Below, one piece after another: positions 1-64,000 of a DNA stretch of 64,000 bases (the first letter of the stretch is position 1; every line of letters begins with the position of its first letter). The notes under the pieces were generated by a model that was given only the letters and a program-made list of their open reading frames with translations, ran no database searches and had not been told where the DNA came from. Position numbers and translations under genes: made by a program. The stretch comes from Alphaproteobacteria bacterium (GTDB lineage Bacteria > Pseudomonadota > Alphaproteobacteria > Micropepsales > Micropepsaceae): the NCBI GenBank assembly GCA_003139615.1, contig PLJH01000032.1:111728-175727 (forward strand). The letters are read 5' to 3'.

Positions 1-853
1 GCGGCCCCCCTCTGCTTCGCTGTCGCTCAGCACCTCCCCCGTAAACGGGGGAGGAAAATCCTAATTCCTCCATCGCGGTATGTCTCCAGGAACGCCCACC
101 GGCGGATTTTTCTGCGAAAAAATTTTCGCTCCAAAATCTCTTGCAGAATCAATCGCTTGATCCGGCGGAACAGGGCTTTCGCGCCCTGCCGATTCGCCTG
201 CGTTCGGCCCTGCGAAACGCCCTGACCGCGCCTCGCTTTTCAACGGCCTGTGCAACCGGCTCGGGCGGTCGCGTGCATGTTGTTGCAGCGCTCTGCCGGG
301 CGACACCGCGTTGCCCGCGCGTGGCGAAACATTTCGTGCAAAAAAAATTTCACCTGTTATCGCCCGGAATCTCCGGACAAACCATGACCTTAGCGAAATC
401 ATAACAGGCAATAACAGGCGCCTGTTTTCTGCAATATGCCGCCTGTTCGACAGAAGACGTGCATTCACACGCGAACGCGCGCGCACCGACGCAATCGTCC
501 GCCGCAGGAGACGCGCGCGCGCAAACTCTGCCCACGCAACACGCTCGCCTTCCGTCTTCCGGCGCGCCCCGATGCCGGCTCGTCTCTCTGCCATGTGCGA
601 ACTCCACGTGCGGAAAACACCCAACATGGCGACGCAAATGCGCGCGCGCAATTGCATAAAAGGTATATTCGATAGGGATTCTGGAACAAACATCGAATCT
701 TTGCCGCAAATTTCCGGCAAATGTTTTTGACTGTCAGGAGGTTAGGAAGGGGGCGATTTTTTCGAACTATTTTTTGATCCAGTACGTGTCGAATTTCAGC
801 CCTGATACGCGCGGATCAACCGGCATGGTTCGGCAACGCATGGATCGGAGGCC
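1..853. other. gene-poor region with palindromes and AACAGG motifs
   Basis: No convincing gene is visible. Both strands stay open for long stretches, but the predicted proteins are Arg/Ala-rich, match no family I know and have no good ribosome binding sites. Near 36-57 there is a hairpin-like CCTCCCCCGT/ACGGGGGAGG element that resembles the repeats at 5690 and 9694. Positions 350-460 carry several AACAGG or CCTGTT motifs in both orientations. Positions 698-721 form an inverted repeat (TTTGCCG/CGGCAAA) followed by a short T-run, which may be a weak terminator or an operator. The rest is GC-rich low-complexity sequence. Confidence 0.5.
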
Positions 854-870
854 ATGAAGGCAAGTCTTTT

Positions 871-1130
871 CCCTCTCTCCCACCGGGAGAGAGGGCAGGG
901 TGAGTGGGTCGTGGTCGAAGAGCAGACTGTAGAAAACAGATTGAAAAACGCGCGGTTGGGAAAATGCGCGCGCGAGTTACGTCACAACCAAACAGATACG
1001 GAGCGCGATTTCAGGGAACAGATTCGCAACCGGCGACTCTTCTTCGCGAATTGAGTGGCGGAAAGACCCACTCACCCTAGCCGGTCGGTACGCTGTCGCG
1101 ACCTCCACTCCCGAGAGGAGAGAGGGAATC
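871..1130. repeat. inverted pair of intergenic palindromic repeats
   Basis: The left copy (about 871-911) carries the CCCTCTCTCCC/GGGAGAGAGGG hairpin followed by CAGGGTGAGTGGGTC. The right copy (about 1066-1128) begins GACCCACTCACCCT and ends with a GAGAGGAGAGAGGG arm, so the two face each other. The same architecture recurs at 4598-4735. Repeats of this type are common between alphaproteobacterial genes; their function is not shown by the sequence. The DNA between the two arms holds a DUF559-like fragment. Confidence 0.7.
938..1054 (+). pseudogene. N-terminal remnant of a DUF559 (Vsr-like endonuclease) gene
   Basis: The frame contains the segment ARELRHNQTDTERDF followed by RNRRL. This closely resembles the start of DUF559 proteins, which are small Vsr/restriction-endonuclease-fold proteins beginning with an (A)RxLRxNxTxAE...LRNRxL pattern. 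The frame then stops at 1054, about 35 residues in, where a full domain would run to about 110 residues and include the catalytic part. The open frame reaches back into the palindromic repeat without a credible start. I read it as a decayed fragment trapped between two inverted repeats. The family match rests on pattern recognition only. Confidence 0.45.
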
Positions 1131-1251
1131 GAGATCGGCACGCGAGAAATCGTGCACCTCCATCAGGTAACCCCCCATTTTTCAAAGCCGCTTCGCCATG
1201 GAATCGACAAGATGACCGAGCAACATGTGTTCTCTTGAGGGGGAGGGGACG

Positions 1252-2127
1252 ATGCGTCGTACTGCTCTGGTTTGCTGTGTCGCTTTGGTGCTCGCGGCGT
1301 GCGGAAGATCGAACGACAGAGAAACGACGATATCCCTGCCGCTGAGAAGTGCGGCACCGATGAACATGGTAGCGCCCGCGCCGGCCTTCGTTCCGCCACC
1401 GGACATCACTGTTTCCACGAACGCCAATGCACTGTTCAGCCTGCAGCACGACCTGACCGTTACCATGCCCCACAACAGCGTTGCCGTCCGTTTCCAGGCG
1501 GCACGCGATGCTTGCCTCAAGGACAAATCGCTCCAATGCACTTTGACATCCGCATCTCTGACCATGAGCACGACGGTGGAAGCGGAGCTTCAGGTCGCAC
1601 TTCCGCATGACAAGGTCGGGACATTCGAAAAGCGGCTTTTGACGCGCCTGCCGCAAGACGGCAACGGCCGTGTCGAGATCACCTCAAGCAACATTTCGAC
1701 AGAGAACCAGACTCAATCGGCCGCCGATATCGATCGCGAATTGGCGCAGGCCACCGCCTATCGCGACAGCCTGGAAGCGCTGGCCAAACGCTCCGGCCTG
1801 ACGGTCGACGAAGTTATCAAGATCCATTCGGAACTCGAGCAGGCGCAAACAGCCGTGGACAATGCCGAGGCGGCTAAGCGCGCCTCCGCCACGAATATCG
1901 GGCTCGAACGAATGAACATCAGCCTGCAGGAAGCGTTCGTGCCGCCCCCCGCGCCCTCGCCCTTCGCCGACTTTTGGAGGAATGCCACTGCCGTGCTGGC
2001 CGCAAGCACCGCAGACATGCTGCTGAGCGTGATCGGCGTGCTGCCGTGGCTGCCGGTTGTGTTTGTGGGGTTGTGGCTGGTTGTTCGGATCCTGCGGCAC
2101 AGGCGGGCGAAACCGAAGGTCGAGTAG
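1252..2127 (+). CDS. DUF4349-type membrane lipoprotein
   Basis: The 291-residue protein begins with a lipoprotein signal peptide ending in a LAAC lipobox (Cys17), so it is probably lipid-anchored after signal peptidase II cleavage. A beta-rich middle part is followed by a predicted coiled coil (about residues 150-220) with DRELAQATAYRDSLEAL-like heptads, then a hydrophobic helix near residues 258-282 and a basic tail. This layout of lipobox, coiled coil and C-terminal membrane helix is typical of DUF4349 proteins, whose function is unknown. The ATG at 1252 is chosen over an in-frame ATG 27 bases upstream because a GGGGAGGGG Shine-Dalgarno sequence lies just ahead of it and the lipobox spacing is right. 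Confidence 0.75.
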   Translation: MRRTALVCCVALVLAACGRSNDRETTISLPLRSAAPMNMVAPAPAFVPPPDITVSTNANALFSLQHDLTVTMPHNSVAVRFQAARDACLKDKSLQCTLTSASLTMSTTVEAELQVALPHDKVGTFEKRLLTRLPQDGNGRVEITSSNISTENQTQSAADIDRELAQATAYRDSLEALAKRSGLTVDEVIKIHSELEQAQTAVDNAEAAKRASATNIGLERMNISLQEAFVPPPAPSPFADFWRNATAVLAASTADMLLSVIGVLPWLPVVFVGLWLVVRILRHRRAKPKVE

Positions 2128-2210
2128 GGGCAGAGCGGAAGCCCCACTGCCTGATACGAATACCGGGACAGCTACTGCATTTCTGCATGCCGGATTTCGA
2201 TCGTAGGAAT

Positions 2211-2272
2211 TGTGGTCAGAGTGCGATTACCGGCACGCGAACGGAGACTAAGTTAAATGCACTCCGGCCCCC
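2211..2272. repeat. REP-like imperfect inverted repeat (GGTCAGAGT type)
   Basis: GTGGTCAGAGTGCGATTAC (2212-2230) faces an inverted, imperfect copy (2252-2272, reading GGCCGGAGTGCATTTAAC on the other strand). The GGGGTCAGAGT core is the kind of palindrome that often accompanies REP-associated tyrosine transposases. Two related cores occur at 3926-3938 and 4042-4080. No transposase gene is present. The T-run after 2272 could let the hairpin act as a terminator for the DUF4349 gene. Confidence 0.5.
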
Positions 2273-2291
2273 TTTTTTTCAACGAGTACCC

Positions 2292-3800
2292 TCAATCATG
2301 TTTGGTTCCTTCCTGCCTCCCCTTCAGCCAGTAATACCGTCGGGACAGATTCATCCAAACAAGTCGTATCACAGCGCGAGCGAGCCGCGCCTCAGATGAG
2401 AGCGCAGTTTGACTTAATTTCTCGAATACGCAGTCTAGACATTCAATCACTTCGAGTTCGCGTGCCTCGCCGTCCTGCCGCTTGCTGCTCGCACACGCGG
2501 CCAGTGCGTCCGCAAGTTCTAGCGGCAGCTCCTGGCCACAGGCCGTGAGTGCAATGCAGACCTGTCGCACCGCAGTGATGGCCGGTCCTGTCGAAACATT
2601 ACTCGCGACAAATTGGTATCGCTCGATCGCGCGAATGGTTGGCTCCAGCCCAAGTAATTTCTCATTCGGCGAGGTAGTCTTGACTTCCAGTAGCTCACAA
2701 ATCTTCTGATATCGCTCGTTGTTGGTGACAAACTTTTCTTGCAAGTTTGCGCGGTCGGCAAGGTCAATCCCTACAAGCACAGTGCCAACGCAAAGTTGGA
2801 AGATTTGACGGCCAAAGAGCATCAACGATCCAAAGAGGTCAGACGTTTGCTTTTGCTTGCCGGAGGTCGAAGCGTAAAAATATCCATCGATCAATTGACC
2901 TTCGTGGGCGACGCGAGATCTCGCGGCGTAGAATTGTTCCGCCCACTCGTCAAGCCGCTCTGTGCGGCCGAGCAGCAAAGAGATCGCATCCACAAGTCGG
3001 TCTTTCTTGGACGATTCAGGTAGGCGCAGCAGCGTCTCAAACGCCACAGCCAAATTGAGAAGCGCTTGGCTTTGGTCAATGCCGTTCTCATTTGCCGCAT
3101 TGTACCAGTGCAACGCTGCATAGATGCGCTGCGATGTAGAAGATTCAGGCTTGTCCAGAAGATGGAGAAGATAATAATCAGGTCGGTTCGGGACGCCCCA
3201 CCCGATATCAGAACAAAGGTCTTGAGCGATAGTCAGTCCCATATGGGGTTTGGGGCCATAAAGGCGCGACCCAGGCTCGACCCAGAAAGCATGCCGAAAA
3301 TTATAGAGTCCGTTGTACCCCGGAACATAGCCGTGCCCATCTGGGGCCGAACCGGAAAGCGGCAGAACTCGCTCTGTGTGATGCTCAGGTCGAGTCAAAG
3401 CAATTGGCACGCGGTCTGGCGTGAATAGCACCAAGCTTACGTCTTCAGGCGCCAAAAAGATGGATTCAAACGTCTCGTGGGGTGCGGAATAAAAATATGC
3501 AACGACGGCCCGTAGCTGTGCGAGTTGAGCGATACGACGGTCACCGCTATGGACCTCGATATCAGGTAGTATCGCATACGACGCCGATTTGACACGGAAG
3601 TCATCGTGCACGAACAGCATTTGCGCAATCTCTCCGACTGCTTTCGCCTGGTGGGACGGTAAACCCTCCAAATCCGTGGTGGAACGAAACGTGTAGCCGC
3701 CAAGCTTGACCGGTCCGCGCGTTTTTAGGAACGGAAAGACGGCGATACTGAATTTCTGGTCTGCCATATCAATCAAAAGCCATTGGTGCAGCCGTTTCAA
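2292..3800 (-). CDS. HEPN (Apea-like) domain protein
   Basis: This 502-residue protein has an N-terminal half I do not recognise. It is followed by a helical region (about 240-310) with a conserved-looking ALLNLAVAFETLL helix and the motif R294-x4-H299 (RSRVAH). This Rx4-6H motif is the active-site signature of HEPN ribonucleases, and the surrounding pattern resembles Apea-like HEPN domains found in defence and toxin systems. RNase activity is therefore possible but inferred. The TTG at 3800 overlaps the stop of an upstream truncated frame (TTGA). The ATG at 3767 (protein starting MADQKF) is an equally good start. Confidence 0.65.
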   Translation of the reverse strand: MKRLHQWLLIDMADQKFSIAVFPFLKTRGPVKLGGYTFRSTTDLEGLPSHQAKAVGEIAQMLFVHDDFRVKSASYAILPDIEVHSGDRRIAQLAQLRAVVAYFYSAPHETFESIFLAPEDVSLVLFTPDRVPIALTRPEHHTERVLPLSGSAPDGHGYVPGYNGLYNFRHAFWVEPGSRLYGPKPHMGLTIAQDLCSDIGWGVPNRPDYYLLHLLDKPESSTSQRIYAALHWYNAANENGIDQSQALLNLAVAFETLLRLPESSKKDRLVDAISLLLGRTERLDEWAEQFYAARSRVAHEGQLIDGYFYASTSGKQKQTSDLFGSLMLFGRQIFQLCVGTVLVGIDLADRANLQEKFVTNNERYQKICELLEVKTTSPNEKLLGLEPTIRAIERYQFVASNVSTGPAITAVRQVCIALTACGQELPLELADALAACASSKRQDGEARELEVIECLDCVFEKLSQTALSSEARLARAVIRLVWMNLSRRYYWLKGRQEGTKHD

Positions 3801-3940
3801 TGCTTATAGAACCCCCGGGCGTCGATGCCAAATGAGTCAATCTCGACATTGGAGGACGCCTGATCAATTTCCGCACTTTCCTGCGGCTTCGGAGGCGGCT
3901 TATCGCTTCCTTCGTGAAGATCGCGGTCAGAGTAGCGTGA
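3797..3940 (-). pseudogene. C-terminal remnant of a gene upstream of the HEPN gene
   Basis: The minus-strand frame ending at 3797 encodes a soluble, natural-looking C-terminus (KPPPKPQESAEID, then DSFGIDARGFYKH). Its TGA overlaps the TTG start candidate of the HEPN gene, as in a translationally coupled pair. Upstream, the frame runs straight into the REP-like GGTCAGAGT core at 3926 and the 91-bp repeat at 3944, where protein-like character ends. I infer that the upstream partner of the HEPN gene was truncated by these repeats. Confidence 0.35.
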
Positions 3941-3943
3941 AAT

Positions 3944-4034
3944 GCGGGGACGTTTAATCCATTGCGAATGAAGCGGTGAGCGACCCGCGCAGCCGCCATG
4001 ACCTGCCAACCGTCTATGTCACTTCCCGAAGCCG
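3944..4034. repeat. 91-bp repeat, copy A (copies the 3' end of the carbonic anhydrase gene)
   Basis: Positions 3944-4034 align without gaps to 4901-4991, with about 12 mismatches by eye (about 87% identity). Copy B contains the last codons and stop of the carbonic anhydrase gene plus 70 bases of its downstream flank. Copy A carries the same codons with no gene attached. The intervening 870 bases contain the XRE antitoxin gene. Confidence 0.8.
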
Positions 4035-4155
4035 CCCATGAAAGGAAGATTGGGGTCGGGAAGATTGGGGTCGGAGTAACAACATCCGCTTTGATGAAGT
4101 CGGCGCAAATTCGTACTCCGGTCTCGAACGGCGCCGACTCGAAATAGTCGACCGC
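4035..4155. other. intergenic DNA with tandem GAAGATTGGGGTCGG units
   Basis: Two tandem copies of GAAGATTGGGGTCGG lie at about 4040-4075, followed by AGTAAC. A third, diverged unit (GAAGATCGCGGTCAG, then AGTAGC) lies at 3915-3938. These match the GGGGTCAGAGTAA-type REP cores. No gene is visible between 4035 and the antitoxin stop. Confidence 0.5.
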
Positions 4156-4560
4156 CTACCTCCCGCCGCGCTTCGTTCGCGCCACGTTACGGCCCGTTGC
4201 CGCCGCGCGCGCCGGTCGCGGCGCGACCACGCTGATGCGTCCGGTGGGACGGGAGCGCGGCTTTTGCCGGATGGATATTTCCACGTCGCGGTCGAGCGCG
4301 GTCAGGAAGATCATCAGGCGCTCCACGGAGAAGCCTTCGAGCTTGTAGCGCAACAGCGCGGAGATCTTGGGCTGGTTGACCCCGAGAATGCCGGCCGCCG
4401 CAGATTGGTTCAATTTGCGCTGCGCGAGAATCCGGGCGATCGCATAAGCCAGCCGCAGCTTCGTCTGCCGTTCTTCGGCATCCTTGTAACCGAGATCGGC
4501 GAAGACATTCGTGGTGCCGTGAATGACCGCTTCCTCTTCCGCTTCATTTTTCCTTGCCAT
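4156..4560 (-). CDS. XRE-family (HigA-type) antitoxin-like regulator, orphan
   Basis: The 134-residue protein contains a helix-turn-helix of the XRE/HTH_37 class (about residues 38-80: LAYAIARILAQRKLNQ, then VNQPKISALL), followed by a segment typical of HigA-like antitoxins (FSVERLMIFLTALDRDVEI) and a basic tail. Such proteins usually pair with a RelE/HigB-type toxin encoded just upstream. Here the upstream DNA is palindromic repeat and no toxin frame is visible, so it is an orphan or serves as a stand-alone regulator. The ATG at 4560 is preferred because GAGG lies about 8 bases ahead; longer starts read through the repeat. It lies between the two 91-bp repeats. Confidence 0.75.
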   Translation of the reverse strand: MARKNEAEEEAVIHGTTNVFADLGYKDAEERQTKLRLAYAIARILAQRKLNQSAAAGILGVNQPKISALLRYKLEGFSVERLMIFLTALDRDVEISIRQKPRSRPTGRISVVAPRPARAAATGRNVARTKRGGR

Positions 4561-4900
4561 GGCTCGCCTCATAGTCCTGCCGCGCGGTCCGATTTTTCCC
4601 TCTCTCCCCCCGGGAGAGAGGGCAGGGTGAGGGGGTGCTCGTGCAGCGTTCAATTCCCGAAAGATTTGACCCTGCATAAACACCCACTCACCCTCGGATG
4701 CTGCGCATCCTCGACCTCTCTCCCGATGGGAGAGAGGTAAAGCAGAAGTTCGGATTTCGCCCTTCACGGGTTCGGGAAACGCAAGGACGTCGCGCTTGGA
4801 CGACCCCACCCATGCCGGCGGTTTTTCGCCAACCGTCAATTGTCGCGCCATGATTATCCCAATTTGAGGATAATATCAACCCGCGCCGGACAGGATGTCT
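4561..4900. other. intergenic DNA with inverted palindromic repeats
   Basis: The stretch carries a CCCTCTCTCCC/GGGAGAGAGGG hairpin unit at about 4598-4640 and an inverted partner at about 4681-4735, the same pair architecture as at 871-1130. The 40 bases between them (4641-4680) hold nothing recognisable. An open minus-strand frame runs through the repeats but is repeat-derived. No toxin partner for the downstream antitoxin is seen. Confidence 0.6.
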
Positions 4901-4991
4901 GCGGGGACGTTCAATCCATTGCGAATGAAGCGATACGCGACCCGCACAATCGCGTCGGCCTGCCAACCGTTTATGTCACTTCCCGAAGCCG
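4901..4991. repeat. 91-bp repeat, copy B (3' end of carbonic anhydrase gene and flank)
   Basis: This is the partner of 3944-4034 in the same orientation and without gaps. It spans the last codons and stop of the carbonic anhydrase gene and its downstream flank, so it is likely the ancestral copy. Confidence 0.8.
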
Positions 4992-5471
4992 TCCGGTGTC
5001 GACGTCGAAGATAAAGCCTCGCACGGGCACGTCCTTTGCGATCCAGGGATGCGACCTCACCTTTTTGATCTGTTCCTTCGTGTGTTCGACCGGATCCTTG
5101 TAGGAGAGGAAACGCATGGGGGCCGGCGATTTGTCTCCCGTTTGGTTCGAGAGCTTTGCGTTCAATTCCGCGTCGGTGAAGGTCGTAAATCCGCAGCCGG
5201 TGTGGTTGAGAAGCAGGATCTCCTTCGAGCCCAACACGCGCGTCGAAACCACAAGCTCCGCCAGCACTTCGTCCGTGACGGACGGACCGCCGTTGCGAAT
5301 GACATCCATGTCGGCACGCTTCAGGCCCAGTATTCCTTCAAGGTCGGAAAGCCGGGGATCCATACAGGTCAAGACGGCGATGGCGGGATGCGGAGGTCCT
5401 GCGCCCAGTTTGGGATCGTAATTCTTGGCGTATTGCTCATTCGACTTCAGTGCCTGGTCGATGAGGCTCAT
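4971..5471 (-). CDS. beta-class carbonic anhydrase
   Basis: This enzyme interconverts CO2 and bicarbonate in the cytoplasm. The 166-residue protein has the zinc and catalytic signature of beta carbonic anhydrases: C36-x-D38-x-R40 (CMDPR) and H90-x2-C93 (HTGC). The short length and the LDPVEHT-like C-terminal half resemble the compact Cab-type clade rather than the longer plant-type enzymes. The ATG at 5471 follows GGAGG closely; the longer open frame to 5615 has no such site. The last codons lie in the duplicated 91-bp repeat. The gene stands alone, transcribed away from the glycosylation operon. Confidence 0.88.
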   Translation of the reverse strand: MSLIDQALKSNEQYAKNYDPKLGAGPPHPAIAVLTCMDPRLSDLEGILGLKRADMDVIRNGGPSVTDEVLAELVVSTRVLGSKEILLLNHTGCGFTTFTDAELNAKLSNQTGDKSPAPMRFLSYKDPVEHTKEQIKKVRSHPWIAKDVPVRGFIFDVDTGRLREVT

Positions 5472-5928
5472 GACGCCCTCCAATTTGCGCGCCGGCTGCG
5501 ATCCGCGGACGCTACCACCTTCAAAACATGGCCGACAGAGAAATTGGGGCGAGGGAATGTGGTGGCTGTTCCCCTTCGCGGCTTCAGAGAGCGACCGGGG
5601 AACGTTGCGGCTCAATCTCCTAAGTAAAATGAACTCCGATCCTATTTTCTGAAAGTTTTGGGGAGCAGCACCTAAATTGCCGGCAAGCGCCCCTCCCCGA
5701 ATTGCTGCGCAATTCGACCCTCCCGCAAGGGGAGGGTGGGTGGTATTCGGTTGGCGGCTCCCCCCGACAGCCTTACACAGGGGAAGGGGTGGACTGCGTG
5801 CTCAAGCCGAAACTGCGCCGAGCCGCGCCAATACCCTCCAAATTCCCCGCGCAACGGGCCGCAGCGCTGTTGGCCGCCTCGCGTGCTAAGGCATACTCCG
5901 TTCACAGCCCCCGAGCGCGCGACCCGGA
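5472..5928. other. intergenic region with palindromic repeat
   Basis: I see no gene. The region contains one full copy of a 49-bp palindromic repeat (5690-5738) and must hold the promoters of the divergent carbonic anhydrase gene and glycosylation operon, but I could not identify clear boxes. Confidence 0.5.
5690..5738. repeat. 49-bp palindromic intergenic repeat, copy 1
   Basis: The unit begins CCCCTCCCCGAATTGCTGCG and ends CAAGGGGAGGGTG. It contains two hairpins, GAATTG/CAATTC and CCCTCCC/GGGAGGG. It is identical over its length to 9694-9742 and partly present at 9541-9569, with an inverted part at 9601-9624. Confidence 0.8.
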
Positions 5929-7536
5929 ATGCACCCCTCAGACGACGCCCCCCGCGGAGCCCGGCTTTCGCTTCAGGAATGGCTGTTTCTCGCAGCCCTG
6001 ATCCTTGGCTGGGCCGTCTTCGTCGTGGCGCACGGCAAGGACATGTCGTGGGATTTCCGGAATTATCACTGGTACATCCCCTATGCGTTCCTGAACGGGC
6101 GCATGGGCATCGATGTCGCCGTTGCGCACCAGGCGACGTTCTACAATCCGTTCCTCGACATTCCCTTCTATTGGCTTGCGACGCATACGCATTCCTGGTT
6201 TGCGCTGGGCGTGCTGGGCGCGGTGCAAGGCTCCAACGTGGTGCCGGTCTATCTGATCGCGCGCAGTGTCGTCGTTTCGGAATTCAAAAAAATCATCGCC
6301 GCGATCATGGCGCTTCTCGCGCTGACGGGGAGCCTCACCGTCAGCCTCGCGGGCGCCACCTATTACGACGACGTGATGAGCGTGTTCGTGCTGGCGGGAC
6401 TGGCGCTTGTCATCACGCAGCGCGATCTGCTGCGGGACGGCGCGTTGTGGCGCGGAATGGTGGTGGCCGGATTTGCGGGATTGCTGACGGGCAGCGCCGT
6501 CGGCCTCAAATTGCCCGAAGCGCCTTTTGCGCTCGGTTTCGCGGCCGCACTTGCCATCCTGCCCGGCGACTGGCGGCACAGAAGCACGCGGCTCGTTGCG
6601 GGCGGGATTGGCGGCGTCGTGGGCGTGGCGATTTTTGCGGCCTATTGGTTCGTGAAAATGCACGCGCTGACGGGCAATCCGCTCTTTCCCTATTTCAACG
6701 AATACTTCCATTCGCCGCTGGCGCTCACCGCATCCTATCGCGACATGCGGTTCATCCCGACCGATTTCAAACATCAGTTGCTGTTCCCTCTGTTGTTCTC
6801 GGTCGATTGGGGCGTGGCCGACGATCTGCCGTTTCAGGATATCCGTGTCGGGCTCGCTTATGTGCTTGTGATCCTGACCTTGCCGCTGTGGTTCTTCGCG
6901 CGGAAGAATCGCGAGCCTATGATCGACACACAAGCGGCAGCGGCGCTGTTCGCCTTCGTCATCGTCGCCTATATGGCGTGGCTGAAGATCTTCGGCATTT
7001 ACCGCTACATTCTTTTGCTGGAGATGATTGCGCCGCTTGTGATTTACGTGGCGGTCAGTCTCGTGCCGACGACGTTGCGCGCGCGGCTCATCACGATCGG
7101 GGTGCTGCTGCTGGGCGTGCTTGTCACGACGAAGGCCGGCCTGCTGGCCCGGGCGCCGCTCGGCGATCCCTATATCCAGGTCACGATTCCGCCCATCGCC
7201 CATCCCGACAAGACCATGCTTTTGATGACGGGCGAGGCGCCGATGGGCTATCTGGCGCCGTCATTCCCGCCGCAGATTCCCATCCTCCGGATCGACGGCT
7301 GGATGATCCAGCCGCAGGACGGCTCGAAGCTCACCGCCGAGACCCGCAGGCGCGTGGATGCCTTCAAAGGCGATCTCTATGCAATATTCATCCCCTATGA
7401 GGCCGCCCGGGACCGCGACGCGCTGGCGGTCTATGGCCTGGCCATCCGGCGCCACGACTGCCGGGATATGGTCACGAACCTCGGCGGGCTCTATCAGTTC
7501 TGTCCCGTGATCCGCGCCCCAAGCCCCAGCCCCTGA
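5929..7536 (+). CDS. polytopic membrane protein, probable lipid-linked-sugar glycosyltransferase
   Basis: The 535-residue protein has about ten hydrophobic segments and a loop after the first helix with acidic and aromatic residues (WDFRNYHWY, residues about 41-49). This is reminiscent of GT-C enzymes, which use polyprenyl-phosphate sugars as donors at an acidic residue in the first periplasmic loop. It is followed 11 bases later by a DPM1/GtrB-type GT2 and then a GtrA flippase, the classic arrangement in which GtrB loads undecaprenyl phosphate, GtrA flips it and a large membrane enzyme (the GtrC role) transfers the sugar outside. The specific acceptor is unknown. The assignment rests mainly on context and topology. 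Confidence 0.65.
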   Translation: MHPSDDAPRGARLSLQEWLFLAALILGWAVFVVAHGKDMSWDFRNYHWYIPYAFLNGRMGIDVAVAHQATFYNPFLDIPFYWLATHTHSWFALGVLGAVQGSNVVPVYLIARSVVVSEFKKIIAAIMALLALTGSLTVSLAGATYYDDVMSVFVLAGLALVITQRDLLRDGALWRGMVVAGFAGLLTGSAVGLKLPEAPFALGFAAALAILPGDWRHRSTRLVAGGIGGVVGVAIFAAYWFVKMHALTGNPLFPYFNEYFHSPLALTASYRDMRFIPTDFKHQLLFPLLFSVDWGVADDLPFQDIRVGLAYVLVILTLPLWFFARKNREPMIDTQAAAALFAFVIVAYMAWLKIFGIYRYILLLEMIAPLVIYVAVSLVPTTLRARLITIGVLLLGVLVTTKAGLLARAPLGDPYIQVTIPPIAHPDKTMLLMTGEAPMGYLAPSFPPQIPILRIDGWMIQPQDGSKLTAETRRRVDAFKGDLYAIFIPYEAARDRDALAVYGLAIRRHDCRDMVTNLGGLYQFCPVIRAPSPSP

Positions 7537-7547
7537 GTCCCCACACC

Positions 7548-8492
7548 ATGACCGACACCCGTGCCCGCGTTGCCGTCCTCGTGCCCTGCTACAACGAGGA
7601 GGCTGCCATCGCGCTGGTCGTGCGCGATTTCCGCGCCGCGCTGCCGGACGCCGCGATCTACGTCTACGACAACAATTCCAAGGACAAGACGGCCGAGCGG
7701 GCGCGGGATGCCGGCGCCATCGTGAGCAGCGAAACGCGCCAGGGCAAAGGCAATGTGGTGCGCCGGATGTTCGCCGATATCGAGGCGGACATCTATGTGC
7801 TGGTCGACGGCGACGACACTTACGACGCCTTCGTGGCGCCCGCGCTGGTGCGCAAGCTGGTCAACGAGAATCTCGATATCGTGTCGGGGCGGCGCATCGC
7901 GACGGGCCAAGCCGCCTATCGCGCGGGGCATGTGTTGGGCAACCGGCTGCTGACCGGCCTTACCGCGATGATGTTCCGGGTCAAGCTCGGCGATTTGCTG
8001 ACGGGGTATCGCGTGATGTCGCGGCGTTTTGTGAAATCATTCCCGTTCACCGCCGAAGGCTTCGGCATCGAGACGGAGCTGACCGTGCATGCGGTGCGGC
8101 TCCTGATGCCGATGGTCGAAGTGGATACGAAATACAAGGAGCGCCCGGCAGGCTCGGTCAGCAAGCTCAACACGTACCGCGATGGCGTGCGTATCCTGCT
8201 GACCATCACATCGCTCGTGCGCGAGGAGCGGCCGCTCATTTTCTTCAGCGGCATTTTCGCGATGCTTGCGATTCTGTCGCTGCTTGTCGGCACGCCGGTC
8301 GTGCTGGAATTCGTGCGCACGGGATATGTACCGCGCCTGCCCACGGCATTGCTGGCAACGGCCCTGATGATCCTTGCGTTTCTGTCCCTCGCCAGCGGCC
8401 TCATTCTCGACACCGTCACGCGCGGCCGCTGGGAGTTGAAGCGCATCGCCTATCTCGCGATTCCCGGTCCGAAGGATCTCAAGCTTCCGTGA
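7548..8492 (+). CDS. GT2 polyprenyl-phosphate glycosyltransferase (GtrB/DPM1-like)
   Basis: The protein likely transfers a sugar from a nucleotide donor to undecaprenyl phosphate on the inner face of the membrane. The 314 residues start with the GT2 fold: LVPCYNEE at 11-18, YDNNSKDKT at 40-48, and the metal-binding DGDD at 87-90. Two hydrophobic helices near 226-252 and 264-290 anchor the C-terminus, as in GtrB proteins. It is the middle gene of a three-gene operon. Its stop overlaps the GTG start of the GtrA gene (GTGA), implying coupled translation. Confidence 0.85.
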   Translation: MTDTRARVAVLVPCYNEEAAIALVVRDFRAALPDAAIYVYDNNSKDKTAERARDAGAIVSSETRQGKGNVVRRMFADIEADIYVLVDGDDTYDAFVAPALVRKLVNENLDIVSGRRIATGQAAYRAGHVLGNRLLTGLTAMMFRVKLGDLLTGYRVMSRRFVKSFPFTAEGFGIETELTVHAVRLLMPMVEVDTKYKERPAGSVSKLNTYRDGVRILLTITSLVREERPLIFFSGIFAMLAILSLLVGTPVVLEFVRTGYVPRLPTALLATALMILAFLSLASGLILDTVTRGRWELKRIAYLAIPGPKDLKLP

Positions 8493-8923
8493 ACGCCATT
8501 TCGGAGCTTGTGCGCGCGCTTTTCAAATCGCGGTTCCTGCGTTTTGCGGCCGTGGGCACGGCCGGATTCGTCGTCAACGAAATTGCGCTGTGGTTCGTGC
8601 ATCATTTGAGCGCGCTCAACTATTACACAAGCCAGATTCCCGCCTTCTTCGTTGCGGTCACGTTCACATGGTGGGGCAACCGGATGCTGACGTTCCGCGA
8701 GCATGCGGCACGCACAAGCCTTTTGCGGGAATGGGCAAAATTCGTCGCGGCCAACGGCCTGGGCGCCGTTGCGAATTATGCGCTTTATGTGAGTCTCTTA
8801 CGCTTTGCGCCGCCGCCCGCCGACAACCCATACCTCGCGTTGGTAGCGGGAACGTTGTTTGGCCTGATCTTCAACTTCACGCTGTCGAAGCGGTTTGTGT
8901 TTCGTGCCGGAACGCCGCGATAG
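8489..8923 (+). CDS. GtrA family membrane protein
   Basis: The 144-residue protein has four hydrophobic helices and the FAAVGTAGFVVNEIALW-like first helix typical of GtrA/DPMS proteins, which are thought to flip polyprenyl-phosphate-linked sugars across the cytoplasmic membrane. The GTG start overlaps the stop of the preceding GT2 gene by four bases. This placement supports the joint role in periplasmic or surface glycosylation. It is convergent with the next gene, with adjacent ends and no obvious terminator. Confidence 0.85.
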   Translation: MNAISELVRALFKSRFLRFAAVGTAGFVVNEIALWFVHHLSALNYYTSQIPAFFVAVTFTWWGNRMLTFREHAARTSLLREWAKFVAANGLGAVANYALYVSLLRFAPPPADNPYLALVAGTLFGLIFNFTLSKRFVFRAGTPR

Positions 8924-9481
8924 TTATCTGATCCGTTTCAACTCGTCGATCAACGCCGACCCTGCCGGCGCATCGACGTCGACACGCGTGGTTTCCGTCA
9001 TCCGCGCCATGGTCATGTAGAAGCCGCAGGTGAGAATCGCTTCCACGATCTCCTGGGCGGAAAAATGTTTCTTCATTTCAGCGACCGCCGCTTCGCCGGC
9101 GCGCACGTCTCTCACCACTTCGCGCGAGAACTGCAGCAGCGCCTTTTCCTTTGCATCGAATTCCGCACCGTCGATGCGCGCGTCTTCGAGCGCCTTGATC
9201 TGGTCCTTGCGGCAACCGGCGGCCTCGCCGATCGGCACATGCTGCACCCATTCATACGTGCCGCCTTCGAGGCGGGCGACCCACAGGATGATGAGTTCGC
9301 GCAGAGCCTGATCGAGTTTCTGTTTGGAGAGGATGGCGCCCCCGAACCGCATACCCGGCACGAAGCATGTGGCGGCGTTCGCCCACATGCGAAAGATGTT
9401 GAGCTTCCGCGGCAGTTTCTCGAAACGCTCGCGCACGTCTTCGGGCAACGCGGCGATATCGGCATAGGGGATCAGGGGCAT
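8924..9481 (-). CDS. carboxymuconolactone decarboxylase (AhpD-like) family protein
   Basis: The 185-residue all-helical protein has the AhpD-like core, including LDQALRELIILWVARLEGGTYEW at about residues 56-78, followed by QHVPIG. Members with a peroxidase role carry a CxxC pair here; this protein has no such pair (E77-W-V-Q-H81 instead). It therefore belongs to the non-CxxC branch, whose members include decarboxylases and many uncharacterised proteins. Substrate is unknown. The ATG at 9481 follows GGAGA. The longer open frame to 9631 reads through repeat sequence and is rejected. Confidence 0.8.
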   Translation of the reverse strand: MPLIPYADIAALPEDVRERFEKLPRKLNIFRMWANAATCFVPGMRFGGAILSKQKLDQALRELIILWVARLEGGTYEWVQHVPIGEAAGCRKDQIKALEDARIDGAEFDAKEKALLQFSREVVRDVRAGEAAVAEMKKHFSAQEIVEAILTCGFYMTMARMTETTRVDVDAPAGSALIDELKRIR

Positions 9482-9540
9482 GGTTCGTCTCCGTAGATCG
9501 TTCGCCCTCCCCGGAAGGAAGGGGTGATGATGATGCAATA

Positions 9541-9742
9541 CCCCTCCCCGAATTGCTGCGCAATTCGACGCGGCCTCGTGATATTCCAAACAATCTCGCC
9601 CACCCTCCCCTTGCGGGAGGGTCGATATCATCTTTGAGCGACAGCGAAAAGAGGATTTCGGGGAGGGGAAAATCGCCGATAGCCGTGTGCTTGCCCCTCC
9701 CCGAATTGCTGCGCAATTCGACCCTCCCGCAAGGGGAGGGTG
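9541..9742. repeat. cluster of palindromic repeats (partial, inverted and full copies)
   Basis: Positions 9541-9569 repeat the left half of the 49-bp unit. Positions 9601-9624 carry its right half inverted (CACCCTCCCC, then GGGAGGGTCG). Positions 9694-9742 are a full copy identical to 5690-5738. A GAGCGACAGCGAAA segment at about 9637 resembles, in inverted form, the start of the window. The 9694-9742 unit abuts the stop of modC and could serve as its terminator. Confidence 0.8.
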
Positions 9743-9753
9743 AGAATGTTCGT

Positions 9754-10833
9754 CTACCGCAAATCGACGATCACGGATTTGACGATGGCGAACACGGGCA
9801 TTCCTGCGACGAGGCCCAGGCGCTCCGCGGAGGCACGCGTGATGCGCGCGACAAGCTTCACATCGCCCGAACGCAACTGAATGTCGGCATGCCCGGCATC
9901 GTCGTTGCGAATCGACTGGATTGTCGCTTCCAGGATGTTGTTGGCGCTGATGTCCTGCGGACGTTGCCGCGCGATCATCACGTCTTCCGCCCGCAAGCGC
10001 ACCCGCACACGCGTGCCGGGAGGTTGCGAGACATGCGGTACGATCAACTCCACGCTGCCGGCGGCGAGAACGGTCAGCCCGTCACCCTCGCGCTGCGCGG
10101 TCACGACGGTTTCGAACACGGCCCCATAAGATGGAGCGCCCGCCAGGCTCGCGAATTCGAGATCCGGCAGCAGATCGAAGACCGAACCCTGTGCTGCGAT
10201 TTTCCCGTCTTTCACGAAGACCAGTTCGTCCGCGAGGCGCGTGACCTCGTCCAGCGAATGCGTGACATAGATCATCGGCAAACGCGTTTCGTCCCGCAGC
10301 TTTTCAAGATAGGGAAATATCTCCGCCTTGCGTGCTGCGTCGAGTGCGGCGAGAGGTTCATCGAGCAGGAGCAAGGCAGGCGACGACAGCAGGGCGCGCC
10401 CTAATGCCGCGCGGCTCTTCTCGCCACCGGATAATTTTGCCGGCTTGCGCGACAACAATCGCTCAAGCCCCAGCATCTCGACGATGCGCGTAAACTCGTC
10501 CTCGGTCGCGCGCGTCTCCGCGCGGCGCCAACCAAATCGCAGATTGCCGTCCACGCTCATATGGGGAAAGAGGCGGGATTCCTGGAATACATAGCCGATG
10601 CGGCGCAAGCGCGACGGAACATCGATGCCCGCGTTTCGATCGAAAACAACACGGCCGTCGATTGCAACACGGCCGTCCTGCGGCCGGAACAATCCCGCGA
10701 TCGCGTTTGCGATTGTCGTTTTGCCTGCACCCGAAGGTCCGAACAAAGCGGTTACGCCGGGCTTCGCCACCTGAAAATCCGCGTCGAGCGCGAAGCCTGC
10801 AAAACGATGACGCACGGAGAAATCGATGGTCAT
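9754..10833 (-). CDS. modC: molybdate ABC transporter ATP-binding protein ModC
   Basis: This is the ATPase that powers molybdate uptake at the inner membrane. The 359 residues show Walker A GPSGAGKT (32-39), the ABC signature LSGGE (134-138), Walker B LLLLDEP (154-160) and the switch His in VTHSLDEV. A C-terminal Mop/TOBE domain (about 290-357) is typical of ModC rather than other importers. The stop of modB and the start of modC overlap (ATGA region at 10830-10833). No modA gene for the periplasmic binding protein is found on either side. Confidence 0.92.
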   Translation of the reverse strand: MTIDFSVRHRFAGFALDADFQVAKPGVTALFGPSGAGKTTIANAIAGLFRPQDGRVAIDGRVVFDRNAGIDVPSRLRRIGYVFQESRLFPHMSVDGNLRFGWRRAETRATEDEFTRIVEMLGLERLLSRKPAKLSGGEKSRAALGRALLSSPALLLLDEPLAALDAARKAEIFPYLEKLRDETRLPMIYVTHSLDEVTRLADELVFVKDGKIAAQGSVFDLLPDLEFASLAGAPSYGAVFETVVTAQREGDGLTVLAAGSVELIVPHVSQPPGTRVRVRLRAEDVMIARQRPQDISANNILEATIQSIRNDDAGHADIQLRSGDVKLVARITRASAERLGLVAGMPVFAIVKSVIVDLR

Positions 10834-11516
10834 CGGCCCACCAGCGCACGCGTGCGCCGCTCCGCGAATTCCGCCAGCACCATTCCGGCAAACGCAAGCG
10901 AGATGGAGAGCAGGGAAAGCCTGGCCGCTTCCGCTTCGCCGCCGGGAGACTGGATCGCGCTGTAGATCGCCAGCGGCAGGGTCTGCGTCTCGCCTGGGAT
11001 GTTGGACACGAATGTGATGATCGCGCCGAATTCGCCCAGGCTCGCGGCAAAGGCCGTGATGGCGCCGGTGACGATGCCGGGCAATGCGAGCGGCAACAGG
11101 ATATTGAAAAAGCGATCGAACGGACCCGCGCCCAGCGTCTCCGCCGCCTGACCGAGCCCGCCGTCGATCGCCGCAAGCGATAGCCTGATGGCGCGCAATT
11201 GGAACGGAAAGGTGATGAGACCGGACGCGAGTGCTGCGCCCGTCCAGCTGAACGCAAACCGGATTCCCAGATTGTGGAGCAACCAGGCGCCCAGGGGTGC
11301 TCGCGTACCGAGAAGTGTCAGCAACAGATACCCGACGACGACAGGCGGCAGGACCAGCGGAATGTGCAGCGCACTATCGACGAGCGTCCTGCCGGGAAAC
11401 CGGCCGCGGGACAGGAGCATGGCTGCGGCAAGTGCAAAAGGCAGCGCGCAGGCCACAGCGACCAGCGACACACGCAGGCTCAACATGAACGCCTGGGCTT
11501 CCACATCCGTCAGCAT
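10830..11516 (-). CDS. modB: molybdate ABC transporter permease ModB
   Basis: This is the inner-membrane channel subunit of the molybdate importer. The 228-residue protein has five or six hydrophobic helices and the permease EAA-type loop (AAETLGAGPFDRFFNILLPLALPG, about residues 145-170) that contacts the ATPase. It also has the LGEFGAI segment typical of ModB and CysT/W permeases. The ATG at 11516 matches the usual ModB N-terminus; an open extension to 11591 is unlikely. It overlaps modC by four bases. The gene upstream of it is divergent and unrelated, so modA is absent locally. Confidence 0.9.
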   Translation of the reverse strand: MLTDVEAQAFMLSLRVSLVAVACALPFALAAAMLLSRGRFPGRTLVDSALHIPLVLPPVVVGYLLLTLLGTRAPLGAWLLHNLGIRFAFSWTGAALASGLITFPFQLRAIRLSLAAIDGGLGQAAETLGAGPFDRFFNILLPLALPGIVTGAITAFAASLGEFGAIITFVSNIPGETQTLPLAIYSAIQSPGGEAEAARLSLLSISLAFAGMVLAEFAERRTRALVGR

Positions 11517-11665
11517 CGCCGCGCCACTCTGAATTCCCTCTTCGCCCCGGCCAATACAACGGAATATCACGAACCGCGCGGGACCCCACACCGGTTAACC
11601 AAGGGTAGCTTGACCGCCCGGCCCGGCCGGTTACGGTTGCAGCGGGGTGGGCATTCGAGGTTGGA

Positions 11666-13417
11666 ATGCGGGCGGGATATCTGAATTTTGCCGTTTGCGC
11701 GGCCTTTCTCGCTTGCGCTTCGGCGCCATCGCATGCGGCGCAGGCGCCGCAACCGGCGGGCGTTCCGGCAAAGCCTTCGGCGGCCCAAACGTCCCCCTCA
11801 TTGGCGAAGCTTCCACCGGTCGCGGCGAACAGACCGGATCTGATCGTGATCCGCTACGACCATTGGACCGACGCGGACGAGCGCGCCTACAGCGAATTCA
11901 TTCAGGCGATCGGCGACTCCGGCTGCCGCACCGTCAATACCTGCCTGCACGACCCTGCCAATCCGTTCCGCGCGAGCGATCCCGAAGGCATGCCGTTCCG
12001 CTCCGACTGTGCCGACCTGCCCTATGTGCTCCGCGGTTATTTCGCGTGGAAGCGCGGGCTTCCCTTTTCCTATGAGGGCGATGTCGAGGCGCGCGGCCAT
12101 ACGCGCGACATTCGCTACACCGCCGCCGGCAACGAAGTCTCGGCCCGCACGGACGTGCTGTCCTATTCGACCACGGGTTATGAAATGATCGACGTGATGC
12201 GCGATTCGGTCTCGTCTGCGAGTTTCCGCATCCATCCCGACCTCGATGGGCCTTACGAGCCCGATATGTATTCGCCCGCGATCAGCGTGAGATCCATCCG
12301 CCCCGGTACGATGGTCTACGATCCCAACGGCCACGTCGCGACGATCTTCCGCATCGAGCCCAACGGGCGCATGCAATATATCGATGCCCATCCCGACAGT
12401 TCGGTGACGCGCGGCTATTATGACGAAAGGTTCGTCCGCTCGCGGCCCGATATGGGCGCGGGCTTCAAGAACTGGCGCCCGATATGGCTGGTGGATGCCG
12501 CGCGGCGGAGCGACGGCGTCTTCATCGGCGGCCGTGTCGTGCTCGCGGCGAACAAAGACATCCCCGATTATTCCGAGACGCAATTCTTCGGCACCGGCCC
12601 GCGACCGGCGGACGATTCGAACTGGAATACCGGCGCATTCGTGCTGAGCGGCCAGACCTACGACTATTACGATTATGTCCGCGCGGTGATGGCGGGCGGG
12701 AAGCTGCTATTCGATCCCGTCAAGGAAGTGCACGATATGGTCGATTCCAATTGCAACGATCTGCATTACCGCAGCGATGCCGTCGAGGTGGCGCTGGCCG
12801 CAGGTATCGAGAATCTGCCTCAGCCTTCGCGTCTTCCACCCAACATCTACGGCACGGAAGGCAATTGGGAAGACTATTCCACGCCGTCGCGCGATGCGCG
12901 TCTCAAGGTTTCGTTCAAGGAATTGCGCGACATGGCCGAGCGCTTTGTGAAGATGTACGAAGCCGGCGATCCGAAGCTCGTTTACAAGGGCAACAATCTC
13001 GTGGCGGATTTGATTGCGACCTACGACCGGGAGGCGGCAGCCTGCAAGCTCACCTATTCGCGCACGGATCATTCGCAAGTGACACTTGGTTATGACGACA
13101 TGCGCCGGCGCCTGTTCCTGATGTCCTTCGATCCCTACCAGTGCGTCGAGCGCCGCTGGGGCGCGACGGATCCTTCGGAGCTGGCCACCTGCCGCGATGG
13201 CGCCAACAAGCAGGCCTGGTACGCGGCAGAACAGAATCTTCGCAATCAGGTCGAGCGCACCTACGAAGCGGAAATGGATTTTCCGCTTGAAGAATTGAGA
13301 ACGCCGGGACCTGGAAAAGGCGTCGCTACGCCGCCCGACATCGACGTGCGCGCCTATCTCGTCTCCGTGCAAGGCGCGCGGCCGACTGCGCCCCGGCAGG
13401 CGTCGTCAATCAACTGA
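11666..13417 (+). CDS. secreted protein with possible papain-fold (NlpC/P60-like) active site
   Basis: I do not recognise a named family for the whole 583-residue protein. It begins with a signal peptide (cleavage near residue 24, SHAAQA) and a Pro/Ala-rich linker to about residue 55, then a long globular part. Within it, Cys115 in a SDCADLPYVLRGYFAW helix is followed by His223 in a PNGHVATIF strand and Asp240 in YIDAHPD. A Cys at the start of a helix followed by His and Asp on strands is the order seen in NlpC/P60 and CHAP cysteine hydrolases. Peptidase or amidase activity in the periplasm is an inference. It stands alone, divergent from modBC. Confidence 0.6.
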   Translation: MRAGYLNFAVCAAFLACASAPSHAAQAPQPAGVPAKPSAAQTSPSLAKLPPVAANRPDLIVIRYDHWTDADERAYSEFIQAIGDSGCRTVNTCLHDPANPFRASDPEGMPFRSDCADLPYVLRGYFAWKRGLPFSYEGDVEARGHTRDIRYTAAGNEVSARTDVLSYSTTGYEMIDVMRDSVSSASFRIHPDLDGPYEPDMYSPAISVRSIRPGTMVYDPNGHVATIFRIEPNGRMQYIDAHPDSSVTRGYYDERFVRSRPDMGAGFKNWRPIWLVDAARRSDGVFIGGRVVLAANKDIPDYSETQFFGTGPRPADDSNWNTGAFVLSGQTYDYYDYVRAVMAGGKLLFDPVKEVHDMVDSNCNDLHYRSDAVEVALAAGIENLPQPSRLPPNIYGTEGNWEDYSTPSRDARLKVSFKELRDMAERFVKMYEAGDPKLVYKGNNLVADLIATYDREAAACKLTYSRTDHSQVTLGYDDMRRRLFLMSFDPYQCVERRWGATDPSELATCRDGANKQAWYAAEQNLRNQVERTYEAEMDFPLEELRTPGPGKGVATPPDIDVRAYLVSVQGARPTAPRQASSIN

Positions 13418-13439
13418 ATCGCGGACCTTCGAAACGGAA

Positions 13440-13464
13440 AAGCCGCCGGGCGAACCGGCGGCTT
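13440..13464 (-). terminator. hairpin terminator of the tonB operon (bidirectional shape)
   Basis: A 10-bp perfect stem, AAGCCGCCGG/CCGGCGGCTT, with a 5-base loop sits between the convergent 583-aa gene and the TPR gene. On the minus strand it is followed by TTTTCC, so it best terminates the tonB-exbB-exbD-exbD-TPR transcript. Confidence 0.8.
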
Positions 13465-13490
13465 CCACATCGTGATTTGAAACTCGCCCC

Positions 13491-14630
13491 TCAGTGCGTG
13501 CGCGCGTAAATCGACCACAGATGCGAGAGAAGCACGTCGCCCGGCTTGGCGCCGCCCGACACCGCACTGAGCGCGTGCACGGCCGCATCCCTCTGGTGCA
13601 GGCCGATATCGGCCATGGCAAGGCGAATCTGCGCGAGATTGCTGTTCGTGACGCCCTTGGCGATGCCGGCCTTCGCGGCGTTTTGCGCATCCTGAAAGCG
13701 GCCCATACCCCAATATTGCGCGCTCAGTTTGATATCCGCGTCGCCGGTTTTGGCGGCGTTGGCGGCCGCTGCTTCCTGGGCGAGGCCTGCAGCTTCGGAC
13801 CCTGCCTGCGATTTGGCCATCGTCATCAGGCGAACCGTGCGGGCGTCGTTCAACAGCTTTGCGTCCATGCCTTTTTGCACGATGCCCTGCGCTTCGGTCG
13901 GGCAACCGATCTGAATCGCGACTTCCGCGGCCGTCGTGTAGTCGTCGGCATTGCGCATCGTGTTGGTGAGAAGGCGCAGACGATAAACGTCCATCGTATT
14001 GTCCGGCGAAAGACCCGCCGAGCGGTCGGCCATGGCCAGAATGTCCGACCAATATTTCGGCTGGTTGTAATTGATGATCAGCTGTTCCGCCGCGATGCGC
14101 ATGGCGTCGTTATCGCCGGATTTATAGGCGGCGCTCATCAACAATTCGAGCGGCCCCTGCCCATGCATATCGCGCAGCATCCGAATGGCCGAAGGGTAGT
14201 CCTGCATTTGATAGTAAGCCTGAGCCACGATCAGTTCGCTCTCGCCGTCATATTGCCCCGCTTTGCGAAGTTCGTCGGCGTCTTCGCCGACGACGTCCCG
14301 AAAGCGGCCGGCGTTATAATCGTTCGCGAACTTCGCCTTGGAGCCCGTCGCTCCACTGCCGTTCTTGGCAGCGATATATGATTTCGTTTGTTCGATCGCC
14401 TGCTGGTCGCCGGAGGTGAGGCCGCCGACAGATTCGGCCTCCCTCACTTTTTCGCCGGCCCCGCTGGTATTGCCGGAACCGGCAAGCCTGATTGCTTCCT
14501 GCAGAAGCTTTCCGACAGCCGGACGCGCGGACGCTTCAGCCGGAACTGCTGCCGGAAGGGAACCGACGGCGGCAATCGCAGACCCGAGGAAAAGCGCCGT
14601 TGCGAAAGCGCGGAGATTAAAGGAAATCAT
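13491..14630 (-). CDS. secreted TPR-like repeat protein of the TonB operon
   Basis: The 379-residue protein has an N-terminal signal peptide (about residues 1-32) and alpha-helical repeat segments with TPR-like spacing (for example AQAYYQMQDYPSAIRMLRD, and YWGMGRFQDAQNAAKAG near the C-terminus). It is the last gene of the tonB-exbB-exbD-exbD cluster and ends at the strong hairpin at 13440. A periplasmic scaffold or accessory role for TonB-dependent transport is suggested only by its position. I know of no defined biochemical function. Confidence 0.7.
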   Translation of the reverse strand: MISFNLRAFATALFLGSAIAAVGSLPAAVPAEASARPAVGKLLQEAIRLAGSGNTSGAGEKVREAESVGGLTSGDQQAIEQTKSYIAAKNGSGATGSKAKFANDYNAGRFRDVVGEDADELRKAGQYDGESELIVAQAYYQMQDYPSAIRMLRDMHGQGPLELLMSAAYKSGDNDAMRIAAEQLIINYNQPKYWSDILAMADRSAGLSPDNTMDVYRLRLLTNTMRNADDYTTAAEVAIQIGCPTEAQGIVQKGMDAKLLNDARTVRLMTMAKSQAGSEAAGLAQEAAAANAAKTGDADIKLSAQYWGMGRFQDAQNAAKAGIAKGVTNSNLAQIRLAMADIGLHQRDAAVHALSAVSGGAKPGDVLLSHLWSIYARTH

Positions 14631-14710
14631 CTTGAGACCTCTCTTGAATTCAAGGCGCGGGTCTCGGACGCATGCGACCGCATGTTCCGCTTCCGCGGTC
14701 GCCCCTCTCG

Positions 14711-15136
14711 TTACTGCATATATTGATCGATGCCGACGAACCCGATCTTCGTCACACCGAGACGCTGCGCATCGGACAGCACCTTCGCCACCGTATCGTA
14801 TTTCGCGAGACGGTTCGGATTGAGATGGATTTCGTCCTGGTCGTCGCCTTTGGCGGCTTCCTGCTGGAGATAAATGTCCAAGGTCGGCATGTCGACCGCA
14901 GTACCGTTCCAGGTGATGGTGCCGTCGAAATCCACTCCCAGCGCCACAACGACGGGAGGAGTGGCAGGCGGCTTCTGGTTGGGCGGCGGCATGTCGAGCT
15001 TCACCGCATGGGTTTGGATCGGCAGAGTGATAATCAGCATGACCAGAAGCACGAGCATGACGTCGATCAACGGCGTCGTGTTCATCTCCACCATGACTTC
15101 GTTTTCGCCGCTTCCGGAACCAAGATTCATTGCCAT
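14711..15136 (-). CDS. exbD: ExbD/TolR family protein (second copy)
   Basis: This is a proton-channel partner of ExbB that helps convert the proton motive force to TonB movement. The 141 residues have a short cytoplasmic N-terminus, one membrane helix (IDVMLVLLVMLIITLPI, about 24-40) with the conserved Asp (D25) in the helix start, and a periplasmic domain. It follows the first ExbD by 31 bases. Its periplasmic sequence is clearly different from that copy, so the two are not a recent duplication. Confidence 0.87.
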   Translation of the reverse strand: MAMNLGSGSGENEVMVEMNTTPLIDVMLVLLVMLIITLPIQTHAVKLDMPPPNQKPPATPPVVVALGVDFDGTITWNGTAVDMPTLDIYLQQEAAKGDDQDEIHLNPNRLAKYDTVAKVLSDAQRLGVTKIGFVGIDQYMQ

Positions 15137-15167
15137 TGCAGGTTACCTTTTGCTTTCCGGCGTCGTG

Positions 15168-15614
15168 CTACTGGGACTCGTTGTTTCGCGGTTCGGTCAG
15201 GAAGCCGACTTTCGGGACGCCGGCTTCCTGGGCCGCCAGAATGACTCTTCCGATGGCCTCGAAGCGCACGTCCTTGTCGCCGCGGATATGCACTTCGGGA
15301 AGCGGCGTGCCCCGCGCCAGCGCGGCCTTAAGGGCGTCTCCAAACCGTCCTCTGAGCTCGCTCGGCTCAACGGGGGCATTGTTCCAGTAGACGTTTTCGT
15401 CCTTGTCGACCGCAATGACGATGTTCTCGGGCTTGGTGATCGTCGGGATATTGTGCGCGTTCGGCAGTTGAAGCGGAACCGTCTTGACGATCACGGGAAT
15501 GGTGATCAGGAAGATGATGAGGAGAACGAGCATCACGTCCACGAGCGGCGTCGTGTTGATCGTGGTGTTCAGTTCCACCTCATCGTGGTCCGCAGACTGG
15601 ACATTCATTGACAT
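15168..15614 (-). CDS. exbD: ExbD/TolR family protein (first copy)
   Basis: The 148-residue protein has the ExbD pattern: N-terminal NTTINTTPLVDVMLVLL with the essential membrane Asp (about D27), one transmembrane helix, and a periplasmic domain containing the DKxV-type motif (VAVDKDENVYWN). It works with ExbB and TonB in the inner membrane. It lies 37 bases after exbB in the same operon. Two distinct exbD genes in tandem are known from some other TonB clusters. Confidence 0.88.
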   Translation of the reverse strand: MSMNVQSADHDEVELNTTINTTPLVDVMLVLLIIFLITIPVIVKTVPLQLPNAHNIPTITKPENIVIAVDKDENVYWNNAPVEPSELRGRFGDALKAALARGTPLPEVHIRGDKDVRFEAIGRVILAAQEAGVPKVGFLTEPRNNESQ

Positions 15615-15651
15615 GTGCTGAGTCCTTGCCGAGCGCGCGCTGCGACTTCAA

Positions 15652-16545
15652 TCACTTCTTGTTGGTCACGAGATAGGTCTGAAGATCGGCCGCGAAGCTG
15701 CGAAGCTTCTCGTTGATGACCTTGTTGCGGCGAACGACGTAGTTGTAGAGCAACACGGCCGGAACGGCGACGAGAAGGCCGAGCGCGGTCGCGATCAGCG
15801 CGGTGCCCACCGGGCCCGCAACCTTGTCGATCGACGCCTGGCCCGCGATGCCGATGGCGATCAGCGCGTTCAGGATGCCCCAGACGGTGCCGAACAGACC
15901 GATAAACGGCGAGGTCGAACCGACCGACGCGAGGAACGCGATACCGGTCTGCATCTGGGCGTTCGCCTCGTCGAGCTGACGGTTCAGCGACATCCCGATC
16001 CAATCATTGAGATTGACGAGACCCGTTCCTTGCCCGGCTGCCGCGCGTACACCGCTTTCCGCGACGCTGCGGAACACGCTGGATTTGGGCAGCTTGTCGA
16101 TGCCTTCATTGAGATTGTTCGAACTCCAGAAACGGCGTTCGACGGTCTTGGCCTGACCAAGCACACGTGCCTGTTCAAGATATTTCGTGATGAAGATGTA
16201 CCACGTTCCGGCCGACATGATGCCAAGCAGCACGATCACGGCCCGAATGACGAAGTCGCCGTTCTTCCACAAGGGAACGAGGCCGTAGGGGCTCTCTTTC
16301 GGAGCAGCCGGTGCGGCAGCCGGTTCTGTAACGGCCGGCGCGGGGGCCGGTGCTGCTGAAGGACCGGACATCGAGGCACCGGGTGCAGCCGGCGCGCCGG
16401 CTGCCGGAGCACCTGCTGCGGGCGTTGCTCCGCTCGGCGCGGCCATGGCGGGTTGAGCCGGTGGTGTTTGTGCAAGTGCCTGGCCGACGCTTGCGGCGGA
16501 CAGGAAAACGATCGCGGCTGCAATCGCCAGATGCTTCGAGATCAT
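15652..16545 (-). CDS. exbB: ExbB proton channel protein (MotA/TolQ/ExbB family)
   Basis: The 297-residue protein is of the long ExbB type. It has an N-terminal signal peptide (about 1-25) and a periplasmic Ala/Pro-rich linker (about 26-85), followed by the first membrane helix (about 97-118). Helices two and three (about 180-245) contain the signature STSPFIGLFGTVWGI and the AGPVGTALIATALGLLVAVPAVL segment. It forms the pentameric channel that houses ExbD. It is placed second in tonB-exbB-exbD-exbD-TPR. The linker is compositionally biased but continuous with the frame. Confidence 0.9.
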   Translation of the reverse strand: MISKHLAIAAAIVFLSAASVGQALAQTPPAQPAMAAPSGATPAAGAPAAGAPAAPGASMSGPSAAPAPAPAVTEPAAAPAAPKESPYGLVPLWKNGDFVIRAVIVLLGIMSAGTWYIFITKYLEQARVLGQAKTVERRFWSSNNLNEGIDKLPKSSVFRSVAESGVRAAAGQGTGLVNLNDWIGMSLNRQLDEANAQMQTGIAFLASVGSTSPFIGLFGTVWGILNALIAIGIAGQASIDKVAGPVGTALIATALGLLVAVPAVLLYNYVVRRNKVINEKLRSFAADLQTYLVTNKK

Positions 16546-16596
16546 TGTTTCGATTCTCCGTAAGTAGATTTAAAAATTAGGCTTCCCCTTCGCGAA

Positions 16597-17235
16597 TCAC
16601 TGCCCCGTTAAGCGGAAGGGAACGCTTGCTTTCCAAGGCACTTCAATCGGTTCACCATTTTGTACTGCCGGCTTGTAGTGCCAACTCCCTGCACAGTTGA
16701 CCGCAGCTTGATCCAACGATTCGTGGCCGCTCGATTCCGCCACCGAAATATCCGTCACAGAACCGTCGGTCATAATTTTGAATGCAAGCACGACCGTCCC
16801 TTCTTGGCCCAGACGGATCGCGATCGCAGGATAGGCGTGCTGGCACTCGTGCGCCTTTCCGATCGAAGCCGGCGCCGTAATGCCGGCAGGTTTCGCCACC
16901 GGCGGCGGCGTCGCCACAACCGATTGGGTTGTGATCGTATTGGTGACCGGCGCGTCAGACTGAATGGTGATGTCCGGCGGCGGCACGAATGGCGGCGGCG
17001 GCTTGACCATGTCCGGCGGCGGCGGCGGCGGCAGCTTCACCACGGGCGGCGGCGCCTCTTCGACCTTCGCCATCAATTCCGACGGAAGCTTCTGCATCAT
17101 CTGCTGAGCGAGACCGGTGATCAAAGCCCAGATAACGATAACGTGGATCGCGACGACGACGACAACGCCCAGAGCGCGCCTGGGTGACGCCTGAACGGCC
17201 GACGACCGAACGAGAGTGTGTAGGGGCTGTTCCAT
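16597..17235 (-). CDS. tonB: TonB energy transducer
   Basis: The 212-residue protein carries an N-terminal membrane helix (about 22-44), a Pro-rich periplasmic spacer (about 60-105 with PPPPPPDMVKPPPP) and a C-terminal TonB domain (about 120-212) with the conserved YPAIAIRLGQEG, then GSVTDISV. It links the ExbBD motor to outer-membrane receptors such as the BtuB-type receptor at 18095 and the receptor at 35560. It is the first gene of its operon. The next 530 bases upstream contain no gene and should hold its promoter. Confidence 0.9.
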   Translation of the reverse strand: MEQPLHTLVRSSAVQASPRRALGVVVVVAIHVIVIWALITGLAQQMMQKLPSELMAKVEEAPPPVVKLPPPPPPDMVKPPPPFVPPPDITIQSDAPVTNTITTQSVVATPPPVAKPAGITAPASIGKAHECQHAYPAIAIRLGQEGTVVLAFKIMTDGSVTDISVAESSGHESLDQAAVNCAGSWHYKPAVQNGEPIEVPWKASVPFRLTGQ

Positions 17236-17775
17236 GGCTTCAGATTAACCGGACAAAGTTGGACCGGGCACTAATGCTCCGGCCATAATGATGGCTGAAC
17301 AGGTTCACGCGTCCCCTCCCCGGCACCGCGGTAGCGGCGCGCGTCTGCGGCCCCTCTTTCCGTATATCGTAATCATCGTTCTGCGCACGGTCCAGCTTTT
17401 CGATTGGTAAACGGCCGGAACGCGAAAAGGTGGCTTTGTCGCAGTCGGGGGTGATGGCATCATGCGATCCGGCACAGAGCGGTTCCAATCGGCAGAAGCT
17501 TGATTCGACACTGCAAACGGCAAGCAGCGACAGGACTTGGCGCCGGGCCGACACGCATCGCAAAAAGCTCGTAAAGGCTTCATTTCCAAGCACCTACAGG
17601 GTTGCGGCGAATCGGCCCACCCGGGATTCTCAACAACTTATCAGCGTGCCCTCGCGGCCTGGCGCAATCATGAGCGCGCCTATGTCGCGAATGCCCCGAC
17701 GGACATATTTCAACAGTGACGGTCGGCAGAGTGTACGAATGTTGACCCCCACTGCGTCCATCCATTAGCGTTCAA
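17236..17775. other. intergenic region between tonB and the cobalamin riboswitch
   Basis: No gene is visible on either strand; the open frames are short and have no family resemblance or ribosome binding site. It should contain the divergent promoters for the tonB operon and the riboswitch-btuB transcript. I could not identify convincing -35/-10 pairs by eye. Confidence 0.5.
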
Positions 17776-17939
17776 TTTGACGCGAGGTTCCCGGAAGGGA
17801 TTCAAGGGAACGCGGTGTGACGCCGCGGCTGCCCCCGCAACTGTGACCGGATAGCGGTCGTCCAGAATGCCACTGAGGCTGAAAAGCCTGCGGGAAGGCG
17901 GGCGACAGCGATGACCCGGGAGCCAGGAGACCTGCCCCG
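17776..17939 (+). promoter_or_regulatory. cobalamin (AdoCbl) riboswitch aptamer
   Basis: The conserved blocks appear in order: GGGAACGCGGTGTGAC with GCCGCGGCTGCCCCCGCAACTGT (about 17807-17842), a CCACTG element (about 17870), GCGGGAAGGCGGGC (about 17890-17903), GATGACCCGGGAGCCAGGAGACCTGCC (about 17910-17936). The B12-box (AGCCAGGAGACCTGCC) is intact. It lies 155 bases ahead of a TonB-dependent receptor, so cobalamin should repress the receptor. Confidence 0.92.
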
Positions 17940-18094
17940 TGTCGTCGTCCTGCTGCCGGCCGGGGTGCGTCGGGAGCTGCGGTCGACCGCGCGACGACAA
18001 ATTGGAGTCGTCGTCGCGGGGAATTCCAGTGCGTTCTTTTCTTTCAATGAATTCGTCGCGTCTCGGCTCCTGGAACCCAAGCCAGGAGAATCGC
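17940..18094 (+). promoter_or_regulatory. riboswitch expression platform with Shine-Dalgarno-sequestering hairpin
   Basis: Just before the receptor start, CTCCTGG (18067-18073) can pair with CCAGGAG (18082-18088), burying the AGGAGA ribosome binding site of the ATG at 18095. Upstream, CGACGACA (17992-17999) can pair with TGTCGTCG (17940-17947) next to the aptamer, or in the form CGCGACGAC (17990-17998) with GTCGTCGCG (18010-18018). These two pairings exclude each other, which suits ligand-dependent switching. No T-run is present, so translational control is more likely than termination. Confidence 0.65.
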
Positions 18095-19996
18095 ATGAAT
18101 ATGTCATTTGCCGCTTTTTGCGGCAGCCTTGTCGTTTCCAATCTTCTTGTCGCGAATGCCGTCGCTCAGACAACAAATTCGGACACTGAGACTGTCGTCG
18201 TCACCGCCACGCGAACGCCAACGCCCGAGGCGCAGGTCGCCAGCAGCATCACAGTCGTAACGGCTGCCGATATTGCAGCGAAGCAGGCCCAAACACTGCC
18301 CGATGCCCTTCAGGACGTGCCGGGCCTGAATGTTGTCCAATCGGGTGGGCCGGGGGAACAGACCTCCATATTCATGCGCGGAACGGATTCCAATCACGTC
18401 AAGGTGTTGGTCGACGGCATCGATGTGGGCGATCCCTCGAGCCCCAACGGCGCATTCGACTTCGGCCAGTTCCTGACACCCGACATCGAGCGAATTGAGA
18501 TTCTACGCGGCCCCCAAAGCGGTCTCTATGGATCGGACGCCATCGGCGGCGTCATCAACATCATCACCAAAAGCGGCTCGGGACCGGCGCAATTCACCGC
18601 CGATGTCGAAGGCGGGTCATTCGACACGTTCAATCAGTCGGGAAGCGTGAGCGGCTCGACGGGCCCGTTCCACTACGCGGCAGATATCGAGCATTTCCAT
18701 GCCGGCGCGACGCCCGTCACGCCGCTCGATCTTCTGACACCGGGAGAGGCGCCTCTCGACGACTCTTACAACAACGTCACCGGCTCGACGAAGCTCGGCT
18801 ACGACGTCACCGACAATTTCGATCTGGGCCTTGTGGCGCGCTACACGAATACGCAGCTCTTGTTTACCGGCGACAATTACAACGTATTTCCCTTTACCGG
18901 AGTGCCCGACAGCTCGCACGATCAGACCGACACGCTGCAATATTATTCGCGCGCGACCGGACACCTCGTCCTGTTCGACGGCTTTTTCGAGCAGACCGTG
19001 GGGCTGGCCTATAGCAGCATCTCCTCCACCGATTTCAGTCCGGACGGTCCCACGAGCTACTATTCCGGCGATCGCGTGAAGCTCGACTGGCAGGGAAATC
19101 TCAGATTCTCGAATGACGAGATCCTTGTCCTCGGCGCAGAATACGGCCGAGACGAAATACGGCTCCCCGTCTCGGCCGAGACGACAACCGATTCCGGGTA
19201 TGCGGAGCTGCAATCGGCGTTCGGCGGCAATTTCTTCAATACCATCAGCATCCGGTATGACGACAACGACCAGTTCGGCAGCGCGGTCACATGGCGCGTG
19301 GCGCCGGCATTTCTGATCGCAGCCACGGGCACGAAGCTCAAAGCCAGTATCGGAACCGGGTTCAAGGCACCGACGCTCAGCCAGATGTTCGAGAACTTCC
19401 CGTCTTTCGGCTTTTTCGGGGACCCCAGTCTGCGGCCGGAGACAAGCCTCGGATATGATTTCGGGTTCGAGCAGTCGCTTTGGGGGGACAAGGTCCAGTT
19501 CGGCGCCACTTATTTCCGCAACAACATCAAGAATCTGATCGACGACAATTCGACCTTCACCTCTTATGCCAATGTCGGGCGCGCGGAAACAGACGGCGTG
19601 GAGAGCTATGTTTCCTATCAACCGATCGAGACGCTCACATTGCGCGCCGACTACACATTCACCGAGGCGAATGACGAGATTCTCGACCAGGAACTTCTGC
19701 GCCGGCCGAAAAACAAGGTGAGCGTCGATGCCAAATGGCAGGCAACAAGGGATCTCTCATTCGATGCCAGCCTGCTTTATGTCGGTCCGTGGCTCGACGT
19801 GCCGCGCGATTCGGCGATTCTTGAGGAGACGGCGCCCGGCTACACAACCGCAAACATCGCTGCCAGTTACGATCTCACCGACCAGTTCACGCTCTATGGA
19901 CGCGTCGACAATATTTTCGACGATCATTCTCAGGACCCGATCGGGTTTCTGCGCCCCAGCCGCGGCTTCTATGCGGGGATTAAGGCGAGGATTTGA
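18095..19996 (+). CDS. btuB: BtuB-type TonB-dependent outer-membrane receptor for cobalamin
   Basis: The 633-residue protein has a signal peptide (about 1-24, ending VAQ) and a TonB-box-like segment (TETVVVTATRTP, about 30-41). A plug domain to about residue 165 includes SGGPGEQTSIFMRGTDSNHVKVLVDG-type sequence and GPQSGLYGSDAIGGVINI. The rest is a 22-strand beta-barrel region ending in a C-terminal aromatic/basic residue pattern (FYAGIKARI). The upstream cobalamin riboswitch identifies the substrate class. The start at 18095 follows AGGAGA; the longer open frame would run into the riboswitch leader. TonB, ExbB and ExbD are encoded next door, divergently. Confidence 0.9.
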   Translation: MNMSFAAFCGSLVVSNLLVANAVAQTTNSDTETVVVTATRTPTPEAQVASSITVVTAADIAAKQAQTLPDALQDVPGLNVVQSGGPGEQTSIFMRGTDSNHVKVLVDGIDVGDPSSPNGAFDFGQFLTPDIERIEILRGPQSGLYGSDAIGGVINIITKSGSGPAQFTADVEGGSFDTFNQSGSVSGSTGPFHYAADIEHFHAGATPVTPLDLLTPGEAPLDDSYNNVTGSTKLGYDVTDNFDLGLVARYTNTQLLFTGDNYNVFPFTGVPDSSHDQTDTLQYYSRATGHLVLFDGFFEQTVGLAYSSISSTDFSPDGPTSYYSGDRVKLDWQGNLRFSNDEILVLGAEYGRDEIRLPVSAETTTDSGYAELQSAFGGNFFNTISIRYDDNDQFGSAVTWRVAPAFLIAATGTKLKASIGTGFKAPTLSQMFENFPSFGFFGDPSLRPETSLGYDFGFEQSLWGDKVQFGATYFRNNIKNLIDDNSTFTSYANVGRAETDGVESYVSYQPIETLTLRADYTFTEANDEILDQELLRRPKNKVSVDAKWQATRDLSFDASLLYVGPWLDVPRDSAILEETAPGYTTANIAASYDLTDQFTLYGRVDNIFDDHSQDPIGFLRPSRGFYAGIKARI

Positions 19997-20005
19997 TCGG
20001 TTCCA

Positions 20006-20839
20006 TCAGCCCGCGAGGACCGTTGCGCGCGTCGCAGCGCCTCGCGGCCTGACGAAGAAGCCTCGCGGGGCGTCGGAAACGGCAACGAACGCGTCGGCGC
20101 TTTCCGTAGCGCCCAGCACAAGCGTTCCGTCGGGAGTGAGTATGTCCGCCAGTTTGGCGAAAATCATTGTCCTGGACGGACCATCGAAATAGAGCAGAAC
20201 ATTGCGGCAGAAGACGAGATCGATTTCACCGAGCCAGCCGAAATCGTCGAGCAAATTGAAAGTGCGGAAGCTCACCATGCGACGCAGCCTGTCGCTCACG
20301 CGCCATTGATTGCCTTCCTGCGTGAAATTCTTGAGCAACGACTGGATCGGCAGTCCGCGCTGCACTTCGAACTGCGAATAAACCCCGTCTTTCGCGCGCG
20401 CGATGGCGGCGGCACTCAGATCGGTTGCGATCAGGTCGATCCTCCAATCGAAGCCGGCGAGATTCGCCTCGTCCAGAATCATGGCCAGCGAGTAGGCCTC
20501 CTGCCCCGTGGAAACCGCCGCACACCAGATGCGCAATCGACGAGCGGACGCACGCGAAGTCGTCATGGCCGGCAGGACCACATTGCGGAAATGAATGAAC
20601 GGATCGCGATCGCGGAAAAACGATGTCTCGTTCGTCGTCATCGCTTCCGTCACGGCCTGGGCAATTTCCTCGCGCGGATGCGGAAACTCGGCCAGAAGCG
20701 CAGCGACCCCTTTAAAGCCGAAAAGATGCGCGACGGGAGCGAGACGGCTGTTCGCCAATTGTATCTTGTCCGGCGTGAGCACGAGGCCCGAGCGTCGGCG
20801 CAGCATGTCGGCGAGATTGGCGAATGCGTCGGGAGTCAC
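20006..20839 (-). CDS. cheR: CheR-type chemotaxis protein methyltransferase
   Basis: This protein methylates glutamates of chemoreceptors using S-adenosylmethionine. The 277 residues include the N-terminal helical CheR_N domain (about 1-65) and a SAM-binding domain with RIWCAAVSTGQEAYSLAM (about residues 100-118) and FCRNVLLYFD (about 212-221). The usual GCSTGEEPYS motif is here AAVSTGQEAYS. It is encoded right behind cheY on the same strand, 18 bases apart. No receptor, cheA or cheW gene is in the window, so the pathway it serves is not determined. Confidence 0.88.
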   Translation of the reverse strand: MTPDAFANLADMLRRRSGLVLTPDKIQLANSRLAPVAHLFGFKGVAALLAEFPHPREEIAQAVTEAMTTNETSFFRDRDPFIHFRNVVLPAMTTSRASARRLRIWCAAVSTGQEAYSLAMILDEANLAGFDWRIDLIATDLSAAAIARAKDGVYSQFEVQRGLPIQSLLKNFTQEGNQWRVSDRLRRMVSFRTFNLLDDFGWLGEIDLVFCRNVLLYFDGPSRTMIFAKLADILTPDGTLVLGATESADAFVAVSDAPRGFFVRPRGAATRATVLAG

Positions 20840-20857
20840 GAAACGTCTCCGCGATTC

Positions 20858-21235
20858 TCAGAGAAGACCGACTTGCGCGAGTTTCGCTTCGAGGATTTCG
20901 CGGTCGAACGGTTTCATGATGTATTCGTTGGCGCCCGCGTTCAGCGCCTCGGTAATATGTCCGACGTCGTTTTCGGTCGTGCAGAACACGACGATGGGGG
21001 CTGTCCCGTCGTTCTGGCGGCGCAGTGTTCGCAGGAATTCGATTCCGGTCATGTTGGGCATCTGCCAGTCGAGCAGAATCACATCGGGCATCTTGTTGCG
21101 GCAGGCATCGAGCGCGGCCGCGCCGTCTTCGGCCTCTTCCGTCGCGAATTGCAGCGACTCCAGAATCCGGCACGCAACTTTGCGAATTACGCGGCTGTCG
21201 TCGACGACAAGACAATGCTTCACAGGCGCCTCCAT
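20858..21235 (-). CDS. cheY: CheY-like single-domain response regulator
   Basis: The 125-residue receiver domain has the acidic pair D12-D13, the phosphoacceptor D56 (LLDWQMP), the conserved Thr/Ser position in FCTTEND and the Lys in KPFDRE (about 109). It has no output domain, as in CheY. It lies between chpT and cheR on the same strand, 18 bases before cheR. It could serve motility or act as a phosphate sink in another relay; the context does not decide. Confidence 0.88.
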   Translation of the reverse strand: MEAPVKHCLVVDDSRVIRKVACRILESLQFATEEAEDGAAALDACRNKMPDVILLDWQMPNMTGIEFLRTLRRQNDGTAPIVVFCTTENDVGHITEALNAGANEYIMKPFDREILEAKLAQVGLL

Positions 21236-21305
21236 CGGGCGGACCCAATTTCAAAAACAGAGGGAGAGGCTAAGCCCCGATGGTAAACGCGCGGTGAAGT
21301 TCGCG

Positions 21306-21944
21306 TCAGCCGGCGACGAGCTCGACCGTGCCGTCTCGCGCCGTCAGCGTGAGACCGGCATTCAATGTGCGCGCGAGCTTGTAGGTCAGGAAGGCCTGGA
21401 TGCTGCGGCCGTCGAGCGGATAGACGGGTTCTCCGCGTGCGGCCTTTTCCACTTCGTCGAGAATGCGGGCGTTCTGTCCGGTGGCGCGCACCGTGAATCC
21501 CGGCGCTGCGGGATCCGACGATGTTTCGACCGTGATGTGTCCGCCGCGCGGGAGGCTGTCGGACGCAAGCAATGTCGCGTTCATCAAAAGCTTCGCCCAA
21601 TCCTTCGGCCAGTTGAGGCTTCCGGCCTGCCAATCGACCTTCACTTTGCCGCCCCTGACGAGGCCCTGAACGGTACGGCCGATCTCGTTCAGGTCCAATT
21701 CCGCGCCCGCAGACCCGGCAGCGCCAAAGGCGATTCGGGCAAATTGCAACCGCGCTGTCGCCTGTTCGGCACTCGACGTCACGAGCTTCAGGGCGTCCGC
21801 CCGCATGGTGGCATCGCGTTCGTCTTCGAGCACTTCAAGGCCGTTGACCACAGCACCCACCGGGCTCACAAGGTCATGACAGACGCGTGACACCAACAGC
21901 GCCGCAAATTCGAGCTCGCCCATGGGTTTATCCGTTTCGGACAT
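21306..21944 (-). CDS. chpT: ChpT-like histidine phosphotransferase
   Basis: In alphaproteobacteria ChpT relays phosphate from CckA to the cell-cycle regulator CtrA and to CpdR. The 212-residue protein shows the phospho-accepting His23 in VCHDLVSPVGAVVNGLE and a degenerate GHKL-like C-terminal domain without obvious ATP-binding boxes, which is the ChpT architecture (DUF2328). The start at 21944 is an ATG. The divergent 55-bp region to the DUF3553 gene carries a perfect CtrA box. Confidence 0.85.
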   Translation of the reverse strand: MSETDKPMGELEFAALLVSRVCHDLVSPVGAVVNGLEVLEDERDATMRADALKLVTSSAEQATARLQFARIAFGAAGSAGAELDLNEIGRTVQGLVRGGKVKVDWQAGSLNWPKDWAKLLMNATLLASDSLPRGGHITVETSSDPAAPGFTVRATGQNARILDEVEKAARGEPVYPLDGRSIQAFLTYKLARTLNAGLTLTARDGTVELVAG

Positions 21945-21983
21945 AAATTATGGTTTCCGTTTGCTGACTCTGCGGTCCGTGGC

Positions 21984-21998
21984 TTAAGGAAAGCTTAA
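21984..21998. promoter_or_regulatory. CtrA-type binding box TTAA-N7-TTAA
   Basis: TTAAGGAAAGCTTAA at 21984-21998 matches the CtrA consensus TTAA-N7-TTAA exactly. It lies 40 bases upstream of the chpT start codon and directly abuts the start of the divergent DUF3553 gene at 22000, overlapping its ribosome binding region. By established knowledge CtrA activates or represses from such boxes near the -35 region. The chance of such a box occurring at random in 64 kb is not negligible, but its position next to chpT is suggestive. Confidence 0.6.
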
Positions 21999-21999
21999 G

Positions 22000-22188
22000 A
22001 TGTCCGCAAGCCTCGCGCCGGGACAATGGGTGCGCCTGACTGCGGCGCCGGAATGGGGCCTCGGTCAAGTACAATCGGTGGCAGGCGTTCGCGTGACCGT
22101 CAATTTCGAACATGCCGGCAAACGGCTCATTCAGGCCGATGTCGCAAAGCTGGAAACCGTCGATCCGGCCCCGGAGAACACCCGATGA
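22000..22188 (+). CDS. DUF3553 small protein
   Basis: The 62-residue protein looks like a single small beta-barrel with the DUF3553 pattern (PGQWVRLTAAPEWGLGQVQS, then VTVNFEHAGKR). Such SH3/KOW-like domains are also found at the end of UvrD/PcrA-type helicases, where they contact other proteins. A stand-alone form has no known role. Its stop overlaps the start of cysQ (ATGA at 22185). The CtrA-type box ends one base before its start codon. Confidence 0.75.
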   Translation: MSASLAPGQWVRLTAAPEWGLGQVQSVAGVRVTVNFEHAGKRLIQADVAKLETVDPAPENTR

Positions 22189-22991
22189 CTGCCAAACCGT
22201 CTCATGGCCTCACTGCGCTGGCAGGCATCGCCTGGCAGGCAGGCGAAATCATCCTCGGACATTATGCCGATGACGCCATCCAGGCGCGCCGCAAGGCCGA
22301 TCAATCGCCGGTCACCGCGGCGGACGAAGATGCCGAAGCGTACATTCTTGCGCAGCTTTCAAAGCTCGCGCCCGGCGTGCCCGCGATTGCCGAAGAGGAG
22401 ACTGCGGCGGGTCGCGTGCAGCAAATCTCGGATCATTTTTTCCTCGTCGATCCGCTCGACGGAACAAAAGAGTTTCTGAACCGCAACGGCGAATTCACCG
22501 TCAATATCGCGGAAATCAAGGGCGGCGTACCGGTGCGGGGCGTGGTGTTCGCGCCCGCGAAGGAGCGCCTGTTCATGGGCGAGCTCGAGACCGGCGCCTA
22601 TGAACTCGGCACGAAGCCGGGCGTGGCGCCGGATTTCTCGCAGGCGCGCGCGATCAAGGCGTGCAAACCCGGCGCCGATGGATTGATCGCTGTGGCAAGC
22701 CGTTCGCATCGCGATGCCAAGACCGAGGAATATCTCGCGGCCTATCCGGTGAAGGATTTCGTCGCGGCCGGCTCGTCGCTCAAATTTTGCCTGGTCGCTG
22801 CCGGTGAAGCCGATATCTATCCGCGCCATGGCCGCACGATGGAATGGGATACGGCAGCGGGTCACGCGGTGCTTGCAGCTGCGGGCGGCAGCGTGACGAC
22901 GATCGACGGCAAGCCTTTTGTCTACGGCAAAGCCGACGAAAAATTCGCCAATCCCTATTTTGTGGCGCGGGGCCTGGACGAAAAAAACTGA
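22185..22991 (+). CDS. cysQ: 3'(2'),5'-bisphosphate nucleotidase CysQ
   Basis: This enzyme dephosphorylates 3'-phosphoadenosine 5'-phosphate, the by-product of sulfate assimilation. The 268-residue protein has the inositol-monophosphatase-family metal sites: EE at about 70-71, DPLDGTKEF at 89-97 and the C-terminal WDTAAGHAVL. The PLDGTKEF form is typical of CysQ as opposed to inositol phosphatases. The start at 22185 overlaps the DUF3553 stop. An open frame from 22026 is out of register with the DUF3553 gene and is not the true start. Confidence 0.88.
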   Translation: MTAKPSHGLTALAGIAWQAGEIILGHYADDAIQARRKADQSPVTAADEDAEAYILAQLSKLAPGVPAIAEEETAAGRVQQISDHFFLVDPLDGTKEFLNRNGEFTVNIAEIKGGVPVRGVVFAPAKERLFMGELETGAYELGTKPGVAPDFSQARAIKACKPGADGLIAVASRSHRDAKTEEYLAAYPVKDFVAAGSSLKFCLVAAGEADIYPRHGRTMEWDTAAGHAVLAAAGGSVTTIDGKPFVYGKADEKFANPYFVARGLDEKN

Positions 22992-23001
22992 ACTTGGGAA
23001 T

Positions 23002-23262
23002 TTAGAAATCCTTCCCCTTCCGGCTCGAATAAAAAAGCAGCGCCATCAAACCTGCGCCGACGCCGACGGTCGTGAGCACGCCGAGAATGAGAAAAACCCA
23101 ACCCAAAGGCGAAAGCCCGACGTTGGGAACCTCGCCCCAGGCGTGAACCGCATACCAGAGCGCTGCCGCGAGAAGACCGACCAGAATGACGATTGCAATC
23201 CATCCGGCCGTGCCGATCTTGCCTTCGGTTTCGTCGTCTTGGTGTCGTTGCTCGTTTGTCAT
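23002..23262 (-). CDS. small two-helix membrane protein
   Basis: I do not recognise a family. The 86-residue protein begins with a charged N-terminus (MTNEQRHQDDETEG), followed by two hydrophobic helices (about 20-42 and 52-75) and a basic end (SSRKGKDF). It is convergent with cysQ and divergent from the DUF1134 gene. The ATG at 23262 is chosen because the longer frame to 23346 adds an unlikely basic region. Function unknown. Confidence 0.6.
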   Translation of the reverse strand: MTNEQRHQDDETEGKIGTAGWIAIVILVGLLAAALWYAVHAWGEVPNVGLSPLGWVFLILGVLTTVGVGAGLMALLFYSSRKGKDF

Positions 23263-23393
23263 GATTGCCTGCCCAGATTTGGTCACGATGCTGTGGCCGG
23301 ATGCCCCCAGTCTAGGCCTTTGCGGCGCGCAATGCTTGTGCCGCACGTGCTAGATTGATTCTCTCAGGCGGCAACTTCCGAGGAGCACGATTC

Positions 23394-23960
23394 ATGGTCT
23401 TTTCGCGTATGATTCCGGCAATGTTGGGCGCGCTCGCAATGCTGGCCATCACGGTCCAGCCCACGGCGGCCGACGACGACACCTACTCGCAGGACGAAAT
23501 CGTCCAGAATGCTGCCGGTTTCTTCGGAGCCACGACGGAAGCCGTCGCCAAGGTCGTGCAGCACGTCTTCTCGGAGCAAGGTTTGCCGGACGCCTATATC
23601 AAAGGCGACGAGGGATCCGGCGCGGTTGTCGTCGGGCTGCGCTACGGTTCCGGGTGGCTGATTCGCAAAGGCCATGAGCCCCTGAAAATCTATTGGCAGG
23701 GTCCAAGCGTCGGCTGGGATCTGGGCGGCAACGCGTCGAAGGTTTTCGTGCTGGTCTATAATCTCAAGCAGGAAGATCTGCTGTTCCAGAGGTTCCCGGG
23801 CGTCGAAGGCTCGATCTATGTCGTGGCCGGCATCGGCGTGAACTATCTGAAGTCGGGAAACATCACCGTAGCGCCGATGCGTACCGGCGTCGGCCTGCGG
23901 GCGGGCGTGAATGCGGGCTATCTGTCCTTCACCCGGGAGCACACACTCAATCCGTTTTGA
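23394..23960 (+). CDS. DUF1134 periplasmic protein
   Basis: The 188-residue protein has a signal peptide (cleavage near ATAADDD, about residue 26) and the DUF1134 sequence pattern: EIVQNAAGFFGATTEAVAKVV, WQGPSVGWDLGGNASKVFVLVYNL and GIGVNYL. DUF1134 is widespread in alphaproteobacteria and resembles the YSC84/SYLF lipid-binding domain; the lipid role is a family-level inference. The ATG at 23394 follows AGGAG. Single-gene unit. Confidence 0.85.
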   Translation: MVFSRMIPAMLGALAMLAITVQPTAADDDTYSQDEIVQNAAGFFGATTEAVAKVVQHVFSEQGLPDAYIKGDEGSGAVVVGLRYGSGWLIRKGHEPLKIYWQGPSVGWDLGGNASKVFVLVYNLKQEDLLFQRFPGVEGSIYVVAGIGVNYLKSGNITVAPMRTGVGLRAGVNAGYLSFTREHTLNPF

Positions 23961-23999
23961 GAGTGGCCGTTTTGAAGATGGCCGTTTTGAGGACGGCGA

Positions 24000-24803
24000 T
24001 TACCCCGCGAGCAATGTCATCGCTTCGGCATGCAGACGAGCATCGCCGGCGGCGAGCACTTGCCCGCCTGCCGAGCAATCTCCACCCTGCCAGTTCGTGA
24101 TGACGCCGCCCGCGCCTTCCACGACGGGGATGAGCGCCGCGACATCCCAACGATGGAATGTCGTCTCTACGATCAGATCGACAAAACCGAGAGCCAACGC
24201 GCCGAATATGTAACAATCGCCGCCCCACCGGGTCATGCGAACGGCGCGCTCCACGCGACGAAACGCGGGGCGCTCGCCTTCGCCATAGAACGCGTCGGGA
24301 TGCGTCGCACAGAGAATCGCATCCGCCATTTGCGTGCCGGTGCGGGTACGCAACGGCGTAACTGCACCGCCCGAGTGCAGTTCGGCGCGCCCATTGGCGC
24401 CGACAAATCGCTCTCCGAGAACGGGTTGGTCGATAATGCCCAGGATCGGTCGACTGTCTTTTTCCAGGGCGATCAAGCAGCCCCATTCGTGACGCCCGGC
24501 AATGAAGGTGCGCGTGCCGTCGACGGGATCGAGCACCCAGCGCAGTCCGTTCGTGCCCTTCTTTTCGCCGTGCTCCTCGCCCAGAATTCCGTCCTCGGGA
24601 CGTTCCCGGTCGATGATGGCGCGGATGGCGGTCTCCGCATTCTTGTCCGCCTCGGTGACGGGATCGAATACCGGCTTGCCGTCATGGATGGGGCGTTTGT
24701 CCGCCACATCGATACGCTGACGGAAATAAGGGCGTATGACCGCGCCGGCCGCGTCGGCGAGGCGATTTGCGAACGCGATTGTGGCGGAATCGACCTCGGT
24801 CAT
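24000..24803 (-). CDS. hisN: inositol-monophosphatase-family phosphatase, likely histidinol-phosphatase (HisN type)
   Basis: The 267-residue protein has the IMPase metal motifs GEE (75-77), DPVDGTRTF (92-100) and the C-terminal RWDVAALIPVVEGAGG. The combination with FDPVTEADKNAE and AGRHEWGCLIAL is typical of the HisN-type histidinol-phosphatases of actinobacteria and alphaproteobacteria, which perform the penultimate step of histidine synthesis. A role on another sugar or inositol phosphate cannot be excluded. The ATG at 24803 follows GGGAGA. Longer open frames overlap the divergent SDR gene and are rejected. Confidence 0.8.
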   Translation of the reverse strand: MTEVDSATIAFANRLADAAGAVIRPYFRQRIDVADKRPIHDGKPVFDPVTEADKNAETAIRAIIDRERPEDGILGEEHGEKKGTNGLRWVLDPVDGTRTFIAGRHEWGCLIALEKDSRPILGIIDQPVLGERFVGANGRAELHSGGAVTPLRTRTGTQMADAILCATHPDAFYGEGERPAFRRVERAVRMTRWGGDCYIFGALALGFVDLIVETTFHRWDVAALIPVVEGAGGVITNWQGGDCSAGGQVLAAGDARLHAEAMTLLAG

Positions 24804-24860
24804 GCTCGGTTCTCCCGTAAGGCGCGCTATATTGCATAGAGAGCGCCAGGAGGGCAGTCC

Positions 24861-25712
24861 ATGAAAAGTGTCGTCGTGACGGGGGCATCCACGGGCATCG
24901 GCTGGGGCTGCGCCAAGGTCCTGATCGGAAGAGGATTCCGCGTTTTCGGCAGCGTCCGCAAGCAAGCCGATGCGGACCGGCTTGCGAAGGAATTCGGAGC
25001 GAATTTCGTGCCGGTGATGTTCGATGTGACCGATTCGGCTGCCGTGAAAGCCGGCGCGGAGAAGGTTGCGGCTGCGCTTGCCGGCGAGCCGCTCTTCGGC
25101 CTCGTCAACAATGCGGGCATCGCGGTGCCGGGCCCGCTGCTCCATCTCGACATCGACGAATTCCGTCACCAGCTCGAGGTGAACGTCACAGGTCAGCTCA
25201 TCGTCACGCAAGCTTTCGCGCCATTGCTGATGGCGCAGCCCGCGCACAAAGCGGGGCCCGGACGGATCGTGATGATCTCCTCGGTGGGCGGCAAAAACGC
25301 TTCACCCTTTGTCGGCGCTTACAATGCGTCGAAATTCGCGCTCGAAGGGCTATCGGAAAGCCTGCGCCGGGAACTGATGCTGTTCGGCATCGACGTGATC
25401 GTCGTAGCGCCCGGCGCGGTCGCGACCCCCATCTGGGACAAGGCCGAAACGATCGATGTCGCGCGCTACGCCAACACGCCTTTCGCGGCGGCTCTCACGA
25501 AAGTGCGCGATTACATGATCGCGAGCGGACGCAAGGGCCTGAAACCCGAAAAACTCGGACGCGCCGTCTGGCGCGCACTGACGATCGCAAATCCGAAAAC
25601 GCGTTACACGGTGACGCCGGATCGCATGCAGAATTTCATGGTCAACGTTCTACCCAAGCGCGTGATCGATCGCACGATTGCAGGCCGATTGGGGCTGACG
25701 CGCCGGCAATAG
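24861..25712 (+). CDS. short-chain dehydrogenase/reductase (SDR) family oxidoreductase
   Basis: The 283-residue protein has the classical SDR pattern: TGASTGIG (7-14) for the nucleotide, NNAG (about 90-93), a catalytic Ser in MISSVGG, and YNASKFALE (about 154-162), where Tyr and Lys complete the active site. Residues after the first strand (SVRKQAD) suggest NADP preference. Substrate cannot be told from sequence. The start at 24861 is preceded by GGAGGG. It is divergent from the hisN-type gene. Confidence 0.88.
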   Translation: MKSVVVTGASTGIGWGCAKVLIGRGFRVFGSVRKQADADRLAKEFGANFVPVMFDVTDSAAVKAGAEKVAAALAGEPLFGLVNNAGIAVPGPLLHLDIDEFRHQLEVNVTGQLIVTQAFAPLLMAQPAHKAGPGRIVMISSVGGKNASPFVGAYNASKFALEGLSESLRRELMLFGIDVIVVAPGAVATPIWDKAETIDVARYANTPFAAALTKVRDYMIASGRKGLKPEKLGRAVWRALTIANPKTRYTVTPDRMQNFMVNVLPKRVIDRTIAGRLGLTRRQ

Positions 25713-25752
25713 CCGCGACCGGATCGCGAAATTTCACGCGTCTTGTCGGACC

Positions 25753-28700
25753 TTAGTTTCCCGTAGTCGTGCCGTGCTCGGAAACAAGATCTTCCGAGCC
25801 ATAGGAATTTCCGTTGTCCATCGTGATATTCCCATACGCGGTCACGTTCAGGGCGCCCGGCGTCGTGATCGAGCCTGAGATCTGATCCACGATGTTCGTG
25901 TCGGATATCAGCGTGACATCGGCGCCCGACACATTGCCGGTCAGTCGCAAGGCGCCGGAGGTGAGGGTGATATCCGTGTCGCCCTGATCGCCGGAGACGG
26001 CACCTTGCACCGTCAGGTGCGTTCCGTCGACAAGCGTAAATCCGCCCAATCCTGTATTGGCGAATGCGCCCACATGCGTGATCAGATTTGTGCCGTTCAG
26101 GCTCGCGCCTCCGACGGAACTGCCTGCGAGCAACCTGGCGGCGATTCCGCCGCCGATCTCCGTGATCGTTCCAGCGGAATTGAGGTCGACTTGATTGCCC
26201 GCCGTCAATTGGCTTGCGACGTCGATGCCGCCGCTTGTCGTCGTCAAGATGACGTTGCCGGTCACGGTGCTCACCGCGCCGGAGACCGTGAGCGCTTCTC
26301 CGTCCATAAGCGAGAAACTGTTTGCGCCTGTATTGGTGAACGCGTCCAGCGTGCCGATCATGTTGGCACCGTTGAACACGACGCCGTTAACCGAGCTGCC
26401 TGTCAGCGACGCGGCCGAGATCGATCCGATCGAAGTCTCGATGAGATTGCCGGTCGAGTTGAGCGTGACCCCGCCGGTTCCGGCATTCACCGCGCCGTCA
26501 ATGCGCAACGGCCCGACGTTGTTCACATCGAGATTGCCGGAGCCGCCTGTGTCGACGCCGCTCAGAAGCGCGATGTTATTGGTGCCCGTGAGCAAGATAT
26601 CGCCGCTGGAACCCAGCGCCAGCGCGTAGGCGTCGATCGTGCCGGTCGACTCGCTTATCGAGCCCGCGGCATCGAGCGTCACATGGTCGCCGGTGAAATT
26701 GAGCACGGCGTCGATGTCGAGCGCAGCCGCCGTGTCGTCGATGGCGACATTGATACCCGATGAGACCCCGCCTGCGGCCGTATAGAGGAATTGCGATCCT
26801 GTCTGCGAGCCCAGCGCGGTATCGAGGCCGGCGATCGTGCCGCTCGCGGTCGCCTGGTCGCTCGTGATTTCGAGCGTGCGCTCCTGGAGGCCGAGGTCGG
26901 ACAGCGAACCCGTTGCGTCCAGATAATAGGAATTGGCTTCGGTGGGCGCGCCGCTTGCAACGTAGGCGAGCACCTGGCTGCCGGAGCCCGAAATGGTTCC
27001 GGGAGCGAGCAGCATGTAATAATAGCCGTCGGCGCCCGAACTCATCGACACGAGCGGATCGGCTGTCGTGCCGTCGACCAGCAATCCGACGCCGGCGCCC
27101 GAAACCACTTTCGCACCGTTGCCGACTACGCCGGACACGACTTGCGGCGTGCCATTGGGCGACTGCCATTGCAGATAGGGATAGCTTATGCCCGCAACGA
27201 TGCCCCACACGCTCGGATCCCAACTCGGATCGAGCGCGCTTTGCAAGGTGGCCGTCGTAGCGCCCGTGATGCCGGCATCGCCGGAGACGTTGCCCGCGCC
27301 CTGCTCCGGGTTCGTGATTCCGCTCGTCTGCATGTCCCAATAGCTGGTCTGTATGGTGCCGCCGTCGTCGCCGACGAACCCGCCGACCTCGGCGCCGGCG
27401 CCCGCTTTCACCGTGCCGACTGAATAGGACTCTTCGATCGTGCTACCGTTATAACCGACAAGGCCGCCGGCCGCCGTTTCGCCCCCGCCGCCCTTCACCG
27501 CGCCCACGGCATAGGTTTGATCGATGTCCCCGTCGTTGGCGCCGACAAGGCCACCGAGAACGTCTGAATGGCTGCCGGTTACCGCGCCCGTGGCGAAGGA
27601 CTGGGATATGTCGCCGGGGTTATAGCCGACAAGTCCGCCGGCGGCAGCGTAAGCGCCGTCGACCTGCACCGCGCCGGTGGCATAAGATTCGTCAATTTCA
27701 AATTCGTTGATGCCGACAAGGCCGCCGACCGCGCTACCGCGGCCGCCGGTCACGGCGCCGGTTGCATAAGATTCGTCAATTTCATTTTCACTCATGCCGG
27801 CGAGACCGCCGATCGCGTTTCCGGCGCCGCCTATCACAGTGCCGGTGGCATAGGATTGCTCGACAAGACCCTCATTGGCGCCGACCAGACCTCCAATGAC
27901 GGTTTCAATACCACCACCGCTGCCACTTACGGCGCCGCCGGCAAATGATTGAATAATCTCACCGACGTTTTCGCCAACGAGGCCGCCGAGAGCGGTGACG
28001 GAGTTGTCGCTCACGGCGCCGGCGGCAGACGATTGGAAGATGACGCCCTCGTTGAAACCGACCAGGCCTCCGACAGGGGCTTCGAAGCCGCCATATACCG
28101 TCGCGGAAGACGTAGACAGCGAAATCTCGCCCTCACTGGCGCCCACCAAACCGCCGACTGCCGCATCGACGCCGCCGGTCACCGTTCCCGTGGCATAAGC
28201 ATTGTTCACGGTGCCATCGACTTCACCTGCGAGCGCGCCGACCGCAGCGCCTTCGCCGAATGTCGATACGATATCGGCGTTGGTCACGCCCAAATCCTGC
28301 ACTGTCCCGTCGATCTCGCCGAACAGGCCGACACTGTCATCCCGACTGTCGTTTATCGTCAGCCCGCTGATCGTATTGTTGAACCCTTCGAACGCACCTT
28401 CGAAATCAAAGATCGGAGATTCCCTGTATGTCGTGCCGGCCAAATCGATGTCGTTTGCGAGCGCGTAGAATCCTTCCGGGTTGTCGTTAAGGTCGCGCAG
28501 CAACTCGGCGGCGTTGTCGATCAATGTGAAAGACGTGCCGTTGACCGCGAACGCATAGCGCGTATCGGCGAACGTCACCGTCGCACCGTTGCCCAGAGAG
28601 TAGCCGTACTCATTCACGTCGTTCGGATTGAGCGTGAACACGCTGGAAGCGCCTGACGCCGCGCCGGTGAAGGCGATGTTCGCGTTGATCTCGATGTTCT

Positions 28701-30234
28701 GCGGCGCGAGCGTCGGATCATTGGGATCGCCCAGCACAAGACCGCCTCCGCCGCCGATGGTGATCGGCGCGTTGATGGAAATCGTATCCGATGCGCCCAG
28801 ACTCAGAACGGTCGGCGCGGACCATGACAGCGGAACCAGCACGGTGATGTCGCTGGTAATCGATCCGCTACCTTCCGGGGACCCGGAACCACCGGCAGAA
28901 CCGGCGCAAAATCCGCAAGGTCCGGTTCCGCGCGCGTTGCCGGTGGTATCGCCATGCGCGGCAATGGCCACATTCGTCGTGGCGAGCGCAGCTACCAGAT
29001 CATCGACATTGATATTGGAATCCCCATCGGCCGTAGTAAAAGTATAACCGCCGGTCGACGGAGCGTTCGAAATCGTCACGGTGTAAGGATCGATCAGCCA
29101 GCTGCCGGTCTTGCCGAACGCGGCCAGGGTGTCGACCCTTACGCCCGCGAGCCCGACGACGTCGCCAGATGTCTCGACCAAGCCGCCGTTGCCGGAACGG
29201 GAGCCGCCTTGCGCATAAACATGCGCCCCGAATTGATTGATTGAAGCGATGGCCGAGATATGTCCGCCATTGCCGCTCGTACCGGCGGATGCTTCCACAA
29301 CGCTCGCGTTGTCGGCGACGATGCCGGCCTGATTCCAGCCACCGATGGTGACCGAGCCCCCGCCATTGGCGCCGGAAGCGTCCAGTGTCGCCTTTATAAG
29401 AGCGATGCTGCCGCCATCGCCCGCATCGAGCACGATGGTGCCGCCGACCTGCTGGGCCGTCTGCGCCTGGATAAGGCCGCCCGCATTGACCACGCCCGTC
29501 GCAAGACCTTCGGCTGCACGGGCGGTCATTGTAACGGTCGCACCCGTGAGTCTGCCTGTGTTGGTCGCGGTGGCTTTGCCGTTCACGTCACCTTGCGCAG
29601 CGAACGAGACGAGACCATCGCCGCTGAAATCGACTGTGAAGGCGTTCGATGCGCCCAGGGCAACCGTGCCGAGCTTCGCCTGGACAATACCGGCATTCGT
29701 GACGTTCGGCGCCACGAGTGCGACCGTGCCGCCGCTTGCCGCAGTGATCGACCCTTTGTTGACGACGGATGCATTCTGATTGCCCGCCTTGGAGAACTTG
29801 CCGGCAAGCAAATCGGAATCCGTGCCGTCGGTGCTGGTCGCGATCAGCGAGCCGACATTGACCTGCGCGCCCTTGCCGAACAGCATTCCGTTGCCGTTGA
29901 TCAGGACCACACGGCCATTCGCGTCGAGCGTTCCCATGATCTGGCTGGCGCTCGCACCACCGATGCGGTTGACGGCGATCGCCGAAGAATTGGGCTGAAC
30001 GAATTGCGTGGTCTGGCCGCTGGCGACATTGAAGCTCGACCAGTCGATCACGACGTCTTCGCTCTTCTGGTCGACCGTCGTGGTCTTGGCCGAGGGCGCG
30101 CCGATGGTCGCCGACCCGGTCGTCACGGCGCCACCTGCTGGATTGGCATAGGCCGGCCCGAGCAGCGCTGGAGACGCCAGCGCAAGCACCAGAAAGGCAG
30201 CGCCAGACTTCAATTCGCAGCGAAATGATTGCAT
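25753..30234 (-). CDS. large two-partner-secretion (filamentous haemagglutinin-like) adhesin with GLUG repeats
   Basis: The 1493-residue protein starts with a signal peptide (to about residue 30) followed by a TPS secretion domain (about 31-160: TTTVDQKSEDVVIDWSSFNV and the INGNGMLFG motif). A beta-helical region follows. About a dozen repeats of roughly 28 residues lie at about 634-960, each with a GGLVGxN-like GLUG motif and a QSYATGAV-like turn. The rest is more beta-repeat sequence. Such proteins are exported through a TpsB (FhaC-type) pore and act in adhesion. No TpsB gene is in the window. The protein ends in a low-complexity, non-domain tail close to the SDR gene, so the C-terminus could be truncated. 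Confidence 0.8.
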   Translation of the reverse strand: MQSFRCELKSGAAFLVLALASPALLGPAYANPAGGAVTTGSATIGAPSAKTTTVDQKSEDVVIDWSSFNVASGQTTQFVQPNSSAIAVNRIGGASASQIMGTLDANGRVVLINGNGMLFGKGAQVNVGSLIATSTDGTDSDLLAGKFSKAGNQNASVVNKGSITAASGGTVALVAPNVTNAGIVQAKLGTVALGASNAFTVDFSGDGLVSFAAQGDVNGKATATNTGRLTGATVTMTARAAEGLATGVVNAGGLIQAQTAQQVGGTIVLDAGDGGSIALIKATLDASGANGGGSVTIGGWNQAGIVADNASVVEASAGTSGNGGHISAIASINQFGAHVYAQGGSRSGNGGLVETSGDVVGLAGVRVDTLAAFGKTGSWLIDPYTVTISNAPSTGGYTFTTADGDSNINVDDLVAALATTNVAIAAHGDTTGNARGTGPCGFCAGSAGGSGSPEGSGSITSDITVLVPLSWSAPTVLSLGASDTISINAPITIGGGGGLVLGDPNDPTLAPQNIEINANIAFTGAASGASSVFTLNPNDVNEYGYSLGNGATVTFADTRYAFAVNGTSFTLIDNAAELLRDLNDNPEGFYALANDIDLAGTTYRESPIFDFEGAFEGFNNTISGLTINDSRDDSVGLFGEIDGTVQDLGVTNADIVSTFGEGAAVGALAGEVDGTVNNAYATGTVTGGVDAAVGGLVGASEGEISLSTSSATVYGGFEAPVGGLVGFNEGVIFQSSAAGAVSDNSVTALGGLVGENVGEIIQSFAGGAVSGSGGGIETVIGGLVGANEGLVEQSYATGTVIGGAGNAIGGLAGMSENEIDESYATGAVTGGRGSAVGGLVGINEFEIDESYATGAVQVDGAYAAAGGLVGYNPGDISQSFATGAVTGSHSDVLGGLVGANDGDIDQTYAVGAVKGGGGETAAGGLVGYNGSTIEESYSVGTVKAGAGAEVGGFVGDDGGTIQTSYWDMQTSGITNPEQGAGNVSGDAGITGATTATLQSALDPSWDPSVWGIVAGISYPYLQWQSPNGTPQVVSGVVGNGAKVVSGAGVGLLVDGTTADPLVSMSSGADGYYYMLLAPGTISGSGSQVLAYVASGAPTEANSYYLDATGSLSDLGLQERTLEITSDQATASGTIAGLDTALGSQTGSQFLYTAAGGVSSGINVAIDDTAAALDIDAVLNFTGDHVTLDAAGSISESTGTIDAYALALGSSGDILLTGTNNIALLSGVDTGGSGNLDVNNVGPLRIDGAVNAGTGGVTLNSTGNLIETSIGSISAASLTGSSVNGVVFNGANMIGTLDAFTNTGANSFSLMDGEALTVSGAVSTVTGNVILTTTSGGIDVASQLTAGNQVDLNSAGTITEIGGGIAARLLAGSSVGGASLNGTNLITHVGAFANTGLGGFTLVDGTHLTVQGAVSGDQGDTDITLTSGALRLTGNVSGADVTLISDTNIVDQISGSITTPGALNVTAYGNITMDNGNSYGSEDLVSEHGTTTGN

Positions 30235-30326
30235 GTCGATCCCCCCAGGGCCGGCCGAGGCTCGACCGGCACCGTCAAGTTACACTATGGATTAATCTGC
30301 GACCAGCAGGTGTTTGTGGCGTCCCG

Positions 30327-31835
30327 ATGACATTGATCGATCAGGCCATTGCCGCGAGACGGCAACGCCGTTTCCAAGAGGCGGAAAAAACTTGCCGCGC
30401 CGCCATCTTGGAGCAGCCGGACAATGTCCCCGCCCTGAACCTCCTGGGTGTGCTTCTGCTCGAAACGGGGCGGGCGGGCGAGGCTGAAGACGTCATCCGG
30501 AAATCCCTCGAAATCGATCCCGACTCGCCTGCCGCACTGCACAATCTCGGTCTTGCGCTCGGTGCGACCGGCCGGCCCGATCAGGCGCTGCATTATTTTG
30601 CGCGCGCCATCGCCGGGCAATCGGATTTCGTCGATGCCTATTACAATCTGGGCCTCGCATTGCAATCCTGCGGAAGAGTCGAAGAGGCCGCAGCGGTCTA
30701 TGACCGAGCGATTCAATTGAAACCCGATCACGCTCACGCGCTCAACAATCTTGCGCTTATCCATCATGGAGAGGCGCGGTTGGCGGAAGCGGTTGCGCTC
30801 TATCGCCGTGCGCTCGCGGCCGACCCAGACATCGAGACCACGCGGGCCAATCTGGGTAGCGCACTCCTGATTCTCGGCGAACGCGAAGACGCCTTAGCGA
30901 TATTTCGCGAGGCGCTGGCGCGCAATCCGCACGATCCGCTCTCCAACTATGTTCTGGCGCAAGTCGACTACCAAGCAATGGACATCGACAAGAGCACAGA
31001 GAAGCTCGTCGCAACTTTGGAAGAATTGCGGGAACGTTCCGATTGGTTGCGGCACGGTTCGACGTCCTCCTCCCAAATTCCGATATACGACATTCCGCGC
31101 TATCGCGAGGCGCTGTGCGCAGTCGTAGACGCCTTGAACGCCGCGGGAATTGAGGCATGCCTTTTCGGGGGCACCTTGTTGGGCGCGACGCGCGACGGCG
31201 ACTTCATCTCCTTCGACAAGGACATGGACTTCGGCATCTTCGCATCGGTCACTCCGGCGCAACTCGACGCCGTGTTGTCGCGAGACCCGAGATTCCGACG
31301 GCAAACCGAACTCGCCGACGACGTGATCATATCGTGCTACAAATTCGAAGATTGCGTGGCGATCGATTTCTTTCGGCTTTATCCGGAAGGCGAAACAGTC
31401 TGGTGCGGACTATATTGGCGCGGTCAACTGGTGAAATGGCGGCACAAAAGCTTCGCTCTGCGGGATTTTGTTTTTCTCGGTGTGCCGACAAAAATTCCGG
31501 AAGACCCGGAATTTTTTCTGTCGGAAGTCTATGGCGACTGGCGAACGCCCAATCCCTATTTCGCGGCGTGGGCATCGCCGAATATGGACGGCGGATTTCC
31601 GCCCGTGGCGCGTTGCATTGCTTATGCAAACATTTTCAAGGCGGCGTGGAGCGGCGACCGGCCGCGTGCGATCGATCTTTGCCGACAGCTATTGGCGCTG
31701 GATCCGGGCAATACACTCGTTGCGGATATCAGACTTCGCCTGCTCGCGGCTCAGGAGCGCGTCCCGTCCGGACCCTCAGCGACGCAAGGTGCCTTCCTGG
31801 GCTCGCTTGAGGACGCGTTCGACAATCTGACGTGA
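30327..31835 (+). CDS. TPR protein fused to a LicD/fukutin-type phosphotransferase domain
   Basis: The N-terminal half (about 1-230 of 502 residues) consists of about six TPR units (NLLGVLLLETGRAGEAEDVI, YYNLGLALQSCGRVEEAAAVYDRAI and others). The C-terminal half carries a LicD/fukutin motif (about 279-305): FGGTLLGATRDGDFIS followed by DKDMDFGI, where the Asp residues bind metal and the phospho-donor. LicD proteins transfer phosphocholine or similar groups from CDP-activated donors to surface glycans. This TPR-LicD fusion is the notable part. The ATG at 30327 begins the TPR region; the open frame to 30225 is not needed. It is divergent from the adhesin and convergent, with a 60-bp overlap, with the cytidylyltransferase. 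Confidence 0.75.
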   Translation: MTLIDQAIAARRQRRFQEAEKTCRAAILEQPDNVPALNLLGVLLLETGRAGEAEDVIRKSLEIDPDSPAALHNLGLALGATGRPDQALHYFARAIAGQSDFVDAYYNLGLALQSCGRVEEAAAVYDRAIQLKPDHAHALNNLALIHHGEARLAEAVALYRRALAADPDIETTRANLGSALLILGEREDALAIFREALARNPHDPLSNYVLAQVDYQAMDIDKSTEKLVATLEELRERSDWLRHGSTSSSQIPIYDIPRYREALCAVVDALNAAGIEACLFGGTLLGATRDGDFISFDKDMDFGIFASVTPAQLDAVLSRDPRFRRQTELADDVIISCYKFEDCVAIDFFRLYPEGETVWCGLYWRGQLVKWRHKSFALRDFVFLGVPTKIPEDPEFFLSEVYGDWRTPNPYFAAWASPNMDGGFPPVARCIAYANIFKAAWSGDRPRAIDLCRQLLALDPGNTLVADIRLRLLAAQERVPSGPSATQGAFLGSLEDAFDNLT

Positions 31836-32225
31836 GGAAATGTGCGATGTGTAGCGAACCGTCCTCAGGCGGCCGTGCTCCATGAGGTCCGCATAAAACT
31901 TCCGGAGTTCCGCCTCCGCCATGTCGTCTCCATGGCACAGGAATTCCGCGCCGATCGAATCGAGAAACGCACATTTGGGCGTTAGCGGCACGGGCTGCTC
32001 CACCACACGATCGACAAAACGGCAGGCGCGCACGACACCAAGCCTCTCGGCAAAGGTCAGGATAGGCAAAGGTTTGTAGGTGCCGACATCGGCGTCACCG
32101 ACCAGGCCCACGATCAGGCGATCGCCCAGCGCGCGCGCCTGTCGGAAGAACTCGACATGACCGACATGAAACAGATCGCACACCGCGTCGGCGTAAACCC
32201 AGCGCAATGCAGGCGTATCGCTCAT
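31776..32225 (-). CDS. cytidylyltransferase-family nucleotidyltransferase
   Basis: The 149-residue protein has the HxGH motif (H20-V-G-H23) and the second signature ISSRQI (129-134), in the place of the ISTSDI-like motif of cytidylyltransferases that make CDP-glycerol, CDP-choline or CDP-ethanolamine. The strand YADAVCDLFHVGHVEFFRQ resembles the eukaryotic-type choline/ethanolamine-phosphate enzymes. I infer it activates a phospho-alcohol with CTP, which could be the donor for the LicD domain encoded convergently. The 3' ends overlap by 60 bases, an unusual arrangement. Substrate is unproven. Confidence 0.75.
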   Translation of the reverse strand: MSDTPALRWVYADAVCDLFHVGHVEFFRQARALGDRLIVGLVGDADVGTYKPLPILTFAERLGVVRACRFVDRVVEQPVPLTPKCAFLDSIGAEFLCHGDDMAEAELRKFYADLMEHGRLRTVRYTSHISSRQIVERVLKRAQEGTLRR

Positions 32226-32345
32226 CGGGTGTTCTCCGCAGTCGGCGCGTCTGAATGACGGCCGATAGCGCAGACAGGCTGCGACAGGTCCGGCATTGAG
32301 GCAAGACCGGTAGGCGCCGCCTGATTCCGGCGATGCCGTTCAGGA

Positions 32346-34184
32346 TTAAGCTTCGACTTTTGCGCGTTTGCGCATGTGCGGCAGGAGTTCGCGCTTGCGC
32401 AGGCGGATCGATTGCGGCGTCACTTCGACCAATTCGTCGTCTTCGATATAGGCGATGGACTGCTCAAGCGTCAGCGGCACGATCGGCGTCAGCCGGAGCG
32501 CCTCGTCCTTTGCGTGCGTGCGGATGTTGGTGAGCTGCTTTGCCTTCAGCGGATTGACGTCGAGATCGTTGTCGCGCGAATGCTGCCCGATGATCATGCC
32601 CTGATAGACCTTCGTCCCCGGTATCACGAACAGCTTGCCGCGGTCTTCCAGAAAGAACAGTCCATAGGTCACGGCCTCGCCGTCGGCCGTCGAAATCAGC
32701 ACACCGCTGGTGCGACCCACGAGCGCGCCCTTGAAAGGCGCGTAGCCGTGAAACATGCGGTTGATCACGCCCGTGCCCCGCGTATCGGTGAGGAATTCGC
32801 CGTGATAGCCGATCAATCCGCGTGACGGCGCAAAGAACACGAGCCTCGTCTTGCCCGCGCCGGTCGGACGCATGTCCTGCAACTCGCCTTTGCGCTGACT
32901 GACCTTGTCGATGACGATGCCCGTATAGGGATCGTCGACGTCGATGGTCACTTCCTCGATCGGCTCGAGCTTCTCGCCCAGCTCGGGATCGGTACGGAAC
33001 AGAACGCGGGGTCGGCTGATCGAAAGTTCGAAACCTTCGCGACGCATCTGCTCGATGAGCACGCCCAATTGCAGTTCGCCACGGCCGGCGACTTCGTAGG
33101 AGCCTTCTCCCGTTTCGCTCACATGGATTGCGACATTGCCTTCGGCCTCGCGCAGCAGCCTTTCGCGGATCACGCGGCTCTGGACCTTTTCGCCTTCGCG
33201 TCCTGCCAGGGGCGAATCGTTGACGGAAATGGTGATGGCGAGCGTGGGCGGATCGATCGGCGTGGCCGTGATGGGTTTTTCGACTTCGACGTCGCACAGC
33301 GTATCGGCCACGGTCGTCGTCTGGAGGCCGGCGATTGCGATGATGTCTCCCGCTTCCGCACGCTCGACCGGCACGCGCGCGAGACCGCGGAATGCCAATA
33401 ACTTGGTCGCCCGTGCCCGCTCGACAATCTCGCCGTCGCTGTTGAGTGCTTTGATCTGGCGATTGACCGTAATGGCGCCGGACTCGATGCGCCCGGTCAG
33501 GATGCGGCCCAGATAAGGATCGGCTTCGAGCGTCGTCACCAGCATCGTGAACGGAAAGCCGTCGCCGGCCTTCGCGAGCGGCCGGGGCTTCGGCACGTCG
33601 GCGACGATGCGGTCGAACAGGGGCGCGAGCGATGTGTGTGGTTCATCGAGATCTGCCACCGCCCAACCCTGCCTGCCTGAAGCATAGAGGACGTGGAAAT
33701 CGAGTTGGTAGTCGTTCGCCTCCAGGGCCAGGAACAGATCGAAGATGCTTTCGAGCGTTTCCTTGGGCTGCGCGTCGGACCGGTCGATCTTGTTGATGAT
33801 GACGATCGGCTTCAGCCCGAGCTTCAAGGCCTTCGACAGCACGAATTTCGTCTGCGGCATGACCGACTCGGCCGCGTCCACCAGCAGGACCACGCCATCG
33901 ACCATCGACAGGATGCGCTCGACCTCACCGCCGAAATCAGCGTGCCCCGGCGTATCGATCAGGTTGAGCTGATAGCGCTCGCCATCGTGGGCCAGGTACT
34001 GCAAGGTGACGCTCTGCGCCTTGATGGTGATGCCGCGCTCGCGCTCCAGATCGTTGGAATCCATCGCCCGGTCCTGGACGTGCTGGTTGTCGCGTATGGC
34101 GCCCGACTGCTTGAGCAGATGGTCGACAAGCGTGGTTTTGCCATGGTCGACATGGGCGATGATGGCAATATTGCGAATATCCAT
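32346..34184 (-). CDS. typA: ribosome-associated GTPase TypA/BipA
   Basis: The 612-residue translational GTPase has G1 AHVDHGKTT (10-18), G3 DTPGH (about 77-81) and G4 NKIDR (about 131-135), followed by EF-G-like domains II, III and V and the TypA-specific C-terminal domain with [14 protein letters not shown] at the end. It binds the ribosome and is needed under stress and cold in several bacteria. The length matches the family's usual 600-615. The ATG at 34184 is the obvious start. Single-gene unit. Confidence 0.95.
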
Positions 34185-34456
34185 AAGGCGGCGCTCCGGG
34201 GCGCGGCGCTTATAGACGCGGGGGACCGCCTTCGCAATCGCGGTAGAATCCGGCGTCTCCGATCTTGAGACCTCCGTGGCCGGGTCAGCCGGAAGAAAAG
34301 GCTCAAAAGCGCCGTATTTCCTGCATCGCCGGTGGCTGGAGCTGATTCGACGTCACAGAATCCAGGTTAATGGTCCTGCGAGAATGAAAGAATTTTGGGG
34401 CGTTATCCGCGACTCCCACCAGGAATTGGACCGGAGTCGGGTTTTGGGTGCGCCGA
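34185..34456. other. intergenic region upstream of typA
   Basis: I see no gene here. The region should contain the typA promoter (minus strand). No clear terminator follows the aldo/keto reductase gene. Confidence 0.4.
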
Positions 34457-35398
34457 CTATGCTTTGCGCGTCAGGCGATCGACCTCGGCGATGTCGTCTG
34501 TCGACAGCTTCCACCCGACTGCCTTGACGTTCGCTTCGATCTGTTCGGGTCGCGTGGCACCCGCAATCACGCTTGCAATTTGCGGACGCGACGCGAGCCA
34601 ACTGAACGCCAATTCGAGCAGGCTGTGCCCGCGCGCGGCGCAGAATGCCTCAAGCGCAGCGACGATCTTCCAGTTGATCTCCGTCATATAACGGTCCGCC
34701 AGGCGCTTCATGAGCGTGAAGCGCGTGCCGGCAGGCGGCTCGGCGCCGTGCTGGTATTTGCCCGTCAACAACCCGCTGGCGAGCGGAAAAAAGGGGAGCA
34801 ACCCGACGCCGTGGGCTTCGAGAGCCGGTATCAACTCGCGCTCGATGTCTCGTACCACAAGGCTGTATTCATCCTGCGCGGACACGAATGAATTGAGTCT
34901 TCGATCGCGCGACGTCCATTGCGAATCGGCGACTTGCCAGGCCGCAAAATTCGAGCAGCCGATGTAGCGCACTTTGCCCTGGCGAACGAGATCGTCCAGC
35001 GCCGACAGCGTTTCGTCGATCGGGGTTTTGTCGTCCGGCCGGTGGACCTGATAAAGATCGATCCAGTCCGTCTGCAGGCGTTTGAGGCTCGCTTCAACCG
35101 CCGCGAAGATATAACGCCGCGAGGCGCCGGACTTAGCGCCGGAATCGTCCATCGGCATTCCGAATTTGGTCGCCAATACGATGTCCTTTCGGCGTGACCC
35201 CAGCATGACTCCAAGCTGGTCTTCGGAACCGCCGCGATTTCCGTACACATCGGCCGTATCGAACAGGGTGACACCGAGATCGAGCGCCCGGTGCACGACC
35301 TTGCGCGACGCTTCGAGCTCAAGCATGCCGAAATTGTTGCAGCCGAGGCCCACAAGCGAGACCTGCAGTCCCGAACGTCCCAGATTGCGCATTTCCAT
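34457..35398 (-). CDS. aldo/keto reductase
   Basis: The 313-residue TIM-barrel protein has the AKR catalytic tetrad: D47 and Y52 (DTADVYG), K78 (ATKFG) and H119 (VHRPD). The NADPH-binding region near the C-terminus includes IAGATRPEQIEAN. It most resembles the AKR_sf family of YghZ/Gre3-like oxidoreductases that reduce aldehydes or sugars; the substrate is not told by the sequence. The ATG at 35398 follows GAGGA. Open frame upstream to 35866 overlaps the TonB receptor end and its terminator, and is rejected. Confidence 0.85.
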   Translation of the reverse strand: MEMRNLGRSGLQVSLVGLGCNNFGMLELEASRKVVHRALDLGVTLFDTADVYGNRGGSEDQLGVMLGSRRKDIVLATKFGMPMDDSGAKSGASRRYIFAAVEASLKRLQTDWIDLYQVHRPDDKTPIDETLSALDDLVRQGKVRYIGCSNFAAWQVADSQWTSRDRRLNSFVSAQDEYSLVVRDIERELIPALEAHGVGLLPFFPLASGLLTGKYQHGAEPPAGTRFTLMKRLADRYMTEINWKIVAALEAFCAARGHSLLELAFSWLASRPQIASVIAGATRPEQIEANVKAVGWKLSTDDIAEVDRLTRKA

Positions 35399-35511
35399 GG
35401 CGAAGTCCTCGATTTGGGATTGTGGGCGAAAGGTTGGCGCAAGAGCGGGCGGAGCGTCAAACGGTTTGGCAATGACAGAACGCCATCGGCCGGTAGCGAT
35501 ATCAAAGAAAA

Positions 35512-35535
35512 AGGGCGCCGGTTTCCCGACGCCCT
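35512..35535 (-). terminator. terminator of the TonB-dependent receptor gene
   Basis: On the minus strand the stem AGGGCGTCGG/CCGGCGCCCT (one G-T wobble) has a GAAA tetraloop, followed by TTTTTCTTTG. It sits 25 bases after the receptor stop, which fits an intrinsic terminator. Confidence 0.85.
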
Positions 35536-35559
35536 CGTTTCTCAAAATGAACTTCTCGA

Positions 35560-38500
35560 TTACATTTTGATGCCGACCTTGAGGCCGAAGAGCCGCGGGT
35601 CGCCATAGACTGCATTGGTGTAGAGACCGGATGTCGGGCTCGTCAGATATTCGCCTTCGATATTGGCGCTGCCGAACACGTTCTTGACGAAGGCCTGGAC
35701 GTACCATTTGTTGTCCGGGGCGTTCAGCTGCACGGTCACATTCATGTTGCCAAAGCCAGGAATGTAGTCGGCTCCGTCTTCGAAAATGCGGCCCCACATA
35801 TGCGACTGCCAGTAATAGTCGACATGCGCCACAATGTTGTATTCGCCGCCGATCGGTTGGGTCCATTGCGCGCTGATGGTCGTGTCAAAGTCCGGCGTGT
35901 TCTGCAGTTGGTTACCATTCAGGTTCTCTTCTTCGCCGTCCAAGAATTTGTGCTGAGCGGCGTATGCTGCGATGTTGGCCTGCCCAGCTGACGTGGTGGG
36001 GTCCATGTTGACGAAGCCTGCAGCCTGAAGCGCAGTCCATTGCGCCGAGCTCGGATTGCAGTCTCCATAGTTGGCCGTTTGGATGTTATTCTGAGGAATC
36101 GGGCTCTGGTCGGCTCCGGACCCGCCGTTCGGGTTGGTGAAACCAGGAATGCCCAACGTCGCCGGCGAAGGCGCGTTTCCGGCTCCGGCCCAGTAAAGCA
36201 CGCAATTCTCACCTGACGATGCGGTGATCGTATCGTCTTTGACCAACACGGTCTTGGGGTCGCCGCCGGTCGGATTGCGGGGATCGACCAGATATGTGCC
36301 GTTGGCGATGCCGGTATGTGTTTCGGCTATATTCAAGCCGAATTGCAATTGATCGATCGGCTGGTAGACGAATTCGCCTTCGGCACCGTACAGCTTCGAA
36401 TTGATGTTCTGGTTGACGGAGGTGTTGTTCTCGATCTCCGACACCTGAAGTCCCGTATAGTCGTAGTACCACAGGTCGGCATTGGCCTGCAGAGTGCCGT
36501 TGAGCAACGTATTCTTGGTGCCGAATTCATAGTCGTTGATGAATTCCGGCGAGTACGTCTGCGGCACGGAGAGGCCGGCTTCGACGCCCGGATTGAACCC
36601 GCCCGCCTTATAGCCGCGCGAGAACGTTGCGTAGACCAGCGTTTGGTCCGTGAAAGAGACCTTCGGCGTCCAGTCCACCGTTGCGTGGCCGGTATATTCG
36701 CGGAAGATCGCATTGTTCACGTCGAAGGCTGGTGAAGGCAGGCCACTCAATGAGTTGATATAGGTGTTGTCGGTTCCTGGCGTTCCAATTGGAGTAAAGT
36801 AAAGGCCAGCTGCCGGGATGTCGATCGTGCCGCCGTTCAGGAAGGCGATACGGCCAACTTGGTATTTGTCGTCCTCCGAATAACGAAGGCCGCCGGTGAG
36901 CTTCAGCGTGTCGGGAATGGCGGTGTAATAAACTTCGCCGTACATCGCCTTGTCCGTCAGCGTATTAAGCATGCCGTAGTTATGGTAATATGACGGCGAG
37001 AAGATGCACCCAGTCGCACCGCACAATGAGGGAACATACAACGCGCCCAGAATTCCGCCGAGCATGATGGCGGGATAATCCAAGGTCGAGGCGTTGACGT
37101 AGTAGTCGCCTGTCGTCTGCTCATGCAGATAGTAACCGCCAAGCCGGAAGTTGACCGGGCCCGAAAAGCTCGTGTCGAAACGCATCTCCATCGAATACTG
37201 ATTGGCTTCGCCGTCGGACTGGTCGAATGCCTCGGCATTCGGGGTGAGCGAATAATTCCCATTGACGATACCGCCGCCGGCCACCTTGGATATTGGTATT
37301 TCTCCCGTCGAAGTCCCTCCCGAATTCAAGAAGTATGGATAGTAGTTTGCCGCATAGGCTGGACCTCCAATGGCCGCCAAAGTGCCGAGGAAAGCCGTTT
37401 CAGCGCATTGCAGGTTGGGGGAACCAGCCGCCCCGCCCGTGGCATAGGCGGTGAATGAGGAGACACAAGCGCCCGCCGTGTTGTTCTGTGGGATCGGGTT
37501 GCCGGGAACGTTGTTGTAGCTTTCCTCCGAAAAGACCGAGTCATGATCGTAGCCAAGGACCAAATCGGCCTTCAGCCAGGGCGCAATATCCTGCTTCCAT
37601 TCGCCGGAAAGAAACTCGTCATGCGCCTGGTAAATCGGATCGAAATCCGTGTAGATCTGGCGCGCATTCGGCAGGCTGAAGGTCGATGGCGGCGTCAGCA
37701 GATTGAACAGGCCGAGCAGCGCCGAATTGGGCAAGCCGAAGGTTGTCCCCAGAGCATTGCCAAAAGTGTTAACAAAGCCCTGCTGCGACGATGCAATGTT
37801 TCCGAACGTGGCATTCGGGTTGATCACGCCGTTTCCTGCAGATCCCGGCAGACAGCCGAGAACGCCGGCCGGGTCCGTCGTGCAAAGCTGCTTTGTCGAA
37901 CGCATGGACTCGTCGTTTTCATTCGAAATCGAACCGGACACGTCGATTGTCGTGTGATCCGTAGGCTCCCAGCGCAGCGAACCGCGTATGTTGTATTCGT
38001 CTTCGTTGTCGGGATGGCTGCCGTTGAAGACGTTCGTCACATAGCCCGAATGATCGATCCAGTCGCCGGCGATACGGATCGCGAGCTCGTCGGTGACGAG
38101 CGGCATGTTGACGTCGCCCTCGATCTCCTTGGCGTTATAGTTGCCGTAGCTCACCATCAGTTGCGCGCTGCCCGCATCGAGCGCGGGCGGGGTGGTCGTG
38201 GCCGCGATAACACCGCCGACGGCGCCGCGGCCGTACAACGTGCTCTGCGGGCCTGCGAGAATTTCGACGTCCGAAAGGTCGTAAAACGAACTCTGCGCAA
38301 GCAGGGGGTCTTCGAGGAAGACGTTGTCCACGACAACCGCAACACCTGCTTCCGCGTCATAACCGATCGCCGTAATGCCGATACCGCGAATTTGAATATC
38401 CGCGCCGCCGCCGAAATTGCTGCGGGCATAAGTGACGTTCGGAACGTTGTATTGCAGGTCGTCGAAGCTCTTGATCTGCTTCGTCGACAAATCCTGAGAG

Positions 38501-38673
38501 GAGAATGCCGTGATCGCAATCGGCACCGTCTGGACGTCTTCCGCCCGCTTCTGAGCCGTGACGACCACTTCCTCGATCTGCGCAAAAGCCGGCGCCGCCA
38601 ATGCGGTCGACAGCAACAAAACGCTGGTGAACGTCAGCGACCGGCGTGACCGGTTCGTACGCGATGCAGGCAT
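35560..38673 (-). CDS. large TonB-dependent outer-membrane receptor
   Basis: The 1037-residue protein has a signal peptide (about 1-32, ending FAQ), a TonB-box-like EEVVVTAQKRAEDVQ (34-48) and a plug domain with the PQSTLYGRGAVGGVI motif (about 138-152). A long barrel region ends in a C-terminal LFGLKVGIKM that fits an outer-membrane insertion signal. The VTAQKR form is typical of the large FecA/IroN-like receptors of sphingomonads and caulobacters that import plant or polymer-derived compounds as well as siderophores; the substrate is unknown. It is monocistronic, followed by a strong terminator, and preceded by a 14-bp perfect palindrome. Confidence 0.85.
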   Translation of the reverse strand: MPASRTNRSRRSLTFTSVLLLSTALAAPAFAQIEEVVVTAQKRAEDVQTVPIAITAFSSQDLSTKQIKSFDDLQYNVPNVTYARSNFGGGADIQIRGIGITAIGYDAEAGVAVVVDNVFLEDPLLAQSSFYDLSDVEILAGPQSTLYGRGAVGGVIAATTTPPALDAGSAQLMVSYGNYNAKEIEGDVNMPLVTDELAIRIAGDWIDHSGYVTNVFNGSHPDNEDEYNIRGSLRWEPTDHTTIDVSGSISNENDESMRSTKQLCTTDPAGVLGCLPGSAGNGVINPNATFGNIASSQQGFVNTFGNALGTTFGLPNSALLGLFNLLTPPSTFSLPNARQIYTDFDPIYQAHDEFLSGEWKQDIAPWLKADLVLGYDHDSVFSEESYNNVPGNPIPQNNTAGACVSSFTAYATGGAAGSPNLQCAETAFLGTLAAIGGPAYAANYYPYFLNSGGTSTGEIPISKVAGGGIVNGNYSLTPNAEAFDQSDGEANQYSMEMRFDTSFSGPVNFRLGGYYLHEQTTGDYYVNASTLDYPAIMLGGILGALYVPSLCGATGCIFSPSYYHNYGMLNTLTDKAMYGEVYYTAIPDTLKLTGGLRYSEDDKYQVGRIAFLNGGTIDIPAAGLYFTPIGTPGTDNTYINSLSGLPSPAFDVNNAIFREYTGHATVDWTPKVSFTDQTLVYATFSRGYKAGGFNPGVEAGLSVPQTYSPEFINDYEFGTKNTLLNGTLQANADLWYYDYTGLQVSEIENNTSVNQNINSKLYGAEGEFVYQPIDQLQFGLNIAETHTGIANGTYLVDPRNPTGGDPKTVLVKDDTITASSGENCVLYWAGAGNAPSPATLGIPGFTNPNGGSGADQSPIPQNNIQTANYGDCNPSSAQWTALQAAGFVNMDPTTSAGQANIAAYAAQHKFLDGEEENLNGNQLQNTPDFDTTISAQWTQPIGGEYNIVAHVDYYWQSHMWGRIFEDGADYIPGFGNMNVTVQLNAPDNKWYVQAFVKNVFGSANIEGEYLTSPTSGLYTNAVYGDPRLFGLKVGIKM

Positions 38674-38935
38674 TTTTGAGCTCCCCGTTGGAATCCCGCC
38701 CGACGGCGAGATTTTATAAACACAGCCGCCCTGCTCATCCCGGAGCTATAGGCGTACGACGTGTATCCTCATACAGATTCAGGATAGGTATAAGCTCTTG
38801 AACCGAGCAAGAAGATAATCCGCGAACCCCTTTTTTGGAGCGATTTCGTACAAGCTTGTACCCGGAAAGCCACACTGCGGTTTCGCGGGAAATCGCGTGC
38901 GGAGCCGCCAAACCCATTCTTCGAATCGTGGAGAT
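38674..38935. other. upstream region of the TonB-dependent receptor
   Basis: I see no gene. The region contains the 14-bp palindrome at 38848-38861 and a short TATCCT/AGGATA inverted repeat at about 38764-38788, both candidate regulator sites for the receptor gene, which is transcribed leftwards. Confidence 0.5.
38848..38861. promoter_or_regulatory. perfect 14-bp palindrome GTACAAGCTTGTAC (candidate operator)
   Basis: GTACAAGCTTGTAC reads identically on both strands and lies about 175 bases upstream of the receptor start. Symmetry of this kind suits a dimeric transcription factor. No regulator gene is adjacent, so its identity is open. Confidence 0.5.
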
Positions 38936-40144
38936 TCAGGGCCGAAGGCCCAAGCCCCTGACGGCCGCGCGGACCGCCTCCGCACAGCGATGATAATCGT
39001 CAATCTGGTTATAAATCTGGGCCGATATCCTTAACCAAATCTTACCGGCAAAAGCATGAATGGGCACAATGACCCCATATTCCTGCACCAGCGTCCGCCG
39101 AAGACTCATCGGGATATGTACGTCGGCAGGCGCGTCGCCGAAGCTGAGCGCCGCCATCGCCGGACGCATCTCGGGCGGACCGGAAGCCACCGCACTTAAG
39201 GAATCGCGCAAGACTTCAGCGCCTTCCAGAGCCAGGAGCCGATTCCGCTCCATCAGTTCGCTGCCGCCAAACGAGTCGTGCGCATCGGCCGAGGCTCCAA
39301 AACAGAGCCAGGGCGTCACGTCGCGAGTCCCTGTCCAATCGAACGCCGCTGTGTAGCCACCGTCCGTTCCGTGAGACAGGATCGCAGGCAATGTTTCCGC
39401 TTGTCGCGACGGGTGCGTCCATAAAAGACCGCAGCCGCGCGGCGCAAACAGCCATTTGTGCGCGTTTCCCGTGTACCAATCCGCCCCGATGGATGGCGCG
39501 TCGAGCGCGAGTTGGCCCGGCACATGGGCACCATCGACCAGGACCGGGATGCCTAACTTGTGCGCATGGTCAACAAGCAGGCTGACCGGTAGGACAAGAG
39601 CTGTTGCAGAGGTGATGTGATCGACGATCAGCAATCGCGTTCGCGGCCCGAGGGCCGACGACACGGCCTCGATGACCTGCCCATCGTTCTGCAAGTATAC
39701 CGGCAAATCGGCCACCACGACGTTCGCCTCGCGTCGCGATGCCCAGGCGCGCATCGCCTTGAGCACGGCGCCATAGGCGTGGGACGTCGTGACGATCTCA
39801 TCACCGGGCTTGAGGGAAAGCCCTGCGAGAACGCCGTTGACGGCTGAAGTCGCATTCTCGCAAAAGACCCAGTCGGCTTCGCGTCCCCCGAATTGTTTCG
39901 CCACGTGCCCGGCTGCCTGCCGCAACAGACCCGGCAGCTCGAAGGTGAAAAAGCTCGTCGGATCGCGCTCGATCAGCCGGCGCCAGCGTTCCTGCTCGGC
40001 GGCGACCGTCCGCGGCAGTGCGCCGAACGATCCATGGTTCAGATGGACGAGCCCGGGTGCAAGCTCGAACTGCGAGAATATGGCGCCGTCGCCGGCCGAA
40101 TCACTGGTGCTTGGGGAATGGTCCAATGGGGAACGGCTGGTCAT
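38936..40144 (-). CDS. class V PLP-dependent aminotransferase family protein (isopenicillin-N-epimerase-like)
   Basis: The 402-residue fold-type I PLP enzyme has the cofactor-binding Asp in DGAHVPGQ (D204) and the Schiff-base Lys230 in AHKWLFAPRG. The N-terminal LNHGSFGALP is typical of CefD (isopenicillin N epimerase) and of related cysteine-desulfurase-like enzymes. Its true substrate is unknown; epimerase, aminotransferase or lyase activity are all possible. The start lies 43 bases inside the DUF4389 gene, so the two are probably translationally coupled in the same transcript with rhomboid and DsbA-like genes. Confidence 0.82.
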   Translation of the reverse strand: MTSRSPLDHSPSTSDSAGDGAIFSQFELAPGLVHLNHGSFGALPRTVAAEQERWRRLIERDPTSFFTFELPGLLRQAAGHVAKQFGGREADWVFCENATSAVNGVLAGLSLKPGDEIVTTSHAYGAVLKAMRAWASRREANVVVADLPVYLQNDGQVIEAVSSALGPRTRLLIVDHITSATALVLPVSLLVDHAHKLGIPVLVDGAHVPGQLALDAPSIGADWYTGNAHKWLFAPRGCGLLWTHPSRQAETLPAILSHGTDGGYTAAFDWTGTRDVTPWLCFGASADAHDSFGGSELMERNRLLALEGAEVLRDSLSAVASGPPEMRPAMAALSFGDAPADVHIPMSLRRTLVQEYGVIVPIHAFAGKIWLRISAQIYNQIDDYHRCAEAVRAAVRGLGLRP

Positions 40145-40412
40145 CGCGGACGAAGGTGATGAAAGCGAGCAATTCCCATAGATATTGCACCAGGCTGAAG
40201 CTGAAGTTCCGCAACTCTTCGTTGACGCGGCCAGTGACCGCCAGAACGACGAATTGCGCCAGACTCAGCAATAATATGATCCAGAACACGAACCACGCCA
40301 CTACAGAAAATCCGATCGCGTAGAGCAGACGGACAACGGGGAAAGGCGCACGATCGACTGGCTGGGTCGGTTGGGCAGTGCTGTCCCCATTCGCAGGATG
40401 AGTGTCTGTCAC
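40101..40412 (-). CDS. DUF4389 membrane protein
   Basis: The 103-residue protein has one long hydrophobic region (LLYAIGFSVVAWFVFWIILLLSLAQFVVLAV, which may be one or two helices) and the DUF4389 core NFSFSLVQYLWEL. The GTG start at 40412 is supported by GGAGGG six bases upstream. The longer frame to 40634 would overlap the rhomboid gene and is rejected. It overlaps the aminotransferase start. Function unknown. Confidence 0.75.
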   Translation of the reverse strand: MTDTHPANGDSTAQPTQPVDRAPFPVVRLLYAIGFSVVAWFVFWIILLLSLAQFVVLAVTGRVNEELRNFSFSLVQYLWELLAFITFVRDDQPFPIGPFPKHQ

Positions 40413-40473
40413 GAAAAGCCCTCCAAGGGCGGCGAACCCGCCTGCCCCATATCTATTGGCTGCCGCTGCGGAT

Positions 40474-41208
40474 TCAAGCGGACCGCCTTTCAATGACATC
40501 GCCCAGCATCCAGTTCCGGGCCGCAAGAAACGGCCCGACCAGCAACAGTCCCGTAGCAAATCCACCCAGATGCACCTGCCAAGCGACGGTGTGCGACCCG
40601 GCGCCGGCTCCCAAACCCGTGAGCGCAGCGACACTATTGAACGCCGCCCAGCCGAGAGACCAAATCAGGACCCGGATCGAAAGAATCGGGATCAGGGGAG
40701 CCCGCCCGTCGTTCCGGAAAATCGGGTAGCGAAAAATACGAACAGCAGCGGCCATGATACCGGCTGCGCCGGCCGAGGCGCCGAGGAACGGCGCGACAGC
40801 TCCCCAGTCAAATGCGAGTTCGATCAGCGCTCCAATCACGCCGCAAACAATAAAGAGACTCAAGAACACGAGCCCACCGCAGCGGCGCGCGACGATCCAA
40901 CCGAACAACGCGATCCATACGACGTTGATCAGGAAGTGAGTCAGGCTCTCGTGAAGAAACATGTAGCTGAAAAAGGGAACTGCGCGATCGAACAGAGACC
41001 CCGGGTCGACACTGTGCGTGGAGATGAAATGTGCCGAATAGCGTGCCGGATAAAAGGCGAAACGGGCGAAGATGACGTTCAGGGTCTGAGCCGACGCCAT
41101 AACTTCTGCGGTATACACAATGGCGAACACCGCAAGCAGGCCCAGGACCGTCACAGGCACACGGAGCAACGGTTGACGCTGCGAGGGATCCTGAGCGACG
41201 GCCAACAC
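40474..41208 (-). CDS. rhomboid-family intramembrane serine protease
   Basis: The protein has six hydrophobic helices. The active-site Ser lies in GASAGAAG, the conserved helix with HESLTHFLINVVW supplies the first His region, and the catalytic His sits in QVHLGGFATG. The protein therefore looks catalytically intact. I use a GTG start at 41208 just after the DsbA gene stop (an AGGA lies close upstream); an alternative ATG at 41262 would add 18 residues and overlap that gene by 53 bases. Its natural substrate is unknown. It is one of a chain of four coupled genes. Confidence 0.82.
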   Translation of the reverse strand: MLAVAQDPSQRQPLLRVPVTVLGLLAVFAIVYTAEVMASAQTLNVIFARFAFYPARYSAHFISTHSVDPGSLFDRAVPFFSYMFLHESLTHFLINVVWIALFGWIVARRCGGLVFLSLFIVCGVIGALIELAFDWGAVAPFLGASAGAAGIMAAAVRIFRYPIFRNDGRAPLIPILSIRVLIWSLGWAAFNSVAALTGLGAGAGSHTVAWQVHLGGFATGLLLVGPFLAARNWMLGDVIERRSA

Positions 41209-41209
41209 A

Positions 41210-41821
41210 CTATCCTGTGCGGCCGGCCGCCAGCGCTGCTTCGACCAACGGTAGCCGGTCATTGCCGAAATACATATCGCTGCTGTTCACGAACATCGTC
41301 GGCGAGCCGAATCCGCCGCGTGCAATCACCTCTTCGGTGTTGACGCGCAGTCTGTCCTTTACCTCAGGAGCCTCGCTTCGCGCGAGCAATGCATCCCCGT
41401 CGAGGCCGGCTCTCTGCGCGATCTTCGCCAGTACATCTTTTCGGCTGATGTCTTCGAGATCGCCCCAATAAGTTTCGAACGCGGCCCGTGCGAACGGCAG
41501 GAGCGCGCCTTTTTCGTCTGCCGCGATCACACAGCGCATGACGGAAACCGCGCGGACCGGAAACATGGGAGGTTTGCCGATCCGGATACCGCACAGACGT
41601 GCCCAATCCTGCAAGTCTTTCTCATAATAGGACGCTTTGCGCGGTTCCGGATTGGCCCTGCGGTCATAAACGTCCCGGTTCACTTCATTAAAGACGCCGC
41701 CAACCAGGATCGGTCGCCAGACCACCGCAGCCTTGGTGCGTTCGAGCAAAGCCGGCAGCCGCGTGAACGCGAGATAGGTCCAGGGCGAAGAGCAGTCGAA
41801 AAAGAACTCGAGCGTCGCCAC
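41210..41821 (-). CDS. 2-hydroxychromene-2-carboxylate isomerase / DsbA-like thioredoxin-fold protein
   Basis: The 203-residue protein shows the HCCA isomerase pattern of the DsbA superfamily: FFFDCSSPWTYLAF at the N-terminus (about 6-19), with CSSP in place of a CxxC, and the C-terminal GGFGSPTMFVN. Known members isomerise ring-fission products of naphthalene using glutathione, and relatives are kappa-class glutathione transferases. Substrate here is unknown. It is the first gene of the DsbA-rhomboid-DUF4389-aminotransferase chain, divergent from hfaA. Confidence 0.82.
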   Translation of the reverse strand: MATLEFFFDCSSPWTYLAFTRLPALLERTKAAVVWRPILVGGVFNEVNRDVYDRRANPEPRKASYYEKDLQDWARLCGIRIGKPPMFPVRAVSVMRCVIAADEKGALLPFARAAFETYWGDLEDISRKDVLAKIAQRAGLDGDALLARSEAPEVKDRLRVNTEEVIARGGFGSPTMFVNSSDMYFGNDRLPLVEAALAAGRTG

Positions 41822-41908
41822 GCGGGCCTCCGGACGGGGATCGGCGGGAAACTAGCGGTGTTCGTCCCGCAATGGAACACATCGAGCACTTAACGGGCAT
41901 TAAGGCTT

Positions 41909-41923
41909 GGCACGGCGGTTGCT
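41909..41923 (+). promoter_or_regulatory. sigma-54 (RpoN) promoter of hfaABD
   Basis: TTGGCACGGCGGTTGCT (41907-41923) matches the RpoN consensus YTGGCACGrNNNTTGCW exactly. The -24 GG is at 41909-41910 and the -12 GC at 41921-41922, with 10 bases between. It lies 35 bases ahead of the hfaA start, giving a predicted start point near 41934. A TTAA-N6-TTAA pair at 41890-41903 is near it but one base short of CtrA spacing. Confidence 0.8.
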
Positions 41924-41957
41924 CCACAGGTCTCCGAGACCGGAGGGGCAACCCATC

Positions 41958-42440
41958 ATGCCGCAGAGAATGAAACAATTATACGTCTTGGCCGCGAGCG
42001 GGTTGGCCGGCTTGGCACTTTCGAGTGCCGCGCATGCCCAGGAATACGACAATTCCAACGATTACAGCCATCCCTACGGCATGGCCGCGAACAGCACGAA
42101 TGCGCCCGTGACGGGCTCGCTGCGCGACAGCAACGGAAATCTCGAGGTGGTCAACGGGCAATTCCTGAGTTCTGCGATGACCCAGCAATCCGGCGTGCAA
42201 AATATGAACCCACTGACGGGAGGCGTGTTCGGCTCTTCGTCGATGTCGCTCGGTTCGTCGCAATCGGGTTCGGTCATGACCGGCACCGGTGTCGGCACCC
42301 AGACCTCGACCGGCACGGCAACTGCAATCGGCAACTCACTGAACGTCATCACAACCGGAAACAACAACACCGTCATCGTGAATTCGCGGCAGGTCAATAA
42401 CGGCAATCAAACCGCGACTTCAACGACCAGCGGCCAATAG
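41958..42440 (+). CDS. hfaA: holdfast anchoring protein HfaA
   Basis: HfaA is a surface protein, amyloid-like, that helps fix the polysaccharide holdfast adhesin to the cell pole. The 160-residue protein has a signal peptide (about 1-28, ending HAQ), then Asn/Gln/Ser/Thr-rich sequence with curlin-like features (VNNGNQTATS, IGNSLNVI). The Hfa identification comes from sequence style plus the neighbours HfaB and HfaD in the same order as in Caulobacter. An ATG at 41970 is an alternative start. A canonical sigma-54 promoter lies just upstream. Confidence 0.82.
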   Translation: MPQRMKQLYVLAASGLAGLALSSAAHAQEYDNSNDYSHPYGMAANSTNAPVTGSLRDSNGNLEVVNGQFLSSAMTQQSGVQNMNPLTGGVFGSSSMSLGSSQSGSVMTGTGVGTQTSTGTATAIGNSLNVITTGNNNTVIVNSRQVNNGNQTATSTTSGQ

Positions 42441-42468
42441 ACAACCAAAGGAAAAGGGAGCCCCTCCC

Positions 42469-43518
42469 ATGACCAAGCGCGGACGTAGCCACCTCATCAA
42501 ACCTCTTGTGTTCGCGCTTGCCGCGGTCGCACTGGCGGGTTGCATTTCACCGGAAGCCGACAGCACGACCGGGCGTTACACCGCACCCATCGGCGGCTCG
42601 CCCGTGATCGCAAACGAAACGCCCTATTCCGACGCGTTGCGTTGCCTTGGCGGCTTTGTCCGCCAGCATCCGATGCGCGTGGCGGTGGGACAGATCGCCG
42701 ACTACACCGGCAAAATGGAATCCGACAACAGCGGCCGCAAACTGACGCAAGGTGCGGCTTTGATGGCGATGTCGGCACTTTCCAAGGCGGGCGTTCCGCT
42801 CGTCGAACGCTTCGACACATCCGTGGCGGAGATGGAACTCAAATACGCCAACAACAAGCTCATTACCGACGACAAGCAGCAGAACGCACCTCCGGGTGAC
42901 TACCGCAAGATCATGGCGGGCTCCATTCCGGGCTCCGACTATTATCTTGTGGGCGGCATCACGGAATTGAATTTCAATATCCGTTCTGCAGGCGCGAATG
43001 CCGACGGCGGAGCAACCACCGCCACAGGCGCCGCCGGCACCGCAGGCGTGAACATGTATGTGATGAATGTCGGTCTCGACCTCCGGCTCGTCGATACCAA
43101 CACGCTCGAAGTCGTCGACGTCATTTCCTATCAGAAGCAGATCATCGGCCGGCAGGTCCAGGCGGGCGTGTTCGACTTCCTGGGGTCGACGTTCTTCGAC
43201 GCCAGCGCCGGCGAAAGCGCCCTCGAACCCATCCAGCTCGCGGTTCGCTCCGTGATCGAGCGTGCCGTTCTGGAAACGATCGCTCGTCTCTATCACACGC
43301 CATCCAGCGCCTGCACGGCAGGCCTCGGAACGGCTTCCGACCCACTCGCCGGACCGGGGGATCGCGCCGCACAACTTGCCCGCATGAATTCCAACAGCCC
43401 AGCAACCACTGAAACAGTCCAGGAGATTCACAATGACACGACTCATCAAGATCCTTATCACTGGTACAGCTCTGACGATCCTGCCACTGAATCTGGCCTT
43501 CGCGGACGGGTCGACTAA
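42469..43518 (+). CDS. hfaB: holdfast anchoring lipoprotein HfaB (CsgG family)
   Basis: HfaB is an outer-membrane lipoprotein related to CsgG, thought to export HfaA and HfaD. The 349-residue protein has a lipoprotein signal with lipobox LAGC (C25), a CsgG-like domain (about 60-285: QHPMRVAVGQIADYTGKM, YYLVGGITELNFNI) and a long tail. The last 28 codons overlap the start region of hfaD by 86 bases, which is unusual. The gene order and spacing indicate one operon. Confidence 0.85.
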   Translation: MTKRGRSHLIKPLVFALAAVALAGCISPEADSTTGRYTAPIGGSPVIANETPYSDALRCLGGFVRQHPMRVAVGQIADYTGKMESDNSGRKLTQGAALMAMSALSKAGVPLVERFDTSVAEMELKYANNKLITDDKQQNAPPGDYRKIMAGSIPGSDYYLVGGITELNFNIRSAGANADGGATTATGAAGTAGVNMYVMNVGLDLRLVDTNTLEVVDVISYQKQIIGRQVQAGVFDFLGSTFFDASAGESALEPIQLAVRSVIERAVLETIARLYHTPSSACTAGLGTASDPLAGPGDRAAQLARMNSNSPATTETVQEIHNDTTHQDPYHWYSSDDPATESGLRGRVD

Positions 43519-44089
43519 CGGCAACGGAAGCAATGTTCTGAACGGCCAGATCGACTTTCAAGTCACTTCGTCGAATCTGAACACAAATGTCGCTACGGTG
43601 ACCGGCAATGTGTCCAATGCGTCCTCAGCCGTGGGCAACAACCTCGAAGTCGTGACGCTGGACAACACCCATGTGACGAACGACCAATATGTTTCGGGGG
43701 TGTCGATCTCGGCAGATCAGACCGCGAACGTTAACGCCGTTTCAGGCACCGTGAATCTGCAGTCTCAGGCCATTTGCAACGCGGCCGACGTGTCCACCGA
43801 TCCGCACGTGGCGGCCGTCAACAGCAACCAGGTCTGCAACGCGAACGATCCGTCTTCGTATCTGAACGCCAATGTTTCCAATATCGGCAACGATGTGACG
43901 CTCGGCGCCACTTCAGTCGGCAACAGCTTCTCCGAAGACACCAACGCCGCGACGATGCCTGTGCAGAACCAGCAGACGAACAATTCGAATATCGCCGCGA
44001 CCGTAAATTCGACCGTCTACAACGTCAACGGCAACGTGTCGGTCAATTCCTCGGCAATCGGCAACAACGCGCAGATCATCCATTATTGA
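43433..44089 (+). CDS. hfaD: holdfast anchoring protein HfaD, short form
   Basis: The 218-residue protein has a signal peptide (about 1-25) and then Asn/Ser/Val-rich repeats typical of HfaD (VGNNLEVVTLDN, NQVCNANDPSSY, SSAIGNNAQI). Caulobacter HfaD is roughly twice as long as I recall, so this is a compact form. An AGGAG site lies seven bases before the ATG at 43433. It ends the operon at a strong terminator. Confidence 0.75.
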   Translation: MTRLIKILITGTALTILPLNLAFADGSTNGNGSNVLNGQIDFQVTSSNLNTNVATVTGNVSNASSAVGNNLEVVTLDNTHVTNDQYVSGVSISADQTANVNAVSGTVNLQSQAICNAADVSTDPHVAAVNSNQVCNANDPSSYLNANVSNIGNDVTLGATSVGNSFSEDTNAATMPVQNQQTNNSNIAATVNSTVYNVNGNVSVNSSAIGNNAQIIHY

Positions 44090-44136
44090 TCCTCGTTTAC
44101 GCGCCGGCGTCTTAAGGGGCAACTGAGACGTCGACT

Positions 44137-44168
44137 GAGGGAGGGCTTCGGCCCTCCCTCTTTTTTTG
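44137..44168 (+). terminator. intrinsic terminator of hfaABD
   Basis: A 10-bp stem, GAGGGAGGGC/GCCCTCCCTC, with a TTCG tetraloop is followed by eight T residues. It lies about 45 bases after the hfaD stop. Confidence 0.93.
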
Positions 44169-44242
44169 CGTCTGACTTTTTTTGCGTCTGCCGCGTGATC
44201 GTTTAACGTGCCGACCGGATTCGCGAGCTCACGGGGACTGGC

Positions 44243-46216
44243 ATGGCGCAGGGGGAGCAGGCTCGGGTCGTCGAGCTGACGGTTCGAGGCATCGTCCTCG
44301 GCATACTGATCACCACGGCCTTTACGGCCGCCAACGTCTATCTCGGATTGAAGGTGGGATTGACCTTCGCCACCTCGATTCCCGCCGCGGTGATCTCGAT
44401 GGCGGTGCTCTCGGCCTTCAAGGGCGCCACGATCCTCGAGAACAACATCGTGCAGACGGTGGCGTCGGCGGCGGGCACGCTCTCGGCCATCATTTTCGTG
44501 CTGCCGGGCCTCGTCATCGTGGGCGCCTGGGCGGGCTTTCCGTTCTGGACGACATTCCTCATTTGCGCCGCGGGTGGGATTCTCGGCGTGCTGTTCACGA
44601 TTCCGCTGCGCCGCGCGATGGTGACGACATCGGACCTTCCCTATCCGGAAGGCGTCGCCGCCGCCGAAGTGCTGGAAGTGGGTTCGCGCGCGCGTGAAGC
44701 CGTTGAGGGCGCCGAAAATGAAACGCGCGAAGGGCTGCTCGCCGTGGTGTACGGCGCGATCGCCTCTGCGGCGCTCGCGGCCTTCGCCGCCACGCAGATC
44801 ATGGCGGGCGAGGTCACGGGCTTCTTCCGCGTCCGCACGAATTCCGTCAGCGGCTACGACATGTCTTTCTCGCTCGCGCTGGTTGGTGCCGGCTACCTCG
44901 TCGGCATTTCCGTCGGCATGGCGATGCTCCTCGGCCTTTTGATCGCATGGGCTGCCGCCGTCCCCATTCTCACCTCCCTGCAGGGAGCAAGCGCCGCGGA
45001 TATCGGCACGCGCGCAATGGATGTGTGGGCGCACGACGTGCGCTTCATCGGCGCCGGCGCAATCGGCGTCGCCGCAATCTGGACGCTGCTGAAGCTTGCA
45101 GGCCCCGTCGTGAGAGGCGTGATTGGAACGATGACGGCTTCGCGTGCGCGCACGCAGGGAACCGCCGACCGCCGCGACACCGACATGGGCTTCGGTTGGA
45201 TCGCGTTGCTGGCGGTCGCGAGCCTCGCAGTGACCGCCTATGTCCTCTTCGACTTCCTCAGGCCCACGCTGCTTGCGTCTCAATCGATGGCGCTCGTCGT
45301 CACGGCGCTCCCCTTCATCTTCTTCGGCGGATTTCTGGTCGCCGCGATCTGCGGTTACATGGCGGGTCTCATCGGCGCCTCCAACAGCCCGATTTCGGGC
45401 GTCGGCATCCTCGCGATTCTCACCTGCGCCGCACTGCTCGTCGCGGTCGCGCATACAAGCGCCGATTCGCGCAGCGCGCTCGTCGCCTATGCGCTTGTCG
45501 TGACGGCGGTCGTCTTCGCCATCGCCACGATCTCCAACAACAACCTCCAGGATCTGAAGACGGGACAGCTTGTCGGGGCGACACCGAGCGCGCAGCAATG
45601 GGCGCTCGTCATCGGCGTGATCGCGGGAGCCGCCGTCATTCCGCCCGTGCTCAACCTGCTCGCGCAAGCCTATGGCTTCGCGGGAGGGCCGCATCCGGCA
45701 GGCGCGGTCGGCAAGCCGCTCGGCGCGCCGCAGGCGAATTTGATTTCGGCGCTGGCTCTGGGTGTGATCGAGCAGAAGCTCGATGCGGTGATGCTCGGGA
45801 TCGGTTGCGCGCTCGGCGCAGTCCTTGTCGCGCTCGACGAATTCATGGGCTGGCGCAAATGGCTGAGGCTGCCGCCGCTCGCGGTCGGCATCGGCATCTA
45901 TCTTCCCATGTCCGCGACCTTGCCCGTCGTCATCGGCGCGGTGATCGGTTATTGGTACGACGGACGTGTCGCGCGCCGGAAAGATGTCGAATATCGCAAG
46001 CGCCTCGGCGTGCTTGTCGCATCGGGAATGATCGTGGGCGAAAGTCTCCTTGGCGTACTGGTCGCGGGCCTCATCGTCATCCATGTGCCGCTCGCGCTCG
46101 TGCCGGACGATTTCGCGCCCGCCAACTGGATCGGGCTCGCCGCCTTCGTGCTCCTGATCGTCATACTCTACGGCTGGATGCTGCGGCGGCCGGAGAAACT
46201 CACGACTGATAACTAA
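44243..46216 (+). CDS. OPT-family oligopeptide transporter
   Basis: The 657-residue protein has about fifteen hydrophobic segments and the OPT signatures GLKVGLTFATSIPAAVI near the start and ISGVGILAILTCA in the middle. OPT/YSL members are proton-coupled importers of peptides or metal-chelate compounds; the substrate is not set by sequence. It is monocistronic, and the ATG at 44243 is the only good start. An 808-residue antisense frame overlaps it but is a codon-composition shadow. Confidence 0.88.
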   Translation: MAQGEQARVVELTVRGIVLGILITTAFTAANVYLGLKVGLTFATSIPAAVISMAVLSAFKGATILENNIVQTVASAAGTLSAIIFVLPGLVIVGAWAGFPFWTTFLICAAGGILGVLFTIPLRRAMVTTSDLPYPEGVAAAEVLEVGSRAREAVEGAENETREGLLAVVYGAIASAALAAFAATQIMAGEVTGFFRVRTNSVSGYDMSFSLALVGAGYLVGISVGMAMLLGLLIAWAAAVPILTSLQGASAADIGTRAMDVWAHDVRFIGAGAIGVAAIWTLLKLAGPVVRGVIGTMTASRARTQGTADRRDTDMGFGWIALLAVASLAVTAYVLFDFLRPTLLASQSMALVVTALPFIFFGGFLVAAICGYMAGLIGASNSPISGVGILAILTCAALLVAVAHTSADSRSALVAYALVVTAVVFAIATISNNNLQDLKTGQLVGATPSAQQWALVIGVIAGAAVIPPVLNLLAQAYGFAGGPHPAGAVGKPLGAPQANLISALALGVIEQKLDAVMLGIGCALGAVLVALDEFMGWRKWLRLPPLAVGIGIYLPMSATLPVVIGAVIGYWYDGRVARRKDVEYRKRLGVLVASGMIVGESLLGVLVAGLIVIHVPLALVPDDFAPANWIGLAAFVLLIVILYGWMLRRPEKLTTDN

Positions 46217-46231
46217 GACGCCGGTAGCCTC

Positions 46232-46420
46232 TTTAACGCGGAGGTCGCAGAGGACGCGCGGGGGACGCGGTGGAGGCGGCGTTTCCGGCTTGACCCTTGA
46301 CAAGAAATTCTGCGCGGCATTCGCCGCGCGGCAATTCATTGAGACGATCGCGCAAGCTGCTCGTCAAACACGCAAGTTCCCCTGCGCCCACTGCGTATCC
46401 TCTGCGACCTCCGCGTTAAA
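46232..46420. repeat. 189-bp MITE-like element with 22-bp terminal inverted repeats
   Basis: TTTAACGCGGAGGTCGCAGA at 46232-46251 (the arm continues to 46253) has its perfect reverse complement at 46399-46420. The right arm carries a two-base insertion just inside. The 145 internal bases have no gene. The arm is of the kind TTAACGCGGAGGxCGCAGAGG seen as a dispersed repeat in several bacterial genomes. It could be a non-autonomous mobile element; no target duplication was checked. Confidence 0.7.
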
Positions 46421-46468
46421 AATGCCACCGCCCTATGGCTGGAGAATGCGTCAAGGGCGTCAAGTTTC

Positions 46469-46747
46469 TTAGCTTTGGTGCCGATTCTGCCGGCCGTGCC
46501 AGATTCGAACGATTTCAACCCTCGCACCCTTCGCCCGATAGACGATCACGTACGGCCAAACGACTGCCAGTTCGCGCGTGCCCCGTACTCTGCCCAATCG
46601 CCCCCGGCCGGGAAACATTTCAAGGCGGTCACATGCCGCAACAAGCTCCACAGCAAGTCTCGAAGCAGCGTGCGGGCTGTCCTGGCTGATATATTCCCAG
46701 ATATGGCGCAAATCGTTGCGCGCTTCCGGCGAAAAAACGACCGTCAT
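46469..46747 (-). CDS. ParE/RelE-superfamily toxin
   Basis: The 92-residue protein has the ParE pattern: MTVVFSPEARNDLRHIWEYI at the start, AASRLAVELVAACDRLEMFPGRGR, and a C-terminal VRIWHGRQN. The fold family includes gyrase poisons and ribosome-dependent RNases. The ATG at 46747 overlaps the stop of an upstream 57-residue gene (ATGA), the normal antitoxin-toxin layout. A longer frame to 46780 is possible but lies inside that antitoxin gene. Confidence 0.85.
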   Translation of the reverse strand: MTVVFSPEARNDLRHIWEYISQDSPHAASRLAVELVAACDRLEMFPGRGRLGRVRGTRELAVVWPYVIVYRAKGARVEIVRIWHGRQNRHQS

Positions 46748-46917
46748 TTGGGAGGCGGCAACTCGTCCTTTGTGCCCCATGAAAGAAGCCAGCGACGAAT
46801 TTTTTCATAGGGTATGTTCCGCCCGCGATCGAGCGATGACATACCTTCTTTGACCGCCCGCTCAAATTCGGCGTCTTCGTCTTGTTCGGGCGTCTTTACA
46901 ATCGTGGGTCCGGCCAT
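46744..46917 (-). CDS. antitoxin of the ParE-type pair (RHH/ParD-like small protein)
   Basis: This 57-residue gene is easily missed because of its size. It starts MAGPTIVKTPEQDEDAEFER and contains the stretch GMSSLDRGRNIPYEKIRRWL followed by SWGTKDELPPP. The DxGRxxPYExxxxWLxSWGT pattern is characteristic of the short antitoxins paired with ParE toxins. Its TGA overlaps the toxin ATG, so both are coupled. It acts in the cytoplasm by binding the toxin and usually represses its own promoter. Confidence 0.8.
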   Translation of the reverse strand: MAGPTIVKTPEQDEDAEFERAVKEGMSSLDRGRNIPYEKIRRWLLSWGTKDELPPPK

Positions 46918-46968
46918 GGTTGGAATCTAACACATTTGAATCGAGACTGCACCCCGGGGAGCCGGATT

Positions 46969-47847
46969 CTACGTCTGGCGGGATTGGATCGCCTCGTGGC
47001 GCGCAATCACATGATGCGCCTGCTTCAGATGCGGCTGATCGAGCATTTTGCCGTCGAGCGACGCCACGCCTGCTCCGCTCGCAAACGCAGCCACAACGCG
47101 GCGCGCATGTTCGACGTCCGCGGCCGACGGCGAGAACGCGGTATTAATCGGATCGACTTGATCGGGATGGATCGCGAGCATCCCTGTAAACCCTTCGCGT
47201 TGTGCGGCGCGAGCGTATTTCTCCAGACCGGTCGTATCGCGGAAATCGGCAAACAGCGTATCGATCGGTTCGACTCCGGCCGCCTTCGCCGCCAACAAGC
47301 ACATCGAACGCACCATCCGATAGGTGAACGCAAAGCGTCCGTCGTCATCGCGATTGGTGACAGCGCCCAGCGCCGCCGACAAATCTTCTGCGCCCCAGGT
47401 TATGGCGGCGAGCCTGGGCGGCGGATTGCGATAGTCGCCAAGCGTGAGCGCTGCCACCGGCGTCTCGCTCGCTACCGGCATCACGGCAATGCCGCGCGAC
47501 GGCAGACCGTGTTTCATTTCCAGCACGGACAAGTCCCGGTCGAGCTCTCGCAGGACATCCGGGGTTTCCGGTTTCGGCACGACGAGGCCTGCGGGCGCCG
47601 CGGCAACAATCGCTTCGAGATCATTCTGACAATCTGCCGTGCCATAAGGATTGACGCGCACCCAGAGCGACGCGCCGCCCTTTTCCGACTGCAGATACTC
47701 TCGTGCGAGTGCCCGCGCCGCAGGTCGTTTGTCCGCTGCAACCGCATCTTCGAGATCGAGGATCAGCGCGTCGGAGCGCGAAGATTTGGCCTTGGCAAGC
47801 TTGCGCTCGCTGTCGGCCGGAACGAACAGGAAGGAGCGCAGGATCAT
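46969..47847 (-). CDS. CitE-like HpcH/HpaI-family lyase (CoA-ester lyase)
   Basis: The 292-residue protein has the CitE/Mcl pattern: [17 protein letters not shown] at the start, [15 protein letters not shown] and [14 protein letters not shown], with Glu/Asp residues that bind magnesium. Family members cleave malyl-CoA, citramalyl-CoA or citryl-CoA. The start overlaps the MaoC stop (ATGA-like). The last residues, [15 protein letters not shown], come from a dispersed DNA repeat, so the original C-terminus was probably replaced. Substrate unknown; the MaoC partner makes a hydratase-lyase pathway of branched acyl-CoA likely. Confidence 0.83.
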
Positions 47848-48299
47848 TTCGGTTTCCGGATCATCAATGCCGAGCGCTTGCAGCTCGCCACGAGTTCGTT
47901 GCGCTGGTTGAACGCGCGGTGCACGAACACGACGATGCCGTTGTTCGGCCGCGACGACGATGCGCGAATTTCGAGCACTTCGCTTTCGATGTGCAACGTA
48001 TCGCCATGGAAGACGGGCTTCGGGAACCGAACCTCGTCCCATCCGAGATTGGCGACCGTCGTGCCCAAGGTCGTCTCGCCCACGGAGATGCCGACCATCA
48101 ACCCCAGCGTAAAGCAACTGTTGACGACACGCTGGCCGAATTCGGTTTCCGTCCGGCAATATTCCTCGTCGAGGTGCAGGGCGGCGGGGTTATGGGTGAG
48201 CGCCGAAAAGAACACATTGTCTGCCTCCGTTACCGTGCGCCGGATCGGATGGGAGAATTTCCGGCCGACCTCGAATTCCTCGAAATAAAGACCTGGCAT
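47844..48299 (-). CDS. MaoC-family acyl-CoA dehydratase/hydratase
   Basis: The 151-residue hotdog-fold protein has the MaoC hydratase signature: [19 protein letters not shown] and [17 protein letters not shown]. Asp and His in the first block are the usual catalytic residues, here [11 protein letters not shown] with H36. It likely hydrates an enoyl-CoA such as mesaconyl-CoA or a methylated homologue. The overlap with the CitE-like gene (47844-47847) supports joint action on the same CoA ester. The ATG at 48299 is chosen on length and family alignment. Confidence 0.83.
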
Positions 48300-48538
48300 T
48301 GGCGAATCCTTTTGAACGCGTCCATCATAGCGCAGAGACCCACGCTTTGGGCGTGGTCGCAAAGACCTTTCGGAACATCGCCAAGAAGGCGCAGGTCCCC
48401 CATTAAGTGCCATGATATGACAGATTGCGCGACTTGCGGCTGCGACGCCACCGTGCAGAATTGCGCTTGCCGACAGCGAACGGCTTCGGCCCGCGGTCCC
48501 CGATTCCGCCGCCCGCATATCTGGTGAATTGAATCGTG

Positions 48539-48922
48539 ATGATCGAACTCGACCATATCATTCTTGCCGTCAACGATCGAGCCGGGAGCATCGCGTTCTA
48601 CACGCGCATTCTCGGCCTCGCCCATGACGGCAACCGCGAGCCATTTTCGATGCTCCGTGTTACCCCGAATTTCGTCATTCAGATTGCGGCCTGGGGCACC
48701 CAAGGCGGCGAGCATCTGGCCTTCGCGATGTCGAAGCGCGAATTCGACGAGGTGTTCGAACGCGTCATCGTGGCAGGCATCCCTTACGGCGACCGGTTCG
48801 ATGCCGTCGGGAATATGAAGGGGCCGGGCGATGAAGCGGCGTCGCGCGGAATGGGTAAAGCGATCTACTTCTTCGATCCGGACAAACATCTGGTCGAGAT
48901 CAGACATTACGAAACAACCTGA
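48539..48922 (+). CDS. VOC-family (glyoxalase fold) protein
   Basis: The 127-residue protein has two beta-alpha-beta-beta-beta modules of the vicinal oxygen chelate fold, with metal-ligand-like positions H6 (LDHIIL), E59 (GEHLAF) and E122 (HLVEIRHYE). Substrate is unknown; relatives include dioxygenases, lyases and resistance proteins. A GTG one codon upstream (48536) is an alternative start. It is followed 16 bases later by a second VOC gene. Confidence 0.8.
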
Positions 48923-48938
48923 CGAAGGAAGGTTGGCT

Positions 48939-49343
48939 ATGACTTCGCTCACCTCACGCAATTTCACCGCGTTCCTCGGCGCTCGCGACCGGGACAAGAC
49001 GCGGGCCTTTTATCGCGATGTGCTTGGTTTCGAGCTCATCGGCGACGATCATTTTGCGCTGATTTTCAAGCTTCATAACGGCGTGTTGCGCATCTCGCCA
49101 ATGCCCAACTATACGCCGCAACCGTTTACTGCGCTGGGCTGGGAAGTGCCCGACATCGTGGCTGCCGTGAAAGAACTGAACGCAGCCGGCATCACGTTCG
49201 AGCGTTTCGACGGTATGGGCCAGGACGAACTGGGCATCTGGAAAGCACCGGGAGGGCCCGGCGTCGCCGAGGTTCACGCGGCCGCGCGCGTCGCATGGTT
49301 CAAGGATCCGGACGGCAATGTCCTTAGCGTGACTCAACTTTAG
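48939..49343 (+). CDS. VOC-family (glyoxalase fold) protein
   Basis: The 134-residue protein starts NFTAFLGARDRDKTRAFYRDVLG, the standard VOC opening, and ends FKDPDGNVLSVTQL with the last strand of the fold. It is only distantly similar to the VOC protein just upstream, so it is not a recent duplicate. An AAGGAAGG sequence supports the ATG at 48939. Substrate not determinable. Its end overlaps the convergent PAS gene by four bases. Confidence 0.8.
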   Translation: MTSLTSRNFTAFLGARDRDKTRAFYRDVLGFELIGDDHFALIFKLHNGVLRISPMPNYTPQPFTALGWEVPDIVAAVKELNAAGITFERFDGMGQDELGIWKAPGGPGVAEVHAAARVAWFKDPDGNVLSVTQL

Positions 49344-49861
49344 GACGACAGAGGAAACCATTCCTCCCGCTCGCCGCCGCGCGCAAGTTCTCCAGGCGGC
49401 TCGCCCGTTGCCATGTAGTATTTTGTCGCGCCGACAATTCCGTCGCCGTGCTCGCCGTCTTCCGCCAGCGGCAGGATGATGCGCTCGCCTGTGCCGTGAC
49501 GGTTCAAATGCGCGAAGACGAGCCCCTTGCCGTGAAAAAATGCTGGTTCGGCGAGGACACGCTTATGTCGTGTTAATGCGCGCTGATATTCATGTGCCGG
49601 AAACAGCTTTTCCATCGCCGTGCCGCGAAAGCTTTCGTCGAACATCGCTTCGATTTTGTCGCCGGCCAGCCTTCCGGTGAACGCATTGCTCGCCGCATCG
49701 AACTTGTAGGACCAGACGATCGGGAGCTGCGCGGAAATCGCCGAGGGGCGTATATCGCGCCATGCCGGCATCCGCCGCGATCCGCAGGCCGCGCGCCAGT
49801 GCCGCGCCACCTGCAACAGATCGGGCGACACGATCGTGCCTTCAAATGCTTCAAAACTCAT
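49340..49861 (-). CDS. PAS-domain protein (PAS_5 type)
   Basis: The 173-residue protein resembles the stand-alone PAS_5 family of alphaproteobacteria: RHWRAACGSRRMPAWRDIRP followed by AISAQLPIVWSYKFDAASNAFTGRLAGD, then RALTRHKRVLAEP and HLNRHGTGERIILPLAED. PAS_5 proteins have no output domain and a role that is not established; they may sense a small ligand or anchor at the pole. The ATG at 49861 gives the usual length. It is convergent with the VOC gene. Confidence 0.75.
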   Translation of the reverse strand: MSFEAFEGTIVSPDLLQVARHWRAACGSRRMPAWRDIRPSAISAQLPIVWSYKFDAASNAFTGRLAGDKIEAMFDESFRGTAMEKLFPAHEYQRALTRHKRVLAEPAFFHGKGLVFAHLNRHGTGERIILPLAEDGEHGDGIVGATKYYMATGEPPGELARGGEREEWFPLSS

Positions 49862-49911
49862 ACCGGGCACCGGCGAATCGCAAGGCGAGTGTAGCCGAAC
49901 GTGCGCGCGAT

Positions 49912-50436
49912 TCACAAAATACGATCGAAAAACACCCGCGGTCGGCCCAGCGAAGGCCCGCGGAGAAACTCCTTGAACCCGCATTTCTGCGCCACGCGCA
50001 TCGAGGCAAAATTCTCCGGCGCGGTAATGGCGATCACGCGCACCGGTCCGAAATGCGTTCCGCCCCACTCAAGTGCTGCCTGGAGCGCCTCGGTCGCATA
50101 GCCTTTACCGGATGCGGAAGGAGCCAGCATCCAGCCGATTTCGAGCAAATCCCTGAGCGCGTCGCCGCGATCCCGTTTGCTGTTGTTGAACCCAATGCCG
50201 CCGACGAAACGGCCGCCGGCTTTCTCATCGATCGCCCACGAACCATAGCCCAGCATCTGCCAGTGACCGGCCGTGCGCAAAAGGCTCGTCCAGGACTCTG
50301 CTTCCGATTTCGGCGAACCGTCGCCGATATGGCGCGTGACCTCCGGATCAGCCCACATCGTGGCATAGGCTGCGAAATCTTCGAGCACGTAACTACGCAA
50401 TCTGAGGCGCTGAGTTTCGAGGACCGGAATTTCCAC
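49912..50436 (-). CDS. GNAT-family N-acetyltransferase (RimJ/RimL-like)
   Basis: The 174-residue protein begins VEIPVLETQRLRLRSYVLED and contains the acetyl-CoA binding segment MLAPSASGKGYATEAL with the Q/RxxGxG/A pattern, and the C-terminal MRVAQKCGFKEF. It belongs to the RimJ/RimL-like branch acting on N-terminal or small-molecule amines. The GTG start at 50436 lies 11 bases after the acyl-CoA dehydrogenase stop. Longer frames overlap the dehydrogenase and are rejected. Confidence 0.8.
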   Translation of the reverse strand: MEIPVLETQRLRLRSYVLEDFAAYATMWADPEVTRHIGDGSPKSEAESWTSLLRTAGHWQMLGYGSWAIDEKAGGRFVGGIGFNNSKRDRGDALRDLLEIGWMLAPSASGKGYATEALQAALEWGGTHFGPVRVIAITAPENFASMRVAQKCGFKEFLRGPSLGRPRVFFDRIL

Positions 50437-50446
50437 TGTAATTCTC

Positions 50447-51613
50447 TCAATACGACTTCGGCAGGTCGAGCACGTTCTCGGCGATGAAAGACAAGATAAG
50501 TTGCTCCGATACCGGCGCAATGCGCGTGACGACGGACTCGCGGAACAGGCGCTCCACCTGATATTCTCGCGCATAACCCATGCCGCCATGCGTCATCACT
50601 GCCCGCGTCGCGGCATCGAAGGCGGCCCGTGCACCCAAAAATTTCGCAGCATTCGCTTCCGCGCCACAAGGCTGCTTGTTGTCGTAAAGCCACGCCGCGC
50701 GCAGGCACATCCAATAGGCGCTTTCGAGCGCAGCCCAGCTTTCGGCGAGCGGATGCTGGATGCCCTGGTTCTGGCCTATGGGTCGGCCGAACACATTGCG
50801 GTCGCGCGCATAGGCGCTGGCACGCCGGAGCGCATCGCGTCCGAGCCCGACTGCTTCGATGCCGACGAGAATGCGCTCGGGGTTCAGGCTGTCGAGCAGA
50901 TAGCGGAAGCCGCGCCCCTCTTCGCCCACGCGATCTTCATCCGGCACGAACAGATCGTCGATGAACACCGTGTTCGAATCGACGGCGTTTCGTCCCATCT
51001 TCGCGATGCGACGCACTTCGACCTTGGTGCGGTCGAGATCGGTGTAGAAAAGCGTCATACCGTCGGTCGGCCGCTTGCACTCGGCCTTCGGCACGGTGCG
51101 GGCAAGGATCAGGATCTTGTCGGCTTCCTGCGCCGTCGTCGTCCAGATCTTTCGGCCTTTGACGATGTAGCCGTCATTGGTTCGCCGCGCGAAAGTTTCG
51201 ATGCTGGTCGTGTCGAGACCGGCATTGGGTTCGGTGACGCCGAAGCAGGCCTTCTGCTCGCCTTTGATCAACGGCGTGAGCCAGCGGGCTTTCTGCTCGG
51301 CCGTGCCATGCACGACAATCGCGTGCGGCCCAAACAGATTGATGTGGATTGTGGACGCGGCCGAGAACCCTCCGCCGCCGCTCGTGACCGCATGCATCAT
51401 GATGGCCGCTTCGGTGACGCCGAGCCCCGCGCCGCCCAGTTCCTCGGGCATGGTGATGCCGAGCCAACCGGCCTCCGCCATCGCCTTGTGAAACTCGTCG
51501 GGAAAGCGGGGCGTCTGGTCGCATTCCGTCCAATAGTCGTCGCCGAACCGGGCGCAAATCTTCGACACGCTGTCGTGGATGGCGCGCTGATCTTCGGAAA
51601 GGGAGATGTCCAA
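50447..51613 (-). CDS. acyl-CoA dehydrogenase
   Basis: The 388-residue flavoenzyme has the family's features: ACFGVTEPNAGLDTTS (FAD and substrate loop), the RNVFGRPIGQNQGIQH block and MTHGGMGYAREYQVERLFRES, with the flavin-binding C-terminus. The normal catalytic Glu position was not checked. It uses TTG as a start at 51613, behind GAGGA; no ATG in the right place exists. It probably forms a unit with the GNAT gene and may act in the same acyl-CoA pathway as the MaoC and CitE genes, though they are 2 kb away. Confidence 0.85.
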   Translation of the reverse strand: MDISLSEDQRAIHDSVSKICARFGDDYWTECDQTPRFPDEFHKAMAEAGWLGITMPEELGGAGLGVTEAAIMMHAVTSGGGGFSAASTIHINLFGPHAIVVHGTAEQKARWLTPLIKGEQKACFGVTEPNAGLDTTSIETFARRTNDGYIVKGRKIWTTTAQEADKILILARTVPKAECKRPTDGMTLFYTDLDRTKVEVRRIAKMGRNAVDSNTVFIDDLFVPDEDRVGEEGRGFRYLLDSLNPERILVGIEAVGLGRDALRRASAYARDRNVFGRPIGQNQGIQHPLAESWAALESAYWMCLRAAWLYDNKQPCGAEANAAKFLGARAAFDAATRAVMTHGGMGYAREYQVERLFRESVVTRIAPVSEQLILSFIAENVLDLPKSY

Positions 51614-51804
51614 GGAAGTCCTCGAATTAATCGTAGAACGCAGTGACATTCTGACGTCCGAGCGATTCAGCCACGATTGCGCCGCGCATTCAAATGCCAA
51701 TTTGCGATCACATAGGACGAGAATCCCGGCTGACGCTCGGTTATTGTCGTGCAGGATCGATCAATTTATCATCGAATCCGTTTCGTCGGGGCGCGAAGGC
51801 AACA

Positions 51805-52868
51805 ATGATCGGCAAAATTACTATCGCAGGAATTGCGCTTTCGTTGAGTTTGGGGGCGCCGTCGCTTGCCGATGACTGCGCGCTGAAGCGATTTGCATCC
51901 CTGGATATGATTGCCGGCCCCGACGGTTCAATCGCGATCCCCGTCTAATCCAGGGTGCAAGTTACCGATTTAGGCTCAACGCGTTCGGCCCCGGTCAAAT
52001 CGGCTCCAATCTGGCGGATCAACTAAAGCTGGAGCGCGAGCCGGTTCCTGACAAATTGCCGATGTTCGTGGACGGTCACCAGATAAAAAACATGGTCTCG
52101 ATTCCCGCGCTCTCTTTGGGAGGCGAAGGAGGTCGCCTCGATCTGCCTCAAGCCAAGGTCCCGGAGGATCCAAGCCCGCAATCGAACGCAACCGAACCCG
52201 AAGGCACGCTCGGGCACGAATATCTTCGCTACTTCGACCTCGATCTCGATTTCGGCAACGGCAAGCTCAATTTGTTTTCGCCCGAACATTGTGCGGGAAA
52301 GGTGGTCTATTGGGCGAAGGAATATACAGACGTCCCAATCGATTTTCTGCTTTCACTTCAATCGATTACCGCAAAGGGCAGGAGCCCCGACCCCGGCGCA
52401 TTTTCGAAAACGATGCCGACGCCGTCGGGCAAGAAGATTCAGTTTTCGACATTGCCGGATTCGTTTGACGGGAGTCTGAACGGAAACGTGGTGCCCGCGT
52501 CCATCAACACGGAAATCGCGCATTCGCGTATGTCCATGGATATGGCACAAGCATTGTTCGATCTGGCCCCGAATTCACCGGGCATCGAGACAATCGCAGG
52601 GACTGGGGAAGATCGTGGAGTCCACTACCGCTATCGGTTCGCGTCGCTCAAAATCGGGAACATCGAGGTCAAGAACCCGGACATAGAATTGTGGCCCACG
52701 GACCCGGCCGCCGAAGAAAAACTCGCCGCGGGACTTCCTCCTCAGCTGCTGGACAGGCTTCCCAAACCGCCCGCGCTCGAACTCGGAACGGACATCCTGC
52801 GTCAGCTCCATATTTACTTCGCGGCCAATGAGGGGAAGTTCTACGTGACGGCCGCGGACGCGCATTAG
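51805..52868 (+). pseudogene. frameshifted retropepsin-like (aspartyl protease fold) gene
   Basis: The first frame (51805-51948) encodes a signal peptide (GIALSLSLGAPSLAD) and then RFASLDMIAGPDGSIAIPV, where it stops. The second frame, shifted by two bases, continues as IQGASYRFRLNAFGPGQIGS, then NLADQLKL, and runs to 52868 without interruption. Joined, they look like a secreted aspartyl-protease-fold protein whose SxxxxxxVDTG strand is replaced by RLNAFGPG, so the catalytic Asp is missing. A base deletion near 51945, or a sequencing error, would explain the break. Either way the active site looks degenerate. Confidence 0.6.
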
Positions 52869-52901
52869 TTTTGAATGGCACGCCGCAGCCTGGACCGCGT
52901 T

Positions 52902-52930
52902 TTGACTCCTTTGTTCGATTTATGTAATAA
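52902..52930 (+). promoter_or_regulatory. sigma-70-like promoter of the oxidoreductase operon
   Basis: TTGACT (52902-52907), 17 bases, then TAATAA (52925-52930) makes a plausible -35/-10 pair about 195 bases before the flavoprotein gene. The long leader contains a repeated AATAATTTCA/AATAATTTCA motif (near 52926 and 53001) but no obvious riboswitch. Confidence 0.5.
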
Positions 52931-53124
52931 TTTCAACCGCTTAACTGTGAAGAACCTTGGGACGCTTTCACCTCATGCATGCCGAATCGCCAATTGCGCA
53001 ATAATTTCAGCGGGCTAATATCGATTTAAGGGGAAATACAGGGGCTCGCAGGTTGTAAGTCCCGCCCGCGTTCGAGTGCGGCGTCGCCACATGGCGCAAG
53101 CCGCCGTGGAGATGCATCAGGAAA

Positions 53125-54969
53125 ATGAGTTCCGCTTTGGCTGAGGAGCCTGGCCTGAAGGGGCCCGCGCATCCGACCGGTATGAAGCCGACAGACGTCA
53201 GCAACCCGGACTACTTTCACAAGGTTGTCGATTGCCAGTGGGCGTGCCCCGCGCACACCCCCGTGCCCGAATATATCCGCCTGATCGCGGCGGGCCGGTA
53301 CAGCGACGCCTATATGATCAACTGGGAGTCGAATGTGTTTCCGGGGGTGCTCGGACGCACCTGCGACCGCCCCTGCGAGCCTGCCTGCCGGCGCGGGCGC
53401 GTGGAGGCAGAGCCCGTCGCGATCTGCCGGCTCAAGCGCGTGGCGGCCGACAACAAGGACGACATTCGCGACCGGCTGCCCGTGGCGTCTCATCACAAGA
53501 ACGGCAAGCGCATCGCCTTGATCGGTGCTGGGCCCGCCTCGCTTACAGTTGCGCGCGATCTCCTGCCGCTTGGCTACACGGTCGTGATCTACGATCAGGA
53601 CAAGCTGGCGGGCGGCATGATGCGAACGCAGATCCCGAAATTCCGTCTGCCCGAAACGGTGCTCGACGAGGAGTGCAACTATATCCTCGATCTCCAGCCG
53701 GAATTGAAGTTCGGTCAACGCATCGACAGCATGAAGGCGCTTGCGGGCGAAAATTACGACGCGATCTTCGTCGGCTGCGGTGCGCCGCGCGGGCGCGATC
53801 TCGAAATTCCAGGCCGCATGGAAGCCGTCGCAAATATCCATATCGGCATCGACTGGTTGTCGAGCGTTTCGTTCGGCCATATCGAGAAGATCGGCAAGCG
53901 CGTCATCGTGCTGGGCGGCGGCAATACCGCGATGGATTGCTGCCGCACGTCGCGGCGCCTCGGCGGCGAGAAAGTCGACGTCGTCGTGCGCTCGGGCTTC
54001 GAGGAAATGAAGGCCTCGCCCTGGGAAAAGGACGATGCGATGGGCGAAGGCATTCCGATTCACAATAATCTCGTGCCCAAGGAATTCAAGCACGACGGCG
54101 GCAAGCTCAAGGGTGTGGTGTTCGAGAAGGTGAAAGCGCAGCGCGACGCCAAGGGCCGGCGCGAGCTTGTGCCCACCGGCGAGCCGGACGTGCTGATGGA
54201 ATGCGACGACGTCCTTGTCGCCGTGGGGCAGGAAAACGCCTTCCCATGGATCGAGCGCGATGTCGGCATCGAATTCGACCGCTGGGACATGCCGAAAGTC
54301 GACACCGTTACGATGCAATCGACCAACCCGAAGATTTTCTTCGGCGGCGATTCCGCGTTCGGACCCAAGAACATCATCTGGGCCGTCGCCCATGGGCACG
54401 AAGCCGCGATCTCGATCGATCTTCTGTGCAGCGGCAAGGACGTGAAAGCCGATCGGCCGCCCCCGCTCGTCAATCTGATGAGCCAGAAGATGGGCATTCA
54501 TGAATGGAGCTATGACAACGATATCTCCAACGACCTTCGCTACAAGGTGCCGCATACGCCGAAGGAAATTGCGCTGAAGAACGTGAAGATCGAAGTGGAG
54601 CTCGGTTTCGATCCGAAGGCGGGCTTCCTCGAAGCCCAGCGCTGCCTCAATTGCGACATCGAAACCGTCTTCGAAACCAAGCTCTGCATCGAATGCGACG
54701 CCTGCGTCGACATCTGCCCCATGGATTGCATCACCTTCACGGAGAACGGCGACGAAGAGGATTTGCGCACGCGCCTCACCGCGCCTGCGCCCAATCCCAC
54801 GCAGGACCTTTATCTTTCGGAGATCCTGAAGACGGGTCGCGTGATGGTGAAGGACGAGGATATGTGCCTGCATTGCGGGCTCTGCGCCGAGCGTTGCCCC
54901 ACGGGCGCGTGGGACATGAAAAAATTCTATCTCGAACCCGCACAGGCCGAGTCATGCCGGAGCCTATAG
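53125..54969 (+). CDS. GltD-like FAD/NAD(P) flavoprotein with ferredoxin clusters, subunit of the 2-oxoacid:ferredoxin oxidoreductase
   Basis: The 614-residue protein has an N-terminal cysteine-rich region (C37, C41, C80, C84, C88, C101), as in GltD/NfnB-type iron-sulfur flavoproteins. It has an FAD site GAGPAS (134-139), an NAD(P) site GGGNTAMD (about 270-277), and a C-terminal ferredoxin with CxxCxxCxxxC at 521-531 and 582-592. It lacks the large glutamate-synthase amidotransferase and is not a glutamate synthase by context. The start of the catalytic alpha subunit overlaps its end by 16 bases. I infer that it passes electrons between NAD(P)H and the ferredoxin side of the enzyme. Confidence 0.8.
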   Translation: MSSALAEEPGLKGPAHPTGMKPTDVSNPDYFHKVVDCQWACPAHTPVPEYIRLIAAGRYSDAYMINWESNVFPGVLGRTCDRPCEPACRRGRVEAEPVAICRLKRVAADNKDDIRDRLPVASHHKNGKRIALIGAGPASLTVARDLLPLGYTVVIYDQDKLAGGMMRTQIPKFRLPETVLDEECNYILDLQPELKFGQRIDSMKALAGENYDAIFVGCGAPRGRDLEIPGRMEAVANIHIGIDWLSSVSFGHIEKIGKRVIVLGGGNTAMDCCRTSRRLGGEKVDVVVRSGFEEMKASPWEKDDAMGEGIPIHNNLVPKEFKHDGGKLKGVVFEKVKAQRDAKGRRELVPTGEPDVLMECDDVLVAVGQENAFPWIERDVGIEFDRWDMPKVDTVTMQSTNPKIFFGGDSAFGPKNIIWAVAHGHEAAISIDLLCSGKDVKADRPPPLVNLMSQKMGIHEWSYDNDISNDLRYKVPHTPKEIALKNVKIEVELGFDPKAGFLEAQRCLNCDIETVFETKLCIECDACVDICPMDCITFTENGDEEDLRTRLTAPAPNPTQDLYLSEILKTGRVMVKDEDMCLHCGLCAERCPTGAWDMKKFYLEPAQAESCRSL

Positions 54970-56786
54970 TCGCGACGAACGATTTCGTCGTCAAATTCGC
55001 CAATGTGAACGGCTCGGGCTCGGCGAGCGCCAACGAGCTGTTTGCAAAATGCGTGCTGCGCATGGGCGTGCCGGTCGCATCGCGCAACATCTTCCCGTCG
55101 AACATTCAGGGCCTGCCGACCTGGTACGAAGTGCGCATTTCCGCGGCGAACTGGCTCGGACGGCGGGGCGGCGTGGACCTGATGGTCGCGATGAACCCGC
55201 AGACCTGGGACAAGGACGTCGCCTCCATCGATCCCGGCGGTTACCTGTTCTACGATTCGACCAAGCCGTTGCCGCCGTCGAAGTTCCGCGAGGACACCAA
55301 TTCGATCGGTGTGCCGCTGACCGACATCTGCAACCGCAATTATACGGATCCGCGCCAGCGCCAATTGTTCAAGAATATCATCTATATCGGCGCGCTGGCG
55401 TCGCTGCTTTCGATCGAACCCAAGGTCGTCGAAGACGCGATTGCGGCGCAGTTCCAGGGCAAGGAAAAGCTTATCGCGCCCAACGTAAAAGCGTTCCGGC
55501 TCGGCTACGACTATGCGGGCGAACATCTCGCAGGCGCCTGCGGCCTCAAGCTCGAGCGCGCAAATGAAGTCGGCGACCGCATTTTTATCGGCGGCAACGA
55601 TGCGGCCGCTCTCGGCTGCGTCTATGGCGGTGCGACGGTCGCGGCGTGGTACCCGATCACCCCCTCCACCTCGCTTGCGGAAGAGTTCGGCAATCATTGC
55701 CGCGAATTCCGCGTGGATCCCGAAACGAAAGAGCATCGCTACGCCATCGTGCAGGCGGAAGACGAGATCGCCGCCATCGGCATGGTGATTGGCGCGGGCT
55801 GGAACGGCGCACGCGCCTTCACTGCCACCTCCGGCCCCGGCATTTCGCTGATGCAGGAATTCTTCGGGCTTGCCTATTTCGCGGAAATTCCCGCCGTGAT
55901 CTTCGACATCCAGCGCGGCGGACCTTCCACCGGCATGCCGACGCGCACGCAGCAATCCGACATCCTCCTCTGTGCCTATGCGAGCCATGGCGACACAAAG
56001 CATGTGCTGCTGTTCCCCAAGGACCCGGGCGAGGCGTTCACTTTCGCGGCCGACGCTTTCGACCTGGCCGAGCGGTTGCAGACTCCCGTCTTCGTGATGA
56101 TGGATCTCGACATCGGCATGAACGACTGGCTGGTCCCGCCGCTCGAATGGGACGATTCGCGACGCTACGACCGCGGCAAGATCATGAGCCGTGACGAGTT
56201 GGAGGCGGGAAAGATTTTCGGCCGCTATCTCGACGTCGACGGCGATGCGATCCCCTATCGCACTTTGCCCGGTACGCACCCGACCAAGGGCTCCTATTTT
56301 ACGCGCGGCACGTCGCGCGACCGCTTCGCGAAATACAGCGAAGAGGGTGCTGTCTATGTCGACAACATGCAGCGCCTGCTGCGCAAGATCGATACGGCCA
56401 AGAGCCTCGTTCCCGCGCCCATCCGCCATGACGCCAAACAGAAGGCGCGTTTCGGCGTCATCTATTACGGCTCGACGACTGTCGCGATGGAAGAAGCGCT
56501 TGCCGCACTCGAAGCGCAGGGTTTGCATCTCGACACGTTGCGGGTGCGCGCTTTTCCTTTCTCCGAGGACGTTAACGAGTTCATCAACGCACATGACCAG
56601 GTTTTCGTCGTGGAGCAGAACCGCGATGCGCAGTTTCAGAAGCTGCTCGTCAACGAGTGTGCCGTCGATCCGGCACGCACGATCTCGATCCTGCATTATG
56701 ACGGCACGCCCATCACGGCACGCTTTATCACGGGCGCGATTGCCGATCGCATGAATCTGAATCAGCGCCAAGAGGCCGCGGAATGA
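54954..56786 (+). CDS. korA: 2-oxoacid:ferredoxin oxidoreductase alpha (gamma-alpha fusion) subunit
   Basis: The 610-residue protein fuses the gamma domain (about 1-185, GSGSASANELFAKCVLRMG) to the alpha domain (about 195-580, starting GGNDAAALGCVYGGATVAAWYPITPSTSLAEEF). The PITPST loop is the thiamine-pyrophosphate and substrate signature. With KorB it should decarboxylate a 2-oxoacid to an acyl-CoA, reducing ferredoxin. The alpha-gamma fused form is typical of KorA-like (2-oxoglutarate) enzymes; the precise substrate is inferred. The ATG at 54954 overlaps the flavoprotein gene. Confidence 0.88.
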   Translation: MPEPIVATNDFVVKFANVNGSGSASANELFAKCVLRMGVPVASRNIFPSNIQGLPTWYEVRISAANWLGRRGGVDLMVAMNPQTWDKDVASIDPGGYLFYDSTKPLPPSKFREDTNSIGVPLTDICNRNYTDPRQRQLFKNIIYIGALASLLSIEPKVVEDAIAAQFQGKEKLIAPNVKAFRLGYDYAGEHLAGACGLKLERANEVGDRIFIGGNDAAALGCVYGGATVAAWYPITPSTSLAEEFGNHCREFRVDPETKEHRYAIVQAEDEIAAIGMVIGAGWNGARAFTATSGPGISLMQEFFGLAYFAEIPAVIFDIQRGGPSTGMPTRTQQSDILLCAYASHGDTKHVLLFPKDPGEAFTFAADAFDLAERLQTPVFVMMDLDIGMNDWLVPPLEWDDSRRYDRGKIMSRDELEAGKIFGRYLDVDGDAIPYRTLPGTHPTKGSYFTRGTSRDRFAKYSEEGAVYVDNMQRLLRKIDTAKSLVPAPIRHDAKQKARFGVIYYGSTTVAMEEALAALEAQGLHLDTLRVRAFPFSEDVNEFINAHDQVFVVEQNRDAQFQKLLVNECAVDPARTISILHYDGTPITARFITGAIADRMNLNQRQEAAE

Positions 56787-57835
56787 CCTACATCACCAAA
56801 CCCAAACTGCGTCATCCGGGCCTGCCGAAAAACAATCTCGGCTTCACCCATCGCGATTATGAAGGCTCGATCTCGACTCTGTGCGCCGGCTGCGGCCACG
56901 ATTCGATCAGCGCATCCCTGATCCAGGCTTGCTTCGAACTCGACATCGAGCCTCATCGCGTGGCGAAACTGTCGGGCATCGGCTGCTCGTCGAAGACGCC
57001 CGACTATCTCCTGGGCAACAGCCATGGCTTCAACAGCGTGCATGGCCGCATGCCGTCGGTGCTGACGGGCGCCAACCTCGCCAATCGCGACCTGATCTAT
57101 ATGGGCATTTCCGGCGACGGCGATTCCGCGTCCATCGGTCTCGGCCAATTCGCCCATTGCGTGCGCCGCGGCGTGAACATGGTCTATATCTGCGAGAACA
57201 ACGGCGTTTACGGCCTGACGAAAGGCCAATTCTCCGCGACCGCCGATAAAGGCTCGAAGAGCAAGACGGCGGTGAACAGCGATTCGCCCATCGATCTGGT
57301 GAGCCTTGCGTTGATCCTGGGTGCAACCTTCGTGGCGCGCAGCTTTTCCGGCGACAAAAAGCAGTTGATACCGCTGCTCAAGGCCGCAATCACGCATCGC
57401 GGCTCGGCCGTCATCGATGTCGTGAGCCCCTGCGTGCAGTTCAACAACAATCCCGCCTCGACGAAATCCTATGATTTCGTGCGCGAGCACAATGAAGCGG
57501 TGAACCGGCTCGATTTCATCGAACCGCGCGCCCAGATCACAGTCGATTACGAACCGGGAACGGTCGAGATCGTCACCCAGCACGACGGCTCGCAACTCAA
57601 GCTCTCGAAGCTCCACGGCAGCTACGATGCGCGCGATCGCGTGGCCGCGATGACCTATCTGCAGGAACATCATGCGAAGGGCGAAGTCGTGACGGGACTG
57701 CTTTACCTCGATCCCGAACCCGAAGACCTGCATGCGCATCTGAACACGATCGCCACGCCGCTCAACACACTCGGCGAAAAAGAACTGTGTCCTGGCGCGA
57801 AGAAATTGGCGGACGTCAACGAGTCTTATCGGTAG
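56783..57835 (+). CDS. korB: 2-oxoacid:ferredoxin oxidoreductase beta subunit
   Basis: The 350-residue subunit binds thiamine pyrophosphate and a [4Fe-4S] cluster: CAGCGHDS (about 33-40), GIGCSSKTP (about 68-76), the GDGDSASIGLGQF block (about 112-124) and the C-terminal Cys in SPCVQFNN. Its start overlaps the korA stop by four bases (ATGA). It completes a three-gene operon. The GHGxxGRxx-type metal-binding region and GLTKGQFSAT loop are in place, so it appears intact. Confidence 0.9.
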   Translation: MTYITKPKLRHPGLPKNNLGFTHRDYEGSISTLCAGCGHDSISASLIQACFELDIEPHRVAKLSGIGCSSKTPDYLLGNSHGFNSVHGRMPSVLTGANLANRDLIYMGISGDGDSASIGLGQFAHCVRRGVNMVYICENNGVYGLTKGQFSATADKGSKSKTAVNSDSPIDLVSLALILGATFVARSFSGDKKQLIPLLKAAITHRGSAVIDVVSPCVQFNNNPASTKSYDFVREHNEAVNRLDFIEPRAQITVDYEPGTVEIVTQHDGSQLKLSKLHGSYDARDRVAAMTYLQEHHAKGEVVTGLLYLDPEPEDLHAHLNTIATPLNTLGEKELCPGAKKLADVNESYR

Positions 57836-57841
57836 CCTCGC

Positions 57842-58882
57842 TCAGGCCGTGGGCGTCCAGATCACATCGTCGATCTGGCGCGCGCCCGTCGCCAGCAGCA
57901 CAAGCCGGTCGAAGCCCATCGCGACGCCGGAGGCGGGCGGCATATGGCCGAGAGCGGCCAGAAAATCCTCGTCGATCGGATAGCGTTCGCCATAGATGCG
58001 GGCTTTCTCATCCATCTCAACTGCAAAGCGGCGCCGTTGCTCGACGGCGTCGGTCAGTTCGCCGAAGCCGTTGGCAAGCTCTACTCCGCAAACATAAAGC
58101 TCGAAACGTTCCGCCACGCGGGGATCGTGCGGCGTTGCGCGCGCCAGAGCAGCTTCGCAACGCGGATATTCGAAAAGAACCGTCGGCCGGCCATTACCCA
58201 GCTGCGGCTCGGCCTTCGACACAAGGATTTTGCTGAAGATGTCGGCCCAGTTGTCGTTGGTCGCGATTTCGATCCCGGCCGCCACCGCGCTCGCGGCCAA
58301 GGCTTCGCGGTTGCCTTCCCCCTGCGGTGAGAGCGACGCGAACAGGTCGACACCGGCATGGATGCGGAACGCGTCGGCTACGCTGATGCGTTCGGGTTCG
58401 GCATGGGGATCGCAAACCCGCTCCCTGAATGCGAAAGCCTTCGCGCCTGTCGTGTCCGCGGCAAGGCACAAGATCGCCAGACAATCATCGATGACGGCCG
58501 CGTAGGGCTCGTTCGCGCGATACCATTCAAGCATGACGAATTCCGGCGCATGCAGTGCCCCACGCTCGCGATTGCGGAAGACGCGGGCGAAATCGAAAAT
58601 GCGCCGCTCGCCGGCGGCCAGAAGTTTCTTGCTCGCGAATTCGGGCGAGGTGTGGAGATAGCGCGTCTGTCGCGCGCCCCCTGTCGCGATCATCTCCGTC
58701 GCGAAAGCATGGAGATGCGCCTCGTTGCCGGGCGAAACCTGCAGTGCGCCGCATTCGACCTCAAGAAACCCGTCCTGCTCAAACCGTCCCCGGATCGCGG
58801 TCTTGATGCGTCCGCGCGCGAGAAGCCGCAAACGGCGGTCCTCATGCACATGCGGCGACCACCATGGCGATGCTTGCGTCAC
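57842..58882 (-). CDS. epmA: elongation factor P (R)-beta-lysine ligase EpmA
   Basis: EpmA is a class II lysyl-tRNA-synthetase paralogue that attaches beta-lysine to a conserved lysine of EF-P. The 346-residue protein keeps class II motif 2 (FRNRERGALHAPEFVMLEWY) and motif 3 (GVAMGFDRLVLL), and lacks the anticodon-binding domain, which distinguishes EpmA from LysS. The GTG start at 58882 is in frame. It lies divergent from efp, its substrate. The 2,3-aminomutase EpmB is not in the window. It is convergent with korB with only six bases between. Confidence 0.9.
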   Translation of the reverse strand: MTQASPWWSPHVHEDRRLRLLARGRIKTAIRGRFEQDGFLEVECGALQVSPGNEAHLHAFATEMIATGGARQTRYLHTSPEFASKKLLAAGERRIFDFARVFRNRERGALHAPEFVMLEWYRANEPYAAVIDDCLAILCLAADTTGAKAFAFRERVCDPHAEPERISVADAFRIHAGVDLFASLSPQGEGNREALAASAVAAGIEIATNDNWADIFSKILVSKAEPQLGNGRPTVLFEYPRCEAALARATPHDPRVAERFELYVCGVELANGFGELTDAVEQRRRFAVEMDEKARIYGERYPIDEDFLAALGHMPPASGVAMGFDRLVLLATGARQIDDVIWTPTA

Positions 58883-59025
58883 GCGATTCTCCCTGGACCG
58901 CTAAACAAGCCAAATCCCTATCACGATCCGGCCGCCTGGGGGCGCCGGGCGCGTTGGCCGTCCAGCCCTTGGCCGAGGCCAATGGTGCTGCTATGACCCC
59001 TGCCGCCAGTTTCCAGAGGTGACAA

Positions 59026-59595
59026 GTGGTTTCGGTGATTGCCAGTCAGATCCGCAAGGGTCAGGTCGTCGAGAAGGACGGAAAGCTCTACGTCGTGCTG
59101 ACGGCCGAAAACACGCATCCCGGCAAAGGTACTCCCGTCACCCAGCTTGAAATGCGCCGCATCAGCGACGGCGTGAAGATCACAGACCGCTACAAAACGA
59201 CGGACTCGATCGAGAAGGCCTTTGTCGAGGAGCGACCCTACAATTACCTCTACCATGATGGGGATCACTACATCTTCATGGATCCCGAGAACTTCGAGCA
59301 GATTTCGGTGCTCGAAAGCGTGATCGGAACGTCAGTGCCCTTTCTTCTCGAGAATATGGAAGTGCATCTCTCCACCCATAACGGCACGCCGATCTCGATC
59401 GAGCTGCCGGCGCGCGTGACGCTGGAAGTGAAGGAAACGGAACCGGTCACGAAAGGCCAGACGGCGTCGGGTTCGTTTAAGCCCGCGATATTATCGAACG
59501 GCGTGCGCACGATGGTGCCGACCCATATCGTGCCAGGCGTGCGCATCGTGGTATTGACGGAAGATGGGTCCTATGTGGAACGCGCCAAGGATTGA
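59026..59595 (+). CDS. efp: elongation factor P
   Basis: EF-P rescues ribosomes stalled on proline stretches. The 189-residue protein has the three-domain EF-P pattern; the modified lysine is K34 in HPGKGTP, which also fits the EpmA next door. The later [20 protein letters not shown] and C-terminal [13 protein letters not shown] confirm the family. The GTG start at 59026 follows GAGG. Confidence 0.95.
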
Positions 59596-59604
59596 GCGGC
59601 GTGT

Positions 59605-59787
59605 TCACAGATACATAAAATAGAGAACCACGAACGCCACGAGAGCGAGTGCGAGGCTGATGCCGAGCACATAGCGCATGGAGCCGAGAGTCACGGCCTG
59701 ACGCGCGTCCGTCTTCCCGATGATCGTACCGCCATCGCTTGAACGATCGGTACGGATCGTATTCCGGCGGAAATCTGTGTCGGACAT
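59605..59787 (-). CDS. small membrane protein, likely general-stress regulon member
   Basis: The 60-residue protein has a polar N-terminus (MSDTDFRRNTIRTD, then DARQAVTLGSMRYV) and a single C-terminal hydrophobic helix (about 37-60, VLGISLALALVAFVVLYF). GGAG lies close ahead of the ATG at 59787. Two exact EcfG-type promoters lie upstream in the same direction, so it is probably induced by stress. I do not know a biochemical role. It sits between efp and the phyR cluster. Confidence 0.65.
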   Translation of the reverse strand: MSDTDFRRNTIRTDRSSDGGTIIGKTDARQAVTLGSMRYVLGISLALALVAFVVLYFMYL

Positions 59788-59853
59788 ATTCTGCTCCTTC
59801 GGAAATTCGGCGGCGAACAGCCGCTGTCTCTTTTGTGAGATGTCTCTCTTGTA

Positions 59854-59878
59854 AACGGCCGCCCGCTTGGCCCGTTCC
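59854..59878 (-). promoter_or_regulatory. EcfG-type promoter, proximal, for the 60-aa gene
   Basis: On the minus strand GGAAC (59878-59874), 16 bases, then CGTT (59857-59854) equals the EcfG consensus GGAAC-N16/17-CGTT. A start point near 59847 would leave about 60 bases of leader before the gene. Confidence 0.75.
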
Positions 59879-59942
59879 GCAGAAATGACGAAACACCTCC
59901 GCCTCTAAGGGCGCCGGAGCATTTCAGTCCGAAGGGAGGGAA

Positions 59943-60006
59943 GTGAGCGGACACCCGATGCGGGGTGTCGAAGGGGCTGGGGCGTACCGGACCGGACGTC
60001 CGCTCG
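59943..60006. other. structured element between tandem stress promoters
   Basis: GAGCGGAC (about 59943-59950) pairs with GTCCGCTC (about 59997-60004), and inside it GACACCC pairs with GGGTGTC (about 59951-59970). This 60-base fold lies just downstream of the distal EcfG promoter, in the leader of the 60-aa gene. It could be a regulatory leader, a small RNA or a repeat. Confidence 0.5.
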
Positions 60007-60014
60007 GATAATAT

Positions 60015-60039
60015 AACGGCCTCCCCCCAAAGGGGTTCC
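60015..60039 (-). promoter_or_regulatory. EcfG-type promoter, distal
   Basis: On the minus strand GGAAC (60039-60035), 16 bases, CGTT (60018-60015), again an exact match. It lies 230 bases upstream of the 60-aa gene, ahead of the structured leader. Confidence 0.75.
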
Positions 60040-60251
60040 AAAAAAATATTAGGAATTGTGGCGGTCGAATTTTGCGCGGCAAGCCTTTGAATTATCGTTG
60101 TTTTCCGCGGCCACCGTTGGGCATGTCTTGGCGACGCCCTTAATGCAAATCTGCGGCAGGCTGTCGCATATTGTGGGAGGCGTTCAAAATGCGCCCGGCA
60201 ACGCAGCGCACTGTTTCCTGTAGCGAGATTCTATCCGGAGGGGCTTTTCGC

Positions 60252-60425
60252 TCAGACCGGCGGTTGACCCCGGAGTGCGCCGGAAAAAGCGTTGATCACC
60301 AGCATGACCAGGAACACGAGCAGCAGAATTTTTGCGATGGTTCCGGCCAGGCCGGCCAAAGCAAAGAAACCCAGCACGCCGCACAACAACGCCAACAAAA
60401 AGAAAACCAGTGCCCATCCAAGCAT
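60252..60425 (-). CDS. DUF1328 (YtjA-like) membrane protein
   Basis: The 57-residue protein (MLGWALVFFLLALLCGVLGF, then FALAGLAGTIAKILL) has two hydrophobic helices and fits the DUF1328/YtjA family of small stress-associated membrane proteins. It is too short for simple gene calling. GAGGAG lies ahead of the ATG at 60425. An EcfG-like promoter with one mismatch (GAAAC-N16-CGTT) lies just upstream. Its stop at 60252 is followed by 200 bases without a gene. Confidence 0.78.
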   Translation of the reverse strand: MLGWALVFFLLALLCGVLGFFALAGLAGTIAKILLLVFLVMLVINAFSGALRGQPPV

Positions 60426-60450
60426 GAATAGACTCCTCGTCCTGTTCGCA

Positions 60451-60475
60451 AACGCGCCGCAGGAAGCGATGTTTC
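60451..60475 (-). promoter_or_regulatory. near-consensus EcfG-type promoter for the DUF1328 gene
   Basis: On the minus strand GAAAC (60475-60471), 16 bases, CGTT (60454-60451). The -35 has one mismatch to GGAAC. It lies about 25 bases ahead of the start codon, so the transcript leader would be short. It is weaker evidence than the exact matches at 59854 and 60015. Confidence 0.4.
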
Positions 60476-60572
60476 CCGAAGTTCCGGATTGCCCGTGGCG
60501 CCCGCTCTATCCGGCCGCATCGATTCAAGCGAACAAGCCTGTCGCGACGCAGCCGGGAGCCAGTCTTCGCTG

Positions 60573-61367
60573 CTAGGCGGCTTTGCGCTTGATCGGGTGG
60601 AAGAACAGCGCCTGCCCCACCGTCGCCTGCACGGTTTCCGGCAGGAACGGTTTGGCGATCAGATAGGTGGGCTCGGGCCTTTCGCCCGTGAGGAGCTTTT
60701 CCGGGTAGGCCGTGATGAAGATCACGGGAATATCGAAACTCGTGAGGATTTCGCTCACGGCATCGATGCCGGAGCCGCCCTCGCCAAGATTGATGTCCGC
60801 AAGCACCAGACCCGGCTTCTTCGCGAGCGCCAGCTTCACCGCCTGATCGCGTGTCGCGGCCGTTCCGACAACTTCGTGGCCGAGTTCCGTGACCAGGTTC
60901 TCAAGATCGAGCGCGATGATCGGCTCGTCCTCGATGATCATCACTTTGGACACCAGTTCGCTCTCGATCGTGCGTTGTGCGTCGACGATCTCGCGCTCGA
61001 CCGATTCGGCCGATTCTCCCAAAATTGTGCCGGTTTCCTCCAGGCTGAACGCCTCCACGGCCGTCAGGAGCAGGGCAGCCCGGCGCGACGACGACAGCGA
61101 CTGCAGACGTCCTTCCGGGGAGGGATTCGCAGGTGCACCCTCGTTGAGGTCGTCAAAATGCGCCGTGCTGGACCATATCTTGTGGAAGAGGGTGTAAAGC
61201 CCCACGCGAGGAGGGAGGCTCTCGTCCAACGCATGTTCGCCCGACAGCAGCGCCGTCAACGTGGCGCGGACATAGGCGTCACCTCCGGCCTGGGAGCCCG
61301 TCAAGGCACGGGCATATCTACGTAAGTACGGCAAATGCGGCGCAAGCGCTTGCGTCATGCTCATCAA
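60573..61367 (-). CDS. phyR: general stress response anti-anti-sigma factor PhyR
   Basis: PhyR combines an ECF-sigma-like N-terminal domain (about 1-130) with a receiver domain (about 140-264); phosphorylated PhyR binds NepR and frees EcfG. The receiver has acidic residues E146-D147, the phosphoacceptor D191 (LADINL) and K239 (AKPF), plus the FITAYPE segment in the place of the FATGUY motif. The ATG at 61367 follows from the family length. It is divergent from nepR-ecfG, the usual arrangement, and an EcfG-type promoter (AGTT variant) lies upstream. Confidence 0.93.
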   Translation of the reverse strand: MMSMTQALAPHLPYLRRYARALTGSQAGGDAYVRATLTALLSGEHALDESLPPRVGLYTLFHKIWSSTAHFDDLNEGAPANPSPEGRLQSLSSSRRAALLLTAVEAFSLEETGTILGESAESVEREIVDAQRTIESELVSKVMIIEDEPIIALDLENLVTELGHEVVGTAATRDQAVKLALAKKPGLVLADINLGEGGSGIDAVSEILTSFDIPVIFITAYPEKLLTGERPEPTYLIAKPFLPETVQATVGQALFFHPIKRKAA

Positions 61368-61405
61368 CCAGCTCCCTCGGTCGCTATTAACAATTCCTAG
61401 GCAGA

Positions 61406-61430
61406 AAACTCTGGTTGGGGTGAAAAGTTC
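61406..61430 (-). promoter_or_regulatory. EcfG-type promoter of phyR
   Basis: On the minus strand GGAAC (61430-61426), 16 bases, AGTT (61409-61406). The -10 has A in place of C. It lies 40 bases ahead of the phyR start, implying autoregulation of the stress circuit. Confidence 0.6.
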
Positions 61431-61438
61431 CCTTCCGG

Positions 61439-61463
61439 CGGAACCTTAAGTCATGGGGGACGT
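61439..61463 (+). promoter_or_regulatory. EcfG-type promoter of nepR-ecfG
   Basis: GGAAC (61439-61443), 16 bases, CGTT (61460-61463), an exact match to the EcfG consensus. A start point near 61470 would lie downstream of a TTG at 61464 that begins a longer open frame, so the true nepR start must be further down. Confidence 0.8.
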
Positions 61464-61610
61464 TTGTCTAGCGAATGGGACGCCTGGGAAAGCGGGGGCT
61501 CTCGAAAAGCCGTTTGTGAATTTGGTCGGGCTTGGGACGCCTGCGCAACATTTGGAGTAAATGTAGTGGCAAGCGCGCCCCAACGTAGAGGCTGGGATAT
61601 TCCATCCGTG

Positions 61611-61793
61611 ATGAAAGAACCGAAACCGGATCGTGAGAAAAATCGCACCGTGCGCGCAAGACAGCGCGCCATCGGCCGCGAACTCAGGCGTATTTACGAC
61701 GACGTGGCCCGCGAGCCGGTGCCCGACGAATTCCTGGATTTGCTCCGCAAGATGGACGAACCGGGAAAAGATGGCGGGAGCGCCGGGTCATGA
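61611..61793 (+). CDS. nepR: anti-sigma factor NepR
   Basis: NepR holds EcfG inactive until PhyR-P removes it. The 60-residue protein has the NepR helices: GRELRRIYDDVAREPVPDEFLDLLRKMDE (about 22-50), with the basic N-terminus. I choose the ATG at 61611 because the family is about 60 residues long and the promoter at 61439 predicts a transcript start near 61470, excluding the TTG at 61464. Its stop overlaps the ecfG start (ATGA at 61790). Confidence 0.85.
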   Translation: MKEPKPDREKNRTVRARQRAIGRELRRIYDDVAREPVPDEFLDLLRKMDEPGKDGGSAGS

Positions 61794-62464
61794 CGGCTCC
61801 AAATCTCGCTGTCGGCGCATCGCACACGCCAAGGAACGACGACGGCGAGGCCGAAAGGTCGTTCAAGGCAGGTCTTGTCGAACTGATTCCGTTTCTTCGT
61901 GCCTTTGCGAGGTCGCTCTGCGGCAATCCGGAGATGGCCGACGACCTGGCGCAGGAGACGCTTGTCAAGGCGTGGCAAGCGCGGGAAATGTTCGCGCCCG
62001 GCACAAATCTCAAAGCGTGGCTTTTCACGATCCTGCGAAATCAGTTTTATTCCGACCGCCGCCGCGCGTGGCGCCAGGCGCCATGGGACCAGGACGCTGC
62101 GGAACGTATTCCCGGATCGTCGGGAGAGCAGACTTGGGCGGCCGAATTGTCCGACACCGCGCGGGCCTTAACGAGCCTGTCCGACGAGCAGCGCGAGGCG
62201 TTGATTCTTGTCGGCGCCGGCGGATTTTCCTACGAAGATGCAGCAGCGATTTGTCATTGCGCCGTCGGCACGGTCAAAAGCCGTGTTGCACGTGCGCGCA
62301 AGACGTTGATCGCGATATTGGAAGGCGAAGACCCGCTGCCGCCGTCGGCACAGCCGGCGGAAGGAGACGCCGCAAATGAGATCATGGCGCAGTTGGATCG
62401 CCTCGCCCCCGTCGATGAACGAACCGTCGCAAAACGAAGAACCAAAGGCGCTCCTTCGCACTAG
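61790..62464 (+). CDS. ecfG: general stress response ECF sigma factor EcfG
   Basis: The 224-residue sigma factor has region 2 (LIPFLRAFARSLCGNPEMADDLAQETLVKAWQ, then FKAWLFTILRNQFYSD-like sequence, about 30-90) and region 4 (ALTSLSDEQREALILVGAGGFSYEDAAAI, then GTVKSRVARARK, about 125-180), the ECF15/EcfG type. It directs transcription from GGAAC-N16-CGTT promoters. An unusually long C-terminal tail (about 185-224) follows region 4. It overlaps nepR by four bases and the kinase gene by 50 bases. Confidence 0.93.
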   Translation: MTAPNLAVGASHTPRNDDGEAERSFKAGLVELIPFLRAFARSLCGNPEMADDLAQETLVKAWQAREMFAPGTNLKAWLFTILRNQFYSDRRRAWRQAPWDQDAAERIPGSSGEQTWAAELSDTARALTSLSDEQREALILVGAGGFSYEDAAAICHCAVGTVKSRVARARKTLIAILEGEDPLPPSAQPAEGDAANEIMAQLDRLAPVDERTVAKRRTKGAPSH

Positions 62465-64000
62465 CGGCTGGTCGCTACGGTTAAGTCTCTTACTTTACGT
62501 CACCCTCGCGCTTTTCCCGATCGCCGTCGCCAGCATGTTGCAGGGCATCGACCGTGCCCGGCACGACGTGGAAGATGTGCGTGAAACCTTGTCCGCAACC
62601 GCGCGCGAGGCGGCAACGCCGGAACAGAACGTCCTTGCCGCGGCAGGGCAAATCGTTCGGGCGCTGTCGAATTTGCCGGATGTTCGCGAGGCAACTCCGC
62701 GCTGCGATCAGGAACTGGCCGAGTCGCTGCGCGGGCTCGCATTCTTCAAGAACATTGCGCGCGAGGATGCTAACGGACGAATCGTGTGCTCCGCGGATCC
62801 TTCCGGCATCGGTGTCGATGCGAGCAAGCGTCCCATCTGGAAAAATATCGCGTCACGCACCGAGTTTGTCGTGAACGGCGACACAATCAGTCCCCGAACG
62901 CACACGCCGCTCATACAGGGGTTGCTTCCTTTACGCGACGCGAAAGGGCGCTTTATCGGCGCGTTGGGTATTACCGTCGATGCGGGCTGGCTCAACTACA
63001 TGGTCAGCGCAAGCAGGCTTCCGTCCGATTCCATCGTCGCGATCACGGATCAGTCGGGCCATGTGATCGCCGCGAACGATGCCGCGGTCGCGAGTTCGAT
63101 TTTTGTGCATGCCAATGTCGCCGCGCATGGCGATCTGCACTCTGCAAAGGATTTCCAGGGCCAGACCTGGACCTTCACAACGGCGCCGTTACTGGGAAGC
63201 CATGTGTTCGTCGGTTTTGCCATGCGGGAATCGAGCCTGTTCCGGCCGACCTATATCCATGTTTTCGCCGATTTCATTCTGCCGTTCCTGATGATTGCGC
63301 TGACCTGGCTCGCCATCTGGATCGTGACCGATCGCCAACTCACCCGCTGGATCATCTATCTCCGACGCATCGCGGCCGCCTATAGAACCGGGCATTATTC
63401 CGTGCGACCGGTGCTCGATGACGCACCGAGCGAATTCCGCATCCTTGGCGATGCCCTGGCCGACATGGCGGCCGCGATCCAGGACCGCGATCGCTCGCTC
63501 CGCGAGGCGGTGATGCAGAAGACCGTGTTGATCAAGGAAATCCATCACCGCGTAAAGAACAATCTGCAAGTCGTCATGAGCCTTCTCAGTTTGCAGGCGG
63601 CGCAGCTCAGCGACCCGGCTGCCCAGCTTGCGCTCCGCCAAACGCGCGCGCGCATCAATGCGCTCGCGCTCGTCCACCGCATCCTCTACGAAATCGACGA
63701 TCAATCGTCGGTCAATATGAAGACTTTGCTTGAGCAGCTGTCGGAACAGACCAATGAAGGATTTGGCGGCGACCGGCGGGATTTGCGCATTCTGGTCGAT
63801 GCCATTCCACGCACAGTTTCAGGCGATACGGCGGTGCCGCTTGCGCTTTTCGCCGTCGAAGCTCTGACAAACGCCTTCAAGCATGCCTATCCGCCCGGAC
63901 GCGGTGGACAGATCCGCGTTCGTCTGACTTCGGTTGAAGGCGGGAAATTGCGCCTCTCCGTCGAGGACGATGGCGTGGGATTTCAATATGAAGACGTGAA
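62415..64000 (+). CDS. sensor histidine kinase of the HisKA_2 class, partial at window end
   Basis: The gene starts with an ATG at 62415 inside ecfG and is still open at the window edge (528 residues visible). The first membrane helix (about 24-44) and second (about 285-305) frame an extracytoplasmic sensor domain of about 240 residues. After a HAMP-like linker, EIHHRVKNNLQVVMSLLSLQA (about 375-395) gives the phosphorylatable His (H377/H378) of the HisKA_2 family, and the ATPase domain begins with EALTNAFKHAYP and DDGVGF. Kinases of this type adjacent to nepR-ecfG activate PhyR, so a PhyT/PhyK role is likely. Confidence 0.85.
   Translation, partial: MNEPSQNEEPKALLRTSGWSLRLSLLLYVTLALFPIAVASMLQGIDRARHDVEDVRETLSATAREAATPEQNVLAAAGQIVRALSNLPDVREATPRCDQELAESLRGLAFFKNIAREDANGRIVCSADPSGIGVDASKRPIWKNIASRTEFVVNGDTISPRTHTPLIQGLLPLRDAKGRFIGALGITVDAGWLNYMVSASRLPSDSIVAITDQSGHVIAANDAAVASSIFVHANVAAHGDLHSAKDFQGQTWTFTTAPLLGSHVFVGFAMRESSLFRPTYIHVFADFILPFLMIALTWLAIWIVTDRQLTRWIIYLRRIAAAYRTGHYSVRPVLDDAPSEFRILGDALADMAAAIQDRDRSLREAVMQKTVLIKEIHHRVKNNLQVVMSLLSLQAAQLSDPAAQLALRQTRARINALALVHRILYEIDDQSSVNMKTLLEQLSEQTNEGFGGDRRDLRILVDAIPRTVSGDTAVPLALFAVEALTNAFKHAYPPGRGGQIRVRLTSVEGGKLRLSVEDDGVGFQYEDV

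Follow-up and report, generated by a model that had tools for sequence, protein, structure and literature searches.

A TPS adhesin encoded together with a TPR-LicD protein and a cytidylyltransferase: a candidate phospho-alcohol modification system in an alphaproteobacterial genome

The three genes at the locus

The window analyzed here is a stretch of 64,000 nucleotides (G000:C128:111728-175727) from a 4.6-Mb MAG that is 96.7% complete and whose alphaproteobacterial class was assigned from gene content and relatives. Exactly three genes lie between an SDR gene on the left (24861..25712, plus strand) and the typA/bipA GTPase gene on the right (32346..34184, minus strand): an adhesin, a TPR-LicD protein, and a cytidylyltransferase (CTT). 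All three open reading frames are complete in the ORF list of the window. An earlier, sequence-only reading of this DNA had described the TPS domain and GLUG repeats of the adhesin, the Asp motif of the LicD domain, the HxGH and ISSRQI motifs of the CTT, and a 60-bp overlap, and we found the frames and every one of these elements where that reading had placed them. The G+C content of the three-gene block (0.59-0.63) does not depart from that of its surroundings, and no transposon-end-like repeats were seen around the insert in a DNA repeat search. Further to the left, two genes that resemble inositol monophosphatases by eye (22173-22991 and 24000-24809) enclose an EipA (PF06577) gene.

The adhesin (25753..30234, minus strand; 1493 aa) opens with a signal-peptide-like N-terminus, followed at residues 29-274 (29413..30150, minus strand) by a TPS secretion domain (PF05860, E 2.6e-29, 103.3 bits vs. 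a cut-off of 33.5). The TIGR01901 model scores 72.8 bits against a cut-off of 29.1. With the N-terminal TPS secretion domain that defines TpsA exoproteins, the protein is predicted to belong to this type. Its GLUG repeat block (27280..28155, minus strand; residues 694 to about 985) is supported by a PF07581 match (E 3.4e-20), by repeats in the DNA, and by 10 copies of about 28 aa each that fit the expression GG[LF][VA]G.

Divergent from the adhesin lies the gene of the predicted TPR-LicD transferase (30327..31835, plus strand; 502 aa). The longest open frame begins at 30225 and overlaps the start of the adhesin gene, but conservation is seen only from the ATG at 30327; the earlier ATG is not conserved in the related genome G033, described below, and was rejected as the start. 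With the start codons set by this conservation, a divergent intergenic region of 92 bp (30235..30326) remains, which likely contains both putative promoters. No signal peptide was seen in the protein. Its N-terminal TPR superhelix (residues 1-236; 30327..31034, plus strand) matches many TPR families and is followed by a LicD/FKRP-type nucleotidyltransferase-like domain (about residues 256-412; 31092..31562, plus strand). The PF04991 match spans a short stretch of 33 aa, with 32.3 bits against a cut-off of 22.6, and the best PDB sequence match of the domain is FKRP, both for the single sequence (E 3.7e-7) and for the profile (E 2.6e-8). An alignment of eight relatives shows the GTLLG...R...DxDxD motif to be largely invariant, together with an Asp downstream of it; the residues kept are G-T, G, R, DxDxD, and this Asp. 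The catalytic Asp motif DKDMD (D297/D299/D301; 31215..31229, plus strand) and the downstream D347 (31365-31367, plus strand) are intact in the window protein and invariant in this alignment. Taken together, the family score and the GTLLG-R-DxDxD motif indicate a putative LicD/FKRP phosphotransferase.

An AF2 model of the whole TPR-LicD protein (pLDDT 84) combines a helical TPR superhelix with the LicD domain and ends in a pair of helices. In the structure search, the superhelix resembles the TPR domain of OGT; TPR matches dominate the results for the whole model, and FKRP is not among the matches listed. The TPR similarity appears to be generic, and it does not prove protein binding. No glycosyltransferase family, GT41 included, was found among the matches of the TPR-LicD protein, whose transferase domain is the LicD domain.

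Convergent with the TPR-LicD gene is the gene of the CTT (31776..32225, minus strand; 149 aa). The two genes overlap by 60 bp (31776..31835), covering most of the codons of the CTT's ISSRQI motif. The protein matches PF01467 (E 2.8e-12) and contains, besides ISSRQI, the nucleotide-binding motif HVGH (32157..32168, minus strand), the His residues of which are invariant. Its nearest sequence is human ethanolamine-phosphate cytidylyltransferase, PCYT2 (E 8.9e-34; profile E 7.3e-54), which also heads the structural matches of the predicted fold (Z 17.7, 139 aligned residues, rmsd 2.6), followed by Plasmodium CCT (Z 17.5), TagD (16.1), and HldC (13.3), with matches within 1 Z counted as tied. The sequence and fold similarities, together with the HxGH motif, point to an ECT/CCT-like enzyme. 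The sequence-only reading was thus right in calling the protein a cytidylyltransferase and needs correction as to its type: it is a single-domain ECT/CCT-like protein of 149 aa, compared with the two tandem catalytic domains of ECT (PCYT2). The C-terminal signature reads YTSHISS rather than the usual RTxGIST(T), with Arg replaced by Tyr, Gly replaced by His, and the IS core retained. Since the signature Arg is absent, the substrate of the CTT may differ from those of ECT/CCT enzymes.

Inheritance of the cassette within the genus

We compared the window genome (G000) with 68 sister genomes, giving 69 genomes of the genus in total. Searching these with a LicD-domain profile recovered a close TPR-LicD from just two of them, the window genome and G033; the weak matches elsewhere in the genus, two in number, are different LicD-family proteins. 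A close CTT was likewise confined to G000 and G033 among 37 genus members, the remaining matches in the genus being distant (E 1e-8 or weaker) and mostly located in long open frames. The order in G033 (locus L022) is TpsA-TpsB, a divergent TPR-LicD, and a convergent CTT, the last two overlapping by 69 bp (12937-13005) vs. 60 bp in the window. The G033 cassette occupies another chromosomal site, with flanks unlike those of the window. Its adhesin matches that of the window best (50-52% identity, 399+228 bits); of the window genome's other TpsA loci, eight were compared and three further ones left out, and the best single match among the eight reaches 257 bits. The full trio is known from two genomes only, of which G033 is 86% complete.

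In three sister genomes (L160, L162, and L159), nothing separates the SDR gene from typA, and in L160 their stop codons overlap. Since the flanking genes adjoin each other in these genomes, the three genes were either acquired here together or lost together in the other genomes. The junction (window 25712-32346; L158, L163, and L164) is empty in some species and carries small inserts of other genes elsewhere; it is a variable insertion site in the genus. The sequence-only reading had treated the three genes as belonging together and had named their conservation as a trio as a check. That check, run here, found a close TPR-LicD in one of the 68 sisters, G033, where it is accompanied by the CTT and the adhesin. 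Given this second trio with the same layout at another locus, the clean three-gene insert, and the near restriction of both enzyme genes to the two genomes with the trio, the conclusion that the adhesin, TPR-LicD, and CTT form one unit, inherited and inserted together, is well supported.

The two cassettes differ in the exporter: a TpsB gene stands beside the adhesin in G033 and is absent from the window cassette. The window genome encodes eleven TPS-domain proteins vs. only two TpsB exporters (PF03865), and therefore one exporter probably serves several adhesins. The TPS-domain proteins are spread over contigs C133, C68, C128, C125, C5, C89, C95, C62, and C75, and the exporters are found on C133 and C135. 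The TpsB on C135 (L094) is the nearest to the G033 TpsB (40% vs. 33% for the other TpsB of the window genome), and its contig has no TPS-domain hit. It is the candidate exporter that would act in trans on the window adhesin.

LicD relatives and their neighbors in other genomes

In other genomes, the gene next to a relative of the LicD domain very often encodes a CDP-alcohol synthase. This synthase is CTT/TagD-like at L077, L081, L083, L085, L087, L088, L092, L038, and other loci, of the IspD type at L076 and L078, and a bifunctional IspD-SDR protein at L079 and L080. In L084 and L089, from two other lineages, LicD and CTT parts are fused in one polypeptide. The N-terminus of the fusion has a weak TPR match in L089 and no Pfam TPR match in L084, where it looks TPR-like by eye. 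Fusions of ISPD with LicD in bacteria have been noted earlier (PMC4873967). Following the Rosetta-stone argument, the LicD-CTT neighborhoods in many genomes and the two fusion proteins support the view that LicD domains like this one receive their donor from a CTT of this type, in agreement with the donor-supplying role proposed for the CTT by the earlier reading.

We then considered which other genes accompany TPR-LicD proteins. At five of seven loci (L084 and L089 counted), a small sample with neighbors picked by eye, an exported surface protein adjoins the TPR-LicD gene. The partner is a TpsA in the window and in G033, a Ser/Gly-repeat protein in L035 (2273-3124, minus strand) with a signal peptide and, by eye, a PEP-CTERM-like tail, and an RTX-repeat protein in L084 (PF00353, E 9e-29). 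The fifth locus, L078/L118 (G530; 7449-17741), encodes on the same strand a TPR-LicD, an IspD-like CTT, and a giant DUF4347/Calx-beta protein, a row that is a candidate for a second set of donor, transferase, and target. No obvious exported partner was seen at L076 and L089.

LicD genes without a recognized TPR present a mixed picture. At two loci, L080 (G654; 7403-13113) and L119 (an Octadecabacter arcticus plasmid; 5831-8690), such a gene and a CDP-alcohol synthase lie directly beside flagellin, and at L079 (G799; 7024-13071) the pair lies near an FlhF-like gene. The synthases at these three loci are of the IspD-SDR (CDP-ribitol) type or of the CTT type. The arrangement suggests phospho-alcohol modification of flagellin at L080, L079, and L119. 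Most other LicD genes without a recognized TPR occur in polysaccharide (capsule, EPS, LPS) or unclear loci; plasmid searches likewise returned mainly polysaccharide loci and the Octadecabacter flagellin locus. A scan of GTDB contigs yielded three loci only, two of which were already among the finds of the genome searches.

Known counterparts and proposed function

The closest known arrangement is the HMW1A/HMW1B/HMW1C system of Haemophilus (EtpA/B/C in ETEC), in which HMW1C, a cytoplasmic third partner of TPS adhesins, glycosylates HMW1 (PMC3983070). There, too, a TpsA gene adjoins the gene of a cytoplasmic enzyme, helical in its N-terminal domain, that is dedicated to modifying the adhesin, just as the modifier gene stands beside tpsA in the window and beside tpsA-tpsB in G033. 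However, HMW1C is a GT41 hexosyltransferase, whereas the window encodes a predicted LicD/FKRP phosphotransferase with a CDP-alcohol synthase and has no TpsB in the cassette. By analogy, the cassette would work like the HMW1 system, with an enzyme that, lacking the GT41 domain by which the HMW1C family is defined, falls outside that family. FlmG of Caulobacter, for which two-hybrid assays probed the interaction of flagellins with the full-length protein, its TPR domain, and its GT domain (PMC7591256), is similarly a cytoplasmic alphaproteobacterial protein that combines TPR and transferase parts and serves an exported protein, but it is a GT-B glycosyltransferase with a flagellin substrate.

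Based on these results, we propose that the cassette encodes a TPS adhesin and a cytoplasmic system dedicated to modifying it with a phospho-alcohol, a reading to which we assign a probability of a little under 60%. We infer the alcohol, the acceptor, and the contact between TPR domain and adhesin as follows. The CTT would activate a small phospho-alcohol, by resemblance one like phosphoethanolamine or phosphocholine, to a CDP-alcohol. The TPR superhelix would grip the adhesin in its unfolded state, or a glycan attached to it, and the LicD/FKRP domain would move the phospho-alcohol from the CDP-alcohol onto the acceptor before Sec export. The adhesin would then be secreted through a TpsB porin, whose gene lies at another locus in the window genome and next to the adhesin gene in G033. 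The best candidate for the acceptor is the adhesin itself, owing to the recurrent exported-protein neighbors and to the precedents of HMW1C and FlmG. The idea of the sequence-only reading that the trio is a joint modification system is thus partly supported. Against it stand the occurrence of the trio in just two genomes, the lack of an obvious exported partner at L076 and L089, the altered signature of the CTT, and the absence of TpsB from the cassette in the window.

In the main rival, the target of the LicD/CTT pair is a surface polysaccharide, LPS, or a glycolipid, and the adhesin is a neighbor that binds the glycan or is held by it. It owes this position to Cps7C, a capsule transition transferase of Actinobacillus pleuropneumoniae that shares the TPR-LicD architecture, namely an N-terminal TPR and a C-terminal FKRP-like nucleotidyltransferase domain, that depends on two Asp residues for activity, and that serves capsule-linker synthesis (PMC11666461). 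The many LicD relatives in capsule, EPS, and LPS loci also fit. Nevertheless, Cps7C acts on a capsule linker, whereas the gene in the window lies outside any capsule locus and is inherited along with an adhesin; the insert is devoid of any glycan gene; and TPR-LicD recurs next to unrelated types of exported proteins. In addition, the window genome, at 96.7% completeness, gave no match to the KpsC/KpsS-type PF05159, for which the E. coli control was positive. We therefore rejected a group 2 capsule setting; the missing match argues against a group 2 capsule acceptor, not against other glycans. All in all, we regard a polysaccharide acceptor as unlikely. Even less probable is that the TPR-LicD acts on a glycan already present on the adhesin, as FKTN/FKRP do on alpha-dystroglycan. 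Among solved proteins, FKRP is indeed the one closest to the LicD domain; it works on a protein-bound glycan, and in that pathway, too, a CDP-alcohol synthase (ISPD) feeds a LicD-domain transferase with its acceptor on a surface protein (PMC4873967). However, a glycosyltransferase encoded elsewhere would have to act first, and none accompanies the cassette in either species; the donor synthase is of the ECT/CCT type, and neither ribitol nor a glycan acceptor has support here.

Two further explanations have far less weight. That the trio consists of chance neighbors at a variable insertion site, without a common function, could appeal to the unrelated inserts that the SDR-typA junction carries in other sister genomes. 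Yet the trio, its orientation, and its overlap are repeated at a second site in G033, and the sister genomes lack the enzyme genes; the second species and the empty sister site led us to reject a chance neighborhood, and the absence of any common function seems very unlikely. Least probable of all is that the CTT is an HldE/HldC-like adenylyltransferase that provides ADP-heptose in a system like autotransporter heptosylation. The best NCBIfam score of the CTT is indeed to TIGR02199 (rfaE_dom_II), but its 59.5 bits fall far under the 181.5-bit cut-off, ECT and CCT outrank HldC in PDB sequence and structure comparisons, and the partner is a LicD instead of a heptosyltransferase. The TIGR02199 score and the PDB matches led us to reject an HldE/ADP-heptose identity.

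Returning to the proposed modification of the adhesin, we searched open-licence full texts for precedents. Phospho-alcohol decoration of the TPS-adhesin class was not found described there, and no paper combined LicD, tetratricopeptide, adhesin, and cytidylyltransferase. LicD co-occurs with two-partner secretion or filamentous hemagglutinin in genome reports, of which a Campylobacter one treats both as separate loci. If the proposal is true, phospho-alcohol transfer joins the known cytoplasmic modifications of secreted adhesins, with donor synthase, transferase, and target encoded together in a small three-gene system; the chemistry can therefore be rebuilt in a laboratory host.

A broader possibility, which we put forward tentatively and at somewhat less than even odds, is that cytoplasmic TPR-LicD proteins, paired with ECT-, TagD-, or IspD-type synthases, form a dispersed bacterial class that tags exported surface proteins directly with phospho-alcohols. 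The targets would include TPS adhesins, RTX, PEP-CTERM, and DUF4347 proteins, and flagellins. Such a class would be the protein-targeted counterpart to teichoic-acid/LOS decoration, and in bacteria it would parallel the action of FKRP on dystroglycan. Flagellins and other exported proteins are repeatedly found next to LicD/CDP-alcohol synthase pairs, which suggests that modifications of this kind may be common and have been overlooked; if this holds, it would link bacterial LicD proteins to the muscular-dystrophy enzymes FKTN and FKRP. A separate arrangement occurs in L038 (G257; 8355-9886), where a small ORF that looks PqqD-like by eye (9086-9418) has a LicD gene on one side and, on the other, an ECT-like CTT that matches the profile of the window CTT at E 1e-25; this is a possible peptide-modification cluster.
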